From positions 62,001 through 126,000 of the forward strand of contig LADO01000025.1 of the NCBI GenBank assembly GCA_000961595.1: a stretch of 64,000 nt of DNA, written 5' to 3'. Of the stretch, positions 1-64,000 are shown in pieces. The number at the start of each line of letters is the position of its first letter. Within the stretch, counting starts at the first letter, position 1. Source of the stretch: Peptococcaceae bacterium BRH_c4b (GTDB lineage: Bacteria > Bacillota > Desulfotomaculia > Desulfotomaculales > Desulfocucumaceae). The notes beneath the pieces are model-generated. The model saw only the letters and a list, made by a program, of their open reading frames with translations. It did not search any database and was not told the origin of the DNA. The position numbers and the translations under genes were made by a program.

Positions 1-2
1 AA

Positions 3-638
3 GTTTATTCGGCCAAGTGGCTCGAAGAGCAGCTAACTCAGCGAAAACTGTACATAACGGAACTGCTGCCCCTGGCCTCGGATACTGCTTTGATATTTGC
101 CGGAAAAAGCCCGGAAAGCCTGCAAAACCTTTGTCTGGATCACAAAGCCCGGCTTGTTTATAAAATAAAAGACATGGGCTTTCAGAATGTTTGCCCCATT
201 CCGGTGGAGATGGTGCACGTTCCGGAATGGGCCGATTTGCGCTGCAGGTTTGGCTGCGGCAACTACGGAAAACCCCACTGCCGGCCGGACAGCCTTACAC
301 CTCAAAAAACCAGGGCAATGCTCCGGGACTATACCTATTGCCTGCTCCTGGAAGGGGTTCCACCCACCAGGGATTTTCAGCGCCGTATGCTGAAGGCGGA
401 GCAAGAGGCCTTTAAAGCAGGCTTTTACAAAGCATTTGCCTTTTGGGCAGGGCCGTGCACCCTCTGTGACACCTGCGTTGTAGATGGGAGCTGTCGCAAC
501 ACGAAGGATTCCAGGCCTTCTATGGAAGGGTCGGGGATTGATGTGTTTGAAACGGTGAAACGGGCAGGGCTTGCCCTGCGGACACTGGCAGGCGAAGGGG
601 ATTTTATCAAATACTTCGGGATTTTATTGTTGGAGTGA
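3..638 (+). CDS. DUF2284 cysteine-rich metal-binding protein (5' partial)
   Basis: The open frame runs back to the left edge of the window without a convincing start, so the true N-terminus probably lies outside. The visible part has many cysteines in patterns such as RCRFGCGNYGKPHCRP and GPCTLCDTC, followed by GSCRN, which match the predicted metal-binding DUF2284 family (COG5423 type). Proteins of this family are small, presumably cytoplasmic, and probably bind an iron-sulfur cluster or zinc; no reaction is established. The stop overlaps the start region of the next radical SAM gene, so the two are likely translationally coupled and may work together. Confidence 0.7.
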   Translation, partial: VYSAKWLEEQLTQRKLYITELLPLASDTALIFAGKSPESLQNLCLDHKARLVYKIKDMGFQNVCPIPVEMVHVPEWADLRCRFGCGNYGKPHCRPDSLTPQKTRAMLRDYTYCLLLEGVPPTRDFQRRMLKAEQEAFKAGFYKAFAFWAGPCTLCDTCVVDGSCRNTKDSRPSMEGSGIDVFETVKRAGLALRTLAGEGDFIKYFGILLLE

Positions 639-643
639 TGGCG

Positions 644-1969
644 ATGCGGGTGCTTATGGTTCAAACCCCTTCGGTAGAAGGGTTTTCCCAGGAAAAAGTT
701 TATCCCATTGGAATCGTCACCTTGGCTACCCATCTGAAAATGGCCGGCCATGTAGTTGAACTGCTGGACATGAATATTGAAGTAGACTCCTTTGGCTCAT
801 TAAAGGACAAGTTGTTGGCCTACCGGCCGGAAGTGGTGGGTTTGTCATTGCGCAATATCGACCCTCTGGCCAATAAGACCAGTTCTCTTGTGCCGCCTTT
901 TGTCATCACGGTGCGGCTGGTTGCGGCGCTGCTGCCCCGGGTCTGGATCGTGGCCGGGGGAACGGGCTTTTCACTCTTTCCCGAACGTCTCATGAGTGAA
1001 CTGCCGGAAATTCATTATGGCATTGTCGGCGAAGCCGAAACATCCTTTCCGGCCCTGCTTGCTTCTTTGGATAATCCGCCCGACTTAAAAGGACTGTGTT
1101 ACAGGAAGGGCGAAAAAGTGCTGATCAACCCGCCTTCGAGGGATTACGATATGACCCGGTACGTGGTTCCTTCAAGAGAGTTGCTTGCAACCAAACTTTA
1201 CGAAGGAATCAATAATTACGTTCCTGCCATCGGGATTGAAACCAAACGGGGCTGTCCCCTGAATTGCACTTATTGCGTTTATCCCCAACTCCAGGGTAAA
1301 AAATTGCGCTGCCGCCAAACTGACGGGGTAGTGGATGAAATAGAATTCTTGCATAAAGAGTACGGTATAAAAGATTTTCATTTCAATGACCCGGTGGTGA
1401 ACATTCCTTCCGGTCACCTGGAGGAAATTTGCCGGGAAATACTTCGCCGGAAGCTCAGAATCGCCTGGAGCGGCTTTTTCCGGGAAGACCATATGGATGA
1501 GCGCAATATCCGCCTCTTTGAGGAGGCCGGATGCAACTGTTTTTCCTTTTCTCCGGACGGTCTTTGCGATGAATCGCTGCAGGTTCTGGGCAAAAATCTT
1601 ACTGAAGACGATATTTTAATGGCGGCAACCCTTGCCGCCCGGACGGACGTAGTCACCATGTACCACTTTATGGTCAACGTGCCCGGAGAAAACAGTGAAA
1701 CCATCGGCAAGGGGCTGCGCCTGCTGGAGCGTCTCTATGAATTGCATAGCCTGAAGAGAAATCTGGGAACGGTGGTATTGAACAATATCCGCATCTTGCC
1801 CGGGACTCCCATTGCGGAGATAGCCGGAAAAGAAGGGGTAATCCGGCCCGAAACGGACCTGCTTTATCCTGTATATTACAACCCATGCCCATATGAAACC
1901 CTGCGCTACCGGCTGGAAACCCATCATCTTCACAAAAATGTATTCATGTGGCAGAAAGTGGGGGAGTGA
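644..1969 (+). CDS. B12-binding-domain radical SAM protein
   Basis: The N-terminal ~150 residues look like a cobalamin-binding Rossmann domain (MRVLMVQTPS opening, then VAGGTGFSLFPERLM). A radical SAM core follows, with the cluster motif CPLNCTYC near residue 200. GTG at 635 and ATG at 638 are alternative starts; ATG 644 has the best spacing to a GGAG at 632-635. The family includes methyltransferases and other radical chemistries on lipids, cofactors and peptides; the substrate cannot be read from sequence. The gene sits between the DUF2284 gene and a second radical SAM gene in the same orientation with essentially no spacing, so the three form one transcription unit. Confidence 0.75.
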   Translation: MRVLMVQTPSVEGFSQEKVYPIGIVTLATHLKMAGHVVELLDMNIEVDSFGSLKDKLLAYRPEVVGLSLRNIDPLANKTSSLVPPFVITVRLVAALLPRVWIVAGGTGFSLFPERLMSELPEIHYGIVGEAETSFPALLASLDNPPDLKGLCYRKGEKVLINPPSRDYDMTRYVVPSRELLATKLYEGINNYVPAIGIETKRGCPLNCTYCVYPQLQGKKLRCRQTDGVVDEIEFLHKEYGIKDFHFNDPVVNIPSGHLEEICREILRRKLRIAWSGFFREDHMDERNIRLFEEAGCNCFSFSPDGLCDESLQVLGKNLTEDDILMAATLAARTDVVTMYHFMVNVPGENSETIGKGLRLLERLYELHSLKRNLGTVVLNNIRILPGTPIAEIAGKEGVIRPETDLLYPVYYNPCPYETLRYRLETHHLHKNVFMWQKVGE

Positions 1970-1970
1970 A

Positions 1971-3689
1971 ATGAAAATTCTTTTGCTGGAACATCCGCGC
2001 AAAATCGCTCACGTGCGGTGCAATGATATTGCTAATACACCGCTGTCCTCATGCCTCATTACCGGATCTGCAGCCGGTATGCTGGCCAGCCGGGGACATG
2101 AGATTACCATTGTGGAGGGGTTTCTCGACGGTCTATCGTATGATGAAATCCACCGGGTGGTAAGCGCGTTCGGACCGGATATTATAGGCGTGCACATGGT
2201 GTATCACTGGGAGCGGGATGAAGATCTTTTTAACTTTCTGAGAAAAATCAAGGACGGGGGAAGCACTCCCTTTATAGTTGCGTACGGGTTTTATCCCACC
2301 TTTGCCTTTGAGGAGATCTTCCGGCATTGCCAGGCCATCGACGCGGTCATTTTGGGAGAGCCGGAATATACCTTTGCCCGGCTGGCGGAGAAACCTTATC
2401 CCGGGGCTGAACTGCAAGAGATTCCCGGGCTGGCCTGGCAGGACGGGTCCGGCACTATCTGTGCACAGCGCCGGGAGCCTGTGGCGAACCTGGACCTGCT
2501 GCCATTCCCCGTCCGTACAAAAGCCATGCTGCGTTTGCCGGAAATCAACATAGAAGGCAGCCGGGGGTGCTATGGGGGATGCACTTTTTGCTATATCAAT
2601 CCCTATTACAGCGGAAAGGGGACACACCTCTCATTAGAGCCTGGCTTTGGGGGTCAGAGGAATGTCCCCGATGTACAGGGGACACACCTCTCTTTAGGGA
2701 CTGACTTTGGGGCCGGAGGAATGTCCCCAATTAATGCCTGTTTTGGGGGTCAGAGGAATGTCCCCGATTTAATGGCTTCGGGGTCAGAGGAATGTCCCCA
2801 ACTTATGAATGTCTCCGGTATTTCCGGTTCTACCCGGTGGCGGGGGCGTAGTCCGGAGAACATTGTGGCGGAGATTGACCGGCTGATGGCTGAATGCGGG
2901 AAAAGGGACTTCTATTTTGTCGACCCCAACTTTTTTGGTCCCGGCCGGCAAGGCCAGGACCGTGCGCTCCGGTTGGCCTCCCTGCTAAAGGAGCGCAACA
3001 TTCGATTCGGTATCGAGGCCCGGGTGAACGACATCCACGAGCAAACCATCAGCGCCCTTGTAAAAGCGGGTTTGCGCCACATACTGATCGGCCTGGAGAG
3101 CGGAAAGGATGAGTCGCTTAGACGGTTGAACAAAATGACCACTGTGGCCCAAAATGAAAAAGCGCTGAAGATTCTCCGGCTGCATGGGATAGAGCCCAAT
3201 GTGGGTTTTATTATGTTTGAGCCCGATTCTTCCCTGGGAGACATCCGCATAAACCTTGATTTTTTACAAAGAAATGCTTTGCTTGAAGAGTTAGCCATTA
3301 CTGCCAATGTGCTTTACCACCCGCAAATTATCCTGCAGGGCACCCGGGCTTACCACAAACTTCAGGAGGAAGGGCGGCTGAAACTATTTTCCACCACATA
3401 TGAAGGGACGGCTTGTTTTGCCGACCACCAGGTTGCGGTGCTGGCACAAATCATGAGCGGGATTACCAATTCTCTTTTTGTCAAGATGGATGGCATCTGG
3501 AGCGGGAAGGAAGAAGAGCCAAAAGAGGCGCAGTTGCTTTATATGAAATTAAATAGTGCTCTGATAAAATATTTTACTGATGCCTTAGATCGATTGGAGA
3601 ACGGAAAACAATATACGCCGGAAGACATCGCAGATTTGGTTTGTGAAGCTGAACAAGAGATCAATAACACCTTTTCAGGGGGCAAATAA
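1971..3689 (+). CDS. B12-binding radical SAM protein with in-frame repeat insertion
   Basis: The start ATG 1971 has GGGGGAG just upstream at 1960-1966, one base after the previous gene's stop; an upstream in-frame ATG at 1893 would overlap that gene heavily. Residues 1-170 resemble a B12-binding domain. The radical SAM cluster motif is CYGGCTFCYINPYY at about residue 202. Directly after it, about 75 residues (bases 2618 to about 2842) are encoded by tandem copies of a dispersed DNA repeat; the normal core resumes at RWRGRSPENIVAEID. The frame stays open through the insertion, so a full-length protein can be made, but the insert lies close to the catalytic cluster and activity is uncertain. 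Substrate unknown. Confidence 0.7.
   Translation: MKILLLEHPRKIAHVRCNDIANTPLSSCLITGSAAGMLASRGHEITIVEGFLDGLSYDEIHRVVSAFGPDIIGVHMVYHWERDEDLFNFLRKIKDGGSTPFIVAYGFYPTFAFEEIFRHCQAIDAVILGEPEYTFARLAEKPYPGAELQEIPGLAWQDGSGTICAQRREPVANLDLLPFPVRTKAMLRLPEINIEGSRGCYGGCTFCYINPYYSGKGTHLSLEPGFGGQRNVPDVQGTHLSLGTDFGAGGMSPINACFGGQRNVPDLMASGSEECPQLMNVSGISGSTRWRGRSPENIVAEIDRLMAECGKRDFYFVDPNFFGPGRQGQDRALRLASLLKERNIRFGIEARVNDIHEQTISALVKAGLRHILIGLESGKDESLRRLNKMTTVAQNEKALKILRLHGIEPNVGFIMFEPDSSLGDIRINLDFLQRNALLEELAITANVLYHPQIILQGTRAYHKLQEEGRLKLFSTTYEGTACFADHQVAVLAQIMSGITNSLFVKMDGIWSGKEEEPKEAQLLYMKLNSALIKYFTDALDRLENGKQYTPEDIADLVCEAEQEINNTFSGGK
2618..2800 (+). repeat. Dispersed GGGGACACACCTCT / AGAGGAATGTCCCC repeat block inside a CDS
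   Basis: GGGGACACACCTCT occurs at 2618-2631 and 2678-2691. The companion AGAGGAATGTCCCC occurs at 2656-2669, 2752-2765 and 2786-2799, with a one-base variant at 2715-2728. The same words recur at 7623-7687, 53891-54032 and near 56096. Here the block was tolerated because it has no stop codon in the host frame. Confidence 0.85.
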
Positions 3690-3800
3690 CAGTTGATAGA
3701 TACATAGAAAAATATACCCTTTTATGACATAATATTCCCATGATAAGGATTGGTTCAGCAAACCCTAAATTAAGCCAGTTTAATGAAAAAATAATAAAAA

Positions 3801-3837
3801 AATGCACATGGTTTGCAAAAAAACAGAAAAAGTTAAA
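3801..3837 (+). repeat. 37-bp remnant of the mutase small-subunit 3' end
   Basis: This stretch equals 19513-19549, the last codons and stop of the second B12-binding subunit gene, at 36 of 37 positions. It has no coding context here. The surrounding 3690-4000 holds no other gene that I can recognise. Confidence 0.75.
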
Positions 3838-3930
3838 CGTTAAAAGCCAAAATTGAAATCACATAGGTTTGCTAGTCGCGACTTCATTCTTCTGGGGCAA
3901 TCAAAAATCTTGCGGGTAGATATTGTTAAG

Positions 3931-3970
3931 GCTCAACAGGCAGCGAAAATCCGTCAGTTGAGCTTTTTTT
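3931..3970 (+). terminator. Probable rho-independent terminator
   Basis: GGCTCAAC and GTTGAGC form a stem around a roughly 20-base loop, followed by a run of seven T. It lies about 240 bases downstream of the radical SAM gene and could end that transcript or belong to the decayed DNA around it. Confidence 0.55.
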
Positions 3971-4000
3971 CGCGCAAAACTTCCGATTGGCCCCTTTAAG

Positions 4001-4075
4001 ATTTCATCCAGAGTGGTCCCTTTGTATCCCTTCTCCATTAAAATCTGAGATGCCACGTGAAGAATCTGCTGTCAT
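4001..4075 (-). pseudogene. tetR remnant (N-terminal part only)
   Basis: The minus strand here matches the first codons of the intact tetR gene (10213-10305), but about 18 bases inside the N-terminal coding region are missing and everything downstream is gone. The non-coding DNA upstream of tetR (4076-4258) is also conserved against 10306-10500. This is the decayed regulator of duplicate copy A. Confidence 0.85.
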
Positions 4076-4260
4076 TGCGGGGTTTCCTCTCTCTCCTGGA
4101 TAAAGCAATTATACTTACCGGATAATGGAAAACTGAAAATCAATCTGCAAATTAGTGTTTCATACGATAATATGCCAGTTGGAACAATAAGACAAGCGTG
4201 TAGAAAACGGATTCAAAAAAGCGCTTTTGGAGATGTCAAGAAAATCCTAAAAAAAACAGA

Positions 4261-4289
4261 TTGACACCGGATAGTTTATTAGATAAGAT
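4261..4289 (+). promoter_or_regulatory. Sigma-70-type promoter of meaB
   Basis: A consensus TTGACA at 4261-4266 is followed after 17 bases by TAAGAT at 4284-4289. The -10 box runs into the large palindrome described separately, so a repressor bound there would block RNA polymerase. Confidence 0.75.
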
Positions 4290-4331
4290 TTACTAAACGG
4301 TTAGTAGAATACTAACCGTTTAGTAAATCTT
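4285..4331. promoter_or_regulatory. TetR-type operator, perfect 22-bp inverted repeat
   Basis: The arms 4285-4306 and 4310-4331 are exact reverse complements around a 3-base centre. Each arm contains ACTAAACGGTTAGT, itself nearly palindromic, which would suit two TetR dimers. The same core appears in copy B beside the intact tetR. Binding by that TetR is inferred. Confidence 0.75.
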
Positions 4332-4372
4332 AAGCTTGTAGTAAAAATAATTTTAATACCAAGGTGGTAAAA

Positions 4373-5404
4373 ATGCTTCAGGGCTTACTGGAAAATTTTA
4401 TAAACGGGGATATGAGGGCTGCTGGCAGGTTGATTTCCCTGGTTGAAAACGGGGACCCGCGGGCCTGGCATATCATGCAATTCATCAGTCAGTATACGGG
4501 CAACGCATATATCATGGGTATTACCGGGCCGCCCGGGGCTGGTAAAAGCACCACTGTGGACAAATTGATAAGCATTTTCAGAAAACATCATAATACAGTG
4601 GGAGTGGTCTGCGTGGATCCTACCAGCCCTTTCACAGGCGGTGCTTTTTTGGGCGACCGGATCAGAATGCAGCGGGTAACCGGGGATGAAAACGTTTTTA
4701 TACGCAGCCTTGCAAACCGCGGGGCACTGGGAGGACTGGCGCCAAAGGCCAAAGAGGTGGTGCAGATTCTCGACGCCTTCGGCATGGAGGTAATCATAGT
4801 TGAAACTGTTGGGGCCGGGCAGGTTGAAGCCGACATCATCAATCTGTCGGACACAACCATAGTGGTGACTGTTCCCGGTCTGGGCGACCAGATACAGGCG
4901 CTGAAGGCGGGGATTTTGGAGATCGCGGATCTGCTTGTGGTAAATAAGGCCGACCGGGAAGGTGCAAGCGACACCGTACGGGATCTGAACACGATGCTGG
5001 ATTGGATGCCGCCCGAAAAATGGCGTCCAAAAGTCCTGTCCACTGTAGCCACCAGGAATCAAGGCATCGGTAAAGTCTATGAAGCCATCCAGGAACACAA
5101 AAACCACTTGCTCCAGACAGGCAAATGGGGGGTGTTGCGCCGGAAACGTATTGAGTCTCACTGTTTTACCATAATGGAAAATGTTCTTAGAGAACATGTA
5201 GACAAAAAAGTAAAGGAGGTTGCGGAATTAAAAGAACTGCTGGAACAAGCCAGGGAAGGAAAGCTGGATCCCTATAGCTCGGCTGACAATATTCTAAAAA
5301 TCCTTTTTAGCCAGTTGGAAAACAAATGGGCTTTGTCACCCGTCAGCCGGGCCATGTCTGGTTTGCCGATAAGCCCGGCTGATAATTCTTTTTTCCGGGG
5401 GTGA
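4373..5404 (+). CDS. meaB: MeaB/ArgK-type G-protein chaperone of B12-dependent mutase
   Basis: The 343-residue protein has a P-loop (GPPGAGKST, from about residue 52), the VDPTSPFTGG segment, IIVETVGAGQ as switch region and a NKAD guanine-specificity motif. These are the hallmarks of the MeaB family, which loads and protects adenosylcobalamin on acyl-CoA mutases using GTP. ATG 4373 follows AAGGTGG at 4361-4367; a GTG at 4364 is less likely. It is the only intact copy in the window, since the second copy (10614 on) has lost its P-loop. It therefore probably serves both mutases encoded 10-15 kb downstream. It is expressed from a promoter overlapped by the TetR-type operator. Confidence 0.92.
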   Translation: MLQGLLENFINGDMRAAGRLISLVENGDPRAWHIMQFISQYTGNAYIMGITGPPGAGKSTTVDKLISIFRKHHNTVGVVCVDPTSPFTGGAFLGDRIRMQRVTGDENVFIRSLANRGALGGLAPKAKEVVQILDAFGMEVIIVETVGAGQVEADIINLSDTTIVVTVPGLGDQIQALKAGILEIADLLVVNKADREGASDTVRDLNTMLDWMPPEKWRPKVLSTVATRNQGIGKVYEAIQEHKNHLLQTGKWGVLRRKRIESHCFTIMENVLREHVDKKVKEVAELKELLEQAREGKLDPYSSADNILKILFSQLENKWALSPVSRAMSGLPISPADNSFFRG

Positions 5405-5444
5405 TGGGGGGAGTCCTGATAAGTGGAGGATTTTAGGATTCCAA

Positions 5445-5509
5445 TCTCAGACATTCCCATTAAGGATCTTGATTATCTTCGCGACTTGGGCTTCCCTGGA
5501 GAATACCCC
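5445..5509 (+). pseudogene. Fragment of mutase 1 N-terminus
   Basis: The sequence matches mutase 1 codons at 14253-14345 (SDIPIKD..DLDYLRDLGFPGEYP) with an internal deletion of about 27 bases between two AAGGA words, and then stops at TAA. It follows directly on the meaB copy and shows that the duplicated block once reached into a mutase gene. Confidence 0.85.
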
Positions 5510-5529
5510 TAATAATATCCCAGCGCTGG

Positions 5530-6102
5530 CAGCGGGTTGCCCCACCTGCCTATAACTCTGCTCTCTTTCGTAGATTTCCGCATTTTCGCGTGTGTCTGGG
5601 CAGCCGCCGCACTCAAAGCTGCCGGTGCGGTAGGATAGTCCTGAAATATGAAAGCTCATAAATTTAGCCTTCTGTACTTCCTCCCGGGCTAGCTGGGTCA
5701 CGCCGATGGTGCCCATAATATGATGATAATCTGGAACAATCACCGGCAAGCTTAAAATCGCTCAAAAGCCGCCTTGATACCCTGATTGGCTGCCACACCA
5801 CCCTGAAAAACCACCGGGGGCAGTATTTCCTTGCCTTTTCCCACATTGTTCAGATAGTTACGGACCAAAGCCTTGCACAGTCCGTTAATGATATCCGGAA
5901 GACGGTGTCCCATTTGCTGTTTGTAAATCATGTCCGATTCAGCGAAAACTGTGCACCTGCCAGCTATTCTTACCGGTGTAGCGGAGCTCAGTGCAAGTTC
6001 CCCAAAATCTGTAATAGGTATGTTCAGCCGGGATGCCTGCTGATCCAGAAAGGAGCTGGTCCTAGCTGCACATACCGTATTCATATGCAAAATCTGTGAC
6101 AA
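5530..6102 (-). pseudogene. Truncated, frameshifted CoA-dehydratase activase (BadF/BcrAD/HgdC family)
   Basis: One minus-strand frame (6102 to 5752) encodes CAARTSSFLDQQA, FGELALSS, CTVFAESD and VVFQGGVAANQGIKAAFE. These are typical of the ATPase that activates 2-hydroxyacyl-CoA dehydratases and benzoyl-CoA-reductase-like enzymes. A second frame continues with VIVPDYHHIMGTIGVTQLA and a C-terminal FECGGCP. The frame change is near 5750. The N-terminal nucleotide-binding half is missing. The gene is dead, but it suggests that a 2-hydroxyacyl-CoA dehydratase or aryl-CoA reductase system once existed nearby. Confidence 0.75.
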
Positions 6103-6250
6103 TACCGTTACGCATAATAATAATTTTGGAGTTATGTTATTTTTTTGTTCATGTCAATAATTATCGCGCAGGAACTTTATACAGATAGACACTACGGGGC
6201 TATAGTTCTTTATTTTATACGTTTTTAGAGAATGAATTTTTCCGGCGGAC

Positions 6251-6267
6251 TGGCATGTTTTTTGTTG
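6251..6267 (+). promoter_or_regulatory. Weak sigma-54-like promoter upstream of acyl-CoA dehydrogenase
   Basis: TGGCATG, four bases, then TTGTT resembles the -24/-12 consensus except that the -12 GC is GT. It lies about 90 bases before the dehydrogenase start. The rest of 6103-6344 shows nothing else recognisable. Tentative. Confidence 0.3.
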
Positions 6268-6344
6268 TTCTTTTAATGTAAAACCAGGGACTACAAGGCC
6301 TTTGCAGGGCTGCATCACCCTGTCAAAAACAAGGAGGAGTGGCT

Positions 6345-7484
6345 GTGTTTTTTAATTTAACGGAAGAGCAGGAGCTATTGAAAAAAACGGTAAGGGACTT
6401 TGCAGAAAAAGAAATTACTCCCAAGGCTGCTGAAATGGACGAGAAGGAAGAATACGACTGGAGTTTATGGAATAAAATGGCCGATATGGGCCTTTGTGGC
6501 ATACCTTACCCCGATGATTATGAGGGTGCGGGGATGGATAATATAAGTTACGCTATAGCCGTAGAAGAACTCAGCCGGGTTTGTGCTTCCAGTGGCGTGA
6601 TTATTTCGGCCCACACATCTTTATGTGCCTGGCCAATATATCATTTTGGAACAGAGGAGCAGAAACAAAAATACCTCGTTCCCCTGACTAATGGTGAGAA
6701 AATTGGGGCCATGGGTTTAACCGAGCCTGCTGCAGGTACCGATGCGGGAGCGACCAAAACAACTGCGGTTCTCGACGGGGACGAATACGTGCTTAACGGC
6801 ACAAAAATATTTATTACTAATGCCTTTTACGCGGATACTTATGTGGTTATCGCGGTTACGGATAAAAGCCTCGAGCATAAGGGCATATCCGCCTTTATAG
6901 TGGAAAAGGGAACCCCTGGGTTTACCTTTGGTAAGAAAGAACATAAACTTGGTATCCGCGCATCTGCCACGTATGAACTGGTATTTGAAAACTGCCGCAT
7001 TCCTAAGGAAAACCTGCTGGGGCAGGAAGGCATGGGCTTTAAGCTAATCATGATGACTCTCGACGGGGGACGCATAGGTATTGCCGCTCAGGCTCTTGGC
7101 ATTGCTCAGGGAGCTTTTGAGGCAGCTCTTGAGTACAGTAAAATCCGGGAGCAATTCGGCGAGCCTATTTCAGCAAATCAAGGCATACAGTGGATGCTGG
7201 CGGACATGGCCACTAGAATTGATGCATCAAGGCTGCTGATATATAGGGCTGCCTGGCTGAAGGACAACAATATGCCATACAGTAAAGAAGCCGCCATGGC
7301 CAAAGTGTATGCTTCGGAAGCGGCCATGTGGGTCACCACCAAGGCGGTACAGATCTTCGGCGGCTACGGCTACACCAGAGAATACCCGGTTGAGCGTATG
7401 ATGCGGGATGCCAAGATTACTGAGATTTATGAGGGCACCAGTGAGGTGCAACGCATGGTTATTGCAGCCAATATTTTGAAATAA
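6345..7484 (+). CDS. Short-chain (butyryl-CoA-type) acyl-CoA dehydrogenase
   Basis: A 379-residue FAD flavoprotein of the acyl-CoA dehydrogenase family, which introduces a C2-C3 double bond into an acyl-CoA. It shows the usual [12 protein letters not shown] and FITNA flavin and substrate segments. The C-terminal [13 protein letters not shown] supplies the catalytic Glu (EGTSE). GTG 6345 sits seven bases after AAGGAGG; GTG 6339 is too close. The genes for EtfB and EtfA follow, giving a complete electron outlet. Isobutyryl- or butyryl-CoA is a sensible substrate because an isobutyryl-CoA-type mutase is encoded in the same region, but specificity is inferred. Confidence 0.88.
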
Positions 7485-7622
7485 CACGGTAGTATACTGC
7501 TCCCGGGCAAACTGTACGCAGTAACAACTTTCAGAAGATCCCGGGAGATTAAACGTTTTATAATGTAGTAATGAATAGCAGTGCGCAGACTTTTGCGCAT
7601 CAAGTCAGCAGAACATTAATTG

Positions 7623-7687
7623 GGGACATTCCTTTTCGAATTCGTTAATAAGTTAGGAATTTAGCTAACCCAAGAAGGTGTGTCCCC
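7623..7687. repeat. GGGGACATTCC ... GGTGTGTCCCC repeat unit upstream of etfB
   Basis: One unit of the dispersed repeat, with GGGGACATTCC at its left end and GGTGTGTCCCC at its right end, lies in the 220-base gap between the dehydrogenase and etfB and ends about 20 bases before the etfB start. Confidence 0.75.
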
Positions 7688-7706
7688 TTACCTTAGGAGG
7701 AAGACA

Positions 7707-8477
7707 ATGAAAATTGTTGTTTTAATGAAACAAGTATTTGATACCGAGGCCAAGATAACTATTGACGGCAGCGGAAAAATTAACAAACAGGGTGTCAGCC
7801 TGATCATGAACCCCTACGATGAATATGCCGTGGAACTGGGTTTGCGCATCAAAGAAAAACTTAAGGGAGACGTGACTGTGGTAAGCGTCGGCGGTCCGGA
7901 AGTCCAGGATGCGCTGCGTCAGTGTCTGGCCATGGGTGCGGATAAGGCTATACTGGTAGATCCCGGCACTGATGATATTGACGAATTCACCACTGCCACC
8001 ATTCTGGCCAAAGCAGTGGGCAGCCTGGAATACGATATAATTCTCGGAGGATTTAAGGCCATTGACGACGGTTCGGTTCAGGTGTGCGGCAGGGTGGCGG
8101 AAATTCTGGGCATACCCGTGGTTAACGTTGTTACCCAGGCCGAGGTGGAAGATGGCAAAGCCGTGGCTACCTGCGATATTGACGGTGGCAGTGCCGTAAT
8201 TGAAGTTAATCTGCCTGCAGTTTTAACCGCCCAAAAGGGTGGGATCGAACCCCGCTATCCCTCCATGAAGGGGATTATGCAGGCCAAGAAGAAACCCATG
8301 CAAAAAATAGGTCTTGTTGATATTGGCCTGGACGCTGCGCAGATTGCTCCAAAGGTCAAAACCCTAAGCTTCTTTATGCCCGCTGCCAGGGAGGCCGGTA
8401 AAATTGTTCCCGGCGAGCCTGCTGAAGCTGTATGTGAATTGGCCAGGCTCTTAAGGGAAGAAGCCAAGGCTATATAG
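7707..8477 (+). CDS. etfB: Electron transfer flavoprotein beta subunit
   Basis: The protein begins MKIVVLMKQVFDTEAKI and has the EtfB hallmarks: NPYDEYAVE, the AMGADKAILV segment and LPAVLTAQKGGIEPRYPS. It pairs with EtfA to accept electrons from acyl-CoA dehydrogenases. The start at 7707 follows TAGGAGGAAG; a longer frame from 7680 would begin inside the repeat unit and is rejected. At 256 residues its length is normal. It lies between the dehydrogenase and etfA in one transcription unit. Confidence 0.95.
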   Translation: MKIVVLMKQVFDTEAKITIDGSGKINKQGVSLIMNPYDEYAVELGLRIKEKLKGDVTVVSVGGPEVQDALRQCLAMGADKAILVDPGTDDIDEFTTATILAKAVGSLEYDIILGGFKAIDDGSVQVCGRVAEILGIPVVNVVTQAEVEDGKAVATCDIDGGSAVIEVNLPAVLTAQKGGIEPRYPSMKGIMQAKKKPMQKIGLVDIGLDAAQIAPKVKTLSFFMPAAREAGKIVPGEPAEAVCELARLLREEAKAI

Positions 8478-8542
8478 TATAAGGGACGGATTTTTATCAT
8501 TACATAGGAACGTTTACCGACAGATAGGAGGTTTTTTATAGT

Positions 8543-9523
8543 ATGGCAAAAGGGATCTGGGTATTTGCAGAGCAACGTAACGAAGAAATAAAAAAGGTGA
8601 CTTATGAATTGTTAAGTGCGGGCCGCAAGGCTGCCGACGCCCTTGGCGAGGAGCTTTGCGCCGTTCTGATGGGCAAGGGAGTCAGCGGGCTGGCGGGTAA
8701 ACTGGGCGAATATGGTGCCGACAAAGTATTTGTGCTGGATGCAGACGTGCTGGAAAACTACACAACCGATGCCTATACCAACGTGCTGGCAGATTTGGCC
8801 AGGGAGCATCAGCCTACAGCCATTTTACTGGTCTGCTCTGTTTCTGGCCGCGACTTGGCAGCGCAGGTGGCACAACGCCTGGGTACCGGCCTTATGACTG
8901 ATTGTACAGATATGACCATGGAAGATGGGCAATTGGTATTTACCCGCCCCATTTATGCCGGCAAGGCTTTCGTTAAGGCTGCCTGTCCGGAGGTCCGCCC
9001 TGTAATGGCCACTATCCGCCCCAACGTGCTGGCGGCAGATGCCCCCCAGGCTGGCCGCGGGGCGGAAACCGTAGCAGTGAGCGCCGGTGCCGGTGATGTT
9101 CGTCAGGCTATCAAAGATATTATCAAACAAATCAGCACCCGCCCGGAATTAACCGAGGCTGATATCATCGTTTCCGGAGGTCGCGGAATGAAAGGGCCTG
9201 AGAATTTTGCCGTCCTTGAAGAGCTGGCAGATGTGCTGGGGGCTGCTGTTGGCGCCTCCAGGGCGGCGGTTGATGCTGGTTGGAAGCCACATTCCTTCCA
9301 GGTTGGACAAACTGGTAAGACCGTGTCTCCGGTGTTATATATCGCCTGTGGCGTTTCCGGCGCTATCCAGCACCTGGCCGGTATGAGCTCCTCCAAATGT
9401 ATTGTAGCAATTAACAAGGATCCTGAGGCAAACATCTTTAAAGTAGCCGATTACGGTATCGTGGGAGATTTGTTTGACGTAGTGCCTCTGTTGAAGGAAG
9501 AACTTGAAAAGCTCCTGGCCTAA
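8543..9523 (+). CDS. etfA: Electron transfer flavoprotein alpha subunit
   Basis: A 326-residue EtfA with the C-terminal FAD-binding domain (VSGGRGMKGPENF, GQTGKTVSPVLYIACGVSGAIQHLAGM in two adjoining parts, and INKDPEANIFKVADYGIVGD). There is no N-terminal ferredoxin extension. It is cytoplasmic and forms a heterodimer with EtfB. TAGGAGG lies upstream. No Etf:quinone oxidoreductase or Fe-S partner follows; only a 23-codon frame and a terminator do. Confidence 0.95.
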   Translation: MAKGIWVFAEQRNEEIKKVTYELLSAGRKAADALGEELCAVLMGKGVSGLAGKLGEYGADKVFVLDADVLENYTTDAYTNVLADLAREHQPTAILLVCSVSGRDLAAQVAQRLGTGLMTDCTDMTMEDGQLVFTRPIYAGKAFVKAACPEVRPVMATIRPNVLAADAPQAGRGAETVAVSAGAGDVRQAIKDIIKQISTRPELTEADIIVSGGRGMKGPENFAVLEELADVLGAAVGASRAAVDAGWKPHSFQVGQTGKTVSPVLYIACGVSGAIQHLAGMSSSKCIVAINKDPEANIFKVADYGIVGDLFDVVPLLKEELEKLLA

Positions 9524-9595
9524 GTTAAGAAAAATGAGAACGGGTTAAACCACATTTGGGTCGGAGTCCGGTTCAATTAGCAAGGAGGAAACCCA

Positions 9596-9667
9596 ATGTC
9601 AGAGCTGATTGGCACCTTTACGAACCGCTCCCGCTTGCTACCGGTGAGAAAATATCAAAATATATGA
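9596..9667 (+). CDS. 23-codon open frame, possibly a gene remnant
   Basis: ATG 9596 has a strong CAAGGAGGAAACCC ahead of it, but only 23 codons precede the stop, and the product (opening MSELIGTFTNRS) matches nothing I know. It may be the stump of a deleted third gene of the etf operon. Low confidence that it is a functional peptide. Confidence 0.25.
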   Translation: MSELIGTFTNRSRLLPVRKYQNI

Positions 9668-9673
9668 AGCAAA

Positions 9674-9705
9674 TAAGGGGGAGCAATTATGCTCTCCCTT
9701 AAAAA
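9674..9705. terminator. Bidirectional terminator between etfA and tetR
   Basis: TAAGGGGGAG and CTCTCCCTTA pair around a 7-8 base loop, with A and T runs on the flanks. The position between two convergent transcription units fits termination in both directions. Confidence 0.75.
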
Positions 9706-9711
9706 TTCAGG

Positions 9712-10305
9712 TTAGTTGGTATCGGACCGCGAGCGGAGAATTCCCTTCAACAGGAATTCAGCAAACACCGCTGCTATTTCCAGGGTAGAAAGTTCGCCGG
9801 CAGGGGAGTACCAGTTGGGAATAAAATTTATTGAACCCAGCATGATAAGCCTTATAATTTTTACGTTTGCAGTGCGGAAAACTTTTTTCTCTATTCCTTC
9901 TTCAATGACTTCCGTAAACATCTTTTCATAGTTGTCCCGTTTTTCGGTCAGTTTTTGCAGGGGGATTGAAGAGGGAATAAAGGTTTTCTCAAAAAGGGTA
10001 AAATTTGCTGTGTGCACTGTCTCGATCACAATTTGCGCGTGGGTTTTGATCATTTCAAAAAGTTTTTGATCGGGGGGAAGGGAGCTCTCGTAAATTGGCT
10101 GAATATGGCCCTTGGCATTGTCTATGGAGTGTGTGTGGCACTTTATCCATAGTTCTTCTTTTCCGGAAACGTAATAATACAAGGCGGCCTTGGTCATGTT
10201 CAGGTTCGAGGCTATTTCATCCAGAGTGGTTCCTTTGTATCCCTTCTCCATAAAAATCTGAGATGCCACGTTAAGAATCTGCTGCCATCTTTCACTATCA
10301 GCCAT
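9712..10305 (-). CDS. TetR-family transcriptional repressor
   Basis: A 197-residue regulator with an N-terminal helix-turn-helix typical of TetR/AcrR (ILNVASQIFMEKGYKGTTLD then IASNLNMTKAALYYYVSGKEEL) and a variable ligand-binding C-terminal domain. The start at 10305 has GAGAGGAAA upstream; the 11 residues before it are unlikely. It is transcribed away from the meaB pseudogene, across a shared control region containing the operator. Members next to acyl-CoA genes often sense acyl-CoAs; this is inference. A truncated copy of the same gene lies at 4001-4075. Confidence 0.9.
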   Translation of the reverse strand: MADSERWQQILNVASQIFMEKGYKGTTLDEIASNLNMTKAALYYYVSGKEELWIKCHTHSIDNAKGHIQPIYESSLPPDQKLFEMIKTHAQIVIETVHTANFTLFEKTFIPSSIPLQKLTEKRDNYEKMFTEVIEEGIEKKVFRTANVKIIRLIMLGSINFIPNWYSPAGELSTLEIAAVFAEFLLKGILRSRSDTN

Positions 10306-10502
10306 TGCGGGGTTTCCTCTCTCTCCTGGACAAAGCAATTATACATACCGGATAATGGAACACTGAAAATATTCAGCTGCATATCAATCTGCAAATTAGT
10401 GTTCTATACGATAATATACCAGTTGGAACAATAAGACAAGCGTGTATAAAACGGATTCAAAAAAAGCGCTTTTGGAGATATCAAGAAGATTCTAGAAAAA
10501 GA

Positions 10503-10531
10503 TTGACACCGGATATTTTATCAGCTAATAT
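10503..10531 (+). promoter_or_regulatory. Sigma-70-type promoter of copy B
   Basis: TTGACA at 10503-10508, 17 bases, then TAATAT at 10526-10531. It is the counterpart of the promoter at 4261 and probably still drives the downstream B12/ThDP operon through the meaB pseudogene. Confidence 0.7.
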
Positions 10532-10569
10532 CTACTAAACGGTAAGTAACTAACTAACCGTTTAGTAGA
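10531..10569. promoter_or_regulatory. TetR-type operator, copy B
   Basis: TCTACTAAACGGT (10531-10543) and ACCGTTTAGTAGA (10557-10569) are exact reverse complements separated by 13 bases. The centre has diverged from the perfect palindrome of copy A. It lies just downstream of the -10 box and beside the intact tetR. Confidence 0.75.
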
Positions 10570-10613
10570 AACTAAACTTGTCGTAAAATAATTTTAATAC
10601 CAAGGTGGTAAAA

Positions 10614-11326
10614 ATGCTTCAGGGCTTACTGGAAAATTTTATAAAAGGGGATGTGAGGGCTGCTGGCAGGTTGAAGCCGACATCATCAATCTGTCGGACA
10701 CAACCATAGTGGTGACTGTTCCCGGTCTGGGCGACCAGATACAGGCGCTGAAGGCGGGGATTTTGGAGATCGCGGATCTGCTTGTGGTAAATAAGGCCGA
10801 CCGGGAAGGTGCAAGCGACACCGTACGGGATCTGAACACGATGCTGGATTGGATGCCGCCCGAAAAATGGCGTCCAAAAGTCCTGTCCACTGTAGCCACC
10901 AGGAATCAAGGCATCGGTAAAGTCTATGAAGCCATCCAGGAACACAAAAACCACTTGCTCCAGACAGGCAAATGGGGGGTGTTGCGCCGGAAACGTATTG
11001 AGTCTCACTGTTTTACCATAATGGAAAATGTTCTTAGAGAACATGTAGACAAAAAAGTAAAGGAGGTTGCGGAATTAAAAGAACTGCTGGAACAAGCCAG
11101 GGAAGGAAAGCTGGATCCCTATAGCTCGGCTGACAATATTCTAAAAATCCTTTTTAGCCAGTTGGAAAACAAATGGTCTTTGTCACCCGTCAGCCGGGCC
11201 ATGTCTGGTTTGCTGATAAGCCCGGCTGACAATTCTTTTTTCCGGGGTGATGGGGGGAATCCTGATAAGTGGAGGATATTTGGATTCCAAAATATACTAA
11301 AAACGTTATGTGTTGTTTCGATATGA
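10614..11326 (+). pseudogene. meaB pseudogene with 394-bp internal deletion
   Basis: The sequence starts exactly like the intact meaB but joins codon 18 directly to DNA matching 4828 onward. The junction is the word GGCAGGTTGA, present at 4424-4433 and again at 4818-4827 in the intact copy, so 394 bases were lost and the frame broke. The P-loop and the VDPTSP region are gone. A further single-base loss near the 3' end removes the original stop. An internal GTG at 10709 opens a frame for the C-terminal half only, which cannot bind GTP normally. Confidence 0.95.
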
Positions 11327-11356
11327 TACGAAAAAGGTTTAGGCGGGGAGGCGGCC

Positions 11357-11770
11357 ATGAACGAAAAGAGTAAAATTCGGGTGTTACTAGCCAAGCCGGG
11401 ACTGGATGCGCATGATAATGGTGTAAAGACAGTGGCTTTTGCCCTTAGGGATGCTGGCATGGAAGTTATTTACCTTGGCATGCGGCAGACCCCGGAAAAT
11501 ATTGTCAGGAGTGCTTTCCAGGAGGATGTTGATATCATTGGGCTGAGTTGTCACGGCGCGGCCATAGTCCCCCTGGGTGAACGGGTGATGAAACTGCTTC
11601 GCGAAAAAAATGCAGACATCCCGGTAATCTATGGAGGTACAATTTTAAACGAAGACAGGGATAAACTCTTGAGCATGGGTATCAAAGAGACTTTTTCCCC
11701 GGGGGCGTCGTTTAGTCAAATTATTAATAGCATAGTTAAACTGGTTGCGGAAAATCAAAATAAAAACTGA
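11357..11770 (+). CDS. Cobalamin-binding small subunit of acyl-CoA mutase 1
   Basis: A 137-residue stand-alone B12-binding domain. It has the base-off motif DAHDNG (D17, H19, G22), which supplies the lower-ligand histidine, and the later GG turn (IYGGTI). The usual SxL motif is replaced by S64-C65-H66 in GLSCHGA, whereas the second small subunit in this window has the normal SIL. It opens the operon that also carries the ThDP enzyme and mutase 1, so it most likely partners with that large subunit. GGGGAGGCGGCC precedes the ATG. Confidence 0.88.
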   Translation: MNEKSKIRVLLAKPGLDAHDNGVKTVAFALRDAGMEVIYLGMRQTPENIVRSAFQEDVDIIGLSCHGAAIVPLGERVMKLLREKNADIPVIYGGTILNEDRDKLLSMGIKETFSPGASFSQIINSIVKLVAENQNKN

Positions 11771-11794
11771 AAAGTAGAAAGGGGAATACGGTTA

Positions 11795-13810
11795 ATGAGC
11801 CAGGAGGTTGAAGGAAAAAAATTCATGATTGACCTGGATAAGCCTATGTATGACAAAGGCGAGCGCAAAGCGCTTTCAGCCGAGGATACCCAACCCTATG
11901 ACGCGCTGGATGTCCTGGCCGACATCCTCGTTGAAGAAGGGGTTAAGGAAATCTGGTGCCTGGAGGGCAGTGGGCTGTTCAGATTTATCGGTCCGATAAT
12001 GAAAAGGGGAATTAAAAGGATCTCCTGTACCCACGAGGCGGAGTGCGGATTTGCTGCCGAGGCCTATGGCAGGATAGCCCGCCGACCCGGAGTGGTTACT
12101 ATAGGACCGGGGACTGGGGTAACCAATCTGACCAGCCCTATTCACCAGGCTCGCAGCGCCCAGGCCCCCATGGTTTTTATCGTTTCTGATTCGCCGGAAA
12201 TGTATGACGGAAGGTGGGCCCAGCAGGGCGGGATAATTACCTCCGAGGTGGTTTCACCACTCCTCAAGCGCCCGGTGAGAAGACTGACTCAGCCTTCGAC
12301 AGTAGCCTACCATACTAAGCTGGCTTTCCGGGATTCGGTAAGCCCGGTCAGCGGACCCATGGGAATCGCCGTTACCGAGGAACTTTCCTGTTATGCCCAA
12401 GGTGATCCGGTTACAACTAAGGCCGCATTGTACAATGGTTATGTCCCCGGCAATTTCACCCACCAGAGCCGGACCGATATGTTCAGAATGCTGGCGGATC
12501 CGAAACTGGTGGAGGATGCCGTGAAGTGGCTCCTGGCTGCGGACCGGCCGGCCATGATTTGCGGGGAAAGTATTTGGTACCACGATGCCGTGGATGAACT
12601 GAACGAATTTGTGCATTTGCTGGGCATCCCCTGCCACACCCGCAGGCTATCCAGGGGGGCCATTTCGGAGTACGACCCCCTGAATTGCTACGGAAGGGCC
12701 CGGGGAAAGGTAATGCGCGCTTCGGACCGGTCAATAATTATGGGGCTGGGTGTGCGTTACCTTGAAAACTATGGCAGATCCCCCTTCTGGGGCGCGGAAA
12801 CAAGGTATATTCAGGTTCAGTCTTGTCCTGAAATGCAGTGTCTCCAACTGCCCACTGAATATGAATTTAACGGCAGTATGAAATACATACTGAGGCAAAT
12901 GATTGAGTGTGTCAAGGACATGGGCATTACCAAGCCTTTGGAGAAGTGGGAAAACTGGCGTCAGTTTGTGGTGGAGGCAAGAGAAGAATCGCTGAAAAAA
13001 CCCATTCAGCGTGTAGCCAAACAAGTGGGCAAATATCCGTTCCACCCCGACCTCTGCGGTAAAATAGTCGGAGAATGGCTTAGCAGAGAATTAAACGATG
13101 ATTTCCTTACCATACTTGGCGGGTGGTCGGCTACCTCCTTCTATACTGACTGGATCCGCCTGAGGACAGGAGGCCGATTACTGGATGCCACCGATGCCAT
13201 CGGATTGGGACACCCCATCCCCATGGCCTGCGGCGCTTCCATTGCTGACGACAGAAAACACCCGGTAATTGCCCTGATGGGCGACGGGGATTTCTATGGC
13301 GGGTCGGGAATGGCCTATGAACTGGCAGTTAAGTGGGAAATACCGGTAATTGGTATCCACATAAACAACAACTCCCTCTGCACCAACTGCGACGAAATTT
13401 TCCAGGCATTTTACGGCCCCACCAGGGACTTTTACAAGGACTTCATGCAGATCTACCCCCCTAAAATCAAGACCAATAATATGATAGCCGAATTCGGTGT
13501 GCACACCGAGTACGTTGAGCGGGACAGCGAGATGGAGCCTGCCCTCAACCGGTGTCTTGCTGCCGTTCGGGAGGGTCAACCCGCGTACATCAACGTGATT
13601 TCCGACCCCGTGGTGAATAATGAAATAATGGGCCTCTTTACAGGGTCCCTGTACGGAAATATTCCATACAACGAGCTGATCAGAAACGCAAAGAGGTATA
13701 TCCTCGAAGGAGGATATTTCCGGAAGCAGTTTGCCAGGGTGGCTCATCCCAGCTGGACGAAGGCAATTGAAATATATGAGCAGACGGGCAATATCCCTGA
13801 AGAGGTATAA
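11795..13810 (+). CDS. Thiamine-diphosphate-dependent enzyme (acetolactate synthase / 2-hydroxyacyl-CoA lyase superfamily)
   Basis: A 671-residue protein with the three-domain layout of ThDP enzymes. The N-terminal pyrimidine-binding domain has CTHEAECGFAAEAYGR, with the likely cofactor-activating Glu at residue 81, then GPGTGVTN. The C-terminal domain has MGDGDFYGGSGM (GDG at about 496-498) and HINNNS (about 523-527). It is longer than most relatives (about 550-600). In sulfate reducers such as Desulfococcus biacutus, a ThDP enzyme encoded beside a B12 mutase is linked to acetone use via 2-hydroxyisobutyryl-CoA, and a lyase acting in the condensing direction would fit here. That role is by analogy; the substrate is not proven by sequence. 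Confidence 0.85.
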   Translation: MSQEVEGKKFMIDLDKPMYDKGERKALSAEDTQPYDALDVLADILVEEGVKEIWCLEGSGLFRFIGPIMKRGIKRISCTHEAECGFAAEAYGRIARRPGVVTIGPGTGVTNLTSPIHQARSAQAPMVFIVSDSPEMYDGRWAQQGGIITSEVVSPLLKRPVRRLTQPSTVAYHTKLAFRDSVSPVSGPMGIAVTEELSCYAQGDPVTTKAALYNGYVPGNFTHQSRTDMFRMLADPKLVEDAVKWLLAADRPAMICGESIWYHDAVDELNEFVHLLGIPCHTRRLSRGAISEYDPLNCYGRARGKVMRASDRSIIMGLGVRYLENYGRSPFWGAETRYIQVQSCPEMQCLQLPTEYEFNGSMKYILRQMIECVKDMGITKPLEKWENWRQFVVEAREESLKKPIQRVAKQVGKYPFHPDLCGKIVGEWLSRELNDDFLTILGGWSATSFYTDWIRLRTGGRLLDATDAIGLGHPIPMACGASIADDRKHPVIALMGDGDFYGGSGMAYELAVKWEIPVIGIHINNNSLCTNCDEIFQAFYGPTRDFYKDFMQIYPPKIKTNNMIAEFGVHTEYVERDSEMEPALNRCLAAVREGQPAYINVISDPVVNNEIMGLFTGSLYGNIPYNELIRNAKRYILEGGYFRKQFARVAHPSWTKAIEIYEQTGNIPEEV

Positions 13811-13842
13811 AAAATCAACTCAAGAAAAAGGGGGTAAAACTG

Positions 13843-13980
13843 ATGGTTTCCAAGCTTTTAAAGGATAAGTTTCCCGAATGGGAATGGAAGTGCGAGGACT
13901 GTGGGCACATTTGGAGAAGCGAAAGTTATCAGTGTCCCGTTTGCAGCAGCCTCAACTGTGACAGAACTTATGTCTGGTGA
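13843..13980 (+). CDS. 45-residue zinc-ribbon / rubredoxin-like microprotein
   Basis: A short gene with GGGGGTAAAACTG ahead of ATG 13843. The product has two metal-ligand knuckles, CEDCGHIW and CPVCSSLNC, in 45 residues, and many aromatic residues. It sits between the ThDP enzyme and mutase 1, 32 bases after the former, so it belongs to the same operon. It could be a structural or electron-carrying accessory subunit of the ThDP enzyme or the mutase; I do not recognise a named family. It is easily missed by gene callers because of its size. Confidence 0.75.
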   Translation: MVSKLLKDKFPEWEWKCEDCGHIWRSESYQCPVCSSLNCDRTYVW

Positions 13981-14150
13981 CAGGTATCTTTAAAATGAGT
14001 GTCTGACAAATACACTTTCTGGGTTGAAATAGTCTTGGTTAAATTCTCACTGGCTTTTTTATCAAACCGGGTATGCCTGAACGTGTTCCAGGCGTCCCGG
14101 TTAAAAAAGCCTGCTTTTCCTGAGCAATGAAAAGGAGGCGTTGGTCATAA

Positions 14151-15830
14151 ATGATTAATAAAGATGATATTGAAAATATTAAAAAATCCCGGGAGGCCTG
14201 GCAAGATAACACTTTATCAAAGTTGCCGCCATGCCAGGCAAAATTTGAGACTGTCTCAGACATTCCCATTAAGGACATCTACACACCGGAAGACATAAAG
14301 GACCTTGATTATCTTCGCGACTTGGGTTTCCCTGGGGAATACCCCTTCACCCGCGGGGCATATGCGCCTATGAACCGCGGCCGCCAGTGGGTTATACGGC
14401 AGGTGGTGGGTGTGGGCACGGCCGAGGAAACAAATAAGAGGCACAAGTTCGTTATGCAGCAGGGCCAGACCGGGATGAGCAACGACTTTGACCTCCCCAC
14501 CCTGATTGGCCTGGATTCTGACGATCCCCTGGCGGTAGGGGAGGTTGGCCGGGTGGGGGTGTCCATAGACTCCCTGGAGGATATGGAAAAACTATACAAC
14601 GGTATTCCCCTGGAAAAGGCCAACCACTCCTTTACCATAAACCACCCCACCGTCGCTATATTGAGTATGTTTATCGCCCTGGTTGAGAAGCAGGGGCTGT
14701 CTATGGAAAAAATCGCCGGTACCACGCAGAACGATCCCCTCAAAGAATGCTTTGCCATGAAGGTTTTCGTATTCCCGCCCAAGGCATCAGTGAAGATGCT
14801 GGTGGATACGTGGGAGTACGCCGCCAGATTCTTGCCCAAGTGGAACATATCCAACCTTAACGGGTATCCAACCAGGGATTCGGGGGGCACTGTTTATCAC
14901 GAACTTGGATTGACATTTGCTTCCGGGATCCAATATTTTGATGAGGCTATCAAGAGGGGAATAGATGTGGACGCCATTGCTCCCCGGATTTCCTTAATGT
15001 GGTACGTGCACAAGGATTTTCTGGAGGAAATTGCCAAGTTCAGGGCTGCCCGCCGCATCTGGGCAAAAATCATGAAAGAGCGCTACCACGCCATAAATCC
15101 CCAGAGTTGGAAGTTGCGCATGCACGCCCAAACCGGAGGGGCCACATATACCTTCCAACAACCCGAAAACAACATTGTCAGGGGCACCATCGGAGGCATG
15201 GCGGCGGTTTTGGGTGGGGTCCAGTCACTGGCTATAGCTTGTTACGACGAGGCTCTCTCCATACCATCGGAAAAGGCCCATAAACTTTCTATCCGGACTC
15301 AGCAGGTAATCGCACACGAAAGCGGCGTCACCAGCGTGGTGGATCCCTTTGCAGGCTCATATTATATGGAGTGGCTTACCAATGAGGTGGAAGAAAGGAC
15401 CTGGAAAATAATCAATGATATTGAAGAAAGGGGCGGCCTAGCTGTCTGCACGGAGAACGGTTATATCGACAGGATGCTGGCCAACCAGGTTTATGAATAC
15501 AATAAGGCCGTAGAAAAGGGCGAACAAATAGTGGTAGGGGTCAACGCATTCGCTGACGAGGAAGAGAAAGGAAAGCTTCCTTCTGAAAAAGATATCTTCC
15601 GGGTTTCTTCCGATAATGAGGAGAAACAAATAGCGAGTCTGAAAAGGTTGAAGAGGGAGAGGAATCAGCTGGCGGTTAAAAATGCTCTGGACGATTTACT
15701 CAGGGCCTCAGAAAAAAATGAAAACGTGATGCCATACTGCATTGCCGCCGCCAAGGCCTACTGCACCGAAGGTGAGATAATTGGCGCTCTGAAAAAAGTA
15801 TATGGTGAGTACGAACCGTCCACAATTTAA
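14151..15830 (+). CDS. B12-dependent acyl-CoA mutase large subunit, atypical active site (mutase 1)
   Basis: A 559-residue TIM-barrel large subunit of the methylmalonyl-CoA mutase family, lacking the B12 domain, which is separate at 11357. Residues aligned to diagnostic positions of P. freudenreichii MCM are Val85 (MCM Tyr89, ICM Phe, 2-hydroxyisobutyryl-CoA mutase Ile), Asp112 (Ala in MCM, Asp in 2-hydroxyisobutyryl-CoA mutase), Met203 (MCM Arg207, ICM Gln) and Pro240 (MCM His244). All four spacings agree. Val plus Asp points to a hydroxyacyl-CoA such as 2-hydroxyisobutyryl-CoA, but Met203 and Pro240 are unusual. AAAGGAGGCG precedes the start. The operon context with a ThDP enzyme supports carbon-skeleton rearrangement of a newly formed 2-hydroxyacyl-CoA. 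Confidence 0.88.
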   Translation: MINKDDIENIKKSREAWQDNTLSKLPPCQAKFETVSDIPIKDIYTPEDIKDLDYLRDLGFPGEYPFTRGAYAPMNRGRQWVIRQVVGVGTAEETNKRHKFVMQQGQTGMSNDFDLPTLIGLDSDDPLAVGEVGRVGVSIDSLEDMEKLYNGIPLEKANHSFTINHPTVAILSMFIALVEKQGLSMEKIAGTTQNDPLKECFAMKVFVFPPKASVKMLVDTWEYAARFLPKWNISNLNGYPTRDSGGTVYHELGLTFASGIQYFDEAIKRGIDVDAIAPRISLMWYVHKDFLEEIAKFRAARRIWAKIMKERYHAINPQSWKLRMHAQTGGATYTFQQPENNIVRGTIGGMAAVLGGVQSLAIACYDEALSIPSEKAHKLSIRTQQVIAHESGVTSVVDPFAGSYYMEWLTNEVEERTWKIINDIEERGGLAVCTENGYIDRMLANQVYEYNKAVEKGEQIVVGVNAFADEEEKGKLPSEKDIFRVSSDNEEKQIASLKRLKRERNQLAVKNALDDLLRASEKNENVMPYCIAAAKAYCTEGEIIGALKKVYGEYEPSTI

Positions 15831-15898
15831 TAGCCGGGAAAAACTCTGAAGCTGTGTCTTGTGGCAAATTCAATAGAGAGACGGGTAGGTGAAAGAAT

Positions 15899-17059
15899 AT
15901 GCGCGGTGTCACTATAATAGGTATCGGATCCACACCTTTCGGCGTCCTGGAGGGTAAGTCGCTAAAAGAAATTGCCACCATAGCCTGCCTGGATGCTATT
16001 AACGATGCGGGTATTGATAAAAATGACATCGATGCCTTCTATCTAGGAAATTACATTTCCGGAATTTTGGTCAATCAGGAAACCATCGCCCCCCTGATTG
16101 CAAACAGCCTCGGGCTGAGAAAAGATATTGCCTGCACAAAAGTTGAGGGGGCTTGCTGTTCGGGGGGCATAGCCTGCAGGCACGGTTTTCTGCTAATAAG
16201 CGGCGGTTTTTGCGACATAGTGCTTGTAGCCGGCGTTGAAAAAATGACCTCGGCCTCTACAGAAAAGAATACGGCGGCCATAGCATCGGGTATGGACTGG
16301 GAGCAGGAAGGGAAAACGGGATTGACGTTCCCCGGTTTTTTTGCCCTGGTTGCCCAGCGGTATATGTATGAATACGGCTGCAAGATGGATCACATCAGCA
16401 GCGTTTGTGTCAAAAACAGGTCCAACGGTGTTAAAAACCCGCGGGCCAGATTCCGCAAGGAAGTGACTCTGGAAGATGTTTTAAAAGGAAAACAGATTGT
16501 GGACCCCCTGAGGCTGCATGACTGCTGTCCAGTTTCAGACGGGGCGGCGGCCCTTGTGCTTTGTAGGTCTGACTGGGCGGACAAATTCACAAAAAAACCT
16601 ATTGATATCCTTGGGGCCGGACAGGGCTTGGGTACCAGCACAGCCTATGAAATGCCTAATCTGGTCTCAATAGGCGCAACCGTAGAGGCGGCCAGACAGG
16701 CTTACAAAATGTCCGGAATCAAACCCGGGGACGTTGATGTAGTAGAACTTCATGACTGTTTCAGTATAGCTGAGGTTGTGGACTGCGAGGACTTGGGGTT
16801 TTTTGAAAAGGGGCGGGGCGCTTTCGCGGCCTTTGATGGTGAAACACGTATTGGCGGCAAAATACCCATTAACCCCAGCGGCGGCCTCCTCTCCAAAGGG
16901 CACCCGGTTGGCGCCACCGGAGCCGGGCAAATGTATGAAATATGCAAACAGCTTAGGGGGGAGCATGAAAACCAGGTAAAAGATGCTGAAATAGGCCTGG
17001 TCCACAACTTGGGAGGGTCCGGCGCCGTTTCAACCGTGCACATCTTGCGGAGGAGGTAA
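15899..17059 (+). CDS. Thiolase family protein (archaeal/SCP2-like type, DUF35 partnered)
   Basis: A 386-residue thiolase-fold enzyme. The nucleophilic Cys lies in VEGACCSGG, the catalytic His in VVELHDCFSIAE, and the C-terminal signature is KGHPVGATGAGQ. This subgroup needs a small zinc-ribbon/OB-fold protein, and the next gene, five bases away, encodes exactly that. Likely reaction: thiolytic cleavage (or formation) of a 3-ketoacyl-CoA, for example acetoacetyl-CoA to two acetyl-CoA, after rearrangement and beta-oxidation. The gene lies between the two mutase genes in one operon. Confidence 0.85.
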   Translation: MRGVTIIGIGSTPFGVLEGKSLKEIATIACLDAINDAGIDKNDIDAFYLGNYISGILVNQETIAPLIANSLGLRKDIACTKVEGACCSGGIACRHGFLLISGGFCDIVLVAGVEKMTSASTEKNTAAIASGMDWEQEGKTGLTFPGFFALVAQRYMYEYGCKMDHISSVCVKNRSNGVKNPRARFRKEVTLEDVLKGKQIVDPLRLHDCCPVSDGAAALVLCRSDWADKFTKKPIDILGAGQGLGTSTAYEMPNLVSIGATVEAARQAYKMSGIKPGDVDVVELHDCFSIAEVVDCEDLGFFEKGRGAFAAFDGETRIGGKIPINPSGGLLSKGHPVGATGAGQMYEICKQLRGEHENQVKDAEIGLVHNLGGSGAVSTVHILRRR

Positions 17060-17063
17060 AAAA

Positions 17064-17417
17064 GTGGCCTCAAAAAATATTCCCGTAATGCGCTGCCAGA
17101 AATGCAATAGTTATTACGTGCCCGTCAAGTATAGCTGCAATTCTTGCGGTAGCAGGGAACTGGAAATTGTCAAAGTGGACGGTACAACCCTGATTTATTC
17201 CCATACCACCATCAGAATACCACCGGAGGTATACAGGGATCAGGTGCCGTATGATATAGCTCTGGTTATTTTACAGGAAATACCCGGCTTGATGTTTACC
17301 TCAAGGGTTATGTGTTCTGGGGAAAATAAAATAGAAATCGGAAAAGAAGTAGTTTTTACAGGAACTGATGAGTTGGGCTACAGGTTTGAATTGAAAAGGG
17401 GAATGCCGGATGTGTGA
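17064..17417 (+). CDS. DUF35 zinc-ribbon/OB-fold thiolase partner
   Basis: A 117-residue protein with an N-terminal rubredoxin-like zinc ribbon (CQKCNSYY and CNSCGSREL) followed by an OB fold ([11 protein letters not shown] ...). This is the companion of archaeal-type thiolases, in which it is thought to help channel CoA substrates. GTG 17064 follows GGAGGAGG at the thiolase 3' end, and the 3' end overlaps the start of mutase 2 by eight bases, indicating translational coupling. Confidence 0.85.
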
Positions 17418-19071
17418 TAAGCTATCAGAAATACAACAGTCTCTGGACAAATGGCAGCAAGACAGATCGAAAATGAAAGACCGGGAATTCAAATTTGAAA
17501 CTGTTTCTTCACTACCCGTTAATGACCTGTACACCCCTTTGGATATTAACGGTATGGATTATGAGCGTGATTTGGGCATGCCCGGCTCCTATCCCTACAC
17601 CAGGGGTGTACAGAGTAACATGTACCGCGGCAGACTCTGGACTATGAGACAGTTTGCCGGCTTCGCCACCGCCAGGGAATCAAACGAGCGTTATAAATAC
17701 CTGCTTGCCAAGGGACAAACCGGTTTAAGCGTAGCCTTCGACATGCCCACCATCATGGGCTATGACAGCGATCACCCCCGCTCCCTGGGCGAGGTCGGCA
17801 GGGTGGGAGTCGCCATAGATTCCTTGCAGGACATGGAAACACTATTTGCCGGTATTCCACTGGACAAAGTAAGCACTTCCATGACCACCAACGCACCCGC
17901 CTCCATACTCTGGTGTATGTATATTGCCACCGGGGAAAAACAAGGGATTTCCTCCGAAAAACTGACCGGTACCATTCAAAATGACATACTCAAAGAATAC
18001 ATTGCCCAAAAGTCGTGGATTTTTCCCCCGGAACCATCCATGAGGCTGATAACTGATATCTTTGCATACGCCTGTAAACGCGTGCCTAAATGGAACACCA
18101 TCAGTATCAGTGGCTACCATATACGGGAAGCCGGCTCCACTGCCGCGCAGGAACTGGCCTTCACCCTGGCCGACGGCTTTGCTTATGTTGAAGCCGGTAT
18201 AGCTGCGGGGCTGGATGTGGACGAATTCGCACCCAGACTGTCCTTTTTCTTCAATTCGCACATTGACTTCTTTGAGGAAATTGCCAAATACAGAGCTGCC
18301 AGGAGGATCTGGGCCCGCCGCATGAAAGAAAAACACGGCGTCAAAAACGCAAAATCCTTGCTTTTAAGATTCCACACCCAAACCGCCGGCTGCAGTCTTA
18401 CCGCCCAGCAACCGGAAAACAACATCATTCGAACTGCCTACGAGGCTCTGGCCGCAGTGATGGGAGGTACACAATCACTGCACACCAATTCCATGGACGA
18501 AGTACTGGCCCTGCCATCTGAAAAATCCGTACAAATAGCTCTGCGCACACAACAGATCATTGCCTATGAATCAGGTGCAGCCAATGTAATCGATCCACTG
18601 GCAGGTTCCTACTTCGTGGAAGCCCTGACCAATAAAATGGAAGAAGAGGCGGAAAAATATTTTGCCGAAATAGACAAACGGGGCGGTGTGCTGGCCTGCA
18701 TCGACCAGAATTTCTTCCAGCAGGAAATAGCCGATGCCGCCTACCAATATCAGCGGGCGGTAGATAAAAAACAGCACATTGTCGTGGGTGTCAATGAGTT
18801 CGTCAATGAAGACGAAAAACAGGACATCGAACTATTGAAGATAGATCCGCAAATCGAACTGGACCAGGTGGCCCGGTTGCAACAGTTACGCAGCGAAAGG
18901 GATAACGCCCGGGTAAGCGACACATTAGGGGCATTGCGCAAGGCAGCGCAGGGCCGGGACAACATGATTCCGTTTATTCTGGAATCCGTTCGCTCTTATG
19001 CCACCCTGGGAGAAATAGTCCAGGTTATGCGGGAAGTCTTCGGAGAATACAAAGAAAAACCTACTTTCTAG
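17410..19071 (+). CDS. icmA: Isobutyryl-CoA mutase-type large subunit (mutase 2)
   Basis: A 553-residue mutase large subunit without a B12 domain. The substrate-specificity positions read Phe82 (in RQFAGF) and Gln200 (in EYIAQK), the pair typical of isobutyryl-CoA mutase, with Ala109 and the normal His237 (GYHIREAG). The enzyme should interconvert isobutyryl-CoA and n-butyryl-CoA using adenosylcobalamin, with the small subunit encoded at 19123. n-Butyryl-CoA would then feed the dehydrogenase and EtfAB encoded at 6345-9523. Methylmalonyl-CoA is unlikely because the Tyr/Arg pair is absent; related branched substrates cannot be excluded. Confidence 0.9.
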
Positions 19072-19122
19072 AAGCAGATTTTACTACATAGCCGCACCAA
19101 TCACCGGAAGGAGAATAAATTT

Positions 19123-19548
19123 ATGTCCAGAAAAATCAGGGTATTAGTTGCCAAGCCGGGACTTGACGGTCATGACCGTGGCGCCCGGGTGATAGCCAGA
19201 GCATTTAGAGATGCCGGTATGGAAGTTGTCTATACCGGGCTGCACCAGACGCCGGAACAGGTGGTGGAAGCAGCCATCCAGGAAGATGTTGATGTGGTGG
19301 GGTTAAGTATTCTGTCCGGCGCACACATGACACTTTTTCCCAGAATCAAACAATTGCTGACGGAAAACGGGGCTGATGATATTATAGTAATGGGCGGGGG
19401 GACCATACCCGAGGTAGATATCAAGGAATTGAAGGCAGGCGGCTGGGTGGAGGAGATTTTTACCCCCGGCACTGCCATAGAAACCATATTGGCCTGGATC
19501 AACACTAAAAAGAATGCACATGCTTTGCAAAAAAACAGAAAAAGTTAA
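19123..19548 (+). CDS. icmB: Cobalamin-binding small subunit of mutase 2
   Basis: A 141-residue B12-binding domain with DGHDRG (base-off His ligand), GLSILSG (SxL) and VMGGGTI. All canonical motifs are present, in contrast to the small subunit at 11357. It lies 51 bases after the mutase 2 gene, with CGGAAGGAGAA before the ATG. The last 37 bases, including the stop, are duplicated at 3801-3837. Confidence 0.92.
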
Positions 19549-19589
19549 AACTTTCATCATAGATTGTGCCCTGCCAGGCATGAGGGTTT

Positions 19590-19628
19590 AGGGCAACAAC
19601 AGGGGGCTGTGAAAACGGCCCCCTGCTA
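19590..19628. terminator. Hairpin between convergent operons
   Basis: CAGGGGGC and GCCCCCTG pair around a ten-base loop in the 85-base gap between two converging transcription units. There is no clear T tract, so intrinsic termination is likely but not certain. Confidence 0.6.
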
Positions 19629-19633
19629 TTGCC

Positions 19634-20059
19634 CTAGCTGACCGGCGCCGGCATAAACTTGAAACCGTAGCGTATTACTCCCTCTTCCTCGTATATTTTT
19701 CTGAAGACGGCTGTTACGGGCATGCCCACGGATATTTCCCTGTCCAGGGGGTTGACCAGTTGGGCAATCACTTTGGGCCCTTCCTCCAGTTCCACCAGCA
19801 CAACCGGATAAGATCCTTTGCAGCTGGCCTCTGCTGCGAACTCCGGCGGAGCCCCTCCCCCGGCGATAATAGTATGTGAATATATTTTGCCCCTGCCGCT
19901 TAATTGAATATGTTCAAATTTTGAACCGGTTAAACAATATTTACAAACCGCTTTGGGGGGAAAATTAACCTTGCCGCAATGTAAACATTTTTGCGCCAGC
20001 ATTCTATACTTTTGTGAAACCGCCCTTTGATACATAGGAATTGATATATGTGCTCCCAT
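19634..20059 (-). CDS. DUF35 zinc-ribbon/OB-fold protein
   Basis: A 141-residue protein with a zinc ribbon (CLHCGKVNF and CKYCLTG) and an OB fold (GRGKIYSHTIIAGGGAPPEF ... GPKVIAQL). It is the last gene of the leftward operon, after the thiolase and the HMG-CoA-synthase-like gene. The trio thiolase / HMGS-like / DUF35 matches the archaeal complex in which DUF35 bridges thiolase and HMG-CoA synthase. It probably acts as a scaffold or CoA-channelling subunit. Confidence 0.85.
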   Translation of the reverse strand: MGAHISIPMYQRAVSQKYRMLAQKCLHCGKVNFPPKAVCKYCLTGSKFEHIQLSGRGKIYSHTIIAGGGAPPEFAAEASCKGSYPVVLVELEEGPKVIAQLVNPLDREISVGMPVTAVFRKIYEEEGVIRYGFKFMPAPVS

Positions 20060-20068
20060 GCTCTCACC

Positions 20069-21076
20069 TCAAATGACTTTTTTTATTTTCAGGTAGTGAA
20101 TGTAACTTATATATTTTTTATGATTCAAAAAATATTGAAGTTTTTTGGAACTGTCAGGAAACTGGTTGTCATAATCAAAACTTAAGGCGTGGCTTCCTGA
20201 GCCCGGACTGTATGAACAGATCATTATTTTTGCGCCTTTGCCGGCGTTTTCCAGTACATGGCATAATCCAATAAACGGTGAGCAGGACCCCGTATCGCCA
20301 AATTGATCATAAACAAGGCCTATTTTAATCTGCCCGTCACTGAAACCCAATTTTTTGGCCAGAGCGCCAGCGGTTTTTTGGCTGGTCTGATGCAAAACAA
20401 CGTGCTGGTAATCACCGGGGGTTCTGTGCATTTTATTAAACAATTCCTGTACGGAAGCTTGCATGGTATCATCATGGGCCATGGCAGAGTAGCTCCTGAC
20501 ACCGATATCCCGGACTCCTTTATCCCCTGGGAGCCTGTAGCGCAGACCCGGCACCTCATCAGAATACGCATAAGTTCCTTCAAACCGCAGGCCGGGCTCT
20601 GCTTTAGCCAGTACAAAAGCACAGGCAGCTGCGCCAAAGCCATGGTCCATATCCGAAGATGCTTCAGCCGCCGGAGCATCAGAAATTATAACCAGGGCGT
20701 ATTTTGCTTCTGTTTCTTCCATTAGGCCCAGGGCCGACAGGAATGCTTCCGTTCCTGCCAGGGTGGAGTTGCCGTGCTGGCTGGTTAAAATATTTTTATT
20801 AAGGCCCAGGGCCTGTATGATGGTTCCCGTCATAACCCTTTCCGCGTAAGGAAAAGTGGCTGAAGCCAGGGTCAGCACACCGATTTGGGAGATATCTATT
20901 TCCGTAGAGGCGTTCCTGGCAGCTTCAACAGCCATGGTAAGCACGTCTTCATCTATATCCATAACGGCTTTTTCCTTTATATCGGCATTACAGCTGCCCA
21001 GGGTGTTGATATACTCCTCCCGGGTTATGCGCAGGAATGGTATATAAATACCGTGGGAGACAACACTTTTTATCAT
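20069..21076 (-). CDS. HMG-CoA-synthase-like thiolase-superfamily protein lacking the catalytic Cys
   Basis: A 335-residue protein with the archaeal HMG-CoA synthase / KAS III fold signatures: DEDVLTMAVEAARNA, VVLHQTSQKTA (catalytic-type His) and FGDTGSCSPFIGL. The position where family members have NACxGGT reads NSTLAGT (about residues 103-109), so the nucleophilic Cys is replaced by Thr or Ser. The protein may be a non-catalytic scaffold in a thiolase complex, or use different chemistry. Its start overlaps the thiolase stop (TAATG), and the DUF35 gene follows. The C-terminus ends in a lysine-rich tail. Confidence 0.75.
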   Translation of the reverse strand: MIKSVVSHGIYIPFLRITREEYINTLGSCNADIKEKAVMDIDEDVLTMAVEAARNASTEIDISQIGVLTLASATFPYAERVMTGTIIQALGLNKNILTSQHGNSTLAGTEAFLSALGLMEETEAKYALVIISDAPAAEASSDMDHGFGAAACAFVLAKAEPGLRFEGTYAYSDEVPGLRYRLPGDKGVRDIGVRSYSAMAHDDTMQASVQELFNKMHRTPGDYQHVVLHQTSQKTAGALAKKLGFSDGQIKIGLVYDQFGDTGSCSPFIGLCHVLENAGKGAKIMICSYSPGSGSHALSFDYDNQFPDSSKKLQYFLNHKKYISYIHYLKIKKVI

Positions 21077-22254
21077 TACTGGCCCCCTCTTTCATAAATG
21101 AAAACTGCAGCCGTGCCGCCGGAACCTCCTACATTATGTGATAAGGCCAACCTGGCATTTTTGATCTGCCGGGTATCCTCCTTAGCCTCATCCCGTAATT
21201 GTTTAAAAATTTCGCAGGCCATACCGCAACCGGTGGCGCCGATAGGGTGTCCCTTGGCCTTTAAGCCGCCACTTGCGTTTACCGGCAATTTTCCTCCCAG
21301 CTGGGTTATTCCTTCCTCCAGCAGATACTGGGCACGCCCTTGCTCGCAAAAGCCTAAATCACCGTACGCCAGAATTTCGGCAATGGTAAAGCAATCGTGT
21401 ACCTCTGCGAAATCTATATCCCGGGGCCCAATACCCGCCTGCTTGTAGGCTTCGGCAGATGCCTTGCTGGTGGCGGCCAGGCTGGTAATGGAATCTCTGT
21501 CATGAATAGCCAGATAATCGCTGGCTGCACCAAAACCCCTTAAATAAACCGGTTTACTGGTAAAATTTTTTGCCATACCGGCTCTGCAAAGAAGAACAGC
21601 TGCGGCTCCATCCGAGGTCGGGCTGCAATCCCACACATTAAAGGGATGAGCTACCGGGACACCGTTCAACGCCTGTTCCATGGTAATAGCCTTACGAAAT
21701 TGAGCTTTGGGATTAGCTACCGCGTGACGGTGATTTTTAATTGCTACCATGGATAAGTGCTCTCTTTTGAGACCGTATTCATGCATATATCTTGCGGCCA
21801 TCAGGGCATATATACCTGCAAAGGTAGAGCCGGCCAAACGTTCGTATTCAGTGTCTCCCGATACTCCCAGCCAGTACCTGCCCTTATTGGAAGATACATC
21901 CCGCATTTTTTCTACCCCTGCTGCTAAAACCAGATCGAATTTGCCTGAGGCAATGGCGCAAGCGGCATTATATATGGCGAACCCCCCCGAGGCACAGGCA
22001 TTTTCTATGCGTACGGCATTAACGTGGGGCAAGCCCACATGTCCCATCAGCAAAGGCGCCATTTGCCCCAGCTGAAATCCGCTGCCGGTGCTGAGGGAGC
22101 CAATATAGGCGCTATGCAGCATTTGCGGCTCAAAGCCGTAATCTACGCTTTGCACCATTTCAAAATAAGCTTCCGCAAATAATTCTTTGATGCCCTTGTT
22201 TGGAAAGTCGCCGTAAGTTGTTTGTCCCGCACCGATGATGGCTACACCTTCCAT
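21076..22254 (-). CDS. Thiolase family protein (DUF35-partnered type)
   Basis: A 392-residue thiolase with Cys in ENACASGGFAIYNA, His in EVHDCFTIAE and the signature KGHPIGATGCGM. The start at 22254 has GAGGTG upstream; an earlier ATG at 22284 overlaps the preceding gene. It is the most likely catalytic thiolase of the leftward operon, cleaving a 3-ketoacyl-CoA made by the upstream dehydrogenase, hydratase and hydroxyacyl-CoA dehydrogenase. It is only moderately similar to the thiolase at 15899, so substrate ranges probably differ. Confidence 0.85.
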   Translation of the reverse strand: MEGVAIIGAGQTTYGDFPNKGIKELFAEAYFEMVQSVDYGFEPQMLHSAYIGSLSTGSGFQLGQMAPLLMGHVGLPHVNAVRIENACASGGFAIYNAACAIASGKFDLVLAAGVEKMRDVSSNKGRYWLGVSGDTEYERLAGSTFAGIYALMAARYMHEYGLKREHLSMVAIKNHRHAVANPKAQFRKAITMEQALNGVPVAHPFNVWDCSPTSDGAAAVLLCRAGMAKNFTSKPVYLRGFGAASDYLAIHDRDSITSLAATSKASAEAYKQAGIGPRDIDFAEVHDCFTIAEILAYGDLGFCEQGRAQYLLEEGITQLGGKLPVNASGGLKAKGHPIGATGCGMACEIFKQLRDEAKEDTRQIKNARLALSHNVGGSGGTAAVFIYERGGQ

Positions 22255-22273
22255 ATTAATCACCTCTTCCCCC

Positions 22274-23428
22274 TTATAATTCAAATTCCTTTAACAACCT
22301 GCCGGCTATGACCATGCGCTGGATTTCGTTGGTCCCTTCATAAATCCTGGTAATCCTGGCATCACGGTAGAACCTTTCTATCGGAAATTCTTTCATATAC
22401 CCCATGCCGCCGTGTATCTGGACAGCTTTATCCACTACCCTGGCCAGTGCTTCCGAGGCAAATAATTTTACTATGGGCCCTTCTTTAAAAACCGGTGATC
22501 CTTGATCCACCAGCCAGGCAACCCTGTAAGTCAAAGCCCGTGCCGCTTCGGTATCCGTGGCCATTTCCGCCAGCATCCACTGGATGGCCTGGAAACCGGC
22601 GATTGATTGGCCGAACTGGACTCTTTGCTGGGCATACCTGGTGGACATTTCCACTAATTTATCACAAGCCCCTACGCACCGCGCGGCCAGGCCTACCCGT
22701 CCCTTGGTCAGAATCTTTAAGGCACTGGTATACCCCTTGCCTACCTCACCCAGTACATTCTCTTCCGGAACCTCGCAGTCCTCAAAAATCAGCTCGGAGG
22801 TGCGGGAGCCTTTCAGGCCCATTTTTTTTTCAATTGTCCCCACGGCAAAGCCGGGAAAGCCTTTCTCCACCGCAAAGGCCGTAAATCCACCCCGGGGGCC
22901 CTTTTCTTTATCGGTTACGGCAATTACTGTTACCACATCGGCATCGGGGCCGTTGGTAATAAAATGCTTCATGCCGTTTAAAACCCACCTGTCTCCTTTA
23001 AAAACCGCGGTTGTCTTGATGCCTGCAGCATCCGAACCGGCATTCGGCTCAGTCAGCGCAAATGCGCCTAGTTTATCACCCGTGGCCATGGCTGGTAAAT
23101 ATTTTTCTTTTACTTTGTCGCTGCCCAGTTCAATAATGCCGGTTGAACCAATGCCTATATGGACGCCGATGTAGCTTACAAAGCCGGCATGGGTTCTCCC
23201 CAGTTCCTCTAAAAGCAGGCAGCGGTCAAGCATGCCCAGCCCCAGGCCGCCGTATTTTTCGGGTATGCCGAGACCAAACAGGCCCATTTCTCCGGCCTTG
23301 TCCAGGAGGGGCCGGGGAATACTGTCTTCCTCCTCAATCTGCATGGCGCAGGCGTCAACTTCTGTATCCACAAACTCCCTGATAGTGCGCTTCATATCCA
23401 TTATTTCTTCCGGGATGGTGAAATCCAT
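22274..23428 (-). CDS. Acyl-CoA dehydrogenase
   Basis: A 384-residue FAD enzyme beginning MDFTIPEEIMDMKRT, with LTEPNAGSDAAGIKTTA, HFITNG and the catalytic-Glu segment IYEGTNEIQRMVIAG. The start at 23428 is preceded by GGGGGGAT; longer readings overlap the hydratase gene. It sits in an operon with hydratase, hydroxyacyl-CoA dehydrogenase and thiolase, which makes one complete beta-oxidation round. Because the divergent operon carries BadH-like and BadI-like genes, an alicyclic acyl-CoA (cyclohexanecarboxyl-CoA) is a possible substrate; a branched or short acyl-CoA is the alternative. Confidence 0.88.
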   Translation of the reverse strand: MDFTIPEEIMDMKRTIREFVDTEVDACAMQIEEEDSIPRPLLDKAGEMGLFGLGIPEKYGGLGLGMLDRCLLLEELGRTHAGFVSYIGVHIGIGSTGIIELGSDKVKEKYLPAMATGDKLGAFALTEPNAGSDAAGIKTTAVFKGDRWVLNGMKHFITNGPDADVVTVIAVTDKEKGPRGGFTAFAVEKGFPGFAVGTIEKKMGLKGSRTSELIFEDCEVPEENVLGEVGKGYTSALKILTKGRVGLAARCVGACDKLVEMSTRYAQQRVQFGQSIAGFQAIQWMLAEMATDTEAARALTYRVAWLVDQGSPVFKEGPIVKLFASEALARVVDKAVQIHGGMGYMKEFPIERFYRDARITRIYEGTNEIQRMVIAGRLLKEFEL

Positions 23429-23447
23429 TATTTTATCCCCCCGTTCT

Positions 23448-24227
23448 TTATTTGCCCAGAAAATTGGGTTTGCGCTTTTCCAAAAAAGCCGAGGTTCCTT
23501 CAATGCGGTCAGCTGTTGAAAAGGCTATGGTCTGTGCAAATTTTTCCAGTAAGAGACCGGCATTTATATCCATATTGGCCCCTGCGTTAATTACCATTTT
23601 AGCCAGGCTTACAGCCACCGGACCTTTGGCGATAATTTTCGAGGCCATCTCTTTGGCCGCAGCAAGCAAATTTTCCGGCGGGTCAACTACTTGGTTAACC
23701 AAGCCAATTGTTTTGGCTTCCTGGGCGCTGATCATATCACCGGTAAAAATTAATTCTTTGGCTTTACCCATGCCCACGATTTTCTGCAGCCGCTGGGTGC
23801 CACCGGCCCCGGGTATAATACCCAGATTTAACTCGGGCTGACCCAATTTGGCACGGCTGGTGGCAATCCTTATATCGCAAGCTAAAGCCAGCTCACATCC
23901 CCCGCCCAATGCATATCCATCTATGGCTGCGATAACCGGTTTCTCCAGGTTTTCAATTTCAAGCAGGGTTCCCTGGAGCTCACCCTTTAAAACGTACAGT
24001 GTTTCGCGTTCCATTAATGATTTGATATCTGCCCCCGAAGCAAACGCCTTGCCTCCCGCTCCGGTTACGATAACCACCCGTATATCGCTGTCCGAGCGCA
24101 ATTCTCCCATGGCCTGTCTAATCTCGTAACATGTTTGAAAGTCCAGGGCATTTCGTACTTCCGGGCGGTTTATTGTCAACAAGGCGATGGCGCCTTCCTT
24201 TTGCAGTAGAATATTTTGTTTTGACAA
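23448..24227 (-). CDS. Enoyl-CoA hydratase (crotonase family)
   Basis: A 259-residue crotonase-fold protein. Both catalytic glutamates are visible, in GGGCELALACD and in GQPELNLGIIPGAGGTQRL, and the oxyanion-hole segment is FASGADIKSL. TTG 24227 gives the family's normal length; the longer frame from 24287 adds an unlikely lysine-rich leader. It hydrates a trans-2-enoyl-CoA. It lies between the hydroxyacyl-CoA dehydrogenase and acyl-CoA dehydrogenase genes of the leftward sigma-54 operon. Confidence 0.88.
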   Translation of the reverse strand: MSKQNILLQKEGAIALLTINRPEVRNALDFQTCYEIRQAMGELRSDSDIRVVIVTGAGGKAFASGADIKSLMERETLYVLKGELQGTLLEIENLEKPVIAAIDGYALGGGCELALACDIRIATSRAKLGQPELNLGIIPGAGGTQRLQKIVGMGKAKELIFTGDMISAQEAKTIGLVNQVVDPPENLLAAAKEMASKIIAKGPVAVSLAKMVINAGANMDINAGLLLEKFAQTIAFSTADRIEGTSAFLEKRKPNFLGK

Positions 24228-24295
24228 AACGTCATTTCCCCCTTTGAGTATCCGGATTTTGATAAGGTATAATTTTTTTCCGTTCAAAGATATTG

Positions 24296-25162
24296 TTACT
24301 TGCCGGCATAATCATAAAACCCTTTGCCTGTTTTCCTGCCCCATTCTTTTATTATATATTTTTCGATTATAATGGGAGAGGGCTTGTAAACAGGGTCCTG
24401 GGTTTCCCGGTAGCGTTCCATATTGGTGTGATAATTTAGATCTATACCGGTTAAGTCCAATAATTTAAATGGCCCCATAGGGTGCCCCAGGGCGTTTTCC
24501 ACCGCGGTATCAATATCTGCAAAAGAAGCTATGTCCATGTCATACAGGAAAAGCGCTTCATTTCTTATGGCCGTGAGTATTCTGTTGACCAAAAAACCAT
24601 AAATTTCTTTGTTCAGCAGCACCGGGGTTTTACCCATTTTTTTGGCGACTTCCATGGTAACCTGTATTGTTTCATCAGAGCTGTGCGGGCCTTTAACTAC
24701 TTCAACCAGTTTCATTACCAGGGCCGGGTTGAAAAAATGCATGTTACAGATCTTACCCGGCCTGCCGGTAATATCAGCAATTTTCGAGCTTACGATGTAA
24801 GAACTATTGGTTGTGAGGATAGTATGAGCCTGGCAGATTTTATCCAACTCCAAAAAAATTTTTCTTTTTAAATCAAGTTTTTCCAGAACTGCTTCAATTA
24901 CAAAATCCGCGTCCCCGGCGGCAATTTTTAAATCTTCGGTAAAAGATAAACCGGTCCGGGCCATATTGGCGGATTCTTCATCAAGTTTTCCTTTAGCTAC
25001 ACGCTCAGGCAAGTATTTTTCGACAAAATTTTTGGCATTATCCAGGGTTTTGGCATCAACATCCATGCATTTCACCTGATAACCCGCCAGGGCGGCAGAG
25101 AGGGCTATTTGGTGACCCATGTTTCCGGCTCCCAAAACACAGATTTTTTCAATTGAAGGCAT
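24296..25162 (-). CDS. 3-hydroxyacyl-CoA (3-hydroxybutyryl-CoA) dehydrogenase
   Basis: A 288-residue two-domain dehydrogenase: an NAD-binding domain opening VLGAGNMGHQIALSAALAGY, then MHFFNPALVMKLVEVV with the catalytic His, and the C-terminal helical domain with GFLVNRI, GPFKLLDLTGID and KTGKGFYDY. The length is typical of stand-alone 3-hydroxybutyryl-CoA dehydrogenases. It is the first gene of the leftward operon and has GGGAGGG before the start. A near-perfect sigma-54 promoter lies about 65 bases upstream. Confidence 0.9.
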   Translation of the reverse strand: MPSIEKICVLGAGNMGHQIALSAALAGYQVKCMDVDAKTLDNAKNFVEKYLPERVAKGKLDEESANMARTGLSFTEDLKIAAGDADFVIEAVLEKLDLKRKIFLELDKICQAHTILTTNSSYIVSSKIADITGRPGKICNMHFFNPALVMKLVEVVKGPHSSDETIQVTMEVAKKMGKTPVLLNKEIYGFLVNRILTAIRNEALFLYDMDIASFADIDTAVENALGHPMGPFKLLDLTGIDLNYHTNMERYRETQDPVYKPSPIIIEKYIIKEWGRKTGKGFYDYAGK

Positions 25163-25227
25163 ACTGGAATCCCTCCCAAAAGTCTATTTTAAATTTTAAT
25201 TATGATATAATGTCAGGAAAATTGAAT

Positions 25228-25243
25228 TGCAATGTGCATGCCA
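25228..25243 (-). promoter_or_regulatory. Sigma-54 promoter of leftward beta-oxidation operon
   Basis: On the minus strand the site reads TGGCATGCACATTGCA, with GG and GC exactly ten bases apart, close to the TGGCACG-N4-TTGCA consensus. It stands upstream of the 25162-19634 operon. A PrpR-like sigma-54 activator is encoded at 32239-30329. Confidence 0.8.
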
Positions 25244-25356
25244 ATTAGTTTTTTTTGTTAACTGAGGTTTTTAAAGGGGTTGAACTCTGTAAGCGGTGGA
25301 CATTTTTCAAAAATAACTGAACATTGTTAATATTTTGAACTGAAGCAAGTTAAGAA

Positions 25357-25366
25357 ATGTTAACAT
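25357..25366. promoter_or_regulatory. ATGTTAACAT palindrome, possible activator site
   Basis: A perfect 10-base palindrome lies about 80 bases upstream of the rightward sigma-54 site and 115 bases from the leftward one, a normal distance for an enhancer-binding protein. GTTAA words recur nearby. Tentative. Confidence 0.35.
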
Positions 25367-25436
25367 ATCGAAATCTTCACGGTAAAAATCATTAAAGAGA
25401 CAGATTTTTTAGGCTTATCTGTTTTATTGTGTAAAA

Positions 25437-25450
25437 GGTATGATTCTTGC
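25437..25450 (+). promoter_or_regulatory. Sigma-54 promoter of rightward operon
   Basis: GGTATGATTCTTGC has the GG-N10-GC spacing with TTGC at -12. It lies 32 bases before the ADP-forming acyl-CoA synthetase. It is weaker at -24 than the divergent site but consistent with shared control by one activator. Confidence 0.65.
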
Positions 25451-25481
25451 TTAATATTTCATTAAGAGAGGTGTTTACAAA

Positions 25482-27632
25482 ATGAACCAAACGCAAAATC
25501 CTATCTATGCCATGGAAAATTTTTTTTATCCCGAATCCATTGCCATTATAGGAGCCTCCAGCAATCCCAATAAACCCGGGGGATTGCCGATAGGCTATCT
25601 GTTAAACAAGGGCTACGAAGGAAAAATTTATCCGGTCAATCCCGCCCGTGAGAGTATTAACGGGCTTAAATGCTATCCTTCCGTGCTGGATATACCTGAT
25701 AAGGTTGACCTGGCCATTGTCAGTGTCGTTGCCGCTGACGTGTACCACACCTTGGAAGAGTGTGTGGCCAAAGGAATAAGGGCTGCCGTTATTTTCAGCG
25801 CCGGTTTTGCCGAAGTGGGCCCGGAGGGCCTGGCCTTACAGCAACGGTTAACCGAACTGGCCGGAAAAACAGGCCTTCGCCTGGCGGGACCCAACTGCGT
25901 GGGTCTGCTCAACGCCAATAACGGAGTAATGGCGACCTTTGCCCCCGTGGCTGACCTGCCCCCGGTTGAACCCAAGGTGTTAGGATTCGTCACCCAGAGT
26001 GGAACTTTTGGAACATTGATTTATAATGACTGTCTTTATAAAGGCGTGGGTTTCAGCTACTTCGTGAGCGTGGGCAACGAGGCGGACCTGGAATTTGCCG
26101 ATTTCCTGGAATATATGATCCACGACCCGGGTACAAAACTGGTCGGCGGATATATGGAGGGGGCCAAGGACACTGTAAAACTGCGCAGGGTGGCGGAAGA
26201 AGCCCTCAGGAAGGAAAAGCCGGTTTTAATTATGAAAGCGGGGAGCACCGCAGCCGGTAGCCGGGCCGCAGCCTCGCATACGGGCTCCCTGGCCGGGTCC
26301 GACAGTATATATAATGCCTTTTTTAAGCAGACAGGCATGATCAGGATAAATCTGCATACTGAAGTAATTCACTTTGCCCCTCTTTTTCAGATGGGGAAAC
26401 CGCCAAAAGGGAGGAACGTTGCCATCGTCAGCGGCTCGGGAGGACGTGGGGTGACTCTTTCCGATTGTTGTGAAACCCTGGGCCTTAACGTTGTTCCACT
26501 GCGGCAAGAAACAAGGGACAGGCTGGAAAGTATATTGCCGGCCTTTGCCTCCACCCAGAACCCCGTTGATCTTACCGCAGCGGTGATGACAAGGCCCGAA
26601 TTGCTATTGGAATCTCTTAAAATCGTAAGTGATGATCCGGATGTGGATATAATTCTTACCGGTATGAATTTTCAAGGTTTTGATTCCTCGCACCCTTTAA
26701 TCAGGGAATTTATCGATTTTTATTACCACATCCAAAACAATACAGACAAGTTTATGCTGGTATCATATTTTGTCCAGCCGGGGAGTGAGATGGACTCTGG
26801 GGGAAGGGAACTTCTCCAGGCCGGCATGCACCTTGTGTTTGATTGGCATGAAAACATTAAGGCCGTATCACAATTGGCAACTTATTACGAAACTTTGCAG
26901 AAAAGGAAACAGGATAAATATCGCGTGCAGGCTCCCGGCGTGAAAAAGCCGGACTTGAGCGGCCTCTTAAAACCCGGTGAGACCCTCAGTGAAAGCGCAG
27001 CCAAGGCCGTTCTTGAAAAATACGGCATCCCTGTAACCCGGGAAGCGATGGCAACTTCTGCCAGTGAGGCTGTAAGCCAGGCCAAAACAATTGGCTATCC
27101 GGTGGTGCTGAAGGTGGATTCTCCTGATATTCTCCATAAAACCGAGGCCGGCAGCGTGAAACTAAACCTGAAAAACGACGACGAAGTGAGAGCAGCCTAT
27201 CACGAGGTTATCTCGAACGCCCGGAAATATAAACCGGATGCCCGGATCAACGGCGTTTCGGTGCAGGAAATGCTGCCCGAAGGAACCGAGGTTATTGTCG
27301 GCGTCACCAGGGACCCTGCCTTCGGTCCCGTAATCATGTTCGGCCTGGGAGGTATTTTTGTGGAAGTTCTCAAGGATGTCTCCTTCAGAGTGGCCCCGCT
27401 AAGCCCCGGAGATGCCTCGGACATGATTGAGGAAATCAAGGGCTTCGCAGTGCTAAAGGGTGTCCGGGGCAAACCTCCGGTGGACATTGAAGCCATTGCT
27501 GACGTGATTTTAAAAATATCCGCCTTGGTCACGGACTACAGAGACAGCATTGAAGAACTGGATATAAATCCCCTTATTGTGTATCCCAGGGGGATAAAAG
27601 CCGCCGACGCTCTACTGGTGGTGAGAAAATAG
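25482..27632 (+). CDS. ADP-forming acyl-CoA synthetase (fused alpha-beta, Acd type)
   Basis: A 716-residue fusion of the two synthetase subunits. The N-terminal CoA-binding domain starts ESIAIIGASSNPNKPGG. The succinyl-CoA-synthetase-like domain has GPNCVGLLN and the phospho-His segment AAASHTGSLAGSD near residue 265. The C-terminal ATP-grasp domain has AVLEKYGIPVTREA, GYPVVLKVDSPDILHKTEAG and IVGVTRDPAFGPVIMFGLGG. It makes an acyl-CoA from acid, CoA and ATP (giving ADP), or runs in reverse to conserve energy. Heading the BadH/BadI-like operon suggests it either activates the growth substrate or releases product. GAGAGGTG precedes the ATG. Confidence 0.88.
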   Translation: MNQTQNPIYAMENFFYPESIAIIGASSNPNKPGGLPIGYLLNKGYEGKIYPVNPARESINGLKCYPSVLDIPDKVDLAIVSVVAADVYHTLEECVAKGIRAAVIFSAGFAEVGPEGLALQQRLTELAGKTGLRLAGPNCVGLLNANNGVMATFAPVADLPPVEPKVLGFVTQSGTFGTLIYNDCLYKGVGFSYFVSVGNEADLEFADFLEYMIHDPGTKLVGGYMEGAKDTVKLRRVAEEALRKEKPVLIMKAGSTAAGSRAAASHTGSLAGSDSIYNAFFKQTGMIRINLHTEVIHFAPLFQMGKPPKGRNVAIVSGSGGRGVTLSDCCETLGLNVVPLRQETRDRLESILPAFASTQNPVDLTAAVMTRPELLLESLKIVSDDPDVDIILTGMNFQGFDSSHPLIREFIDFYYHIQNNTDKFMLVSYFVQPGSEMDSGGRELLQAGMHLVFDWHENIKAVSQLATYYETLQKRKQDKYRVQAPGVKKPDLSGLLKPGETLSESAAKAVLEKYGIPVTREAMATSASEAVSQAKTIGYPVVLKVDSPDILHKTEAGSVKLNLKNDDEVRAAYHEVISNARKYKPDARINGVSVQEMLPEGTEVIVGVTRDPAFGPVIMFGLGGIFVEVLKDVSFRVAPLSPGDASDMIEEIKGFAVLKGVRGKPPVDIEAIADVILKISALVTDYRDSIEELDINPLIVYPRGIKAADALLVVRK

Positions 27633-27664
27633 TTATTCCATATTTTAGCAAAGAAGGTGAAAGA

Positions 27665-28411
27665 ATGGATTTGCAGGGAAAAGTAGCTGTTGTAACCGGC
27701 GCGGGGGAAGGCATTGGGAGAGCGGTTGCAATTAAGCTGGCCCGCCACGGAGCGACGGTGATAGTAGGAGATATTAATCCTATAAGTAGTGAAGAAACAG
27801 TATCTTTAATAAAAAAGGAAGGAGGAAATGCTTCAAAATTAATATTTGATGTGGCGGATTTTGATGCGGTCAAGGAAGCAATGCAAAAGGTAATTACCGG
27901 TTATGGCGGAATTGATATTCTTGTAAACAATGCCGGTTGGGATCAAATTGAACCTTTTCTGGAAAATACCACTGACGTATGGGATAAAGTCATAAATATT
28001 AATTACCGTGGTAATATTCACTGTTGCAGGGCGGTACTGGACCATATGATAGAGCATAAAAAAGGCAAAATCATATCTCTCAGTAGTGACGCCGGGCGTG
28101 TTGGCAGCACCGGAGAGACTGTCTATGCCGGGACAAAGGGGGCAATTATTTCCTTTACCAAATCACTGGCCCGGGAAATGGCACGTTACGGGATTAATAT
28201 TAATTGCGTGGCGCCGGGTCCGACGGATACCGCATTTGTACAAAAAATTCCTGAAAAGCTCCTTGATAGCTTGATCAGGGGTATTCCTTTCAAGCGGTTG
28301 GCTAAACCGGAAGAAATAGCTGATGCCGTTTACTTTTTTGCTTCTTCTATGTCAAACTACATAACCGGTCAGGTGCTTAGCGTAAATGGTGGTTTAACCA
28401 TGGCTGACTAG
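27665..28411 (+). CDS. BadH-like short-chain dehydrogenase (2-hydroxycyclohexanecarboxyl-CoA dehydrogenase type)
   Basis: A 248-residue SDR with the NAD site TGAGEGIGRA, NNAGWD, the active-site Ser in LSSDAGRVGSTGE and YAGTK. Phrases such as NNAGWD, SSDAGRVGS, GPTDTAF and GQVLSVNGGLTM coincide with BadH of Rhodopseudomonas palustris as I remember it. BadH oxidises 2-hydroxycyclohexanecarboxyl-CoA. The next gene is BadI-like, so the pair is coherent. A different 3-hydroxyacyl-CoA substrate cannot be excluded. Confidence 0.75.
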   Translation: MDLQGKVAVVTGAGEGIGRAVAIKLARHGATVIVGDINPISSEETVSLIKKEGGNASKLIFDVADFDAVKEAMQKVITGYGGIDILVNNAGWDQIEPFLENTTDVWDKVININYRGNIHCCRAVLDHMIEHKKGKIISLSSDAGRVGSTGETVYAGTKGAIISFTKSLAREMARYGININCVAPGPTDTAFVQKIPEKLLDSLIRGIPFKRLAKPEEIADAVYFFASSMSNYITGQVLSVNGGLTMAD

Positions 28412-28432
28412 GCAAGCAGGGGGGTGGAAAAC

Positions 28433-29254
28433 ATGGAATTTAATGAAATTATTTATCAAAAATATAACGGCAGGGCAAAAATAACCATAAACAGGGCACA
28501 AAAGCTAAATGCCTTTACCAATCTGACTCTTCAAGAAATGATTAAAGCGCTTGTGGATGCGTGGACTGACAAGAACACGGGCGTGGTTATCATCACCGGC
28601 GCCGGTGAAAAATCTTTCTGTGTGGGTGGAGACCAGTCCATCAGGGAAAAGGGCGGCTATACCGCTGCAGCAAGCCGGGAAGAAGAATCCACGGGGCTGG
28701 GCAATCTTCCTTTGGCCAATAACCATGGCTTGCTTTTACAATTAATCAGGACCATTCCTAAGCCGGTAATCGCTATGGTAAACGGTTATGCCATTGGAGG
28801 GGGCAATATTATTCATGTTGTTTGTGATTTGACGGTGGCTTCCAGCACGGCCAAATTCGGGCAGGCTGGACCCAGGGTCGGAAGCTTCGATGCCGGATTT
28901 GGCACGGCTTACCTGGCCAGACTTGTTGGTGAAAAGAAAGCTAGGGAAATATGGTATCTATGCGAACAATATACTGCTGAAGAGGCTTTAAGTATGGGTT
29001 TGGTTAATAGGGTGGTTCCGCCGGACAAATTATCCGAAGAAGTGGAAAAGATGTGTGACGCTTTGCTGGCAAAAAGTCCAACTTCACTGGCTGCGTTAAA
29101 AACCTCCTTTAATGCCGATTCCGATGCCATTTTGGGAATTCATAACATGGCCACCATAGCTTTGAATATGTACTATGACACGGATGAATCAATGGAAGGA
29201 AGAAATGCTTTTATGGAAAAAAGGCAGCCTGATTTTGCTAAATTCAGAAAATAA
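28433..29254 (+). CDS. BadI/MenB-like crotonase (2-ketocyclohexanecarboxyl-CoA hydrolase type)
   Basis: A 273-residue crotonase of the MenB/BadI branch: ITINRAQKLNAFTN, FCVGGDQS, NGYAIGGGN, FGQAGPRVGSFDAGFGTAYL, and EKKAREIWYLCEQYTAEEAL. The typical hydratase glutamates are absent; the SFDAGFG segment is that of enzymes doing Dieckmann or retro-Dieckmann chemistry. MenB itself would need menaquinone genes nearby, and none are present. With the BadH-like gene just upstream, ring opening of a 2-ketocycloalkane-carboxyl-CoA to a dicarboxyl-CoA such as pimeloyl-CoA is the best guess. ATG 28433 follows AGGGGGGTG. Confidence 0.78.
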   Translation: MEFNEIIYQKYNGRAKITINRAQKLNAFTNLTLQEMIKALVDAWTDKNTGVVIITGAGEKSFCVGGDQSIREKGGYTAAASREEESTGLGNLPLANNHGLLLQLIRTIPKPVIAMVNGYAIGGGNIIHVVCDLTVASSTAKFGQAGPRVGSFDAGFGTAYLARLVGEKKAREIWYLCEQYTAEEALSMGLVNRVVPPDKLSEEVEKMCDALLAKSPTSLAALKTSFNADSDAILGIHNMATIALNMYYDTDESMEGRNAFMEKRQPDFAKFRK

Positions 29255-29308
29255 TTATTTTTATTGAAACACACATTATAATCAGACTCAATAGGAGGCG
29301 TAAAATGC

Positions 29309-30322
29309 ATGGCTGATATTGTAGAGCTTAATGGGGATATTTTTCAGGTAGATTTGAAAGAGTGCGGTTACGTGGGTAGGACCGCCGGGTATTTGGTGCG
29401 GGGAAAAAACGGCTGGATGCTGATAGAAACAGGGCCGGCCAGTTCAGCAGGGGTTATTCTGGAGGCTGTCAGTCAATTGGGGCTAAAATCTGAGCAATTG
29501 AAATTTATAGCCGTAACACATATTCACCTGGATCATGCCGGCGGCCTAGGCCTGCTGGCAAAACATTTTAAAGAGGCCCGGCTTGTAGTACATCCCAAGG
29601 GAGCCAGGCATATGATTGACCCTTCAAGGTTAATTGCCGGAGCAACTGAGTTTTGGGGCAAGGAAAAGATGGAACAGTACGGGGCAGTATTGCCCGTAGA
29701 CGAGGAAAGAGTCCTCGGCGCTAACGAAGGTGATGTAATTGATTTGGGAGATAGAAAAATTGAAATATGGGAAACCCCGGGGCATGCCAGAAACCATGTT
29801 TGTTATTATGACGCCTTAACTAACGGGGTGTTCAGCGGGGATGCCCTGGGAGTATATGCTTCCGGTCTCACCAAACTGCTGGGGCGGCCGGTGATACGTA
29901 TTGCGACACCGGGACCTGATTGTAACGGTGAGTTACTGTTTAAAACTCTTTTCAGGGTGGCGATGAGTAATATTGAACAAATCTATTTCACTCATTTTGG
30001 TATGGGGCGGCCGCCTCAATTGCTGATGGAAATTATTTTGGGACAACTTAATATATTCATGGAGTCGGGTAAAATCTATAACGAACAAAAAGGAGGGATA
30101 CAGGGTATTCAAGAGGATACAAACTTGGAAATGTATGCGCTTGAAATGGAGAATTACATTCGCAAGGGTTTGCTGGGGCGGAAAAAACATTTGGACGGAA
30201 TGGATGCTGTAATGGAACAGGAGTGGGAATTTCAGGTCGAAATGGTTAAACATTCGGCAGGGGGAATAATGGACTATATTAGAAAAAGCAAAAACTCATC
30301 ACAGGGGAAGAAAGATTCTTAA
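29309..30322 (+). CDS. Metallo-beta-lactamase-fold hydrolase
   Basis: A 337-residue protein with the metal-binding motif THIHLDHAGG near residue 75, the later His in ETPGHARNH, the Asp in FSGDALG and a C-terminal FTHFG. This is an MBL-fold hydrolase of the glyoxalase II / thioesterase-like group with a helical C-terminal extension. It is last in the rightward operon. A CoA thioester hydrolase that relieves dead-end CoA esters is plausible but not shown. TAGGAGGCG precedes the start. Confidence 0.75.
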   Translation: MADIVELNGDIFQVDLKECGYVGRTAGYLVRGKNGWMLIETGPASSAGVILEAVSQLGLKSEQLKFIAVTHIHLDHAGGLGLLAKHFKEARLVVHPKGARHMIDPSRLIAGATEFWGKEKMEQYGAVLPVDEERVLGANEGDVIDLGDRKIEIWETPGHARNHVCYYDALTNGVFSGDALGVYASGLTKLLGRPVIRIATPGPDCNGELLFKTLFRVAMSNIEQIYFTHFGMGRPPQLLMEIILGQLNIFMESGKIYNEQKGGIQGIQEDTNLEMYALEMENYIRKGLLGRKKHLDGMDAVMEQEWEFQVEMVKHSAGGIMDYIRKSKNSSQGKKDS

Positions 30323-30328
30323 ACACAG

Positions 30329-32239
30329 TTAACTGTTTAACTTTTTCCACAGGGTAGTTCTGCTAATACCCAGGATTTCTGCCAACTTGTTTTTGTGGAT
30401 ATTCATTTTAAGGGCCACATTATGGATTAATTCCTTTTCCATTTCCTTAAGTGGTCCTATTCTTATACTAACCATATCTTCACCAGGATTTTCACCGGGA
30501 TTTACGCAAGTATAAGAACTTTGTGAAGTGGAATCGTATAAAAGGCTTTTTATGAGATTAACCCCGGATATGCTGCATTTTTTATATAAATACATAAACT
30601 TTTCGATAAAATTTTCGAGTTCACGCACATTACCGGGCCACCGGTAAGAGAGCAGTGACTGCAGCATATCATCGGTAAAATTTACCCGTTCCTGTTGATT
30701 GGTGTGATTTCTGCTAAACTTGTCCATAAAAAAATTTACCAGCAGGGGTATATCATCATAACGTTCTCTTAACGGCGGAACTTTTATGCTCAAAACATTT
30801 AAGCGATAATACATGTCCGCACGGAAATTACCTCTATTAACAGCGTCTTCTAAATCCAAATTAGTTGCTGCAACTATACGCACATTCATAGGTATTACTT
30901 TTTCCCCACCCAGCCGCCGCACTTCTTTATCCTGGATAACCCGTAGCAGTTTGGCTTGCAGGCTTATGGGTATTTCACCTATTTCATCCAGAAAAATAGT
31001 TCCATTGTGGCTTAGTTCAAACAGGCCGGATTTACCTCCCTTGCGTGCTCCCGTAAATGTACCCGGCTCATATCCGAATAATTCGCTTTCAAGAAGGCTT
31101 TCCGGTAAAGTAGCGCAATTTAAAGCAACGAAAGGCCCGTTGCTTCTATTGCTTGTATTATGAATGCTCTGGGCAAACAATTCTTTACCTGTACCTGTTT
31201 CACCTGTTATCAGAATATTCGAATCACTTGATGCGTATAGGCGGGCTTTTTCGATGGCCCTATTAATTGCCCGGCTCTGACCGATAATATCATTAAAGGT
31301 ATACTTGGCCACCAAACCTTTTTGTTTCATTTCGCGCTGGACAAGTCTTTCCAGCCTTTGAATTTCAGTAACGTCTTTCAGGGCGATGATTTCCTCAATT
31401 TGCCCTGCTTCGTTTAATATTTTTGCCTTGTTAACAATTAATGTGCTGCTGCCTATGGTTTTGATTATACTTCTACCATTTTCATTGATTAATGAGCCGA
31501 TTGTATCCCTGGAAGTGCCAATAATTTGTTCTCGGGGCAAATTTAGTACCTGGGCAGCCGCTGTATTTACAACATTTATTTTTCCGTGTTGATCAATATT
31601 AATTATTCCATCACTAATCATATCAATTATGGTTTGCAGGCGCCTGGTTCTTTCTTTTTCCCGTCTGTTCAAGGCAATTATATCGTAAGCTTTATTCAGG
31701 TATTCCAGTAATGTGTCATTTCCAGGCTCGATTTTTATTGTTTTCATGCCCATTTTTTCTGCCATATGCTTCATGCAGGTGCCTGTTACTATAACAACAT
31801 CTATACCATCTTCATATACTTGCCTGATGGAATCTCTCATTTCAAATTGATTTTTATAGTAATAAGGATAAATGTCAATTCCGGAAATAGAAAGAAGGTT
31901 CTCAAAATCGTTCCTGATTTTTTCCTGATTAAAAGCAACATAAGCAATTTTTGGACCTAATTTTTTAGCTTTATAAACTGCTTTCATGAGGTCAAGTCCG
32001 TCAGTATATATAGGAACCACAGGTATCTGTACGTAATTTTTCACAATCGAGCTGGTGTATGGAAGAGCTAGAATTATTTCAAATTTATTTTGTTCCAGTT
32101 CTTGAGCAACGGTTACAACTTCATCCAAAAACGCCTCTATTATTTCAAAGTTAGTACAGGTAGTGTCTCTAATTTTTTGAACAGCCCTGGTTAATTGGGT
32201 TGAAAGGGATATTAAGGCGATTTTTTCTGGATTAAGCAT
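30329..32239 (-). CDS. PrpR-type sigma-54-dependent transcriptional activator
   Basis: A 636-residue regulator. Residues about 1-190 match the PrpR N-terminal sensor domain (GTCMKHMAEKMGMKTIKI). About 205-320 is a PAS domain (LQTIIDMISDGIINIDQHGK). Then comes a sigma-54 AAA+ domain with GETGTGKE, the loop GTFTGA (usual GAFTGA) and TIFLDEIGEIP. A Fis-type helix-turn-helix ends the protein (NKLAEILGISRTTLWKKL). The start at 32239 has AGGAAGGTG upstream. It lies just after the rightward operon, convergent with it. The two sigma-54 promoters at 25.2-25.45 kb are its obvious targets; the ligand is probably an acyl-CoA or acid of the pathway (inference). Confidence 0.88.
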   Translation of the reverse strand: MLNPEKIALISLSTQLTRAVQKIRDTTCTNFEIIEAFLDEVVTVAQELEQNKFEIILALPYTSSIVKNYVQIPVVPIYTDGLDLMKAVYKAKKLGPKIAYVAFNQEKIRNDFENLLSISGIDIYPYYYKNQFEMRDSIRQVYEDGIDVVIVTGTCMKHMAEKMGMKTIKIEPGNDTLLEYLNKAYDIIALNRREKERTRRLQTIIDMISDGIINIDQHGKINVVNTAAAQVLNLPREQIIGTSRDTIGSLINENGRSIIKTIGSSTLIVNKAKILNEAGQIEEIIALKDVTEIQRLERLVQREMKQKGLVAKYTFNDIIGQSRAINRAIEKARLYASSDSNILITGETGTGKELFAQSIHNTSNRSNGPFVALNCATLPESLLESELFGYEPGTFTGARKGGKSGLFELSHNGTIFLDEIGEIPISLQAKLLRVIQDKEVRRLGGEKVIPMNVRIVAATNLDLEDAVNRGNFRADMYYRLNVLSIKVPPLRERYDDIPLLVNFFMDKFSRNHTNQQERVNFTDDMLQSLLSYRWPGNVRELENFIEKFMYLYKKCSISGVNLIKSLLYDSTSQSSYTCVNPGENPGEDMVSIRIGPLKEMEKELIHNVALKMNIHKNKLAEILGISRTTLWKKLNS

Positions 32240-32492
32240 ATTAAAACACCTTCCTGCCAGAGCGAAAGAATTAACCGTAATATATAAAAGTCTGGTCATT
32301 ATGCGTAACTTTCTTTTGATACTCGCTGTTAATTAATTGTATCATACAAGCAAACCTTTGTGTGAACCTCCCCCCACTATAGTGAGGAGCATCTTGGGGA
32401 AAATCAACAGCCGTCCATAACTGAATGTCAAAGCATGCCAGGATAACCCGGTCAGCTTCGGACCCGGCTGTTTTCAGTAACACCAAGCCACA

Positions 32493-33350
32493 CTACCCGG
32501 CTTTGGGCAGAGCCTGCGGTTCCGCAGGGACTACTACTTTCTTTTGCCGAAGGACAAAAGGCCGTAGATACTTTACTATTATCTTTCCTGTGGGCTGCGG
32601 CTTCATTTCACCGTACTTATTTACCCGCCAGAAGTTTAGGCTGCCTACAATGTCCCTGTGTTCTATGTAGCCGCAGCGACACTTGAATACCCGTCCTTTG
32701 GGCTTGTGTCTGTGTCCGCATGCGGGACAGGTTTGCGAGGTGTAGGATTCGTCTTCTTTTTTTAGCTGGATTCCAACCCTGGACAGCTTGTACTCCAGCA
32801 GCTGAGTTTGTTTGCCAAACTCCCATGTGCTTAGTTTCTGGTTGACTTTTCTGCTCTTTTGTTTTTTGAGGGCGGCTTTTTTCCTGGAGGTGTTTCTTTG
32901 TACTCCGTCAAGATTGCCAATTGCGACTCTGCCAATTTTATGTTCTATACACCAGCCGGTTACCTTACGGGTGATCTTGTGGGTTAAGTCAAGGATTTGC
33001 CTTCTTGTCTTGGCCAGTAGCTTTCTCTTGGCCATAAGCAGTTTCTTCCACTTGCGGCTGTGTTTTTTGCACCTGCTCATAGCCTGGTTAATCGAGGCAA
33101 GCCGCTTTGCACGGTACTGCTTGATGGACCGAAGTGCCCTGCCGGTAACTATTAGTGCTTCGCTGCTGTCGGTAATGGCCATGGCGTGTATTTCTCCAAG
33201 GTCGATGGCAGCCAGTTTGTCTCCGGGCTTCTCCGGCTTTTCAATCAGCCCGGTTATGGCACAGTGGAGGCTGTACTTTCCGTCTTTGTATACCAGTTCA
33301 ACCCTGTTTTGGCCGGCCAGCATTTTGCGGAGTTCGCCTTCATTTACCCA
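32493..33350 (-). pseudogene. IS200/IS605-family TnpB remnant, 5' truncated
   Basis: The open frame encodes about 280 residues of TnpB, an RNA-guided RuvC-like nuclease of IS605 elements. It shows AAIDLGEIHAMAI (RuvC Asp) and the C-terminal zinc ribbon (CPACGHRHKPKG, CRCGY) with HRDIVGSLNF. TnpB proteins are normally 360-400 residues; the N-terminal part is missing because the frame is cut at about 33350, where DUF169 coding sequence begins on the other strand. No TnpA gene is present. Probably not functional. The element's other end lies within 32300-32490, where I see no gene. Confidence 0.8.
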
Positions 33351-33763
33351 CCTTCACCGACGCGCTTCCTTATTATGAGGTTCCCACTAAGTACGTGGTA
33401 TTTAAACCTCTGGAAAAACTGTTGCCCGGTGAAAAACCGGAAGTAGTGGTTTTCCTGGCCACCCCGGACCAGATTTCAGCCCTGGTGGTACTGGCCAACT
33501 ACGCCAGGCACGGCGGCGACAATGTTATCGTTCCTTGGGGCGCCGGCTGTCATAGCGTATGCATCATCCCTCTCAATGAAGGGAGGTCGGATAACCCGAA
33601 GGGAGTCATCGGTCTTACAGACGTTTCCGCCCGCAAACACGTGGAAAAGGACATCCTTTCCTTCAGCGTTCCTAACAAAATGTTCCTTGAAATGGAAAGC
33701 AACGTGGAAGAGAGCTTCCTGGCCAGGGATGAATGGCTGAAGGTGAAAGAAAGGAATAAATAA
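33341..33763 (+). pseudogene. DUF169 protein, 5' truncated by the TnpB remnant
   Basis: The reading frame HLPTFTDALPYYEVPTKYV continues into FKPLEKLLPGEKPEVVVFLATPDQ and ends EEWLKVKERNK-like near 33760. This matches the C-terminal part of DUF169 (COG2043) proteins, often linked to molybdopterin or CoA metabolism but without an established function. The N-terminal half is absent and replaced by mobile-element DNA. Internal GTG 33395 could still start a short product of 122 residues. Confidence 0.75.
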
Positions 33764-33823
33764 GAAAATGGGACTTATTGGCAAAATCATAGGCTTCCGA
33801 AAGTCATACCTCTCCGTCAGATG

Positions 33824-33872
33824 AAGTATAAGGTCTCTGGTTTTCCTGAAACCAGAGACCTTATACTTTTTA
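33824..33872. terminator. Perfect 20-bp hairpin with T tract
   Basis: Arms 33824-33843 and 33849-33868 are exact reverse complements around TCCTG, followed by TTTTTATC. A strong intrinsic terminator for the DUF169 transcript; the A-rich 5' side suggests it also works leftward. Confidence 0.85.
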
Positions 33873-33930
33873 TCATTCGGGGAATATTGGTTAAAGCGAA
33901 ATATGAAATGACCTTGAAGGAGATTTAGCA

Positions 33931-34499
33931 GTGGCAACAAAAATGCTAAATACAGTTCCATCGTTTGAAGAAATATTAAAAGTTCAAAATAAGCTTATTG
34001 ATATGCAAATCCAGGATTGGATCCATCATGACCTATTCACATTTCAATTCTGGCTGCTTATAATTCTATTGGTAGTTCCCGGTTTTTATGGTGGAAATTC
34101 GTGGATAGAAAAAGGCTTGTCGAAATATTGCTATATGGATTGTTGGTGGCTACATTTGTCACCATACTTGATGAACTCGGCGCTCAATTGAATCTTTGGG
34201 AATATCCGATTGATATCGAGCCGCTGTTTCCCCGTATGATTCCGATAAATCTTACTGTATTTCCGGTTATCTATATGTTTATTTATCAATATTTTTCGGA
34301 ATGGAAGTCATTTCTCATGGCAAACGCGGTGTTGGCTGCCGTTTTGTCTTTTATTGCGGAGAATATTTTTGAATGGCTGGGAATGTACGAACTGTTCAAA
34401 TGGGAAAATTATTACTCCTTTCCGGTTTATATCATTTTGGCAGTGTTCCTGAAGTGGCTGATGAAGTTAATTCTGACAAAACAAAGCAGCCCCATGTAA
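33931..34499 (+). pseudogene. CBO0543-like membrane protein gene with a frameshift
   Basis: The first frame (33931-34191) encodes an N-terminus and one membrane helix (FWLLIILLVVPG). The rest of the protein (LVEILLYGLLVATFVTILDE, YPIDIEPLFPRMIPINL, FPVIYMFIYQYF) is in another frame that picks up at WWKFVDRKRL near 34090. Together they match the small multi-helix CBO0543 family common in spore-forming Firmicutes. A one-base indel near 34085-34095, or a sequencing error, separates the two parts. AAGGAGAT precedes the start. Confidence 0.65.
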
Positions 34500-34630
34500 A
34501 AACCAGGACTGGTGGTGCCGGGAATCTGACATGGCCCTTTCATATCAGGTATCCGGTACCATTTTAGGATGAAGTTATGAAAGCATAGCATTAGAGCGAA
34601 AAGTCCTTAAATAGAGGTTTCTCGGTAAAA

Positions 34631-34664
34631 AGCTGAAAGCCCGCTGGTAAACGGACTTTCAGCT
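34631..34664. terminator. Hairpin terminator between convergent genes
   Basis: AGCTGAAAGCCCG and CGGACTTTCAGCT pair with one mismatch around an 8-base loop. It lies about 25 bases beyond the 3' end of the leftward FBP aldolase/phosphatase gene. Confidence 0.65.
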
Positions 34665-34689
34665 ATGTATAAATTAATTCTTCTATTAA

Positions 34690-35784
34690 TTAACGAATTT
34701 TTTCAAAACGATCCTTCAGACGTTTGCTCACTTCCGGCATGGTGGTGTACTCCATTTCATCCAGGTGCAGGCGGTGTGGCTCGAAGGGACCCAGGCTGCG
34801 CAGGTAATTGGCTATTTCATTGGCCTTTTGCCTGGCCAGATCGTAGGACGGGTCGCCGAAGAAGTCCTGGGGCCCGTGGAGTTTGCCGTCGGCTAGCTGG
34901 AAGCCCAGGGCCACCACCCGGGGGGGGCCGTCAAAGCGGGTAGGGTTGGACTGATCTACAGGTACCGGCATTAGCGGGCCGCTGTGGGAGCCGCGCATCC
35001 AGCCCGACACCAGGTGGGGATTGGCAAAGGGCTCCAGAGCCTCGCCCACTGCGGGGAAGCCGCTCTGGCAGCGTACGATCAGCACCGGGTCGTCTTTGCC
35101 CACGTAGCGCCCGGCCATCAGATTAAGGCGCTGGGTGGTGGAGGTGGCACAAATTTCATTGGTGCCCTTCTGGTAGACTGACTTAATACAATAGCGGCCC
35201 GGTGCTCCGATGAACACCAGCATGTCGTAGAGCTCTTCGGGGCAGGAGAAGGTAACCTTTTTATTATCGATCAAATCCCGTATCTCGAATAAAAAGCCCT
35301 GATGCATTTTGGGGTCGATAACCAGTCCGATGGTGTTGAACGGGTCGGCAAACATTTTATAAACAGGAAAGTTCCAGGCCCCCGGCTCGGTTTTGTCCGC
35401 CATGTAGATAATCACCGGCTCACTGGTGCGCTCCTCAAATTCCATTTCGGCCACACCTGGTCCCAGGCCCTTGATGTTGCCTGAAAAGGCATCCGATAGC
35501 AAATCCTGCCCGGCGCCGTACAATTTAAGCTTTTTGGCTACAGCCGTGCAGGACATAAAAGTGTCCCAGGCCAGTTGGTGTATATCGCCGTTGTCCTTAC
35601 CGCACTCATGGGTCATAATAAGGTTAATGTCATCGCCGACATGGGTTACATGAAAATCTATCAGGAGCGGGCTGCTGGATAAAATTCCCTTGGCTGTTTC
35701 CATAGTTTCCGGGTGTACACTGGAATGGCCGACAAATCCCCCGATATCTGCTTTAATAACGGATAAGGTAATTTTTCTGCCCAT
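34690..35784 (-). CDS. fbp: Bifunctional fructose-1,6-bisphosphate aldolase/phosphatase
   Basis: A 364-residue class V enzyme. Diagnostic phrases include SVIKADIGGFVGHSSVHP, THVGDDINLIMTHECGKDN, NTIGLVIDPKMHQGF, and GPPRVVALGFQLADGKLHGP. It combines triose phosphate condensation and FBP dephosphorylation in one Mg-dependent active site, which makes gluconeogenesis effectively one-way; it is typical of archaea and deep-branching, often autotrophic bacteria. A separate class II FBP aldolase begins at 63626. AGAGGAGGTTAATC precedes the ATG. Confidence 0.93.
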   Translation of the reverse strand: MGRKITLSVIKADIGGFVGHSSVHPETMETAKGILSSSPLLIDFHVTHVGDDINLIMTHECGKDNGDIHQLAWDTFMSCTAVAKKLKLYGAGQDLLSDAFSGNIKGLGPGVAEMEFEERTSEPVIIYMADKTEPGAWNFPVYKMFADPFNTIGLVIDPKMHQGFLFEIRDLIDNKKVTFSCPEELYDMLVFIGAPGRYCIKSVYQKGTNEICATSTTQRLNLMAGRYVGKDDPVLIVRCQSGFPAVGEALEPFANPHLVSGWMRGSHSGPLMPVPVDQSNPTRFDGPPRVVALGFQLADGKLHGPQDFFGDPSYDLARQKANEIANYLRSLGPFEPHRLHLDEMEYTTMPEVSKRLKDRFEKIR

Positions 35785-36104
35785 GATTAACCTCCTCTAA
35801 ATAGTTTTTATTATACTATTCTTAATTGTGTTGTATAAATCCTGCATATTCGCATAAAAAATAATATCTTATTTAGTCGAAAAGTCGTAATATGACATAC
35901 TAATAAGTCAGGGAACGGTTCTCGGAAAGATGCTGTCCTTTAAACAACCATGACTTTATGTTGGAGGATTATCTATAATAATGTAGAAATTAAAAAGGTG
36001 GCGGCTAATCATAAACCTACATAATAAGGAGGATATCTGGTTATTATATGGAAATATAAGCCAAATACTTCTTTAATACAACCATAAAAGAGGGAGCACA
36101 GTAT
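35785..36104. other. 320-bp intergenic region between divergent genes
   Basis: It must hold the promoters of the leftward FBP aldolase/phosphatase and the rightward glnS. TATAAT occurs near 35974 without a clear -35 box at the right distance. AAGGAGGATATC near 36030 looks like a ribosome site but no sizeable frame follows. No RNA gene or riboswitch was recognised. Confidence 0.4.
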
Positions 36105-37793
36105 ATGACCACCAGGGCTACCGGTTCCAACAACTTTATTAAGGATATTGTTAGTGAAGATTTAAGTATTGGCAAAAATAGCAACAGGGTGCACACCAGG
36201 TTTCCTCCAGAGCCAAACGGCTACCTGCATATAGGACACGCCAAATCCATTTGCCTGAATTTTGGACTGGCCGCCGAGTATGGTGGTTTGTGCAATTTAC
36301 GGTTTGATGACACCAACCCCAGCAAAGAAGATGTAGAGTACGTGGACTCCATCCAGGCGGACGTCAGGTGGCTTGGATTTGACTGGGATAACCGCCTGTT
36401 TTACGCCTCTGACTATTTTGAACAGCTATACAACTACGCCGGGCAACTAATAAAGGCCGGCAAGGCCTACGTATGCGACCTGAGTCCGGAGCAAATCAGG
36501 AATTACCGGGGAACACTTACCGGGCCCGGCAAAGACAGCCCTTACCGCAACCGGTCCGTGGATGAGAATATTGACCTGTTCCGGCGGATGAGAGCCGGGG
36601 AATTTCCTGACGGCTCCAGGGTGCTCCGGGCGAAAATAGACATGACGTCTCCCAATCTGAATATGCGGGATCCGGTCCTTTACAGGATTATGCGGGCCAC
36701 ACACCACCGCACCGGGGACGACTGGTGCATTTATCCCATGTATGATTATGCCCACCCGCTTTCGGACGCCATTGAAGAAGTAACCCATTCCATCTGCACC
36801 TGTGAATTTGAGGATCACCGGCCGCTCTACGACTGGACTCTGCGGGAGCTAAACATAAAAGAGCCGCCGCAGCAGATAGAATTTGCCCGGCTGAATCTGA
36901 GTCACACGGTGATGAGCAAGAGGAAGCTGCGGCAACTGGTGGAACAGGGGTATGTCAGCGGCTGGGACGACCCCCGGATGCCCACCATATCCGGCTTGCG
37001 CAGGCGGGGCTATACTCCTGAGGCCATCCGGGACTTCTGTGAGCGCATTGGTGTGGCCAAGGCCAACAGCTTCGTGGATATCGCCATGCTGGAGCACTGT
37101 ATCAGGGAAGATTTGAATTTCCGGGCTCCCCGGGTAATGGTTGTGCTGCGGCCGTTGAAAGTGATCATCGACAATTACCCGGAAGACCGGGTGGAGATGC
37201 TTGACGCCGGATACAATTCGGAAAACCCACAACTGGGCTCCCGGCAGGTGCCCTTCTCCAGAGAATTGTACATTGAGCAGGAGGATTTTCTTGAGGACCC
37301 CCCGAAAAAATTTTTCCGCCTTTCTCCTGGCCGGGAGGTGCGCCTGAAGAACGCCTATATTATTAAATGCGAGCGGGTTGTGAAGGACGAAAAAACCGGC
37401 GAGGTGACGGAGGTGCACTGCACCTACGATCCAGCAACAAAGAGCGGCATGCCCACGGACCGCAAGGTAAAGGGAACGTTGCACTGGGTTTCCGCTGCCC
37501 ATGCCGTAAATGCGGAAGTCCGTCTGTATAGCCAGCTTTTCCTCAAAGAAAACCCGGATGAGGACGAAGACTTTAAAATCAATATGAACCGGGATTCCCT
37601 GGAGGTACTGGCTTCCCTGGTTGAACCGTCCCTGGCGGGAATGGCGCCGGGAGACAGGTACCAGTTTTTGAGAATGGGATATTTCTGCGTTGACCCCGCC
37701 TCATCTAAGGATAAACTGGTGTTCAACAGGATTGTATCCTTAAAGGACACCTGGGCTAAGATTCAAAAGGCCGGGGACCAAACGGGTAAATAG
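36105..37793 (+). CDS. glnS: Glutaminyl-tRNA synthetase
   Basis: A 562-residue class I synthetase. The HIGH-type motif is in [38 protein letters not shown] follows, and the KMSKS-type loop is HTVMSKRKL. The C-terminal beta-barrel domains are present ([20 protein letters not shown]). GlnRS entered bacteria by transfer from eukaryotes, and many Firmicutes rely instead on GatCAB. GAGGGAGCACAG precedes the ATG. Confidence 0.95.
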
Positions 37794-37801
37794 CTTGTAT
37801 T

Positions 37802-37838
37802 AAACCCCTCCCTTGGGTTCGCAGGAGGGGTTTAATAT
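37802..37838 (+). terminator. Terminator of glnS
   Basis: AAACCCCTCC and GGAGGGGTTT pair around a loop of about 13 bases just after the glnS stop, followed by AATATTT. Confidence 0.8.
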
Positions 37839-37855
37839 TTAACCAGGAGAGTAAA

Positions 37856-38917
37856 ATGAGCAGTAGATTGTTTTTAATCCTCGCGATTATTTTTATTGCC
37901 GCCTTCCTGTCGAGCGTCCCGGTCCTTGCGGGAGAGGGTATGTAGGAGCTTGTAAAATTCCCGCCCGGCGAAACTGGAGTGACGCCACTCTACCGGGAGG
38001 TCCGGGAATTTCAGCAGGCTGATGAAATAGTTCAGGGCTGGACGGTGCAGGGAGGCGGGCCGGTGGCCGGCAAACTGACTTTAAACCAGTATTTATTAAA
38101 CAATGGCGACAGGTATTATTTTATCCGCTATATACCCGGGGCTACTGTGCAGGAGCCTTTGAACCTGTCTATGCCTGATACCGCTGCCAAAACCATAAAT
38201 CAGAAGGGCTACTGGATTTCAACCCCCCGATCCGAATGGCTGTACAGGAGCTATAAAATAGACAGTACTTTTTACGATACCAGGTTTAACACTGATACGG
38301 CGCTCTTTCTGTTAAAGGGCTACACAGAATACCATGATCCGGTGTTTCTCAACACAGCCGGAAAGTACGCCGATTTTTTACTGGACTATGCCTTCACCCA
38401 CCGTTTCACCACCAAAAGCGGCGGCTGGCTGGTTTGGGATTACGGAAATGAAAATAATCCCTACTCCCCGACCCATGTATCTTTAAACCATCTTTTAACC
38501 GAGATGAATTTCCTTTACGAGATGTATATAGTTACCCAGGACATAAGGTATTACGATACCGCTCACAAGCTTAAAACAGCAGTAAAAGACACCTGTAAAA
38601 GGTGGAAAAATCAGTCCACCGGTGATCTTTGGTATGCTTATCTGAAAGACGGCAGTTTCGGCCTTACCGATTACCCCCTGGTAACGTTAAGGGATTTGAA
38701 ATATAGCCAAAAATTGTTTCTGGAAGTGGACGGGGCGGAAGACAGTGATTTTGGATATATGATATCCCTGAAGGAAGGGTATTTAAAAAAGAATAACTTG
38801 CCTTTAGATTTAACTGCTTACCGGAATGGGGTATTGGAAATCCGCATGCCCAAACTAACAACTGAACTATCCGGCTTCATAGAGCCTGCCGGCATTGAAA
38901 GCGCATGTTATTATTAA
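37856..38917 (+). pseudogene. Secreted D-glucuronyl C5-epimerase-like protein with in-frame TAG
   Basis: ATG 37856 follows CAGGAGAG and opens a clear signal peptide (MSSRLFLILAIIFIAAFLSS, then VPVLAG). Codon 30 is TAG at 37943-37945, and the same frame then continues for over 320 codons. The body (SPTHVSLNHLLTEMNFLYEM, RYYDTAHKLKTAVKD, DLWYAYLKDG) resembles the C-terminal domain of glucuronyl C5-epimerases, which act on uronate polymers. Either the gene is inactivated by a point mutation just after the signal peptide, or the TAG is read through, or a GTG at 37979 starts a cytoplasmic form. Simple nonsense mutation is the default reading. Confidence 0.6.
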
Positions 38918-38950
38918 CAAAATAATATTATGGAAGGGAGCCTAAATAAA

Positions 38951-39139
38951 GTGGAGAAATGGGTATGTGAAGTTTGCGGGTATGTATACGATCCTGAGAC
39001 AGGAGCGGAAGACGCAGCACCCGGCACCCCCTTCGGAGACTTGCGCGATGACTGGGAGTGTCCGGAGTGTTTGGCGCCAAAGGACAGGTTTGTGCCGGAG
39101 TCCCAGGCTTCACTGATCAGGAAAAACCCTCATAGTTAA
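38951..39139 (+). CDS. Rubredoxin
   Basis: The product has the rubredoxin signature [15 protein letters not shown] ... [13 protein letters not shown], with two CxxC pairs that bind one iron. It carries an extra C-terminal tail ([12 protein letters not shown]). GTG 38951 gives the standard N-terminus; an ATG at 38930 would add seven residues but then has no ribosome site ahead of it. A small cytoplasmic electron carrier, lying upstream of the HEAT-repeat and dsr genes. Confidence 0.9.
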
Positions 39140-39226
39140 ATGATAAGCTGGTTCCGTTATACATAGATATCTTGTTCCGGTTGCCGGGGTACACGTTCCC
39201 GGGCGGTAACCCGAAGGGGGTATAAA

Positions 39227-39865
39227 ATGGCCCGTTTATCCAAAGAAGAGGTAGTTGCCCTCCTGGAAGAAAAGGAATATAAACAGCTGGCCGACGCTAT
39301 AATCCAGAAAAGATCGAATATAAGATATCTGAACAGGCTCCTGTACGATCCGGACAAGCTAATTCGCTGGCGCGCTATTGAAGCCATGGGTGAAATCGCG
39401 GACAGGCTGGCGGGGGAGGACCCTGAAGCAGTGCGGGTAATGCTGCGCAAATTGCTCTGGACCATTAACGACGAGTCCGGGGGAATAGGTTGGAGTGCGC
39501 CGGAGTGCATCGGTGAAATAATTTACCGGCGGCCGGATTTGTTTGCAGAGTTCACCTCAGTTGTGCTTTCCTATGCTGACGAGCATATGCTGCGGCGGGG
39601 GGTGCTATGGGCGGCGGGGAGAATTGCCCAGGCCCGGCCCGGGCTGGTCCGGGAGGATCTTATCGTACTGGCCGGCTTTGTGGATGATTCCGATCCGGTG
39701 GTAAGGGGATACACATTGAGGCTGCTGTACATCATGGGGGAAAAACTTGATTTTCAATGTTATAGCCACTTGTTGGAAGACCGGTCGATTGTTCCTATTT
39801 ATGAAAACGGCCTGCTGAAGGAAACTACCGTGGCCGATTTGGCCTTACACCTGAAAAACAAATGA
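39227..39865 (+). CDS. HEAT-repeat protein upstream of dsrAB (DVU0298-like)
   Basis: A 212-residue all-helical protein with HEAT-like units (LLYDPDKLIRWRAIEAMGEI, FVDDSDPVVRGYTLRLLYIM). The C-terminus ends in a small segment (IVPIYENGLLKETTVADLAL). A longer relative is encoded at 44810-45910, ending with the comparable DGEFKNVTVGQLA. Proteins of this type occur near sulfur-metabolism genes in sulfate reducers; I recall DVU0298 in Desulfovibrio. Role unknown, probably a protein-protein scaffold. GAAGGGGG precedes the ATG. Confidence 0.75.
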   Translation: MARLSKEEVVALLEEKEYKQLADAIIQKRSNIRYLNRLLYDPDKLIRWRAIEAMGEIADRLAGEDPEAVRVMLRKLLWTINDESGGIGWSAPECIGEIIYRRPDLFAEFTSVVLSYADEHMLRRGVLWAAGRIAQARPGLVREDLIVLAGFVDDSDPVVRGYTLRLLYIMGEKLDFQCYSHLLEDRSIVPIYENGLLKETTVADLALHLKNK

Positions 39866-40437
39866 ACCCATGGGATGTCCTGCGAAACCTGTTGAAGCGT
39901 GACACGTTTAAGGCTTTACCATGCACAACCTATGGACAGGAATACACTGATTAGTTAAAATATTTACAAGCTCTTGCAGATGATTATTTTGAGCAAAATT
40001 CTGCAAAAAAAATGGTGTCCCAGGCAGGAATAATACAGGTAGTAACGAATAGCTTACTATGTGTTTTTGTGCTTAAAGCGCGGTAACCGGGCACCAAATT
40101 ATCATTTTCCCGGACGAGCCCGAAACGCACTTTTAATGTAGTTTGTTGGGTTGGCTTGCCGCGCACTTTTGCAGGTTACTCATATTGGCGGCGGTAGTTG
40201 ATATTGCACAACTTCAAAAAACTACCATAATCAGAGAAGGGAGGTTTTTTACCGGCGGCTTATATTTTTTTAACGGAGGCGACCAAAAGGTAAGTTCCCC
40301 TGACACGGGCAAAAGCCTTTGTCCGGCATTTTGAGTCTTATATTGTTTCACATGCGTACAGTGGGGGAGGAACATATGAAGAACTGTAATGCAGGTTTTC
40401 ATATGTTTTTGATTGGGATTAATTTTTTAGAGAAAGT
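39866..40437. other. Intergenic region upstream of dsrA
   Basis: About 570 bases without a credible gene. Short frames (for example 40143-40334) have no ribosome site or recognisable product. Its right end leads into the dsrA promoter. No riboswitch or RNA gene was recognised. Confidence 0.5.
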
Positions 40438-40466
40438 TTGTCAAGGATGTTTCTTTTGGTTATAAT
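40438..40466 (+). promoter_or_regulatory. Strong sigma-70-type promoter of dsrABD
   Basis: TTGTCA (40438-40443), 17 bases, then a perfect TATAAT (40461-40466), 32 bases before the dsrA start. Such a near-consensus promoter fits very high constitutive expression of sulfite reductase. Confidence 0.85.
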
Positions 40467-40498
40467 CCGTTTTTAACCAACAATAAGGAGGTATTCAA

Positions 40499-41917
40499 GT
40501 GGCTTTTGAACCAGTACGCGAAATGAAGAAGCTGAACTATGACGAGATGCGTATTTACTCCGAGGCGGAATTAAAGAACTACACGGAAGAAGAGCTCAAA
40601 TCATTCAAATGTAAGTATGAAATTCCTGACCTGGATGAACTGGAAAAGGGACCGTGGCCCAGCTTCGTATCCGATACCAAGCAGGAAGCCCTGCGCAGGA
40701 GAAAATTATCCGACGACCAAATGCTGATTGGCAGAGATGTTTGTGAAGATATGCTGGGACAGCTCCAGACATCCTTCGATGAGGGCGAAACCCACTGGAA
40801 GCATGGCGGTATCGTGGGTGTTTTCGGTTACGGCGGCGGCGTTATTGGCCGTTATTCCGATCTGGCTGAAAAGTATCCTTCCATCGCCATGTTCCATACC
40901 GTGCGTGTTAACCAGCCTGCCAGCAAATTTTATTCAACTGATTTCCTGAAAACCATCTGCGATATGTGGGAATACCGCGGCAGCGGCATGATGAACCTGC
41001 ACGGCTCCACCGGTGACCTGGTGTTGCTGGGAACCACCACAGAGCAGCTCGAGCCCATTTTCTATGAACTGGGCCATGTGCTGGATACCGATATCGGCGG
41101 CTCCGGCTCCAACCTGCGCACACCAGCGTGCTGCATCGGCAAGGCCCGCTGCGAATTTGCCTGCTATGACACTCAGGATCTGTGCTACGATCTGACTCAA
41201 TACTATCAGGATGAGCTGCACCGCCCGGCCTTCCCGTACAAATTCAAGTTTAAATTTGACGGCTGCCCCAACGGCTGCGTGGCCTCCATCGCCCGTTCCG
41301 ACATGTCCTTCATCGGTACCTGGCGGGACGATATCCGCATCGATCAGGATGCCGTTAAAGCTTACATCGCCGGCGACATTGTGCCCAACGCTGGCGCCCA
41401 TGGCAAAAGGGACTGGGGTAAATTCGATATCAATAAAGAGGTCATAAGCCTCTGCCCCACCAAGTGCATGTCCATGGAAGGCGACCAGTTGGTAATCGAC
41501 AACAGCGAATGCGTACGTTGCATGCACTGTATCAACACCATGCCCAGGGCCTTAAAGCCCGGCTTGGACACCGGCATCACCATTCTGCTGGGAGCCAAGG
41601 CGCCCATTTTGGACGGCGCCCAAATGGCCACACTGATGGTTCCCTTCATGAAAGCGGAAGCTCCTTACGATAACATTAAGGCCTTTGTCGAGAGAGTATG
41701 GGAATTCTGGATGGAGGAAGGCAAGAACCGCGAGCGTTTGGGAGAACTCATGCAGCGTGTTACACTGCCCAAGTTTATTGAGACCATCGGACTCCCGCCT
41801 GCTCCGCAAATGGTTAAAGCACCCCGTGCCAACCCATACATCTTCTGGAAGGAAGAAGACGTTAAAGGCGGCTGGAACAGGGATATCAATGATTACAGGT
41901 CGAGACACAAGAGATAA
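40499..41917 (+). CDS. dsrA: Dissimilatory sulfite reductase alpha subunit
   Basis: A 472-residue DsrA. The siroheme/[4Fe-4S] ligands lie in [17 protein letters not shown] and [15 protein letters not shown], and the inserted ferredoxin domain has CPTKCM and [15 protein letters not shown]. With DsrB it forms the alpha2beta2 enzyme that reduces sulfite and passes sulfur to DsrC as a trisulfide. GTG 40499 follows AAGGAGGT (40485-40492). dsrB follows after 16 bases and dsrD after that. Confidence 0.98.
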
Positions 41918-41933
41918 GGGGGGGGTTTTTGTT

Positions 41934-43121
41934 ATGGCATTATCCAAGGAAAGACTTGGCAGATACAATCCGGAAAAACCACAGGAAAACAGGCTGACGG
42001 ACCTTGGCCCCAGGCATTTCTGGGAATTCTTCCCGCCTGTTATTAAGGAAAATTACGGCACCTGGGCTTACCATGATATTCTTGAGCCCGGCGTTCTGGC
42101 CCATGTATCAGATAGCGGTGCCAAGGTATATACTGTAAGGTGTGGGGCTGCCCGCTTCATGACCGTTGAGCATGTTCGTGAAATCTGCGCCATTGCCGAT
42201 CAACACTGCGACGGCTATGTCCGTTTCACCACCCGTAACAACATTGAATTTTTGGTGGACAGCGCCGAGAAGCTGGAAGCTTTGAAAAAAGACCTGGAAG
42301 GCCGTAAATTTGCCGGTGGCAGCTACAAGTTCCCCATTGGCGGAACCGGCGCCGGCATCAGCAACATAGTGCACACCCAGGGTTACATTCACTGCCATAC
42401 CCCGGCCACTGACGCATCTTCCATGGTTAAGGCCGTGTCCGATGAGCTGTTTGAATATTTTAAGGGCATGACCCTGCCGGCCAAACTGAGAGTTTCCATG
42501 GCCTGCTGTCTGAACATGTGCGGCGCGGTGCACTGCTCCGATATCGCCCTGCTGGGATATCACCGCAAGCCTCCCATCGTTGACAGTGAATATATCAGCA
42601 AGCTTTGCGAAATCCCGCTGGCCATCGCCGCCTGCCCGGTGGGAGCCATTTCTCCCGATAAAACAGAGAGCGGACTGAAATCCGTTAAGATTAAAGGCGA
42701 GCGCTGCATGTTCTGCGGAAACTGCTATACCATGTGCCAGGCCCTGCCGCTTTCCGATAAAGAGGGTGACGGCGTAACCATCCTGGCCGGCGGCAAGATC
42801 TCCAACAGGATTAGCATGCCCAAGTTCTCCAAGGTTGTAGTTCCCTGGCTGCCGAACAGCTTCCCCAGATTCCCCGAAGTGGTTGAAAACGTTAAGAAAA
42901 TCGTTGAAGCCTACGCCAAGGGCGCTAATAAATACGAGCGCGTGGGCGACTGGGCCGAGCGTATTGGCTGGGAAAGATTCTTCGAGCAGTGCGAACTGGA
43001 ATTCACCGAGCACCTCATTGATGACTACCGCCTGGCCTATGACACCTGGCGGACCAGCACTCAGTTCAAATTTACTGACGCTGCCTGGGCGCTCTCAAAG
43101 GAAGCAGGCGGGATTGAATAA
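41934..43121 (+). CDS. dsrB: Dissimilatory sulfite reductase beta subunit
   Basis: A 395-residue DsrB starting [16 protein letters not shown]. The siroheme-cluster cysteines lie in [19 protein letters not shown] and [10 protein letters not shown]; the ferredoxin domain has [16 protein letters not shown]. DsrB carries the catalytically active siroheme in characterised enzymes. The start is ATG 41934 after GGGGGGG; the longer frame overlapping dsrA is not used. Codon choice is more GC-biased toward preferred codons than in neighbours, consistent with high expression. Confidence 0.98.
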
Positions 43122-43145
43122 ACTCGCCTGAAAGGAGAGATTATA

Positions 43146-43394
43146 TTGACTGAGGATATTAAAAAAGCCATTCTGGCATATGCCGAAGGCAGCAATAAAA
43201 CCAAGTTCTATTTTAAGGACATGGAGAAAGCTGTAGTGAAGACAATTCCAGAAGCCAAAATGAGGGACGTTAAAAAGGCTGCCACCGCTCTGGTTAATGA
43301 AGGGATTTTGATTTACTTCTCCACCGGCAGCAGCACCATGTACGGCCTGAAGGGTAGAGGAATGACCGAAGACCCCACCGAGGGCACTGAGTAA
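43146..43394 (+). CDS. dsrD: DsrD, allosteric activator of DsrAB
   Basis: An 82-residue winged-helix-like protein (KKAILAYAEGSNKTKFYFKD ... VNEGILIYFSTGSSTMYGLKG). DsrD is found in sulfate reducers next to dsrAB and in recent work acts as an activator of the reductase. The start codon is TTG 43146 after AAAGGAGAG. It completes the dsrABD unit, which ends at the terminator just downstream. Confidence 0.93.
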   Translation: MTEDIKKAILAYAEGSNKTKFYFKDMEKAVVKTIPEAKMRDVKKAATALVNEGILIYFSTGSSTMYGLKGRGMTEDPTEGTE

Positions 43395-43409
43395 ATTGCT
43401 TTACTGGGG

Positions 43410-43448
43410 AGGTTGCCATCCTGACCGGATGGTGACCTCTCTTTATCT
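43410..43448 (+). terminator. Terminator of dsrABD
   Basis: GAGGTTGCCATCC and GGATGGTGACCTC pair with one mismatch around a short loop, followed by TCTTTATCTTTAATTT. It lies 16 bases after the dsrD stop. Confidence 0.8.
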
Positions 43449-43474
43449 TTAATTTAGTGTAAGGGACTGATGGC

Positions 43475-44101
43475 GTGAAAACACCGCAAAGCTTTGAAGA
43501 TTTTGTTGCAGACCAGGTAAGCACAGTAAATGAAAACCCCGGATGCGCCAATGCTCATAACAATTTGGGTGTTTTCCACATGCAGCAGGGCAATTTTGAT
43601 AAGGCCATTGAGTGCTTCGAGGAAGCCATTGAGAACAGCGGGCGCATGTTTGAAGCCTGCGTAAACCTGGGCTATATATATTACCGTATGGGGGACATGG
43701 ACAGGGTTATCCTGGCCAATAAAAAGGCTGTGGCCATAGAGCCAAGGTATGCCCGGGGCTACGCCAATATAGGTTTCGCCTATTTACAACTGGCCCAGCC
43801 CGGCGAGGCCATTGAGGCACTGGAAAAAGCTATTGAGTTAAACCCTGAAATGGCCCAGGCCTGGAGCAATTTGGTTAATGCCTATCTCCAACTGGACAAT
43901 GTGGACAAAGCCATCGAAACCGGTAACAAGCTGGTGGAGTTCGCCCCCACCTTTTCTCTCGGACACAATAACCTTGCCTACGCCTACTATGTAAAAGAAG
44001 ATTTTGCAAATGCCATCGAGCACATTGACAAGGCCTTAGAGCTTGGCTTTGAGGTGCATCCCCAATTTCTTGAGAACCTGGAGCCGTACCGTAAAAAATG
44101 A
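43475..44101 (+). CDS. Tetratricopeptide-repeat protein
   Basis: A 208-residue protein with about five TPR units (AHNNLGVFHMQQGNFDKAIE, VNLGYIYYRMGDMDRVI, ANIGFAYLQLAQPGEAIE and so on). There is no signal peptide. It lies between dsrD and a YkgJ-type gene, whose start overlaps its stop, so the two are coupled. Probably a scaffold or assembly factor; no direct function is known. GTG 43475 is the start. Confidence 0.8.
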   Translation: MKTPQSFEDFVADQVSTVNENPGCANAHNNLGVFHMQQGNFDKAIECFEEAIENSGRMFEACVNLGYIYYRMGDMDRVILANKKAVAIEPRYARGYANIGFAYLQLAQPGEAIEALEKAIELNPEMAQAWSNLVNAYLQLDNVDKAIETGNKLVEFAPTFSLGHNNLAYAYYVKEDFANAIEHIDKALELGFEVHPQFLENLEPYRKK

Positions 44102-44724
44102 TGGCACAGATGAAAGATTTATTTGAGGCGTATGAAATATTGGCGGCAAGGGCGGATAATTCGTTCCGGGAGGTAGAAAAGGAATACGGTGACTGCATAA
44201 AGTGCCGGGTGCAGTGTTCTGATTGCTGCCACTCAGTTTTCGGACTTTTTGCCATTGAAGCGGCTTACCTCAGCCACCATTTCGGCAGGCTGGACAGAAA
44301 ATTCCGCCGGGAGGCCCTGACCAGGGCCGGGAAGACGGACCTGGAACTGCTGGATATGGAGAAACGGCTGCGGGAGGCCCACGGTGAAGACGCCGAGGCC
44401 ATGCTCCGGGCTATTGCCCGGGAGAGGGTAAGGTGTCCGCTGTTAAATGAGGAAGACAAATGCGCGCTTTATGAGCACAGGCCGATTACCTGCAGGGTTT
44501 ACGGTATACCCACTGTAATCAGCGGCAAGCTTCATGCCTGCTGGCAGGGGGGCTTTGAAAAGGGTAAACCCTATCCGGCTTTCGATTTGGATGGCATGTA
44601 CCGGGAGCTTTACGGGCTGTCGAAAGAGTTATTCGCCAGGGCCGGGCAGGGAGACTCCGACAGGGCTTCGCTGCTCCTATCTGTCTCTAAGTCGATTACC
44701 ACCCCTGTAGAAGAGCTTCTTTAG
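44098..44724 (+). CDS. YkgJ-family cysteine-cluster protein
   Basis: A 208-residue protein with the Cys cluster of the YkgJ/CxxCxxCC family: CIKCRVQCSDCC near the N-terminus, then RCPLLNEEDKCALYEHRPITCRVYG. Members bind iron-sulfur or zinc and often accompany metalloenzymes; reaction unknown. The start overlaps the TPR gene's stop (ATGATG). Its position in the dsr region suggests a role in assembly or redox handling, but this is inferred. Confidence 0.82.
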   Translation: MMAQMKDLFEAYEILAARADNSFREVEKEYGDCIKCRVQCSDCCHSVFGLFAIEAAYLSHHFGRLDRKFRREALTRAGKTDLELLDMEKRLREAHGEDAEAMLRAIARERVRCPLLNEEDKCALYEHRPITCRVYGIPTVISGKLHACWQGGFEKGKPYPAFDLDGMYRELYGLSKELFARAGQGDSDRASLLLSVSKSITTPVEELL

Positions 44725-44745
44725 GGACTGGCTCACAAAGAATAT

Positions 44746-44786
44746 AAAATGCGGACATGAAGTACCATTTCATATCCGCATTTTTG
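44746..44786. terminator. Bidirectional terminator
   Basis: AAAATGCGGA...ATGAA and TTCAT...TCCGCATTTT pair with small bulges around GTACCA. It separates the YkgJ-type gene from the convergent HEAT-repeat gene. Confidence 0.8.
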
Positions 44787-44809
44787 CTTTTAGGTTTGTT
44801 GAACTTTTT

Positions 44810-45910
44810 TTATATCATTTTCAAGGCTTCGGCTGCCAGCTGGCCCACTGTAACATTTTTAAACTCACCATCGGAATATATTGTTAATTCCGCAGTGTCA
44901 TTCTTTAATTGGCTCAATAAATCCCCGGTTTCTGCAGCGTGCAGGTTGCCTGTCAACAGGGCTGCATATCCCCGGGTTTCCGGGTCCGGGTCATTAAGGT
45001 AGGGTATGAAGCGGTATAACGCTTTGCGGACAAGATCGGGCCTGGCCCCGGCAGTTATTCCCAAAGCCCTCAGTATCTTGGGTCTGGCAGATGCGTCTTC
45101 CAGGAACTGATACAGGGTGGGCAGGTAGCCTGCAAAAAAATCCGGTGAACCGGCTATGATCTCACCTATGGCGTCTAGAGCCCCCCATGAGGATGCAGCT
45201 GTGTCCGACACAGCGTTAATTAGTGTTTGCAAGAGCTTTGAAACTGCTCCCGGCTCACTTTTGGCTATTACAGAGGAAGTCTTTCCCAGAGCTTCCGCAG
45301 CCCTGCTGCGTATTAGCCCGTCTGCAGAATACAGCAACTTCTGCAGATCCCTGAGGATTCTTTTGTCCTGCTCTGCAATTGTCAGTAGCTCGCCAATGCG
45401 GTATTCGTCTACCAGTGTTTCTATATCGCCTCTGGAGTACCTTTTGCTGCCGGGGAGTTGCAGTGAGGGGCCCTTGGAGACAGTGAGGGGTACCGCTTTT
45501 TGTAGCTTTTTCTCCACTCCCGTACGGGTGACCTCCTGAATATCCTTGTGCATTCTGATGAAATACAATGCGCCGGGCACCTTTCTGCCCTCGTAAAACC
45601 CAGCAGGGACAATCAGGTTGCTCTCCCCGTCGTAATGCTCCACCAGTTGTTCCAGATAGTCCTCCCCGGGAAACAGGTTCCAGGCCAAATCCCAGTCCAT
45701 ATCACAGGCAAATACAAGGGCTTCTATAAATGCAGAGCCAAGGTTGCGACCGGTGACATCGTATGCATATACAGCCCCACAGGGACAGGAACCTACCGGC
45801 ATTTCACCCATTCTCCTGGTGGTCAGCTCCGCCGGCTTTTCTATATACAGTCCGCAGAAGGGGCATTCAGGCGGCCTGGTAATTTCTTTTCCGTAAATTT
45901 GTTTTTTCAT
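44810..45910 (-). CDS. Zinc-ribbon plus HEAT-repeat protein
   Basis: A 366-residue protein. The N-terminal part has CPFCGLY and GSCPCGAVYAYDVTGRNLG, a likely metal-binding module; the C-terminal ~230 residues are HEAT-like repeats (LLYSADGLIRSRAAEALGKT, YLNDPDPETRGYAALLTGNL) ending in DGEFKNVTVGQLAAEAL. It is a longer relative of the protein at 39227, on the other side of dsrABD. It follows the FmdB-like gene with a gap of eight bases. Function unknown; the HEAT surface suggests a binding role. Confidence 0.75.
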   Translation of the reverse strand: MKKQIYGKEITRPPECPFCGLYIEKPAELTTRRMGEMPVGSCPCGAVYAYDVTGRNLGSAFIEALVFACDMDWDLAWNLFPGEDYLEQLVEHYDGESNLIVPAGFYEGRKVPGALYFIRMHKDIQEVTRTGVEKKLQKAVPLTVSKGPSLQLPGSKRYSRGDIETLVDEYRIGELLTIAEQDKRILRDLQKLLYSADGLIRSRAAEALGKTSSVIAKSEPGAVSKLLQTLINAVSDTAASSWGALDAIGEIIAGSPDFFAGYLPTLYQFLEDASARPKILRALGITAGARPDLVRKALYRFIPYLNDPDPETRGYAALLTGNLHAAETGDLLSQLKNDTAELTIYSDGEFKNVTVGQLAAEALKMI

Positions 45911-45918
45911 ATAAATTT

Positions 45919-46161
45919 TTAATCCCCATGCCCCGGTATTTCCAATGTTACACAGTCATTACCGGAACTGCAGGACTTGCGGGTAACTTTGGTCTGGCTT
46001 CCATTTCCCGGCGCCATTTTGTAACTGGTTTTACTTATTATTCGCTCAAAGGAGTCCGCATGGCATGCAGGGCATTCAATTTGTACTTCCCCATCCCGGT
46101 TTAGAAAAAGTTTTTCAAAAAGATTGCCGCACTTCAGGCACCTGAATTCAAAAATAGGCAT
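45919..46161 (-). CDS. FmdB-family zinc-ribbon protein
   Basis: An 80-residue protein beginning MPIFEFRCLKCGNLFEKL, with the second knuckle CPACHADSFERIISKTSY. It is a typical FmdB-like regulatory/zinc-ribbon family member with two CxxC pairs. It is first in a two-gene operon with the HEAT-repeat protein. The family name comes from a formamidase regulator; the real role here is unknown. Confidence 0.85.
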   Translation of the reverse strand: MPIFEFRCLKCGNLFEKLFLNRDGEVQIECPACHADSFERIISKTSYKMAPGNGSQTKVTRKSCSSGNDCVTLEIPGHGD

Positions 46162-46605
46162 AGTTCATCTTGCCTCGCTTTCCTGAGAACATCCTGGTAA
46201 TTATATCAACAGCGGCAGACGCCTGTCAAACACCGGTGCTTGATGTGACGGGTTCTGCCACTGAACTCCTATGGACAGACGTCAATTAGCTAATCTATAA
46301 TTATATTTGCAGAAAGACAAACATATGACAAGGTTGTGAAAGTCTTAGCAAAAAAAATTGCATTTTTTCAGAAGGAATTGATTAAACGGCAACGAATAGT
46401 ATATAGGGCCATGTACCTGGATTATACGTCGAAATAAATACAAATTCCAGCGTAATTACAGTTTAGTTTTATCACAAAAATTACGCTGACGACAGTCGGT
46501 AAAATGGCCGTATGATGTGGCCAACCCCGTTGGAGAGGGATTTGCATAAATGGGGTTGTCAACATTGGATTATATAAAAATATAAATCCAAGGAGGTGAA
46601 TATGA
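46162..46605. other. Intergenic region between fmdB-like gene and ferredoxin
   Basis: About 440 bases with AT-rich DNA and no credible gene. AACCCC and GGGGTT words near 46525-46556 could pair. The promoter of the ferredoxin-dsrMK unit should lie here (a TTGTCA at about 46555), but no clear -10 box is found at the right spacing. Confidence 0.4.
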
Positions 46606-46791
46606 ATGTTCGTAGTACAGGTGGATGCCGATAAATGTGAGGGCTGCGGCGAATGTGCCGACAATTGCCCGGCCTCCGTTCTCGAAATGGTGGATGGCAA
46701 AGCCAATGTGGTCAACGGTGAAGATTGCCTCGGTTGCGAAACCTGCGTTTCAGTTTGTCCTTCCGGAGCTGTTACACTGCAGGAAGCTTAA
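46606..46791 (+). CDS. Two-cluster [4Fe-4S] ferredoxin
   Basis: A 61-residue ferredoxin with CEGCGECADNCP and CLGCETCVSVCP, each ligating a [4Fe-4S] cluster. CCAAGGAGGTGAATATG gives a strong ribosome site. It lies about 170 bases upstream of dsrM in the same orientation, so it may supply electrons to, or take them from, the DsrMK complex. Confidence 0.93.
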   Translation: MFVVQVDADKCEGCGECADNCPASVLEMVDGKANVVNGEDCLGCETCVSVCPSGAVTLQEA

Positions 46792-46830
46792 TACGTACGC
46801 GTTACAAACTGTTTAGTACCTCATCCCCTA

Positions 46831-46876
46831 AATTCCGGACCACCGGCATTGATCGGAAATGTGACCGGAATTCAAT
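46831..46876. other. Hairpin between ferredoxin and dsrM
   Basis: AATTCCGG and CCGGAATT are exact complements about 28 bases apart in the 168-base spacer. It may separate the two messages or stabilise one of them. There is no T tract. Confidence 0.45.
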
Positions 46877-46959
46877 AGAAATGTATCCTTAACAGCAGCG
46901 GTTGCACCGCGGGTTGCCGGGGAAACCTATTTTCCATGCGGCCCAAAGGAGGTGTGTAA

Positions 46960-47769
46960 GTGTCCTGGTTTATTTTGCAAGTACTTCCCTATATCACAGT
47001 GACGGTTTTTACCCTGGGTATACTGTACCGCCTGGGACGCTGGGCAGGGGCGCGGATCGTGCACAATATAACGTTGGCCCCTTTTCCACAAAACAACAGT
47101 CAGGTAGTTGGTATATTTGCCACCGAGGTTATTTTTTTCAGGAGCCTGTTTAAATCAGACTTCGCCCTCTGGGTTGGCGCCTGGGTGATGCACATTGCCC
47201 TGTTCTCCGTAATCGGGGGGCACCTGATGGGCATATACACCCTGGGCAAGCAGTTTGTGTACATCGGTATGTCTGAAGGTCTCAGTGAAGCTATGTCCAG
47301 CCTGCTGGGCACCACCTTTGGCATTGTGGTGTTTTTTGCGCTACTTTACCTTCTATTCAGGCGCATGTCCATACAAAAGGTAAAGGAAGTTACCGTTACA
47401 AGTGATTACCTGATTTTAATACTGTTATTATCAATTGTTACAGCGGGCGATATCATGCGCCTTGTTCCAAGCCTGTCCATGGAGTATGCGCCGGCGAAGG
47501 AATATGTTACCTATCTGGTTATGCTGCAGCCCATTCCGGCTACTGCCGAAGTGCTGCACAATGTTATTTTTGTCATTCACCTGCTCCTGGTTCAGTTACT
47601 TCTGATAATTTTCCCGTTCAGCAAACTTATGCACATACTGGGTATGTTTGCGGAGCGCTGGATAATCAACAGGCCGTATACCGAGCCGGCGCCGGGGCTT
47701 CCCAACGTTGACGTACCGGCCGCCAGGGCTGCCGGATTAGGGTTGCCTGCCGAGGGGGGGGTTGAGTAG
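46960..47769 (+). CDS. dsrM: DsrM, membrane cytochrome b subunit
   Basis: A 269-residue NarI-like integral membrane protein with five or six predicted helices (ILQVLPYITVTVFTLGILYR, FALWVGAWVMHIALFSVIGG, LLGTTFGIVVFFALLYLLF, VIFVIHLLLVQLLLIIF). Conserved histidines such as VMHIA and FVIHLL fit heme b ligation. It takes electrons from menaquinol for DsrK. GTG 46960 follows AAAGGAGGTG. The next gene, dsrK, starts immediately at the stop. dsrJOP are absent, as in other Gram-positive sulfate reducers. Confidence 0.93.
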   Translation: MSWFILQVLPYITVTVFTLGILYRLGRWAGARIVHNITLAPFPQNNSQVVGIFATEVIFFRSLFKSDFALWVGAWVMHIALFSVIGGHLMGIYTLGKQFVYIGMSEGLSEAMSSLLGTTFGIVVFFALLYLLFRRMSIQKVKEVTVTSDYLILILLLSIVTAGDIMRLVPSLSMEYAPAKEYVTYLVMLQPIPATAEVLHNVIFVIHLLLVQLLLIIFPFSKLMHILGMFAERWIINRPYTEPAPGLPNVDVPAARAAGLGLPAEGGVE

Positions 47770-49152
47770 GTGCCAACTTATAAAGACATGGTCCAACCTG
47801 TCCGGGCATCTGAAGCTGAGATGCGAAAAATCCACATTGAGCCTGTGCCCGACGACCAAAAATGCGAGAAGGCTATCCAGTACCTGGACGAAATACGCAA
47901 AAAATACCGGTCCTTTGTAATGGCCATGGAATCCTGTGTGAAGTGCGGCGCTTGTGCGGAGAACTGCCACACCTATCTGGGCACTAAAGACCCCAGAAAC
48001 ATTCCCACCAACAGGGCAGAGCTGATTCGCAAGATTTACAAACGTTACTTCACCCTGGAAGGCAGATGGTTTGGCAAGCTGGTTGGAGCCGAGGATATCA
48101 GTCTGGACGTAATTGAAGAATGGTACTCTTATTTCTACCAGTGCAGCCAGTGCCGTCGCTGCGCGATGGCCTGCCCGTTCGGTATTGACACCTGTGAGGT
48201 CACCTTTATAGGCCGTCAGATACTGCACTGGCTTGGCATAGTGCCCAAGCTGCATATGGGTGTGGGCGCGGCCATGGAAAAGGTGGGTAACCACACAGGC
48301 TTGCCCAAACCGGGTATTGTGGACACGCTGGAATTTCTGTCCGAGGAGATTATGGACGAATTCGGCGTGGAAGTGAATTTCCCGGTGGATAAACCCAATT
48401 CTGATATTTTGTATATCCCGTCGTCGGCTGACTACCTGCTTAACCCGTATACACTAATGGGTGCAGGGATGTATTTCACCTATATCGGGGCTAACTGGAC
48501 AATTCCCAGTACGGTTTCCGAAGCGGGTAATTTCGGGCTGCTTTTTGACCAGTATTTTACTCAGCGCCACAATGTGACGCGTCTGCTGGATGCTGCTCAG
48601 AATCTGGGTATCAAGAAGATTGTCTGGGGCGAATGCGGACACGGCTGGCGGGCTGCCAAGATGTACATCCCCAGCCTGGCTGACCGTCCGGTGAACTGGC
48701 CCATCACGCATATTCACGACGAGGTGGCCTATCATATCAGGACCAACCAATTAAAACTTGATCCCAATAAGGTTGATCATCCGACAACCCTGCACGACCC
48801 CTGCAACTATACCCGGGCCTGTGACTTGCAGGAAAATTTGCGGACGGTAATAAAAGCCTGCGTGGCTGACTTCAGGGAAATGTATCCTAATAAGGAGAGG
48901 ACCTTCTGCTGCGGCGGCGGTTCAGCTATCCTTTTTGACGATCCTGAAATGTACCAGCGCCGCATCCAGTTATCCGCCAAGAAAGCGGAACTGGTCAGGG
49001 CCACCGGCGTAGGAAAAGACGGTAACGGTTACCTGTGCGCTCCCTGTTCCATCTGCAAAGCCCAGCTGTATCCCATGGTGGAAGAGCACGAGCTTGGCGT
49101 GGAAGTAAAGGGATTGATAGATTTAGTGGGGAAAGCGCTGGTTTGGAAATAG
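47770..49152 (+). CDS. dsrK: DsrK, Fe-S subunit related to heterodisulfide reductase HdrD
   Basis: A 460-residue cytoplasmic iron-sulfur protein. It has two [4Fe-4S] ferredoxin motifs (CVKCGACAENCHTY and CSQCRRCAMACPFG) and CCG-type cysteine-rich domains (HDPCNYTRAC ... FCCGGGSAILFDD) that hold the catalytic cluster. It reduces the DsrC trisulfide or disulfide with electrons from DsrM. GTG 47770 directly abuts the dsrM stop. dsrC follows about 180 bases downstream. Confidence 0.95.
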   Translation: MPTYKDMVQPVRASEAEMRKIHIEPVPDDQKCEKAIQYLDEIRKKYRSFVMAMESCVKCGACAENCHTYLGTKDPRNIPTNRAELIRKIYKRYFTLEGRWFGKLVGAEDISLDVIEEWYSYFYQCSQCRRCAMACPFGIDTCEVTFIGRQILHWLGIVPKLHMGVGAAMEKVGNHTGLPKPGIVDTLEFLSEEIMDEFGVEVNFPVDKPNSDILYIPSSADYLLNPYTLMGAGMYFTYIGANWTIPSTVSEAGNFGLLFDQYFTQRHNVTRLLDAAQNLGIKKIVWGECGHGWRAAKMYIPSLADRPVNWPITHIHDEVAYHIRTNQLKLDPNKVDHPTTLHDPCNYTRACDLQENLRTVIKACVADFREMYPNKERTFCCGGGSAILFDDPEMYQRRIQLSAKKAELVRATGVGKDGNGYLCAPCSICKAQLYPMVEEHELGVEVKGLIDLVGKALVWK

Positions 49153-49178
49153 GTGTCTTATAAATGACACTTTTTCCT
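49153..49178 (+). terminator. Short terminator after dsrK
   Basis: GTGTC and GACAC pair around TTATAAAT, followed by TTTTT. The stem is short, so partial read-through into dsrC is likely. Confidence 0.6.
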
Positions 49179-49329
49179 GGCAACGGATGATTGACGAGAG
49201 TGCCTGTCAATGATATCCTTGTATTTGGGAGAGATCAGGCAAGGTTTTAATAGAGTATTTGCGGTGTGCGAATAAATTATCTGCGATCAGAGAAACCGCA
49301 AATAAAAACAATGGAGGTGCTTAAATTAG

Positions 49330-49647
49330 ATGGCAAGCATTAATATTGCTGGCAGAGAAGTTGAGTTGGACGAAGATGGTTTTATGGTTAACCCCGATGA
49401 CTGGACAGAAGATTGTGCAAAATACTTTTCCTCCGGCGAAGGTATTAGCGAACTTACCGAAGACCACTGGAAAGTTATTCACTATCTGCGCGATTATTAC
49501 AAGCAATTCCAGATTGCTCCCATGATCCGCAAACTGTGCAAAGAAACCGGCTGCAGCCTGAAGTACATTTATGAACTGTTCCCCTCTGGCCCCGCCAAGG
49601 GTTCCTGCAAGCTGGCCGGCCTTCCCAAGCCCACCGGCTGCGTATAA
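49330..49647 (+). CDS. dsrC: DsrC, sulfur carrier protein
   Basis: A 105-residue DsrC with both functional C-terminal cysteines, Cys93 and Cys104, in GSCKLAGLPKPTGCV, the arm that carries the sulfur as a trisulfide between DsrAB and DsrK. The core (DEDGFMVNPDDWTEDCA, HWKVIHYLRDYYKQF) is typical. AATGGAGGTG precedes the ATG. Its own promoter is likely, since DsrC is usually among the most abundant proteins, but I could not fix the boxes. Confidence 0.97.
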   Translation: MASINIAGREVELDEDGFMVNPDDWTEDCAKYFSSGEGISELTEDHWKVIHYLRDYYKQFQIAPMIRKLCKETGCSLKYIYELFPSGPAKGSCKLAGLPKPTGCV

Positions 49648-49791
49648 TAGACGGTTCTATAATATATATAGCACAGTAATACGTTATAGCTTATATAACG
49701 ATAATCGGGCACATTCCAAAAGGGCATCTGCTATTTTGCGGCGGCACCTAGGGTATATGTGCCTGTTGTTTTTGTGAACGCTGCAAGTGGG

Positions 49792-49823
49792 GGGGCAAGT
49801 GGGGACGGTTCTTGACTTGCCCC
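49792..49823. repeat. GGGGACGGTTCTTGACTTGC repeat upstream of dsrN
   Basis: GGGGCAAGT (49792-49800) and ACTTGCCCC (49815-49823) pair around the core GGGACGGTTCTTG. The same core occurs in the 29-bp hairpin after the gene, and in variants at 55922 and 60089. Confidence 0.8.
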
Positions 49824-49843
49824 GAGAGAATGGAGGGGTTGGG

Positions 49844-51250
49844 ATGAAAAAGGGCATGCTGCAAATACCCCGCGTTGTTGTTGCCGCTCCCCATGGACGA
49901 TCGGGAAAGACCACGGTAACACTGGGGTTGCTGGCAGCGTTAAAAAGAAAAGGCTATAATGTCCAGCCCTTTAAAAAAGGTCTTGATTTTATAGATCCCA
50001 GCTGGATGACCATGGTTACCGGCAATGCCTGCCGCAATCTCGACAGCTTTCTGATGGACAGGGAAATCATTCGCCGCTCATTTATACGCCACGGGATAAA
50101 AAGCGATATAGCTGTGGTGGAAGGGGCGATGGGGCTTTTTGACGGGGTGGACATTGATGGGAGCGGCAGCACCGGTGAAATCGCCAGGGCCATTGAAGCA
50201 CCGGTCATCCTGGTGGTGGATACCACCAGGATGACCAGGAGCGTTGCCCCGCTGGTGCAGGGTTTCATGCATTTCGACCCCGGTGTAAAAATAGCCGGAG
50301 TAATATTAAACAAAGTGGCCCGCTCCCGGCATGAGAGCATGCTGCGTCAGGCCGTGGATAAATACTGCGGCATACCGGTGCTGGGGGTAATACCCAAAGG
50401 AGGGCAGTTTACCATCCCCGACCGCCATCTGGGTCTCATACCGGCTGCCGAAAGGGATGAACTGGCCTGCACGGTGGATGAGATAGGGGGAGCCGCGCAA
50501 AGTTGCCTTGATCTTGAAGGTATACTGGCTGTAGCCCGTTCTGCCCCGCCCCTGGAAGCAGCGGAAGAAGCTTTAACGGGGGCTTCGGTATCTGCCGCCT
50601 CGGGGGCAAGGCCGGTCATAGGGGTCTTCAGGGACAGGGCTTTCACCTTTTACTATCCGGAGAACCTGGAGGCATTGGCACGGGCCGGCGCGGAACTGCT
50701 ATTCATAGATGCTATGAACCACGGCTCCCTGCCGGCTGTTGATGCGGTGTATATCGGTGGTGGTTTTCCCGAGGTTTTCGCGGAGCAACTGGAGGCCAAC
50801 AGCAGCCTGCGCCATGATCTGCAAGAGAAGGCGGAAAAGGGGCTACCCATTTACGCCGAATGCGGAGGACTGATGTACCTGGCCCGTAGTCTGACCTGGG
50901 AGGGCAGGACTTTCAGCATGTCCGGGGTGCTTCCCCTGGACGTGGTAATGACCGACAAGCCCCAGGGGCACGGCTACGAAGTGGTGGAAGTGGTGGGGGA
51001 CAATCCCTTCTTTGAGACCGGTACAATTGTCAAAGGCCACGAATTTCACAATTCCAGGGTCATCAACATTGATGAGGAAAAGTTAGACTTTGTTTATAAG
51101 GTAAACCGGGGCTCGGGTATCGGCGGGCACAGGGACGGCGCCGCCCGGAAAAATGTACTGGCGGCGTACAATCATCTACACGCCCTGAATACCCCAGGGT
51201 GGGCTCCGGCTATGGTGGCCCGGGCCAGGGAATATAAAGCTGGAAAATGA
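49844..51250 (+). CDS. dsrN: DsrN, siroheme amidase (cobyrinate a,c-diamide synthase family)
   Basis: A 468-residue CbiA-type enzyme. The N-terminal ATP-binding domain has APHGRSGKTTVTLGLLAALK, and the C-terminal class I glutamine amidotransferase domain has YIGGGFPEVFAEQLEAN and the catalytic Cys in YAECGGLMYLA, with a His in GHEFHNS. In sulfur bacteria the CbiA homologue beside dsr genes (DsrN) amidates siroheme for DsrAB. No other cobalamin genes lie here, which favours that role over cobyrinate synthesis. The start at 49844 has GGAGGGGTTGGG; the frame from 49787 begins within a repeat. Confidence 0.85.
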   Translation: MKKGMLQIPRVVVAAPHGRSGKTTVTLGLLAALKRKGYNVQPFKKGLDFIDPSWMTMVTGNACRNLDSFLMDREIIRRSFIRHGIKSDIAVVEGAMGLFDGVDIDGSGSTGEIARAIEAPVILVVDTTRMTRSVAPLVQGFMHFDPGVKIAGVILNKVARSRHESMLRQAVDKYCGIPVLGVIPKGGQFTIPDRHLGLIPAAERDELACTVDEIGGAAQSCLDLEGILAVARSAPPLEAAEEALTGASVSAASGARPVIGVFRDRAFTFYYPENLEALARAGAELLFIDAMNHGSLPAVDAVYIGGGFPEVFAEQLEANSSLRHDLQEKAEKGLPIYAECGGLMYLARSLTWEGRTFSMSGVLPLDVVMTDKPQGHGYEVVEVVGDNPFFETGTIVKGHEFHNSRVINIDEEKLDFVYKVNRGSGIGGHRDGAARKNVLAAYNHLHALNTPGWAPAMVARAREYKAGK

Positions 51251-51255
51251 GTCTG

Positions 51256-51317
51256 AGCAAGTAGGGACGGTTCTTGACTTGCCTATTCAGGCAAGTCAAG
51301 AACCGTCCCTACTTGCT
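51256..51317. repeat. 29-bp perfect inverted repeat (REP-like)
   Basis: Arms 51256-51284 and 51289-51317 are exact reverse complements around ATTC, each holding GGGACGGTTCTTGACTTGCC. It lies six bases after the dsrN stop. Confidence 0.9.
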
Positions 51318-51327
51318 ACACTGTTAG

Positions 51328-51358
51328 AAAAAAATCACCCAAGATGGGTGATTTTTTT
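51328..51358. terminator. Terminator of dsrN
   Basis: AAAAAATCACCC and GGGTGATTTTTT pair around AAGAT, with flanking A and T runs. A strong intrinsic terminator following the inverted repeat. Confidence 0.9.
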
Positions 51359-51420
51359 ACATACAAAACTACTCCTCTTGAAACACTATTACCAAGAGAA
51401 GGTTTTAAGGGGGAAACAGA

Positions 51421-52170
51421 GTGACAGCCGTAAATAATGATGGAAAGCACTCAAATTCTTTATGCCGGCGCCACTACAAGTTGTTAATTATTATTTTTGC
51501 CGTGGTAGCGGTTACAGCCGGTCTGTGGCAGGGACAGCAGGCCCTGGCCCAAAACAATGTATTGTACTGGGGCAGCAGCGGGCCGGAGGTGAAAAAGGTG
51601 CAGGCTAAACTCAACGGGTGGGGGTATTATACCGGACCCATCGACGGGTATTATTCAAACAAAACCCAGCAGGCGGTAAAAAAATTTCAGAGTAAAAACG
51701 GGCTTTTAGCGGATGGTGTTGTAGGGCCGCGCACATGGCAAGCCCTGGGTTACCAGCCAGGGGGGAAGTCCGTGCGGTATGATCCCGCCAGCGGAGGTGT
51801 ATCCAGAGGGATTAGCAACCGGGACAGCACTTACTTGCTGGCCAGGGTTATTGAAGGGGAAGCCGCCAATGAACCTTATGTTGGCAAGGTGGCGGTGGGG
51901 GCGGTTATCCTTAATAGATCACAGAGTTCTTCCTTTCCTTCCAGCCTGGCCGGGGTGATTTACCAGCCGCATGCCTTCGAATCGGTAAGCAATGGGCAGG
52001 CTAACCGCCCGGTAAGCGAGGAATCCCTAAGGGCAGCACAGGAAGCTCTGTCCGGCTGGGACCCCTCCAATGGCGCCCTGTTTTTCTGGAACCCCGCCAA
52101 ACCTGTTAGCTCCTGGATTTGGTCTAGAAATGTCATAGGACAGATCGGCAGGCATGTATTTGCCAGTTGA
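51421..52170 (+). CDS. sleB: SleB, spore cortex-lytic enzyme
   Basis: A 249-residue secreted hydrolase. An N-terminal membrane/signal segment (LLIIIFAVVAVTAGLW) is followed by a peptidoglycan-binding domain (YWGSSGPEVKKVQAKLNGWG) and a C-terminal hydrolase-2 domain with the catalytic Glu in LLARVIEGEAANEPYVGKVA. It degrades cortex peptidoglycan during germination. The next gene, overlapping by a few bases in frame terms, is ypeB, its usual partner. GTG 51421 follows AAGGGGGAAAC. Confidence 0.93.
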   Translation: MTAVNNDGKHSNSLCRRHYKLLIIIFAVVAVTAGLWQGQQALAQNNVLYWGSSGPEVKKVQAKLNGWGYYTGPIDGYYSNKTQQAVKKFQSKNGLLADGVVGPRTWQALGYQPGGKSVRYDPASGGVSRGISNRDSTYLLARVIEGEAANEPYVGKVAVGAVILNRSQSSSFPSSLAGVIYQPHAFESVSNGQANRPVSEESLRAAQEALSGWDPSNGALFFWNPAKPVSSWIWSRNVIGQIGRHVFAS

Positions 52171-52181
52171 GGAGGATCGAG

Positions 52182-53558
52182 ATGAAAATGAGAAAATGGC
52201 CCATCGCCCTGGGGTTGGGAGTGCTATTGGCGGCCACGTTAGCTTACTGGGGCCAAGGGCAGGCTGAATCCCGCAGGAATATGGAAACAGCTTTGAATAA
52301 TAAATATCAGCGGGCTTTTTACGATTTAACCACCCATGTGCAAAATGTGGATGTAATTCTCTCCAAAACTCTGGTGGGGCAGGAAACCAGGCAAGACACT
52401 ATGCTTTTTATGGACTTGTGGCAGCAGGCTGATGCCGCCAAGAGGGAACTTGCCCAGATTCCTGTACCGGATGCCATGATGGCGAGAACAATGAAATATC
52501 TCTCCCAGGTGGGGGATTATGCCAATACCCTGGCCAGGCAGACTGTTGACGGCAAACCTAAAACAGATGAACAGTGGCGAACGTTGAGTAATTTATACAG
52601 CCAGTCTTCAGGACTTAACAGTGAACTGCATGACATTGAGAGGCGGGTGGCGGACGGCAGTCTGACCCTGAGCGAATTGGCCACCGAAAGCCGCCGGGGA
52701 TTGCGGAAAGAGGGCCCGAGACTGGCCAACGGTAATTTTCAGGAACTTGACAAAAATATGCAGCAGTTTCCAACCCTGATCTACGATGGCCCCTTTTCCG
52801 ATCATCTGGAAAAAAGAAAAGCGCAGGGACTCTCAGGTGCAAATATAAATAACGATCAGGCCCGCACCACGGCGCTGAAGTTTATCGACCGGCAGGGCAG
52901 GGTGGATTATGTGGCCAACGTGGCGGCCAACCAAAACGGTAATATACCCTCTTGCCGGGTGGATATAAACTCCCGTCCGGTCCGCGCCAACGAAAAATTA
53001 AATGTGGGGGTAGCTCGTCAGGGTGGCAAGGTGCTGTGGATGTTAAACTCCAGGGCTATCGGGGATAAAAAGCTAACCGTCACCTCTGCGGGTCAAAAAG
53101 CCGCCGCCTTTTTGACCCGCAGAGGGTTCAACAATATGGTCAGCACCTATTACGAAGTGCAAAACCGCATGGCTGTATACAATTTTGCCGCCAGGGAACC
53201 AGGCAATGGCGGCGTAATACTCTACCCGGACCTGGTGAAGGTGTCGGTGGCACTGGACGACGGGCAGGTAGTTGGCTATGAAGCGACAAACTACTGGAAT
53301 TCCCACCGGGACAGAAAGCTTCCTGCCCCCCGCCTGACGGCCGGGGAAGCCAGAGCGAAATTAAGCCCCCGGCTGGAAAAAGTCACCGGGGGGAGGCTGG
53401 CGCTAATACCGCTTAGCCCTGACTGGGAGCAACTCACCTATGAATTTAAGGGTAATCTGGGCAAAGATGTATTCCTTATTTATATCAACGCCTTAACCGG
53501 GAGAGAGGAAAGAGTGCTAAGGCTGGTGAATTCATCTGAAGGAGTCCTGACTATTTAG
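52182..53558 (+). CDS. ypeB: YpeB, germination protein required for SleB
   Basis: A 458-residue protein with one N-terminal membrane anchor (WPIALGLGVLLAATLAYWGQ), a helical N-terminal region (KYQRAFYDLTTHVQNVDVIL) and C-terminal PepSY-like domains (TAGEARAKLSPRLEKVTGG). YpeB and SleB depend on each other for stability in the spore. GAGGAGGATCGAG precedes ATG 52182, 12 bases after the sleB stop. Confidence 0.92.
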   Translation: MKMRKWPIALGLGVLLAATLAYWGQGQAESRRNMETALNNKYQRAFYDLTTHVQNVDVILSKTLVGQETRQDTMLFMDLWQQADAAKRELAQIPVPDAMMARTMKYLSQVGDYANTLARQTVDGKPKTDEQWRTLSNLYSQSSGLNSELHDIERRVADGSLTLSELATESRRGLRKEGPRLANGNFQELDKNMQQFPTLIYDGPFSDHLEKRKAQGLSGANINNDQARTTALKFIDRQGRVDYVANVAANQNGNIPSCRVDINSRPVRANEKLNVGVARQGGKVLWMLNSRAIGDKKLTVTSAGQKAAAFLTRRGFNNMVSTYYEVQNRMAVYNFAAREPGNGGVILYPDLVKVSVALDDGQVVGYEATNYWNSHRDRKLPAPRLTAGEARAKLSPRLEKVTGGRLALIPLSPDWEQLTYEFKGNLGKDVFLIYINALTGREERVLRLVNSSEGVLTI

Positions 53559-53585
53559 TAACTGCCCTGAAAATAGTTTAGGGAA

Positions 53586-53643
53586 ATGTCATCCTGAGCG
53601 TAAGCGAAGGATCTTGGATTCTTCACTTCGTTCAGAATGACAT
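53586..53643. repeat. ATGTCATCCTGAGCG-type inverted repeat
   Basis: ATGTCATCCTGAGCG at the left and CGTTCAGAATGACAT at the right form an imperfect stem around GCGAAGGATC-like DNA. Such GTCATnCTGAGCG elements are widespread REP-like repeats in many bacteria. No gene is nearby except ypeB upstream. Confidence 0.7.
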
Positions 53644-53719
53644 AAAGTGTCCTGGATCTTCATACTGATGGTGCCGCTCGCGGCATGGGGGTCTGAATAG
53701 TAACAATATTTAATTTTTA

Positions 53720-53749
53720 TTGACACTGGCTTGTACACCGTGGTACAAT
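53720..53749 (+). promoter_or_regulatory. Promoter of T-box-controlled lrp-aminotransferase operon
   Basis: TTGACA (53720-53725), 18 bases, then TACAAT (53744-53749). It is placed just ahead of the T-box leader. Confidence 0.75.
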
Positions 53750-53756
53750 ACTTCAT

Positions 53757-54192
53757 ATTTTAATAAAGTGAGTGATGACGGGGAATGTGGGATTTCAATA
53801 ATCCTCAGCGAGCCGGGGTTTGGTGAAAGCCCGGCGGATGAAGGACCCGTGCCGCCCCTGAGCCAGCGTGCTGAAATCACCAATTACATCGGGGACATTC
53901 CTCCGGCCCCAAAGCTATTACATCGGGGACATTCCTCTGACCCCAAAGCTATTACATCGGGGACATTCCTCTGACCCCAAAGCCAGACCCAAAATAGAGG
54001 TGTGTCCCCATACCGCTGTAGAGGTGTGTCCCTTTCCTCAATACCGAGTGGTGAGAGTATGTCCGCCGCAAGCCCTCCGATAAAGGGGCATTGAGTGGGT
54101 CACAGTGATGATGCTGATTAAAGTATGTCTGTGGCTAAAACGGGTGGTACCGCGAGATAAACTCTCGTCCCTTTTCGGGATGAGAGTTTTTT
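53757..54192 (+). ncRNA. T-box leader with repeats inserted between stem I and antiterminator
   Basis: The 5' part has a stem I-like segment with GAGCCGGGG...GTGAAAGCCCGGC (about 53808-53837). The 3' part has the conserved T-box word GGGTGGTACCGCG (54142-54154) and a terminator made of AACTCTCGTCCC and GGGATGAGAGTTTTTT (to 54192). Uncharged tRNA should bind and favour read-through into lrp and the aminotransferase. The specifier codon could not be fixed. The leader is longer than usual because about 140 bases of repeat lie in its middle. Confidence 0.82.
53891..54032. repeat. 34-bp tandem repeat and GGTGTGTCCCC units inside the T-box leader
   Basis: GGGGACATTCCTCnGnCCCC starts at 53891, 53925 and 53959, an exact 34-base period. 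AGAGGTGTGTCCC follows at 53996 and 54020. These are the same words as in the radical SAM gene at 2618-2800. Confidence 0.9.
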
Positions 54193-54234
54193 AATTTCCG
54201 GCATAGCCGTTCGCCAAGGAGGTGGGTGTTTACG

Positions 54235-54714
54235 GTGAAAGAAATACTGGAGCTTATGGAATTAAACGCCAAGATTACCGAACAGGAAATAGCCATTATG
54301 CTGGATATGGAAGTGGAAGAGGTCCGGAAGATAATTAAGGAGATGGAAGACAGCAAGATAATACTCCGCTACATTACCCTGGTCAACTGGGAAAAGGTAG
54401 GGGAGGAAAAGGTCTCCGCCTTTATCGAAGTGCGCACTACTCCCCAGCGGGATGTGGGATTTGATTCGGTGGCGGAGAGAATATACAGGTTTCCGGAGGT
54501 GCGCAGCGCCCGCCTCATGTCCGGGACGTACGACCTGGCAGTTTTTATTGAGGGCAGGACCATGCGGGAGGTCAGCAATTTTGTGGCCACCAAGCTTGCC
54601 ACCATTGAGGGCGTGGTAAGCACCACTACCCACTTTGTCCTGAAAACTTATAAGCAGGACGGGGTAATCATCGAAGATGATGAAGAAGATAGAAGGCTGG
54701 TGATATCGCCATGA
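54235..54714 (+). CDS. Lrp/AsnC-family transcriptional regulator
   Basis: A 159-residue regulator: N-terminal winged helix (ILELMELNAKITEQEIAIML) and C-terminal RAM domain (AFIEVRTTPQRDVGFDSVAE, MSGTYDLAVFIEGRTMREV) that binds amino acids. GTG 54235 is about ten bases after AAGGAGG, whereas GTG 54226 is too close. Its stop overlaps the aminotransferase start by four bases. It probably senses the amino acid handled by that enzyme. Confidence 0.88.
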   Translation: MKEILELMELNAKITEQEIAIMLDMEVEEVRKIIKEMEDSKIILRYITLVNWEKVGEEKVSAFIEVRTTPQRDVGFDSVAERIYRFPEVRSARLMSGTYDLAVFIEGRTMREVSNFVATKLATIEGVVSTTTHFVLKTYKQDGVIIEDDEEDRRLVISP

Positions 54715-55916
54715 TCAACAAAAAAGACTGGTCAGAAATGATTAATCCCACCGTGCGTGACATTCCGCCCTCCGGCATACGCAGGTTTTTTGACATGGTA
54801 ACGGAAATAAAGGGTGTTATTTCTCTGGGTGTGGGGGAACCGGATTTTGTGACTCCCTGGCACATTCGGGAGGGTTGTATATACTCTCTGGAAAAGGGAT
54901 ATACCATGTACACCTCTAACCAGGGCCTGCTGGAATTGCGGGAGGCCATCGCCAGGGATCTGGACGTTACCTACGGGGTGACCTACGATGCGCGGCGAGA
55001 ACTCTTAATCACCGTGGGGGTCAGCGAGGCGCTGGATTTGGCTATGCGGGCGCTGATTTGCCCCGGCGACGAGGTGCTGATACCTGAGCCGTCCTATGTT
55101 TCCTATGCCCCCTGCACCATGATGGCGGGCGGGGTGCCTGTGCACATAGCCACCACTGTGGAGGACAGTTTCCGCCTTACTGCCGACAGGGTGGAGGCGG
55201 CCATTACCCCGCGCACCAAGATACTGCTGCTCTGCTACCCCAACAACCCCACCGGAGCGGTTATGACCCGCAGGGATTTGCTGGCCATTGCCGAAGTGGC
55301 CAGGAAACATAACCTGATAGTAATCTCCGACGAGATATACGATAAACTAACCTATGCCGGTGAACATACCTGTATGTCCTCCCTGCCGGGCATGCAGGAC
55401 CGGACCATTTTGCTGAACGGCTTTTCCAAGGCCTATGCCATGACCGGCTGGCGGGTGGGCTATGCCGCCGGGAATGCCGATTTTATAGCGGCCATGACCA
55501 AAATACACCAGTATACTATGCTTTGCGCTCCCATTACGGCCCAGATGGCAGCCCTGGAGGCGTTGAGAAACGGACGCGAGGGCATGAAACGCATGGTGCA
55601 GCAGTATAATCGCCGCCGCCATCTGGTGATGCAGTCTTTCCGGGATATGGGACTTCCCTGTTTTGAGCCCGGCGGGGCATTCTACGCCTTTCCGGAAATC
55701 TCCGCTACGGGCCTTTCTTCCGATGAATTTGCGGAGAGACTGCTCATGGAGGAAAAGGTGGCCCTGGTGCCCGGCAGCGCTTTCGGTCCCAGCGGGGAGG
55801 GATTTGTGCGTTGTTCCTATGCCGCCTCGGAGGATGATCTTACGGAGGCCTTCCGCCGTATGGACAGATTTGTGAAACGTTACGGCGTGAAAGTAAAAAC
55901 GGTGGTCAACCTTTAA
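54711..55916 (+). CDS. PLP-dependent class I/II aminotransferase
   Basis: A 401-residue fold-type I aminotransferase: GVGEPDFVTPWHIREG, PNNPTGAVM, SDEIYDKLTYAGE, and the PLP lysine in GFSKAYAMTGWRVGYAAG. It resembles the aspartate/aromatic/branched-chain group often paired with an lrp gene. The T-box leader upstream implies that it makes or uses an amino acid whose tRNA is sensed; the exact substrate is unresolved. Confidence 0.88.
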   Translation: MINKKDWSEMINPTVRDIPPSGIRRFFDMVTEIKGVISLGVGEPDFVTPWHIREGCIYSLEKGYTMYTSNQGLLELREAIARDLDVTYGVTYDARRELLITVGVSEALDLAMRALICPGDEVLIPEPSYVSYAPCTMMAGGVPVHIATTVEDSFRLTADRVEAAITPRTKILLLCYPNNPTGAVMTRRDLLAIAEVARKHNLIVISDEIYDKLTYAGEHTCMSSLPGMQDRTILLNGFSKAYAMTGWRVGYAAGNADFIAAMTKIHQYTMLCAPITAQMAALEALRNGREGMKRMVQQYNRRRHLVMQSFRDMGLPCFEPGGAFYAFPEISATGLSSDEFAERLLMEEKVALVPGSAFGPSGEGFVRCSYAASEDDLTEAFRRMDRFVKRYGVKVKTVVNL

Positions 55917-55921
55917 CATCA

Positions 55922-55943
55922 GACAGGGGGACGGTTCTTCTGT
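55922..55943. repeat. GGGGACGGTTCTTCTGTC repeat
   Basis: GACAG and CTGTC pair around GGGGACGGTTCTT, just after the aminotransferase stop. It is a member of the family at 49792, 51256 and 60089. Confidence 0.7.
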
Positions 55944-55977
55944 CTGTCTCCCATCGGAATACAAGGAAGATAGTCCT

Positions 55978-56000
55978 GAGGGGAGGCAGCCCCTTTTTAT
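55978..56000 (+). terminator. Terminator after aminotransferase
   Basis: GAGGGG and CCCCTTTTT with an AGGCAG loop form a short stem plus T tract. Confidence 0.55.
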
Positions 56001-56192
56001 TTCGTTTTTTCGAGTTTTTTTACCCCCTTTTGATATATTTAAAAAAAGGTTATAATATATGAAATTTATGGTCGGGGGTTAACCAGAGGGGATGGGGTGT
56101 GTCCCCATACCTTAGTTCATGGTAATACCAGGCTTCCGGGAGGAACCCCGGGGGCATATTTTTTGGTTCCTGGTGTAAGGAGGATTGAAGCA

Positions 56193-57878
56193 GTGAGCAG
56201 TATAGTTGACAAAATACGTTCGGGTCTGGCAGAAGCCCTGGCAGAGGCTCTCAAATCCGCGGGCCTAAAGGGATCTTTGCCCGTGGTAGAAACCCCCGCC
56301 TTCGTGGTGGAGGTGCCCCGGGAAAAGGAAAATGGTGATTTTGCCGCCAATTTGGCCATGCTACTGGCCAAGCCGGCCCGCACCGCCCCCCGCAAGGCGG
56401 CAGAGGCCCTGGTTGCAGAGCTTGACCTGAAAGGCCTGCCGGTGGAGCGGGTGGAAATTGCCGGCCCGGGCTTTATTAATTTTTACCTGCGGCCCAACTG
56501 GGTACTGGCCGCACTGCCCGATATAGTAAAAATGGGACAGTCTTACGGCAGGGTTAATGCCGGAGGCGGCAAAAAGGTGCAGGTGGAGTTTGTCAGCGCC
56601 AATCCCACCGGACTGTTACATATGGGCAACGCCCGGGGAGCGGCCCTGGGGGACAGCATAGCCTCGCTGTTGGATTACGCCGGATTTGACGTGACCCGGG
56701 AATTTTATATAAATGATGCCGGAAATCAGATAGAGCATTTCGGCCGCTCCCTGGAAGCCCGTTACCTGCAGCTTCTGGGCAGGCAGGCGGAAGTTCCGGA
56801 GGAGGGTTACCACGGGGAGGATATCGCAGAAACCATGCGGGGCTTTTTGGAAAAGTATGGCGATAGGTACCTGGAAGTCGCCAGCCCTGCGCGCAGGGAA
56901 GTAATGGTCAAATATGCTCTGGCTGAAAAGCTGGAGGCCATTAAAAAATCCCTGGGGGAATTTGGGGTTAATTATGATGTGTGGTTTTCTGAGCTGTACC
57001 TGCACAATGCCGGGAAGGTAGCCGAGGCCATCAAGCGCCTCAGGGACAGCGGCTACACCTATGAGTACGAAGATGCTCTCTGGTTTAAGGCCAGGGAGTT
57101 CGGGGTGGAAAAGGATGAGGTGGTGGTGCGGGGCAACGGTATACCCACCTATTTTGCTGCCGATATTGCCTACCACATGGATAAATTCCAGCGGGGCTTC
57201 CAGTGGGTGATCAATATTTGGGGGGCCGACCATCACGGCCACGTACCCCGTATGAAAGGCGCGGTTAAGGCCCTGGGCTACGATCCCGACGCCCTGCAGA
57301 TAATTATCATGCAGCTGGTACGCCTTTATAAAAGTGGTGAAATTGTCCGTATGAGCAAGCGCACCGGTCAGTTTGTGACACTGGAAGAACTGATGGAAGA
57401 GGTGGGCAGGGATGCCGCCCGCTATTTCTTTGTTATGCGCAGCGCCGACAGCCACCTGGATTTTGATCTGGACCTGGCCAAGGCCCAGTCCAACGATAAC
57501 CCGGTTTATTACGTGCAATACGCCAACGCCAGGATCTGCAGCATTTTGAGGCAGCTGGCGGAGCAGGGCGGGTCACTGCCCGGCCTGGATGGAGTGGATC
57601 TTTCATTACTAAATGAAGAGGCAGAGCTTGCCCTGGCCCGCAAACTCGCGGATTTGCCCGACGAGGTAGCCTCCTGCGCCAAGGATTTGGCCCCGCACCG
57701 CCTGGCCCGCTACGTACATGAGGTGGCCGGGCTGTTACACAGCTTTTATAATGCCCATAGGGTAATTACCGACGATGTCGCCCTTACCGGGGCCAGACTG
57801 GTACTGGTTATCGCCACCAGGGTTGTTTTACAAAACTGTCTAAATATCCTGGGCGTATCGGCGCCGGAAAAAATGTAA
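56193..57878 (+). CDS. argS: Arginyl-tRNA synthetase
   Basis: A 561-residue class I synthetase with VEFVSANPTGLLHMGNARGAA in two adjoining parts (HIGH-type HMGN), WGADHHGHVPRM and the C-terminal anticodon-binding domain ending in RVVLQNCLNILGV. GTG 56193 follows AAGGAGG at 56178-56184. The longer reading from 56097 begins in a repeat (GTGTCCCCATACC) and is rejected. Confidence 0.95.
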   Translation: MSSIVDKIRSGLAEALAEALKSAGLKGSLPVVETPAFVVEVPREKENGDFAANLAMLLAKPARTAPRKAAEALVAELDLKGLPVERVEIAGPGFINFYLRPNWVLAALPDIVKMGQSYGRVNAGGGKKVQVEFVSANPTGLLHMGNARGAALGDSIASLLDYAGFDVTREFYINDAGNQIEHFGRSLEARYLQLLGRQAEVPEEGYHGEDIAETMRGFLEKYGDRYLEVASPARREVMVKYALAEKLEAIKKSLGEFGVNYDVWFSELYLHNAGKVAEAIKRLRDSGYTYEYEDALWFKAREFGVEKDEVVVRGNGIPTYFAADIAYHMDKFQRGFQWVINIWGADHHGHVPRMKGAVKALGYDPDALQIIIMQLVRLYKSGEIVRMSKRTGQFVTLEELMEEVGRDAARYFFVMRSADSHLDFDLDLAKAQSNDNPVYYVQYANARICSILRQLAEQGGSLPGLDGVDLSLLNEEAELALARKLADLPDEVASCAKDLAPHRLARYVHEVAGLLHSFYNAHRVITDDVALTGARLVLVIATRVVLQNCLNILGVSAPEKM

Positions 57879-57938
57879 GGGGTGAAGGACCGATAGTCCT
57901 AAAGCGGCGGCAGCCCCTGACATTGGAGGAGTTATTAA

Positions 57939-58103
57939 TTGAGAGATGTAATACTGGCCACCGGCACAGGCTTCATTATCGGTATGCTTTTTATCCGGCT
58001 GAAGCTTCCCCTTCCTGCTCCGCCCACACTGGCCGGAGTGATGGGGATAGTGGGGATGTTTGCCGGATATCTTGTGGCGCTCAGGCTCGGCTGGGGAAAG
58101 TAG
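57939..58103 (+). CDS. XapX-domain small membrane protein
   Basis: A 54-residue protein from TTG 57939, after GGAGGAG. It has two hydrophobic segments around LKLPLPAPPTLAGVMGIVGM, the core of the XapX (DUF1427) family found in small bacterial membrane proteins of unknown function. It lies between argS and pyrG, about 60 bases after argS. Most gene lists would miss it because of size and the TTG start. Confidence 0.7.
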   Translation: MRDVILATGTGFIIGMLFIRLKLPLPAPPTLAGVMGIVGMFAGYLVALRLGWGK

Positions 58104-58126
58104 CAGCATGTCGTGCTGCTTCTTGA

Positions 58127-59869
<1,743 letters not shown>

Positions 59870-59892
59870 ACAACAATTGAATTTTAAGCACT

Positions 59893-59932
59893 ACCCCGGG
59901 GCATTGAAAATCGCCGCCGGGTTTTTTATTAA
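59893..59932 (+). terminator. Terminator of pyrG
   Basis: CCCGG near 59895 and CCGGG before TTTTTTATT near 59917-59930 pair around an interior containing ATTGAAAATCG. Confidence 0.6.
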
Positions 59933-59935
59933 GTA

Positions 59936-60175
59936 CAAAGTCAAAGGTCAAAGGTCAAAAGTCCAAGGTTCCCATTCACATTGACCTTTGACTTTTGACA
60001 GTTTTTTTTTAAGAAACCAAGGTTTTTTGGATTTTCCGGGGAAATAATATCCAATAGATTGATTAGGTCTGGTAGACAGGGGTGTGGTAGACAGGTGGAC
60101 GGTTCTTCTGTCTGCCACTCAAAGTCCAAAGTTTTAATTGACTTTTGACATTCGACCTTTGACATTTGACAATTT
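59936..60175. repeat. GTCAAAGGTCAAAAG repeat region
   Basis: Direct heptamer-like units GTCAAAG occur at 59940-59963, facing GACCTTTGACTTTTGACA at 59983-60000, so the block can fold back. A second block (TTGACTTTTGACATTCGACC) lies at 60138-60160, and a third at 61123-61170 beside the next gene. A GGACGGTTCTTCTGTCT unit sits between them at 60089-60114. Confidence 0.75.
60089..60114. repeat. GGACGGTTCTTCTGTC repeat
   Basis: AGACAG and CTGTCT pair around GTGGACGGTTCTT. It is a member of the REP-like family seen around dsrN and after the aminotransferase. Confidence 0.7.
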
Positions 60176-60198
60176 TAAGAACAAAGGATGGTGCGTAA

Positions 60199-61122
60199 GT
60201 GAAAAGGAAAATAATCGGCGGGGTGGTGCTTGGCCTGGCGCTGGTGTCCCTGCTGGTGGCGGCGGTGGTAAAGTCCGGAGACGGCAAAGGTTTGCACCCC
60301 CGCTCCTATAATGGTGGCTCACAGGTGGTGGGCATTATCGATATCAGCGGCACCATTATGGCTGGCAGCACCCAGGGACTTTTCGGGGAGGAAATGGGAG
60401 CCGATAGAATTATGATGCAGCTGCGCGAGGCAGCCGAAGACCCGTCAGTAAAAGCGGTGGTAATCAGGCTGAACAGCCCGGGGGGTACGGTGGCGGCCAC
60501 CCAGGAAATTACCACCGAGGTAGTCCGCCTGAAAAAATCGGGCAAAAAAGTGGTGGCCTCCATGGGTGATGTGGCTGCCTCCGGGGCTTATTGGATAGCC
60601 GCCAACGCCGATATTATAGTGGCCAACCCGGCTACGGTTACCGGTAGCATTGGCGTCAGGATGGACATGACGGATCTGAGAGGACTGTACGAAAAACTTG
60701 GTGTCGACAGCCGGACAATCAAGAGCGGCCCTTACAAAGACATGGGCTCTGCTAACAGGGAAATGACCCCGGAGGAGAAAAAAATCTTTCAGGCCATGGT
60801 GGACGATATGTACGCCCAGTTTGTGGATAATGTCTCCACCGGCAGGAAAATGAATTTGCAGGAAGTTAAAAAGCTGGCCGACGGCAGGGTCTTTACCGGG
60901 CGCCAGGCCAAGGAACTGGGGCTGGTAGACGAGTTAGGCAACTTTTATGATGCCATCAGGCTGGCTGGGGAGGTATCCGGGCTGGGCTCCGATCCTGAGA
61001 CCACCGGTTTTGGAACCAGAGGCTTTTGGCAGGATTTTCTGGGCAGCGCCGGGGCGCGTTCTCCGGCTATGTCGAACCCCGCTATCAATGATATAGCTCC
61101 ATTGTTCTGGCTGTTGTTTTAA
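60199..61122 (+). CDS. sppA: Signal peptide peptidase SppA
   Basis: A 307-residue membrane serine protease. It has an N-terminal anchor (GGVVLGLALVSLLVAAVV), the catalytic Ser in GDVAASGAYWIAANAD and the Lys in KSGPYKDMGSANREMTPEE, as in the short SppA form of Bacillus. It degrades cleaved signal peptides. GTG 60199 starts after AAGGATGG. The flanks on both sides are packed with short repeats. Confidence 0.93.
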   Translation: MKRKIIGGVVLGLALVSLLVAAVVKSGDGKGLHPRSYNGGSQVVGIIDISGTIMAGSTQGLFGEEMGADRIMMQLREAAEDPSVKAVVIRLNSPGGTVAATQEITTEVVRLKKSGKKVVASMGDVAASGAYWIAANADIIVANPATVTGSIGVRMDMTDLRGLYEKLGVDSRTIKSGPYKDMGSANREMTPEEKKIFQAMVDDMYAQFVDNVSTGRKMNLQEVKKLADGRVFTGRQAKELGLVDELGNFYDAIRLAGEVSGLGSDPETTGFGTRGFWQDFLGSAGARSPAMSNPAINDIAPLFWLLF

Positions 61123-61185
61123 AAGTTCAAGGTTCCCAATTCTCAATGACTTTTGACATTCGACTTTTTTGAGGAGGGAAAAAGT

Positions 61186-62031
61186 TTGACCGATGACGAG
61201 AAAAATCTGCGGGCTTCGGAGAACAGGGAAAATACCGGGCAGGCGGATGAAATAAGTGCAGTGGAGCCGGGGGCCGGGGAGTATGCCGCAGTACCGGTGG
61301 ATACCGGGTTGCAGGCCGTCGTCCCGGCAGTACCGGTGGACGAAACCGGCGGACACGGCTCAGTCCGGGAGGAGCCGCACGCCAATAAAAACCTGCTGGA
61401 AATGATTTACGGAGTTCTCTTTGATCCGGTGGAAACCTTCCGGGGGGTGGCGGCCTCGCCTCCTATAGGGCGGGTCTTGCTTATATTCTCGGTGGTAAGC
61501 GTGCTGGCTGCGGTGATGGGCTATTATTTATCCTCCCGGGTGTTCCGGGGTGAATTGTATAGTGACACAGGACCGCTGGCCGGCATGGTTGACGCTATGA
61601 TACCACTGATGGTATTCGGGGGCCTGATCATTGCCTTTGTCAAATGGATCGCTTATAGCGGACTTTTACATTTGGTGGCCGAAATGTTCGGTGGGTCGGG
61701 ACGTGCCCTGGGTGTGCTGGCGGTGACCGGGCTTGCCACCATTCCGGTTATACTGCTCATGCCTTTTGATTTGGTGGTAGTCCTGGCGGGTGGGCAGACG
61801 CCTCTGACCACAATAATTACTGGCTTGTTCGGCCTGGTATCGCTGGTATGGGGATTTGTGCTGGTGGTACTGGGTTTGAGAGAGGTTCACGGTTTTTCCA
61901 CCGGCAGGGCCCTGGCCGTGGCACTGGCCCCGCCTCTGGCCATAATAGTACTTATGTTTATCTTTGTGCTGGGTATGATAGGTATATTTGCCTCCATGCC
62001 GGCCATTTTCGACGAAAGCCTGACTTATTAG
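61186..62031 (+). CDS. Yip1-domain membrane protein
   Basis: A 281-residue protein with an acidic, low-complexity N-terminal ~75 residues and then a Yip1-type multi-helix domain (VLLIFSVVSVLAAVMGYYLS, MVFGGLIIAFVKWIAY, VLAVTGLATIPVILLMPFDLV, FGLVSLVWGFVLVVLGLREV). TTG 61186 follows GAGGAGGGAAAAAG. Yip1-family proteins in bacteria have no settled role. The upstream GTCAAAAG repeat touches the ribosome-binding region. Confidence 0.75.
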   Translation: MTDDEKNLRASENRENTGQADEISAVEPGAGEYAAVPVDTGLQAVVPAVPVDETGGHGSVREEPHANKNLLEMIYGVLFDPVETFRGVAASPPIGRVLLIFSVVSVLAAVMGYYLSSRVFRGELYSDTGPLAGMVDAMIPLMVFGGLIIAFVKWIAYSGLLHLVAEMFGGSGRALGVLAVTGLATIPVILLMPFDLVVVLAGGQTPLTTIITGLFGLVSLVWGFVLVVLGLREVHGFSTGRALAVALAPPLAIIVLMFIFVLGMIGIFASMPAIFDESLTY

Positions 62032-62140
62032 CAGACCACTGCAGGTGAATTTATTGCCTTTGCCAAGAGGAATTGTCAAGCCTTTGTTGAAATATTCTGT
62101 CTTAAAGCAATTGCGCAAAGAACAAGGGGAGGTGGAATCT

Positions 62141-62545
62141 GTGCAGGCCGCTAATTACAAAATTTTGATAGTTGATGATCAGACAGGTGTGCGGAGACTG
62201 TTGTTCGAAACATTTACCGAAGAGGGCTTTCAAGTGGAAATGGCTTCAAGTGGAGTGGATGCGTTGAAAAAAATAGCGGCCCAAACACCCGATTTGATAT
62301 TGCTGGACATAAAAATGCCGGTTATGAACGGCCTTGCTACCCTCAGGGAGATTAGAAAAACCTTACCCGATCTTATAGTGGTTATGATGACCGCTTACGG
62401 CGAACTGGACATGCTAAAGGATGCTAAAAAATTAAACGTTAAGCATTACCTGATCAAGCCATTTGATCTTGATGAAATACGTTACCTTGTGAAGGGTTTG
62501 CTGCAGGAGTCAGACGACAAGAAAGTGCTGCAGGAAATCGTTTAA
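62141..62545 (+). CDS. spo0F: Spo0F-type sporulation response regulator
   Basis: A 134-residue single-domain receiver: ILIVDDQTGVRRLLFETF, phospho-Asp in LILLDIKMPVMNGLATL, the Thr in VVMMTAYGELDM and Lys in YLIKPFDLDE. There is no output domain, as expected for the phosphorelay intermediate between sporulation kinases and Spo0B/Spo0A. GTG 62141 follows GGGGAGG; readings from 62045 add a non-homologous leader. Its place just before fba matches Bacillus order. Confidence 0.88.
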   Translation: MQAANYKILIVDDQTGVRRLLFETFTEEGFQVEMASSGVDALKKIAAQTPDLILLDIKMPVMNGLATLREIRKTLPDLIVVMMTAYGELDMLKDAKKLNVKHYLIKPFDLDEIRYLVKGLLQESDDKKVLQEIV

Positions 62546-62676
62546 CCGGCGGGCATTTAGCGGCCCATCCAAGAGGAGTTTGGCAATCAACGGCGAATAT
62601 CTACTATTAGAACAGGAGTAGCCGGAGTATCAGGTAACCATATGCGGCGGGAGCCAAGAAGCGAGGAGGTGTGATT

Positions 62677-63363
62677 ATGCCTGTCAGTACAGTCACCGTA
62701 TTGGCCATGCGTTGCCCCGAATGCGGCAGGATGGAGTTGCACAAAATTTCCCGTTTTGCCGTGGTGAAAGACAGTACGTACAAGGTTTTTTGCTCCTGCG
62801 GCGCTTTTAAAATGTCATTGCAGGCAAAAAAATATACCAGGTACAGTGTAACTGTATCCTGCGTATTTTGCGGCGGCAGTCACACCCGCGATTTTTCCGG
62901 CAGGCATTTATGGTCCGGCAATGTGATTGAGCTGTTCTGCACCGACACCGGCCTGGATCTTGCCCATATCGGTTCCGCCGAGCATGTGCGCCGGGCAGCT
63001 TCCGAACGGGTGGAAGGCCTGGATGATTTAATTAACGAATATGGCGGAGACGGGTATTTTCACAACAGCACCGTCATGAACGAGGTGCTCAGGTGCTTGC
63101 ACGGTATTGCTGACAGGGGCATGCTGTACTGTCAATGCGGGGACCATCAGATTGGCGTGGAAATATTTCCTGACCGCCTGGAATTACATTGCAAGAACTG
63201 TGGCAGTATAAATATCATCTACGCCGAAACAGAAGAAGATTTAAGCGTAATAAGGCAGGTTGACGAGATTGAACTGGCCCGGAACGGGTTTGAATATCTG
63301 GATAGCCTGGCCAGCACAGGTAAAATGAAAAAATCAAGACCTAAACGCAATAACAAAACATAA
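62677..63363 (+). CDS. Cysteine-rich multi-zinc-ribbon protein of unknown function
   Basis: A 228-residue protein with four CxxC-type knuckles: RCPECGRMELH, FCSCGAFKMSL, SCVFCGGSHTRDF, and later YCQCGDHQ with HCKNCGSINI. The middle part has a helical segment (EGLDDLINEYGGDGYFHN). The C-terminus is lysine-rich (KKSRPKRNNK). No known family could be named. It sits between spo0F and fba, and GAGGAGG precedes ATG 62677. Nucleic-acid or metal binding would fit but is not shown. Confidence 0.7.
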   Translation: MPVSTVTVLAMRCPECGRMELHKISRFAVVKDSTYKVFCSCGAFKMSLQAKKYTRYSVTVSCVFCGGSHTRDFSGRHLWSGNVIELFCTDTGLDLAHIGSAEHVRRAASERVEGLDDLINEYGGDGYFHNSTVMNEVLRCLHGIADRGMLYCQCGDHQIGVEIFPDRLELHCKNCGSINIIYAETEEDLSVIRQVDEIELARNGFEYLDSLASTGKMKKSRPKRNNKT

Positions 63364-63394
63364 ACCGCCCGTTCAGGCGGTATGCTTTTTCATA
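63364..63394 (+). terminator. Terminator after the Cys-rich protein
   Basis: ACCGCC and GGCGGT pair around CGTTCA, followed by ATGCTTTTT. Confidence 0.75.
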
Positions 63395-63419
63395 TAAACC
63401 ACCTTATGTGTTAAATGGC

Positions 63420-63606
63420 AAGAGTAAACCTTTTAGTAAAAAATAAGATAAGGAAGGGAGGTATTCCGGCAAAGTCGATCTCAATCAAACCGGCGTATGG
63501 CCAGTGGGGTTTAACATTTTGAGAAATGGCAAAAAGGCTCCCGCACATGGTTGAGTCCGATACCAGGCCTGCAGAGCGGGCCGGCCCGGGCTTTTGTTTT
63601 TTTCGG
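63420..63606 (+). promoter_or_regulatory. fba leader ending in a terminator-like hairpin
   Basis: About 185 bases before fba contain a GGAAGGGAGG with no frame after it, and a GC-rich stem (AGCGGGC with GCCCGGGCT) followed by TTTTGTTTTTTT at 63590-63602, only 24 bases before the fba start. This suggests transcription attenuation of fba. No known riboswitch class was recognised. Confidence 0.4.
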
Positions 63607-63625
63607 GTTGCCGGGAAAAGACGCA

Positions 63626-64000
63626 ATGTCGTTTGTATCAGTGGATGTTCTATTAAAAGAGGCCCAGCGTGGCAGATATGCCGTGGGAGCTTTCAACTGC
63701 AACAACATGGAGATTGTACAGGCCATAGTCAGAGCCGCCGAGGAGGAAAAGTCCCCGGTAATTATGCAGGCCAGCCAGGGCGCCATTAAATACGCCGGTA
63801 TAGGCTTTATAGTGGCCATGGCTAGAGAGGCGGCAGCTAACGCCACCGTACCCGTAGCCCTGCACCTGGATCATGGCACCAGCTTTGCCCAGGTTATGCA
63901 GTGCCTGCGCAACGGTTTCAGCGGTGTAATGATCGATGGTTCCAAACTGCCTCTGGAGGAAAATATTGCCCTTACCCGCCAGGTTATCGCGGCGGCCAGC
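63626..64000 (+). CDS. fba: Class II fructose-bisphosphate aldolase (3' partial)
   Basis: The first 125 codons are present and the gene runs off the window. MSFVSVDVLLKEAQRGRYAVGAFNCNN and LHLDHGTSF (zinc-binding His) are typical of class II FBP aldolase, a zinc enzyme of glycolysis. The ribosome site is weak (GGGAAAAG). The bifunctional FBP aldolase/phosphatase at 34690 gives the genome a second, gluconeogenic aldolase. Confidence 0.92.
   Translation, partial: MSFVSVDVLLKEAQRGRYAVGAFNCNNMEIVQAIVRAAEEEKSPVIMQASQGAIKYAGIGFIVAMAREAAANATVPVALHLDHGTSFAQVMQCLRNGFSGVMIDGSKLPLEENIALTRQVIAAAS

Follow-up and report, generated by a model that had tools for sequence, protein, structure and literature searches.

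Predicted divergent sigma-54 promoters and a neighboring PrpR_N-type activator in an acyl-CoA gene cluster of a Peptococcaceae bacterium

INTRODUCTION

Among the Clostridiales, operons for butyrate metabolism and other pathways of the beta-oxidation type belong to the sigma-54 regulons of CrbR, XcgR, and YctR (PMC6615313). A survey of Clostridia further predicted that sigma-54 promoters are enriched at genes of COG1250 and COG1960 (PMC12316311). In Syntrophomonas wolfei, a near system is represented by Swol_0456, a PAS/sigma-54 regulator to which PMC4324140 assigns no targets. Described clusters for the degradation of cyclohexanecarboxylate, the bad-ali clusters, are governed by regulators of the MarR family in Gram-negative bacteria and by TetR-like regulators in Gram-positive bacteria (PMC9795900).

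Here we analyze an acyl-CoA gene cluster of Peptococcaceae bacterium BRH_c4b, which lies within a stretch of 64,000 nucleotides (contig LADO01000025.1, positions 62,001 to 126,000) that we call the window and to which all coordinates refer. A preliminary description had joined two divergent sigma-54 promoters and a PrpR-like activator into one regulon. From sequence comparison, we consider it probable that two divergent sigma-54 promoters and the neighboring activator control the two halves of one acid-degradation regulon.

RESULTS

The divergent gene starts at 25162 and 25482 flank a gap of 320 bp that holds both predicted sigma-54 promoters. On the minus strand, the first gene encodes a 3-hydroxyacyl-CoA dehydrogenase (HADH; 24296..25162; Pfam 3HCDH_N/3HCDH), whose homologs in the order are 56 to 75% identical. 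It is followed by an enoyl-CoA hydratase (ECH; 23448..24287; Pfam ECH_1), by an acyl-CoA dehydrogenase (ACAD; 22274..23503) that is recognized by Pfam and is AcrC-like while falling under every equivalog cutoff, and by a thiolase of the SCP2/BbsB type (21076..22284), which is assigned by profile matches and has relatives with 72 to 86% identity. An HMG-CoA-synthase-like condensing enzyme (HMGS-like; 20069..21076; PRK04262, 248.5 bits against a cutoff of 244) precedes the final gene of this operon, which encodes a DUF35/OB-fold zinc-ribbon protein (19634..20059; PF01796 and PF12172). The plus-strand operon opens with an NDP-forming acyl-CoA synthetase (ACS; 25482..27632; ATP-grasp_5, Succ_CoA_lig, and CoA_binding_2) and continues with a BadH-like short-chain dehydrogenase (27665..28411), a BadI/MenB-like crotonase (28424..29254), and a putative metallo-beta-lactamase-fold (MBL) hydrolase (29309..30322; PF00753). 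The sigma-54 activator gene (30329..32299, minus strand; PrpR_N, PAS, AAA+, and HTH_8) is convergent with the plus operon and ends 6 bp past the MBL stop codon. Pfam and profile annotation of the downstream genes bears out the earlier statement that each promoter heads an acyl-CoA operon, and an activator gene of the PrpR_N type indeed closes the cluster where the plus operon ends.

Two neighboring features deserve mention. Adjoining the cluster, positions 14151-19548 encode two large subunits of the methylmalonyl-CoA-mutase type, a small subunit that binds B12, and another thiolase of the SCP2 type, which may together form a pathway for branched acids that uses an acyl-CoA mutase. Immediately upstream of the activator gene and on the same strand lies a TnpB/IS605 OrfB-type gene (32493-33323), and the end of this element may fall within the 250-bp stretch that separates the two genes.

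Candidate sigma-54 promoters were defined by a GG and a GC separated by 10 nt in the pattern TGGCAYG-N4-TTGCW, with the transcription start about 12 nt downstream of the GC. The minus-strand site that had been described is present as the predicted promoter of the HADH operon (25228..25243; TGGCATGCACATTGCA, i.e., TGGCATG-CACA-TTGCA), with GG at 25241-25242, GC at 25229-25230, and a predicted start near 25217. It has no mismatches, and it is the only perfect match in the window and one of two in the genome (3.62 Mb, 66 contigs), the genome-wide scan having covered this one pattern; the other (C27:646) immediately follows an activator gene and precedes a gene for an acyl-CoA dehydrogenase. The GG-N10-GC described on the plus strand is likewise intact, at 25436..25451 (AGGTATGATTCTTGCT, i.e., AGGTATG-ATTC-TTGCT), where it would serve the ACS operon from a start near 25462, although this site is weaker, with two mismatches that both fall in the -24 element (A for T and T for C). 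Since the window shows no excess over shuffles of sites with at most two mismatches (20 observed, 21.5 expected), the plus site rests on its position and on comparison rather than on the consensus count. The two sites face apart with 192 bp between them, in agreement with the spacing of about 200 bases reported before. About 67 nt separate the GC of the minus site from the HADH ATG, the corresponding distance between the plus site and the ACS ATG is about 32 nt, and good ribosome-binding sites precede HADH and ACS (GGGAGGGA and AGAGAGGTG). The genome carries a single copy of RpoN (480-aa frame) and 13 strong sigma-54 activator domains.

We then scored the window with a matrix built from 48 sites of other genomes, all close to HADH, ACS, or activator genes, with the window itself excluded. 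Among the 127,970 positions on both strands, the minus site ranked first (16.1 bits) and the plus site second (14.7 bits), with about 0.001 matches like the latter expected by chance in the 60-nt slot ahead of the start codon; it is the matrix from relatives, together with position, that sets the plus site beyond chance. The ranks are more telling than the bits, because the training sites were hand-selected among hits resembling the consensus. Both window sites are weak compared with this training set (median, 21 bits; 5th percentile, 16.3). The next two ranks, 3 and 4, fall to a sigma-54-like divergent pair (6086-6101, minus; 6251-6266, plus) that precedes an acyl-CoA dehydrogenase/ETF operon; as sigma-54 promoters these are doubtful, since GG is missing from one and GC from the other.

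Homologs of ACS, HADH, the activator, and BadI were searched for throughout the order, and the surrounding regions were compared. In these related regions (599 kb), 87 sigma-54-like sites were counted, compared with 16 matches to the reversed pattern. Of the neighboring pairs of such sites at most 350 bp apart, 11 are divergent and 1 is convergent; having been chosen for holding homologs, the regions yield counts that describe these loci and not genomes at large. A related activator occurs within 10 kb of 25 of the 52 HADH homologs, where gene number and genome size predict 0.76. Divergent sigma-54 pairs lie between or beside the HADH and ACS homologs of genomes G057, G049, G041, G065, and G070, and a site corresponding to the plus promoter stands ahead of ACS in regions L070, L071, and L072. 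Roughly a dozen genomes have all or part of the HADH-ECH-ACAD-thiolase-HMGS-DUF35 set, in many cases together with sigma-54 sites and an activator of the PrpR type, and frequently with additional genes for thiolases, CoA-transferases, and acyl-CoA dehydrogenases. In the window's own family, the ACS orthologs (63 to 70%) have neither an HADH neighbor nor a good sigma-54 site. The exact cluster is thus a local assembly, the closest ACS orthologs of the family sitting elsewhere, and footprinting within the family is uninformative. Across relatives, the comparison supports the prediction of one regulon.

It is very improbable, in light of these results, that both sites are chance matches and that ordinary sigma-70 promoters run the operons. 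Sigma-54 sites are degenerate, and the shuffles show how readily two-mismatch matches arise, but the perfect minus site is rare, the two sites jointly take the top matrix ranks, the paired arrangement is conserved, and two-box sigma-70 promoters in the gap are not above chance. Nor is a known riboswitch a rival, since no Rfam RNA element matched in the window. Unlikely, though less so, is a mixed arrangement in which the minus operon depends on sigma-54 while the plus operon is transcribed mainly from a sigma-70 extended -10 box, its GG-N10-GC being accidental or minor. The gap contains such a box (25203..25211, plus strand), and TGATATAAT is the sole perfect extended -10 (TGNTATAAT) on the plus strand of the 64-kb window; a possible sigma-70 start near 25218 would give a leader of about 264 nt before the plus operon, and the substitutions and commonness by consensus count of the plus sigma-54 site would fit this arrangement. 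However, the box has no good -35 partner (2/6 matches at best, by reading), whereas the plus sigma-54 site holds the second matrix rank and the right slot before a ribosome-binding site, and divergent paired sigma-54 sites recur in relatives. We thus retain two sigma-54 promoters as the preferred reading.

The stretch between these promoters (25244..25435) is a candidate activator-binding region, with TGTTAA-type elements at 25256, 25325, and 25358/25360. The palindrome that the preliminary description placed there was not supported: 98 of 200 dinucleotide shuffles gave inverted repeats as good as, or better than, the best ones observed. With shuffled DNA doing equally well, the palindrome was rejected as evidence of an activator site. 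TGTTAA/TTAACA is counted four times at three places, the third of which, TGTTAACA, is palindromic and counted on both strands. Although none of 1,000 shuffles reached this count, some 6-mer was equally frequent in 67 of 1,000, which makes the repetition borderline once all 6-mers are allowed for. In relatives, TGTTAA shows a modest rise (21 regions, 13.3 expected), and a further copy was found by reading upstream of the activator gene, near 32327. These observations weakly suggest the TGTTAA repeats as a candidate activator element.

A search of 6- and 7-mers in the DNA upstream of the sigma-54 sites of 57 related regions yielded no activator motif shared with the window. TGAAACA/TGTTTCA, which is absent from the window's gap, occurs in 14 of the 57 regions (2.6 expected), about 70 to 180 nt upstream of the sigma-54 sites, and GTTGCAA also stands out; regions with TGAAACA/TGTTTCA include L147, L152, L153, L154, L155, L164, L070, L074, L182, and L184. 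Both sequences may be candidate sites of other activator clades, with TGAAACA as a half-site. Reading of region L081 (G041) also showed a long inverted repeat with arms of about 24 nt (ACTACTGGCGTTCAATTAATTAAC; L081:7410-7462) between divergent sigma-54 sites.

The activator protein likely starts at 32239 (Met21), given that a strong AGGAAGG lies just upstream and that relatives align from about residues 22 to 26. We class it as a sigma-54 activator from its AAA+ domain (PF00158, 232.6 bits) and its matched HTH domain (PF02954), and the catalytic motifs GETGTGKE (Walker A) and LDEIGEI (Walker B) are intact, as is the HTH. The sigma-54 contact loop reads GTFTGA, whereas among 46 compared proteins 45 have GAFTGA and one has GAYTGA. 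The earlier term "PrpR-like" is apt for domain content, PrpR_N being matched with 99.3 bits (PF06506; cutoff, 29.1), but by the curated equivalog cutoff the protein is not a PrpR (TIGR02329; 394.7 bits against 499.2), and it contains an added PAS stretch and has the GTFTGA loop. The protein is divergent (best identity, 42 to 44%; end branch, 0.89), and in a tree of 47 activators it falls, on a long branch, in a clade with those of G007, G108, G064, and G004:C148 (SH-aLRT, 99). In G064 and G004:C148, the clade members belong to HADH loci that contain a perfect sigma-54 site, an MBL homolog and mutase genes lie close to the one in G004:C148, and the G007 member stands ahead of a sigma-54 site and of dehydrogenase and thiolase-like genes.

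The peculiarities of this protein lend a low but appreciable probability, the highest among the alternatives considered, to promoters that are sigma-54 dependent yet driven by another of the genome's 13 strong activators, the neighboring gene regulating something else or being impaired. Besides the divergence and the unusual loop, the TnpB-type transposon gene directly upstream could have disturbed the activator's own promoter, and the motif search yielded no shared binding motif. Against this, the activator family is strongly linked to HADH operons in the order, phylogenetic kin of the local activator occur in similar loci, and its catalytic motifs and HTH are preserved. We infer that the local activator, and not one of the other 12, acts on both promoters.

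Profile scores leave some latitude as to the substrate. TIGR03206 (BadH) is the top match of the short-chain dehydrogenase, with 263 bits against a cutoff of 431.2, and the crotonase stays below the cutoffs of both BadI (TIGR03210; 329.9 against 467.6) and MenB (PRK07396, 357.5 against 380; second MenB model, 326.5 against 342.7). Homologs of this crotonase were found in six relatives (73 to 80% identical), mostly accompanied by BadH-like genes and in some by an AliB-like acyl-CoA dehydrogenase and an AMP-forming ligase. An activator gene is close to the BadI homolog in all six; in five, the first gene is preceded by a sigma-54 site that has no more than one mismatch, and in five the activator is of one short type (294 to 355 aa), devoid of the sensory half. 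One relative's crotonase passes a MenB model instead. A search of the window's genome with a relative's AliB-like protein, which itself scores 445 against the AliB cutoff of 575, gave at best 39% identity over the full length and at most 42% over a partial match. The BadH- and BadI-like enzymes hint at an alicyclic acid, and the neighborhoods of the BadI homologs support a putative bad-ali-like role. The use of "fatty or alicyclic acid" proposed in the preliminary description is therefore plausible but best kept as a working hypothesis, as the BadH, BadI, and AliB scores fall short of their cutoffs, like that of the ACAD, one related crotonase passes as MenB, and no close AliB relative was detected in the genome. 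The short activators of L180-L184 (G065, G049, G004, G041, and G099), which adjoin bad-ali-like genes, are conserved (59 to 82% identical), and the one that was scanned has no sensory domain.

DISCUSSION

The sequence, the presence of RpoN, and conservation across the order give good support to sigma-54 control of both operons by a neighboring activator, the core of the preliminary description, once the palindrome and the strict PrpR identity are set aside. In the mechanism that we propose, RNA polymerase with sigma-54 would wait at both promoters. The PrpR_N/PAS half of the activator (30329-32299) would sense a small molecule of the pathway, its C-terminal HTH would bind the DNA between the promoters, and the spending of ATP would open both promoters together. 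One half of the regulon, of the beta-oxidation type, would comprise HADH, ECH, ACAD, thiolase, HMGS-like enzyme, and DUF35 protein, and the other the acyl-CoA synthetase, the BadH-like and BadI/MenB-like enzymes, and the hydrolase. Of this scheme, the analysis shows the promoter sequences, the gene content, the presence of RpoN, and the recurrence in relatives; the binding site, the ligand, and the substrate are, like the choice of activator, inferred.

With slightly less than even confidence, we extend this reading to the order, a group of anaerobic Firmicutes in which much of organic-acid catabolism, bad-ali-like genes included, might be arranged in sigma-54 regulons, with a separate activator for every locus and often with paired divergent operons. 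The activators would be of the PrpR_N/PAS type or of the short type without the sensory half. If so, the genome sequence would reveal how acid oxidation is controlled in anaerobes that are difficult to grow and, promoters, activator, and operon being located together, testing activators with ligands in a laboratory host could assign the substrates.

The locus adds a well-supported example to published sigma-54 control of beta-oxidation genes in Clostridia and, in view of that literature (PMC6615313, PMC12316311), is not a new kind of control. It resembles the CrbR, XcgR, and YctR systems in the pairing of an activator with sigma-54-driven operons of the crt-hbd-thl-bcd type, and PrpR_N and PAS domains are found among those activators as well (PMC6615313); it differs from them in its two divergent operons, its thiolase-HMGS-DUF35 set, its NDP-forming synthetase, and its BadH/BadI-like genes. 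With PMC12316311 it shares the gene families, namely, 3-hydroxyacyl-CoA and acyl-CoA dehydrogenases, but that work is a statistical survey, and the part available to us describes neither divergent pairing nor the window's activator. PrpR, the activator of propionate catabolism (TIGR02329), has the same PrpR_N, AAA+ sigma-54, and Fis-type HTH domains, whereas the window's activator has a sub-cutoff score, an extra PAS match, and GTFTGA, and no prp (2-methylcitrate) genes are among its neighbors that were examined. The bad-ali clusters offer likenesses of another sort, in BadH- and BadI-like enzymes, divergent operons, and a regulator gene within the cluster (PMC9795900), but here the cluster has predicted sigma-54 promoters with an activator and contains no AliB-like gene and no AMP-forming AliA-like gene. 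The less familiar element of our findings is the placement of bad-like genes under predicted sigma-54 control, which, if it holds for the relatives' bad-like genes, would add a regulatory solution to those based on MarR and TetR-like proteins.
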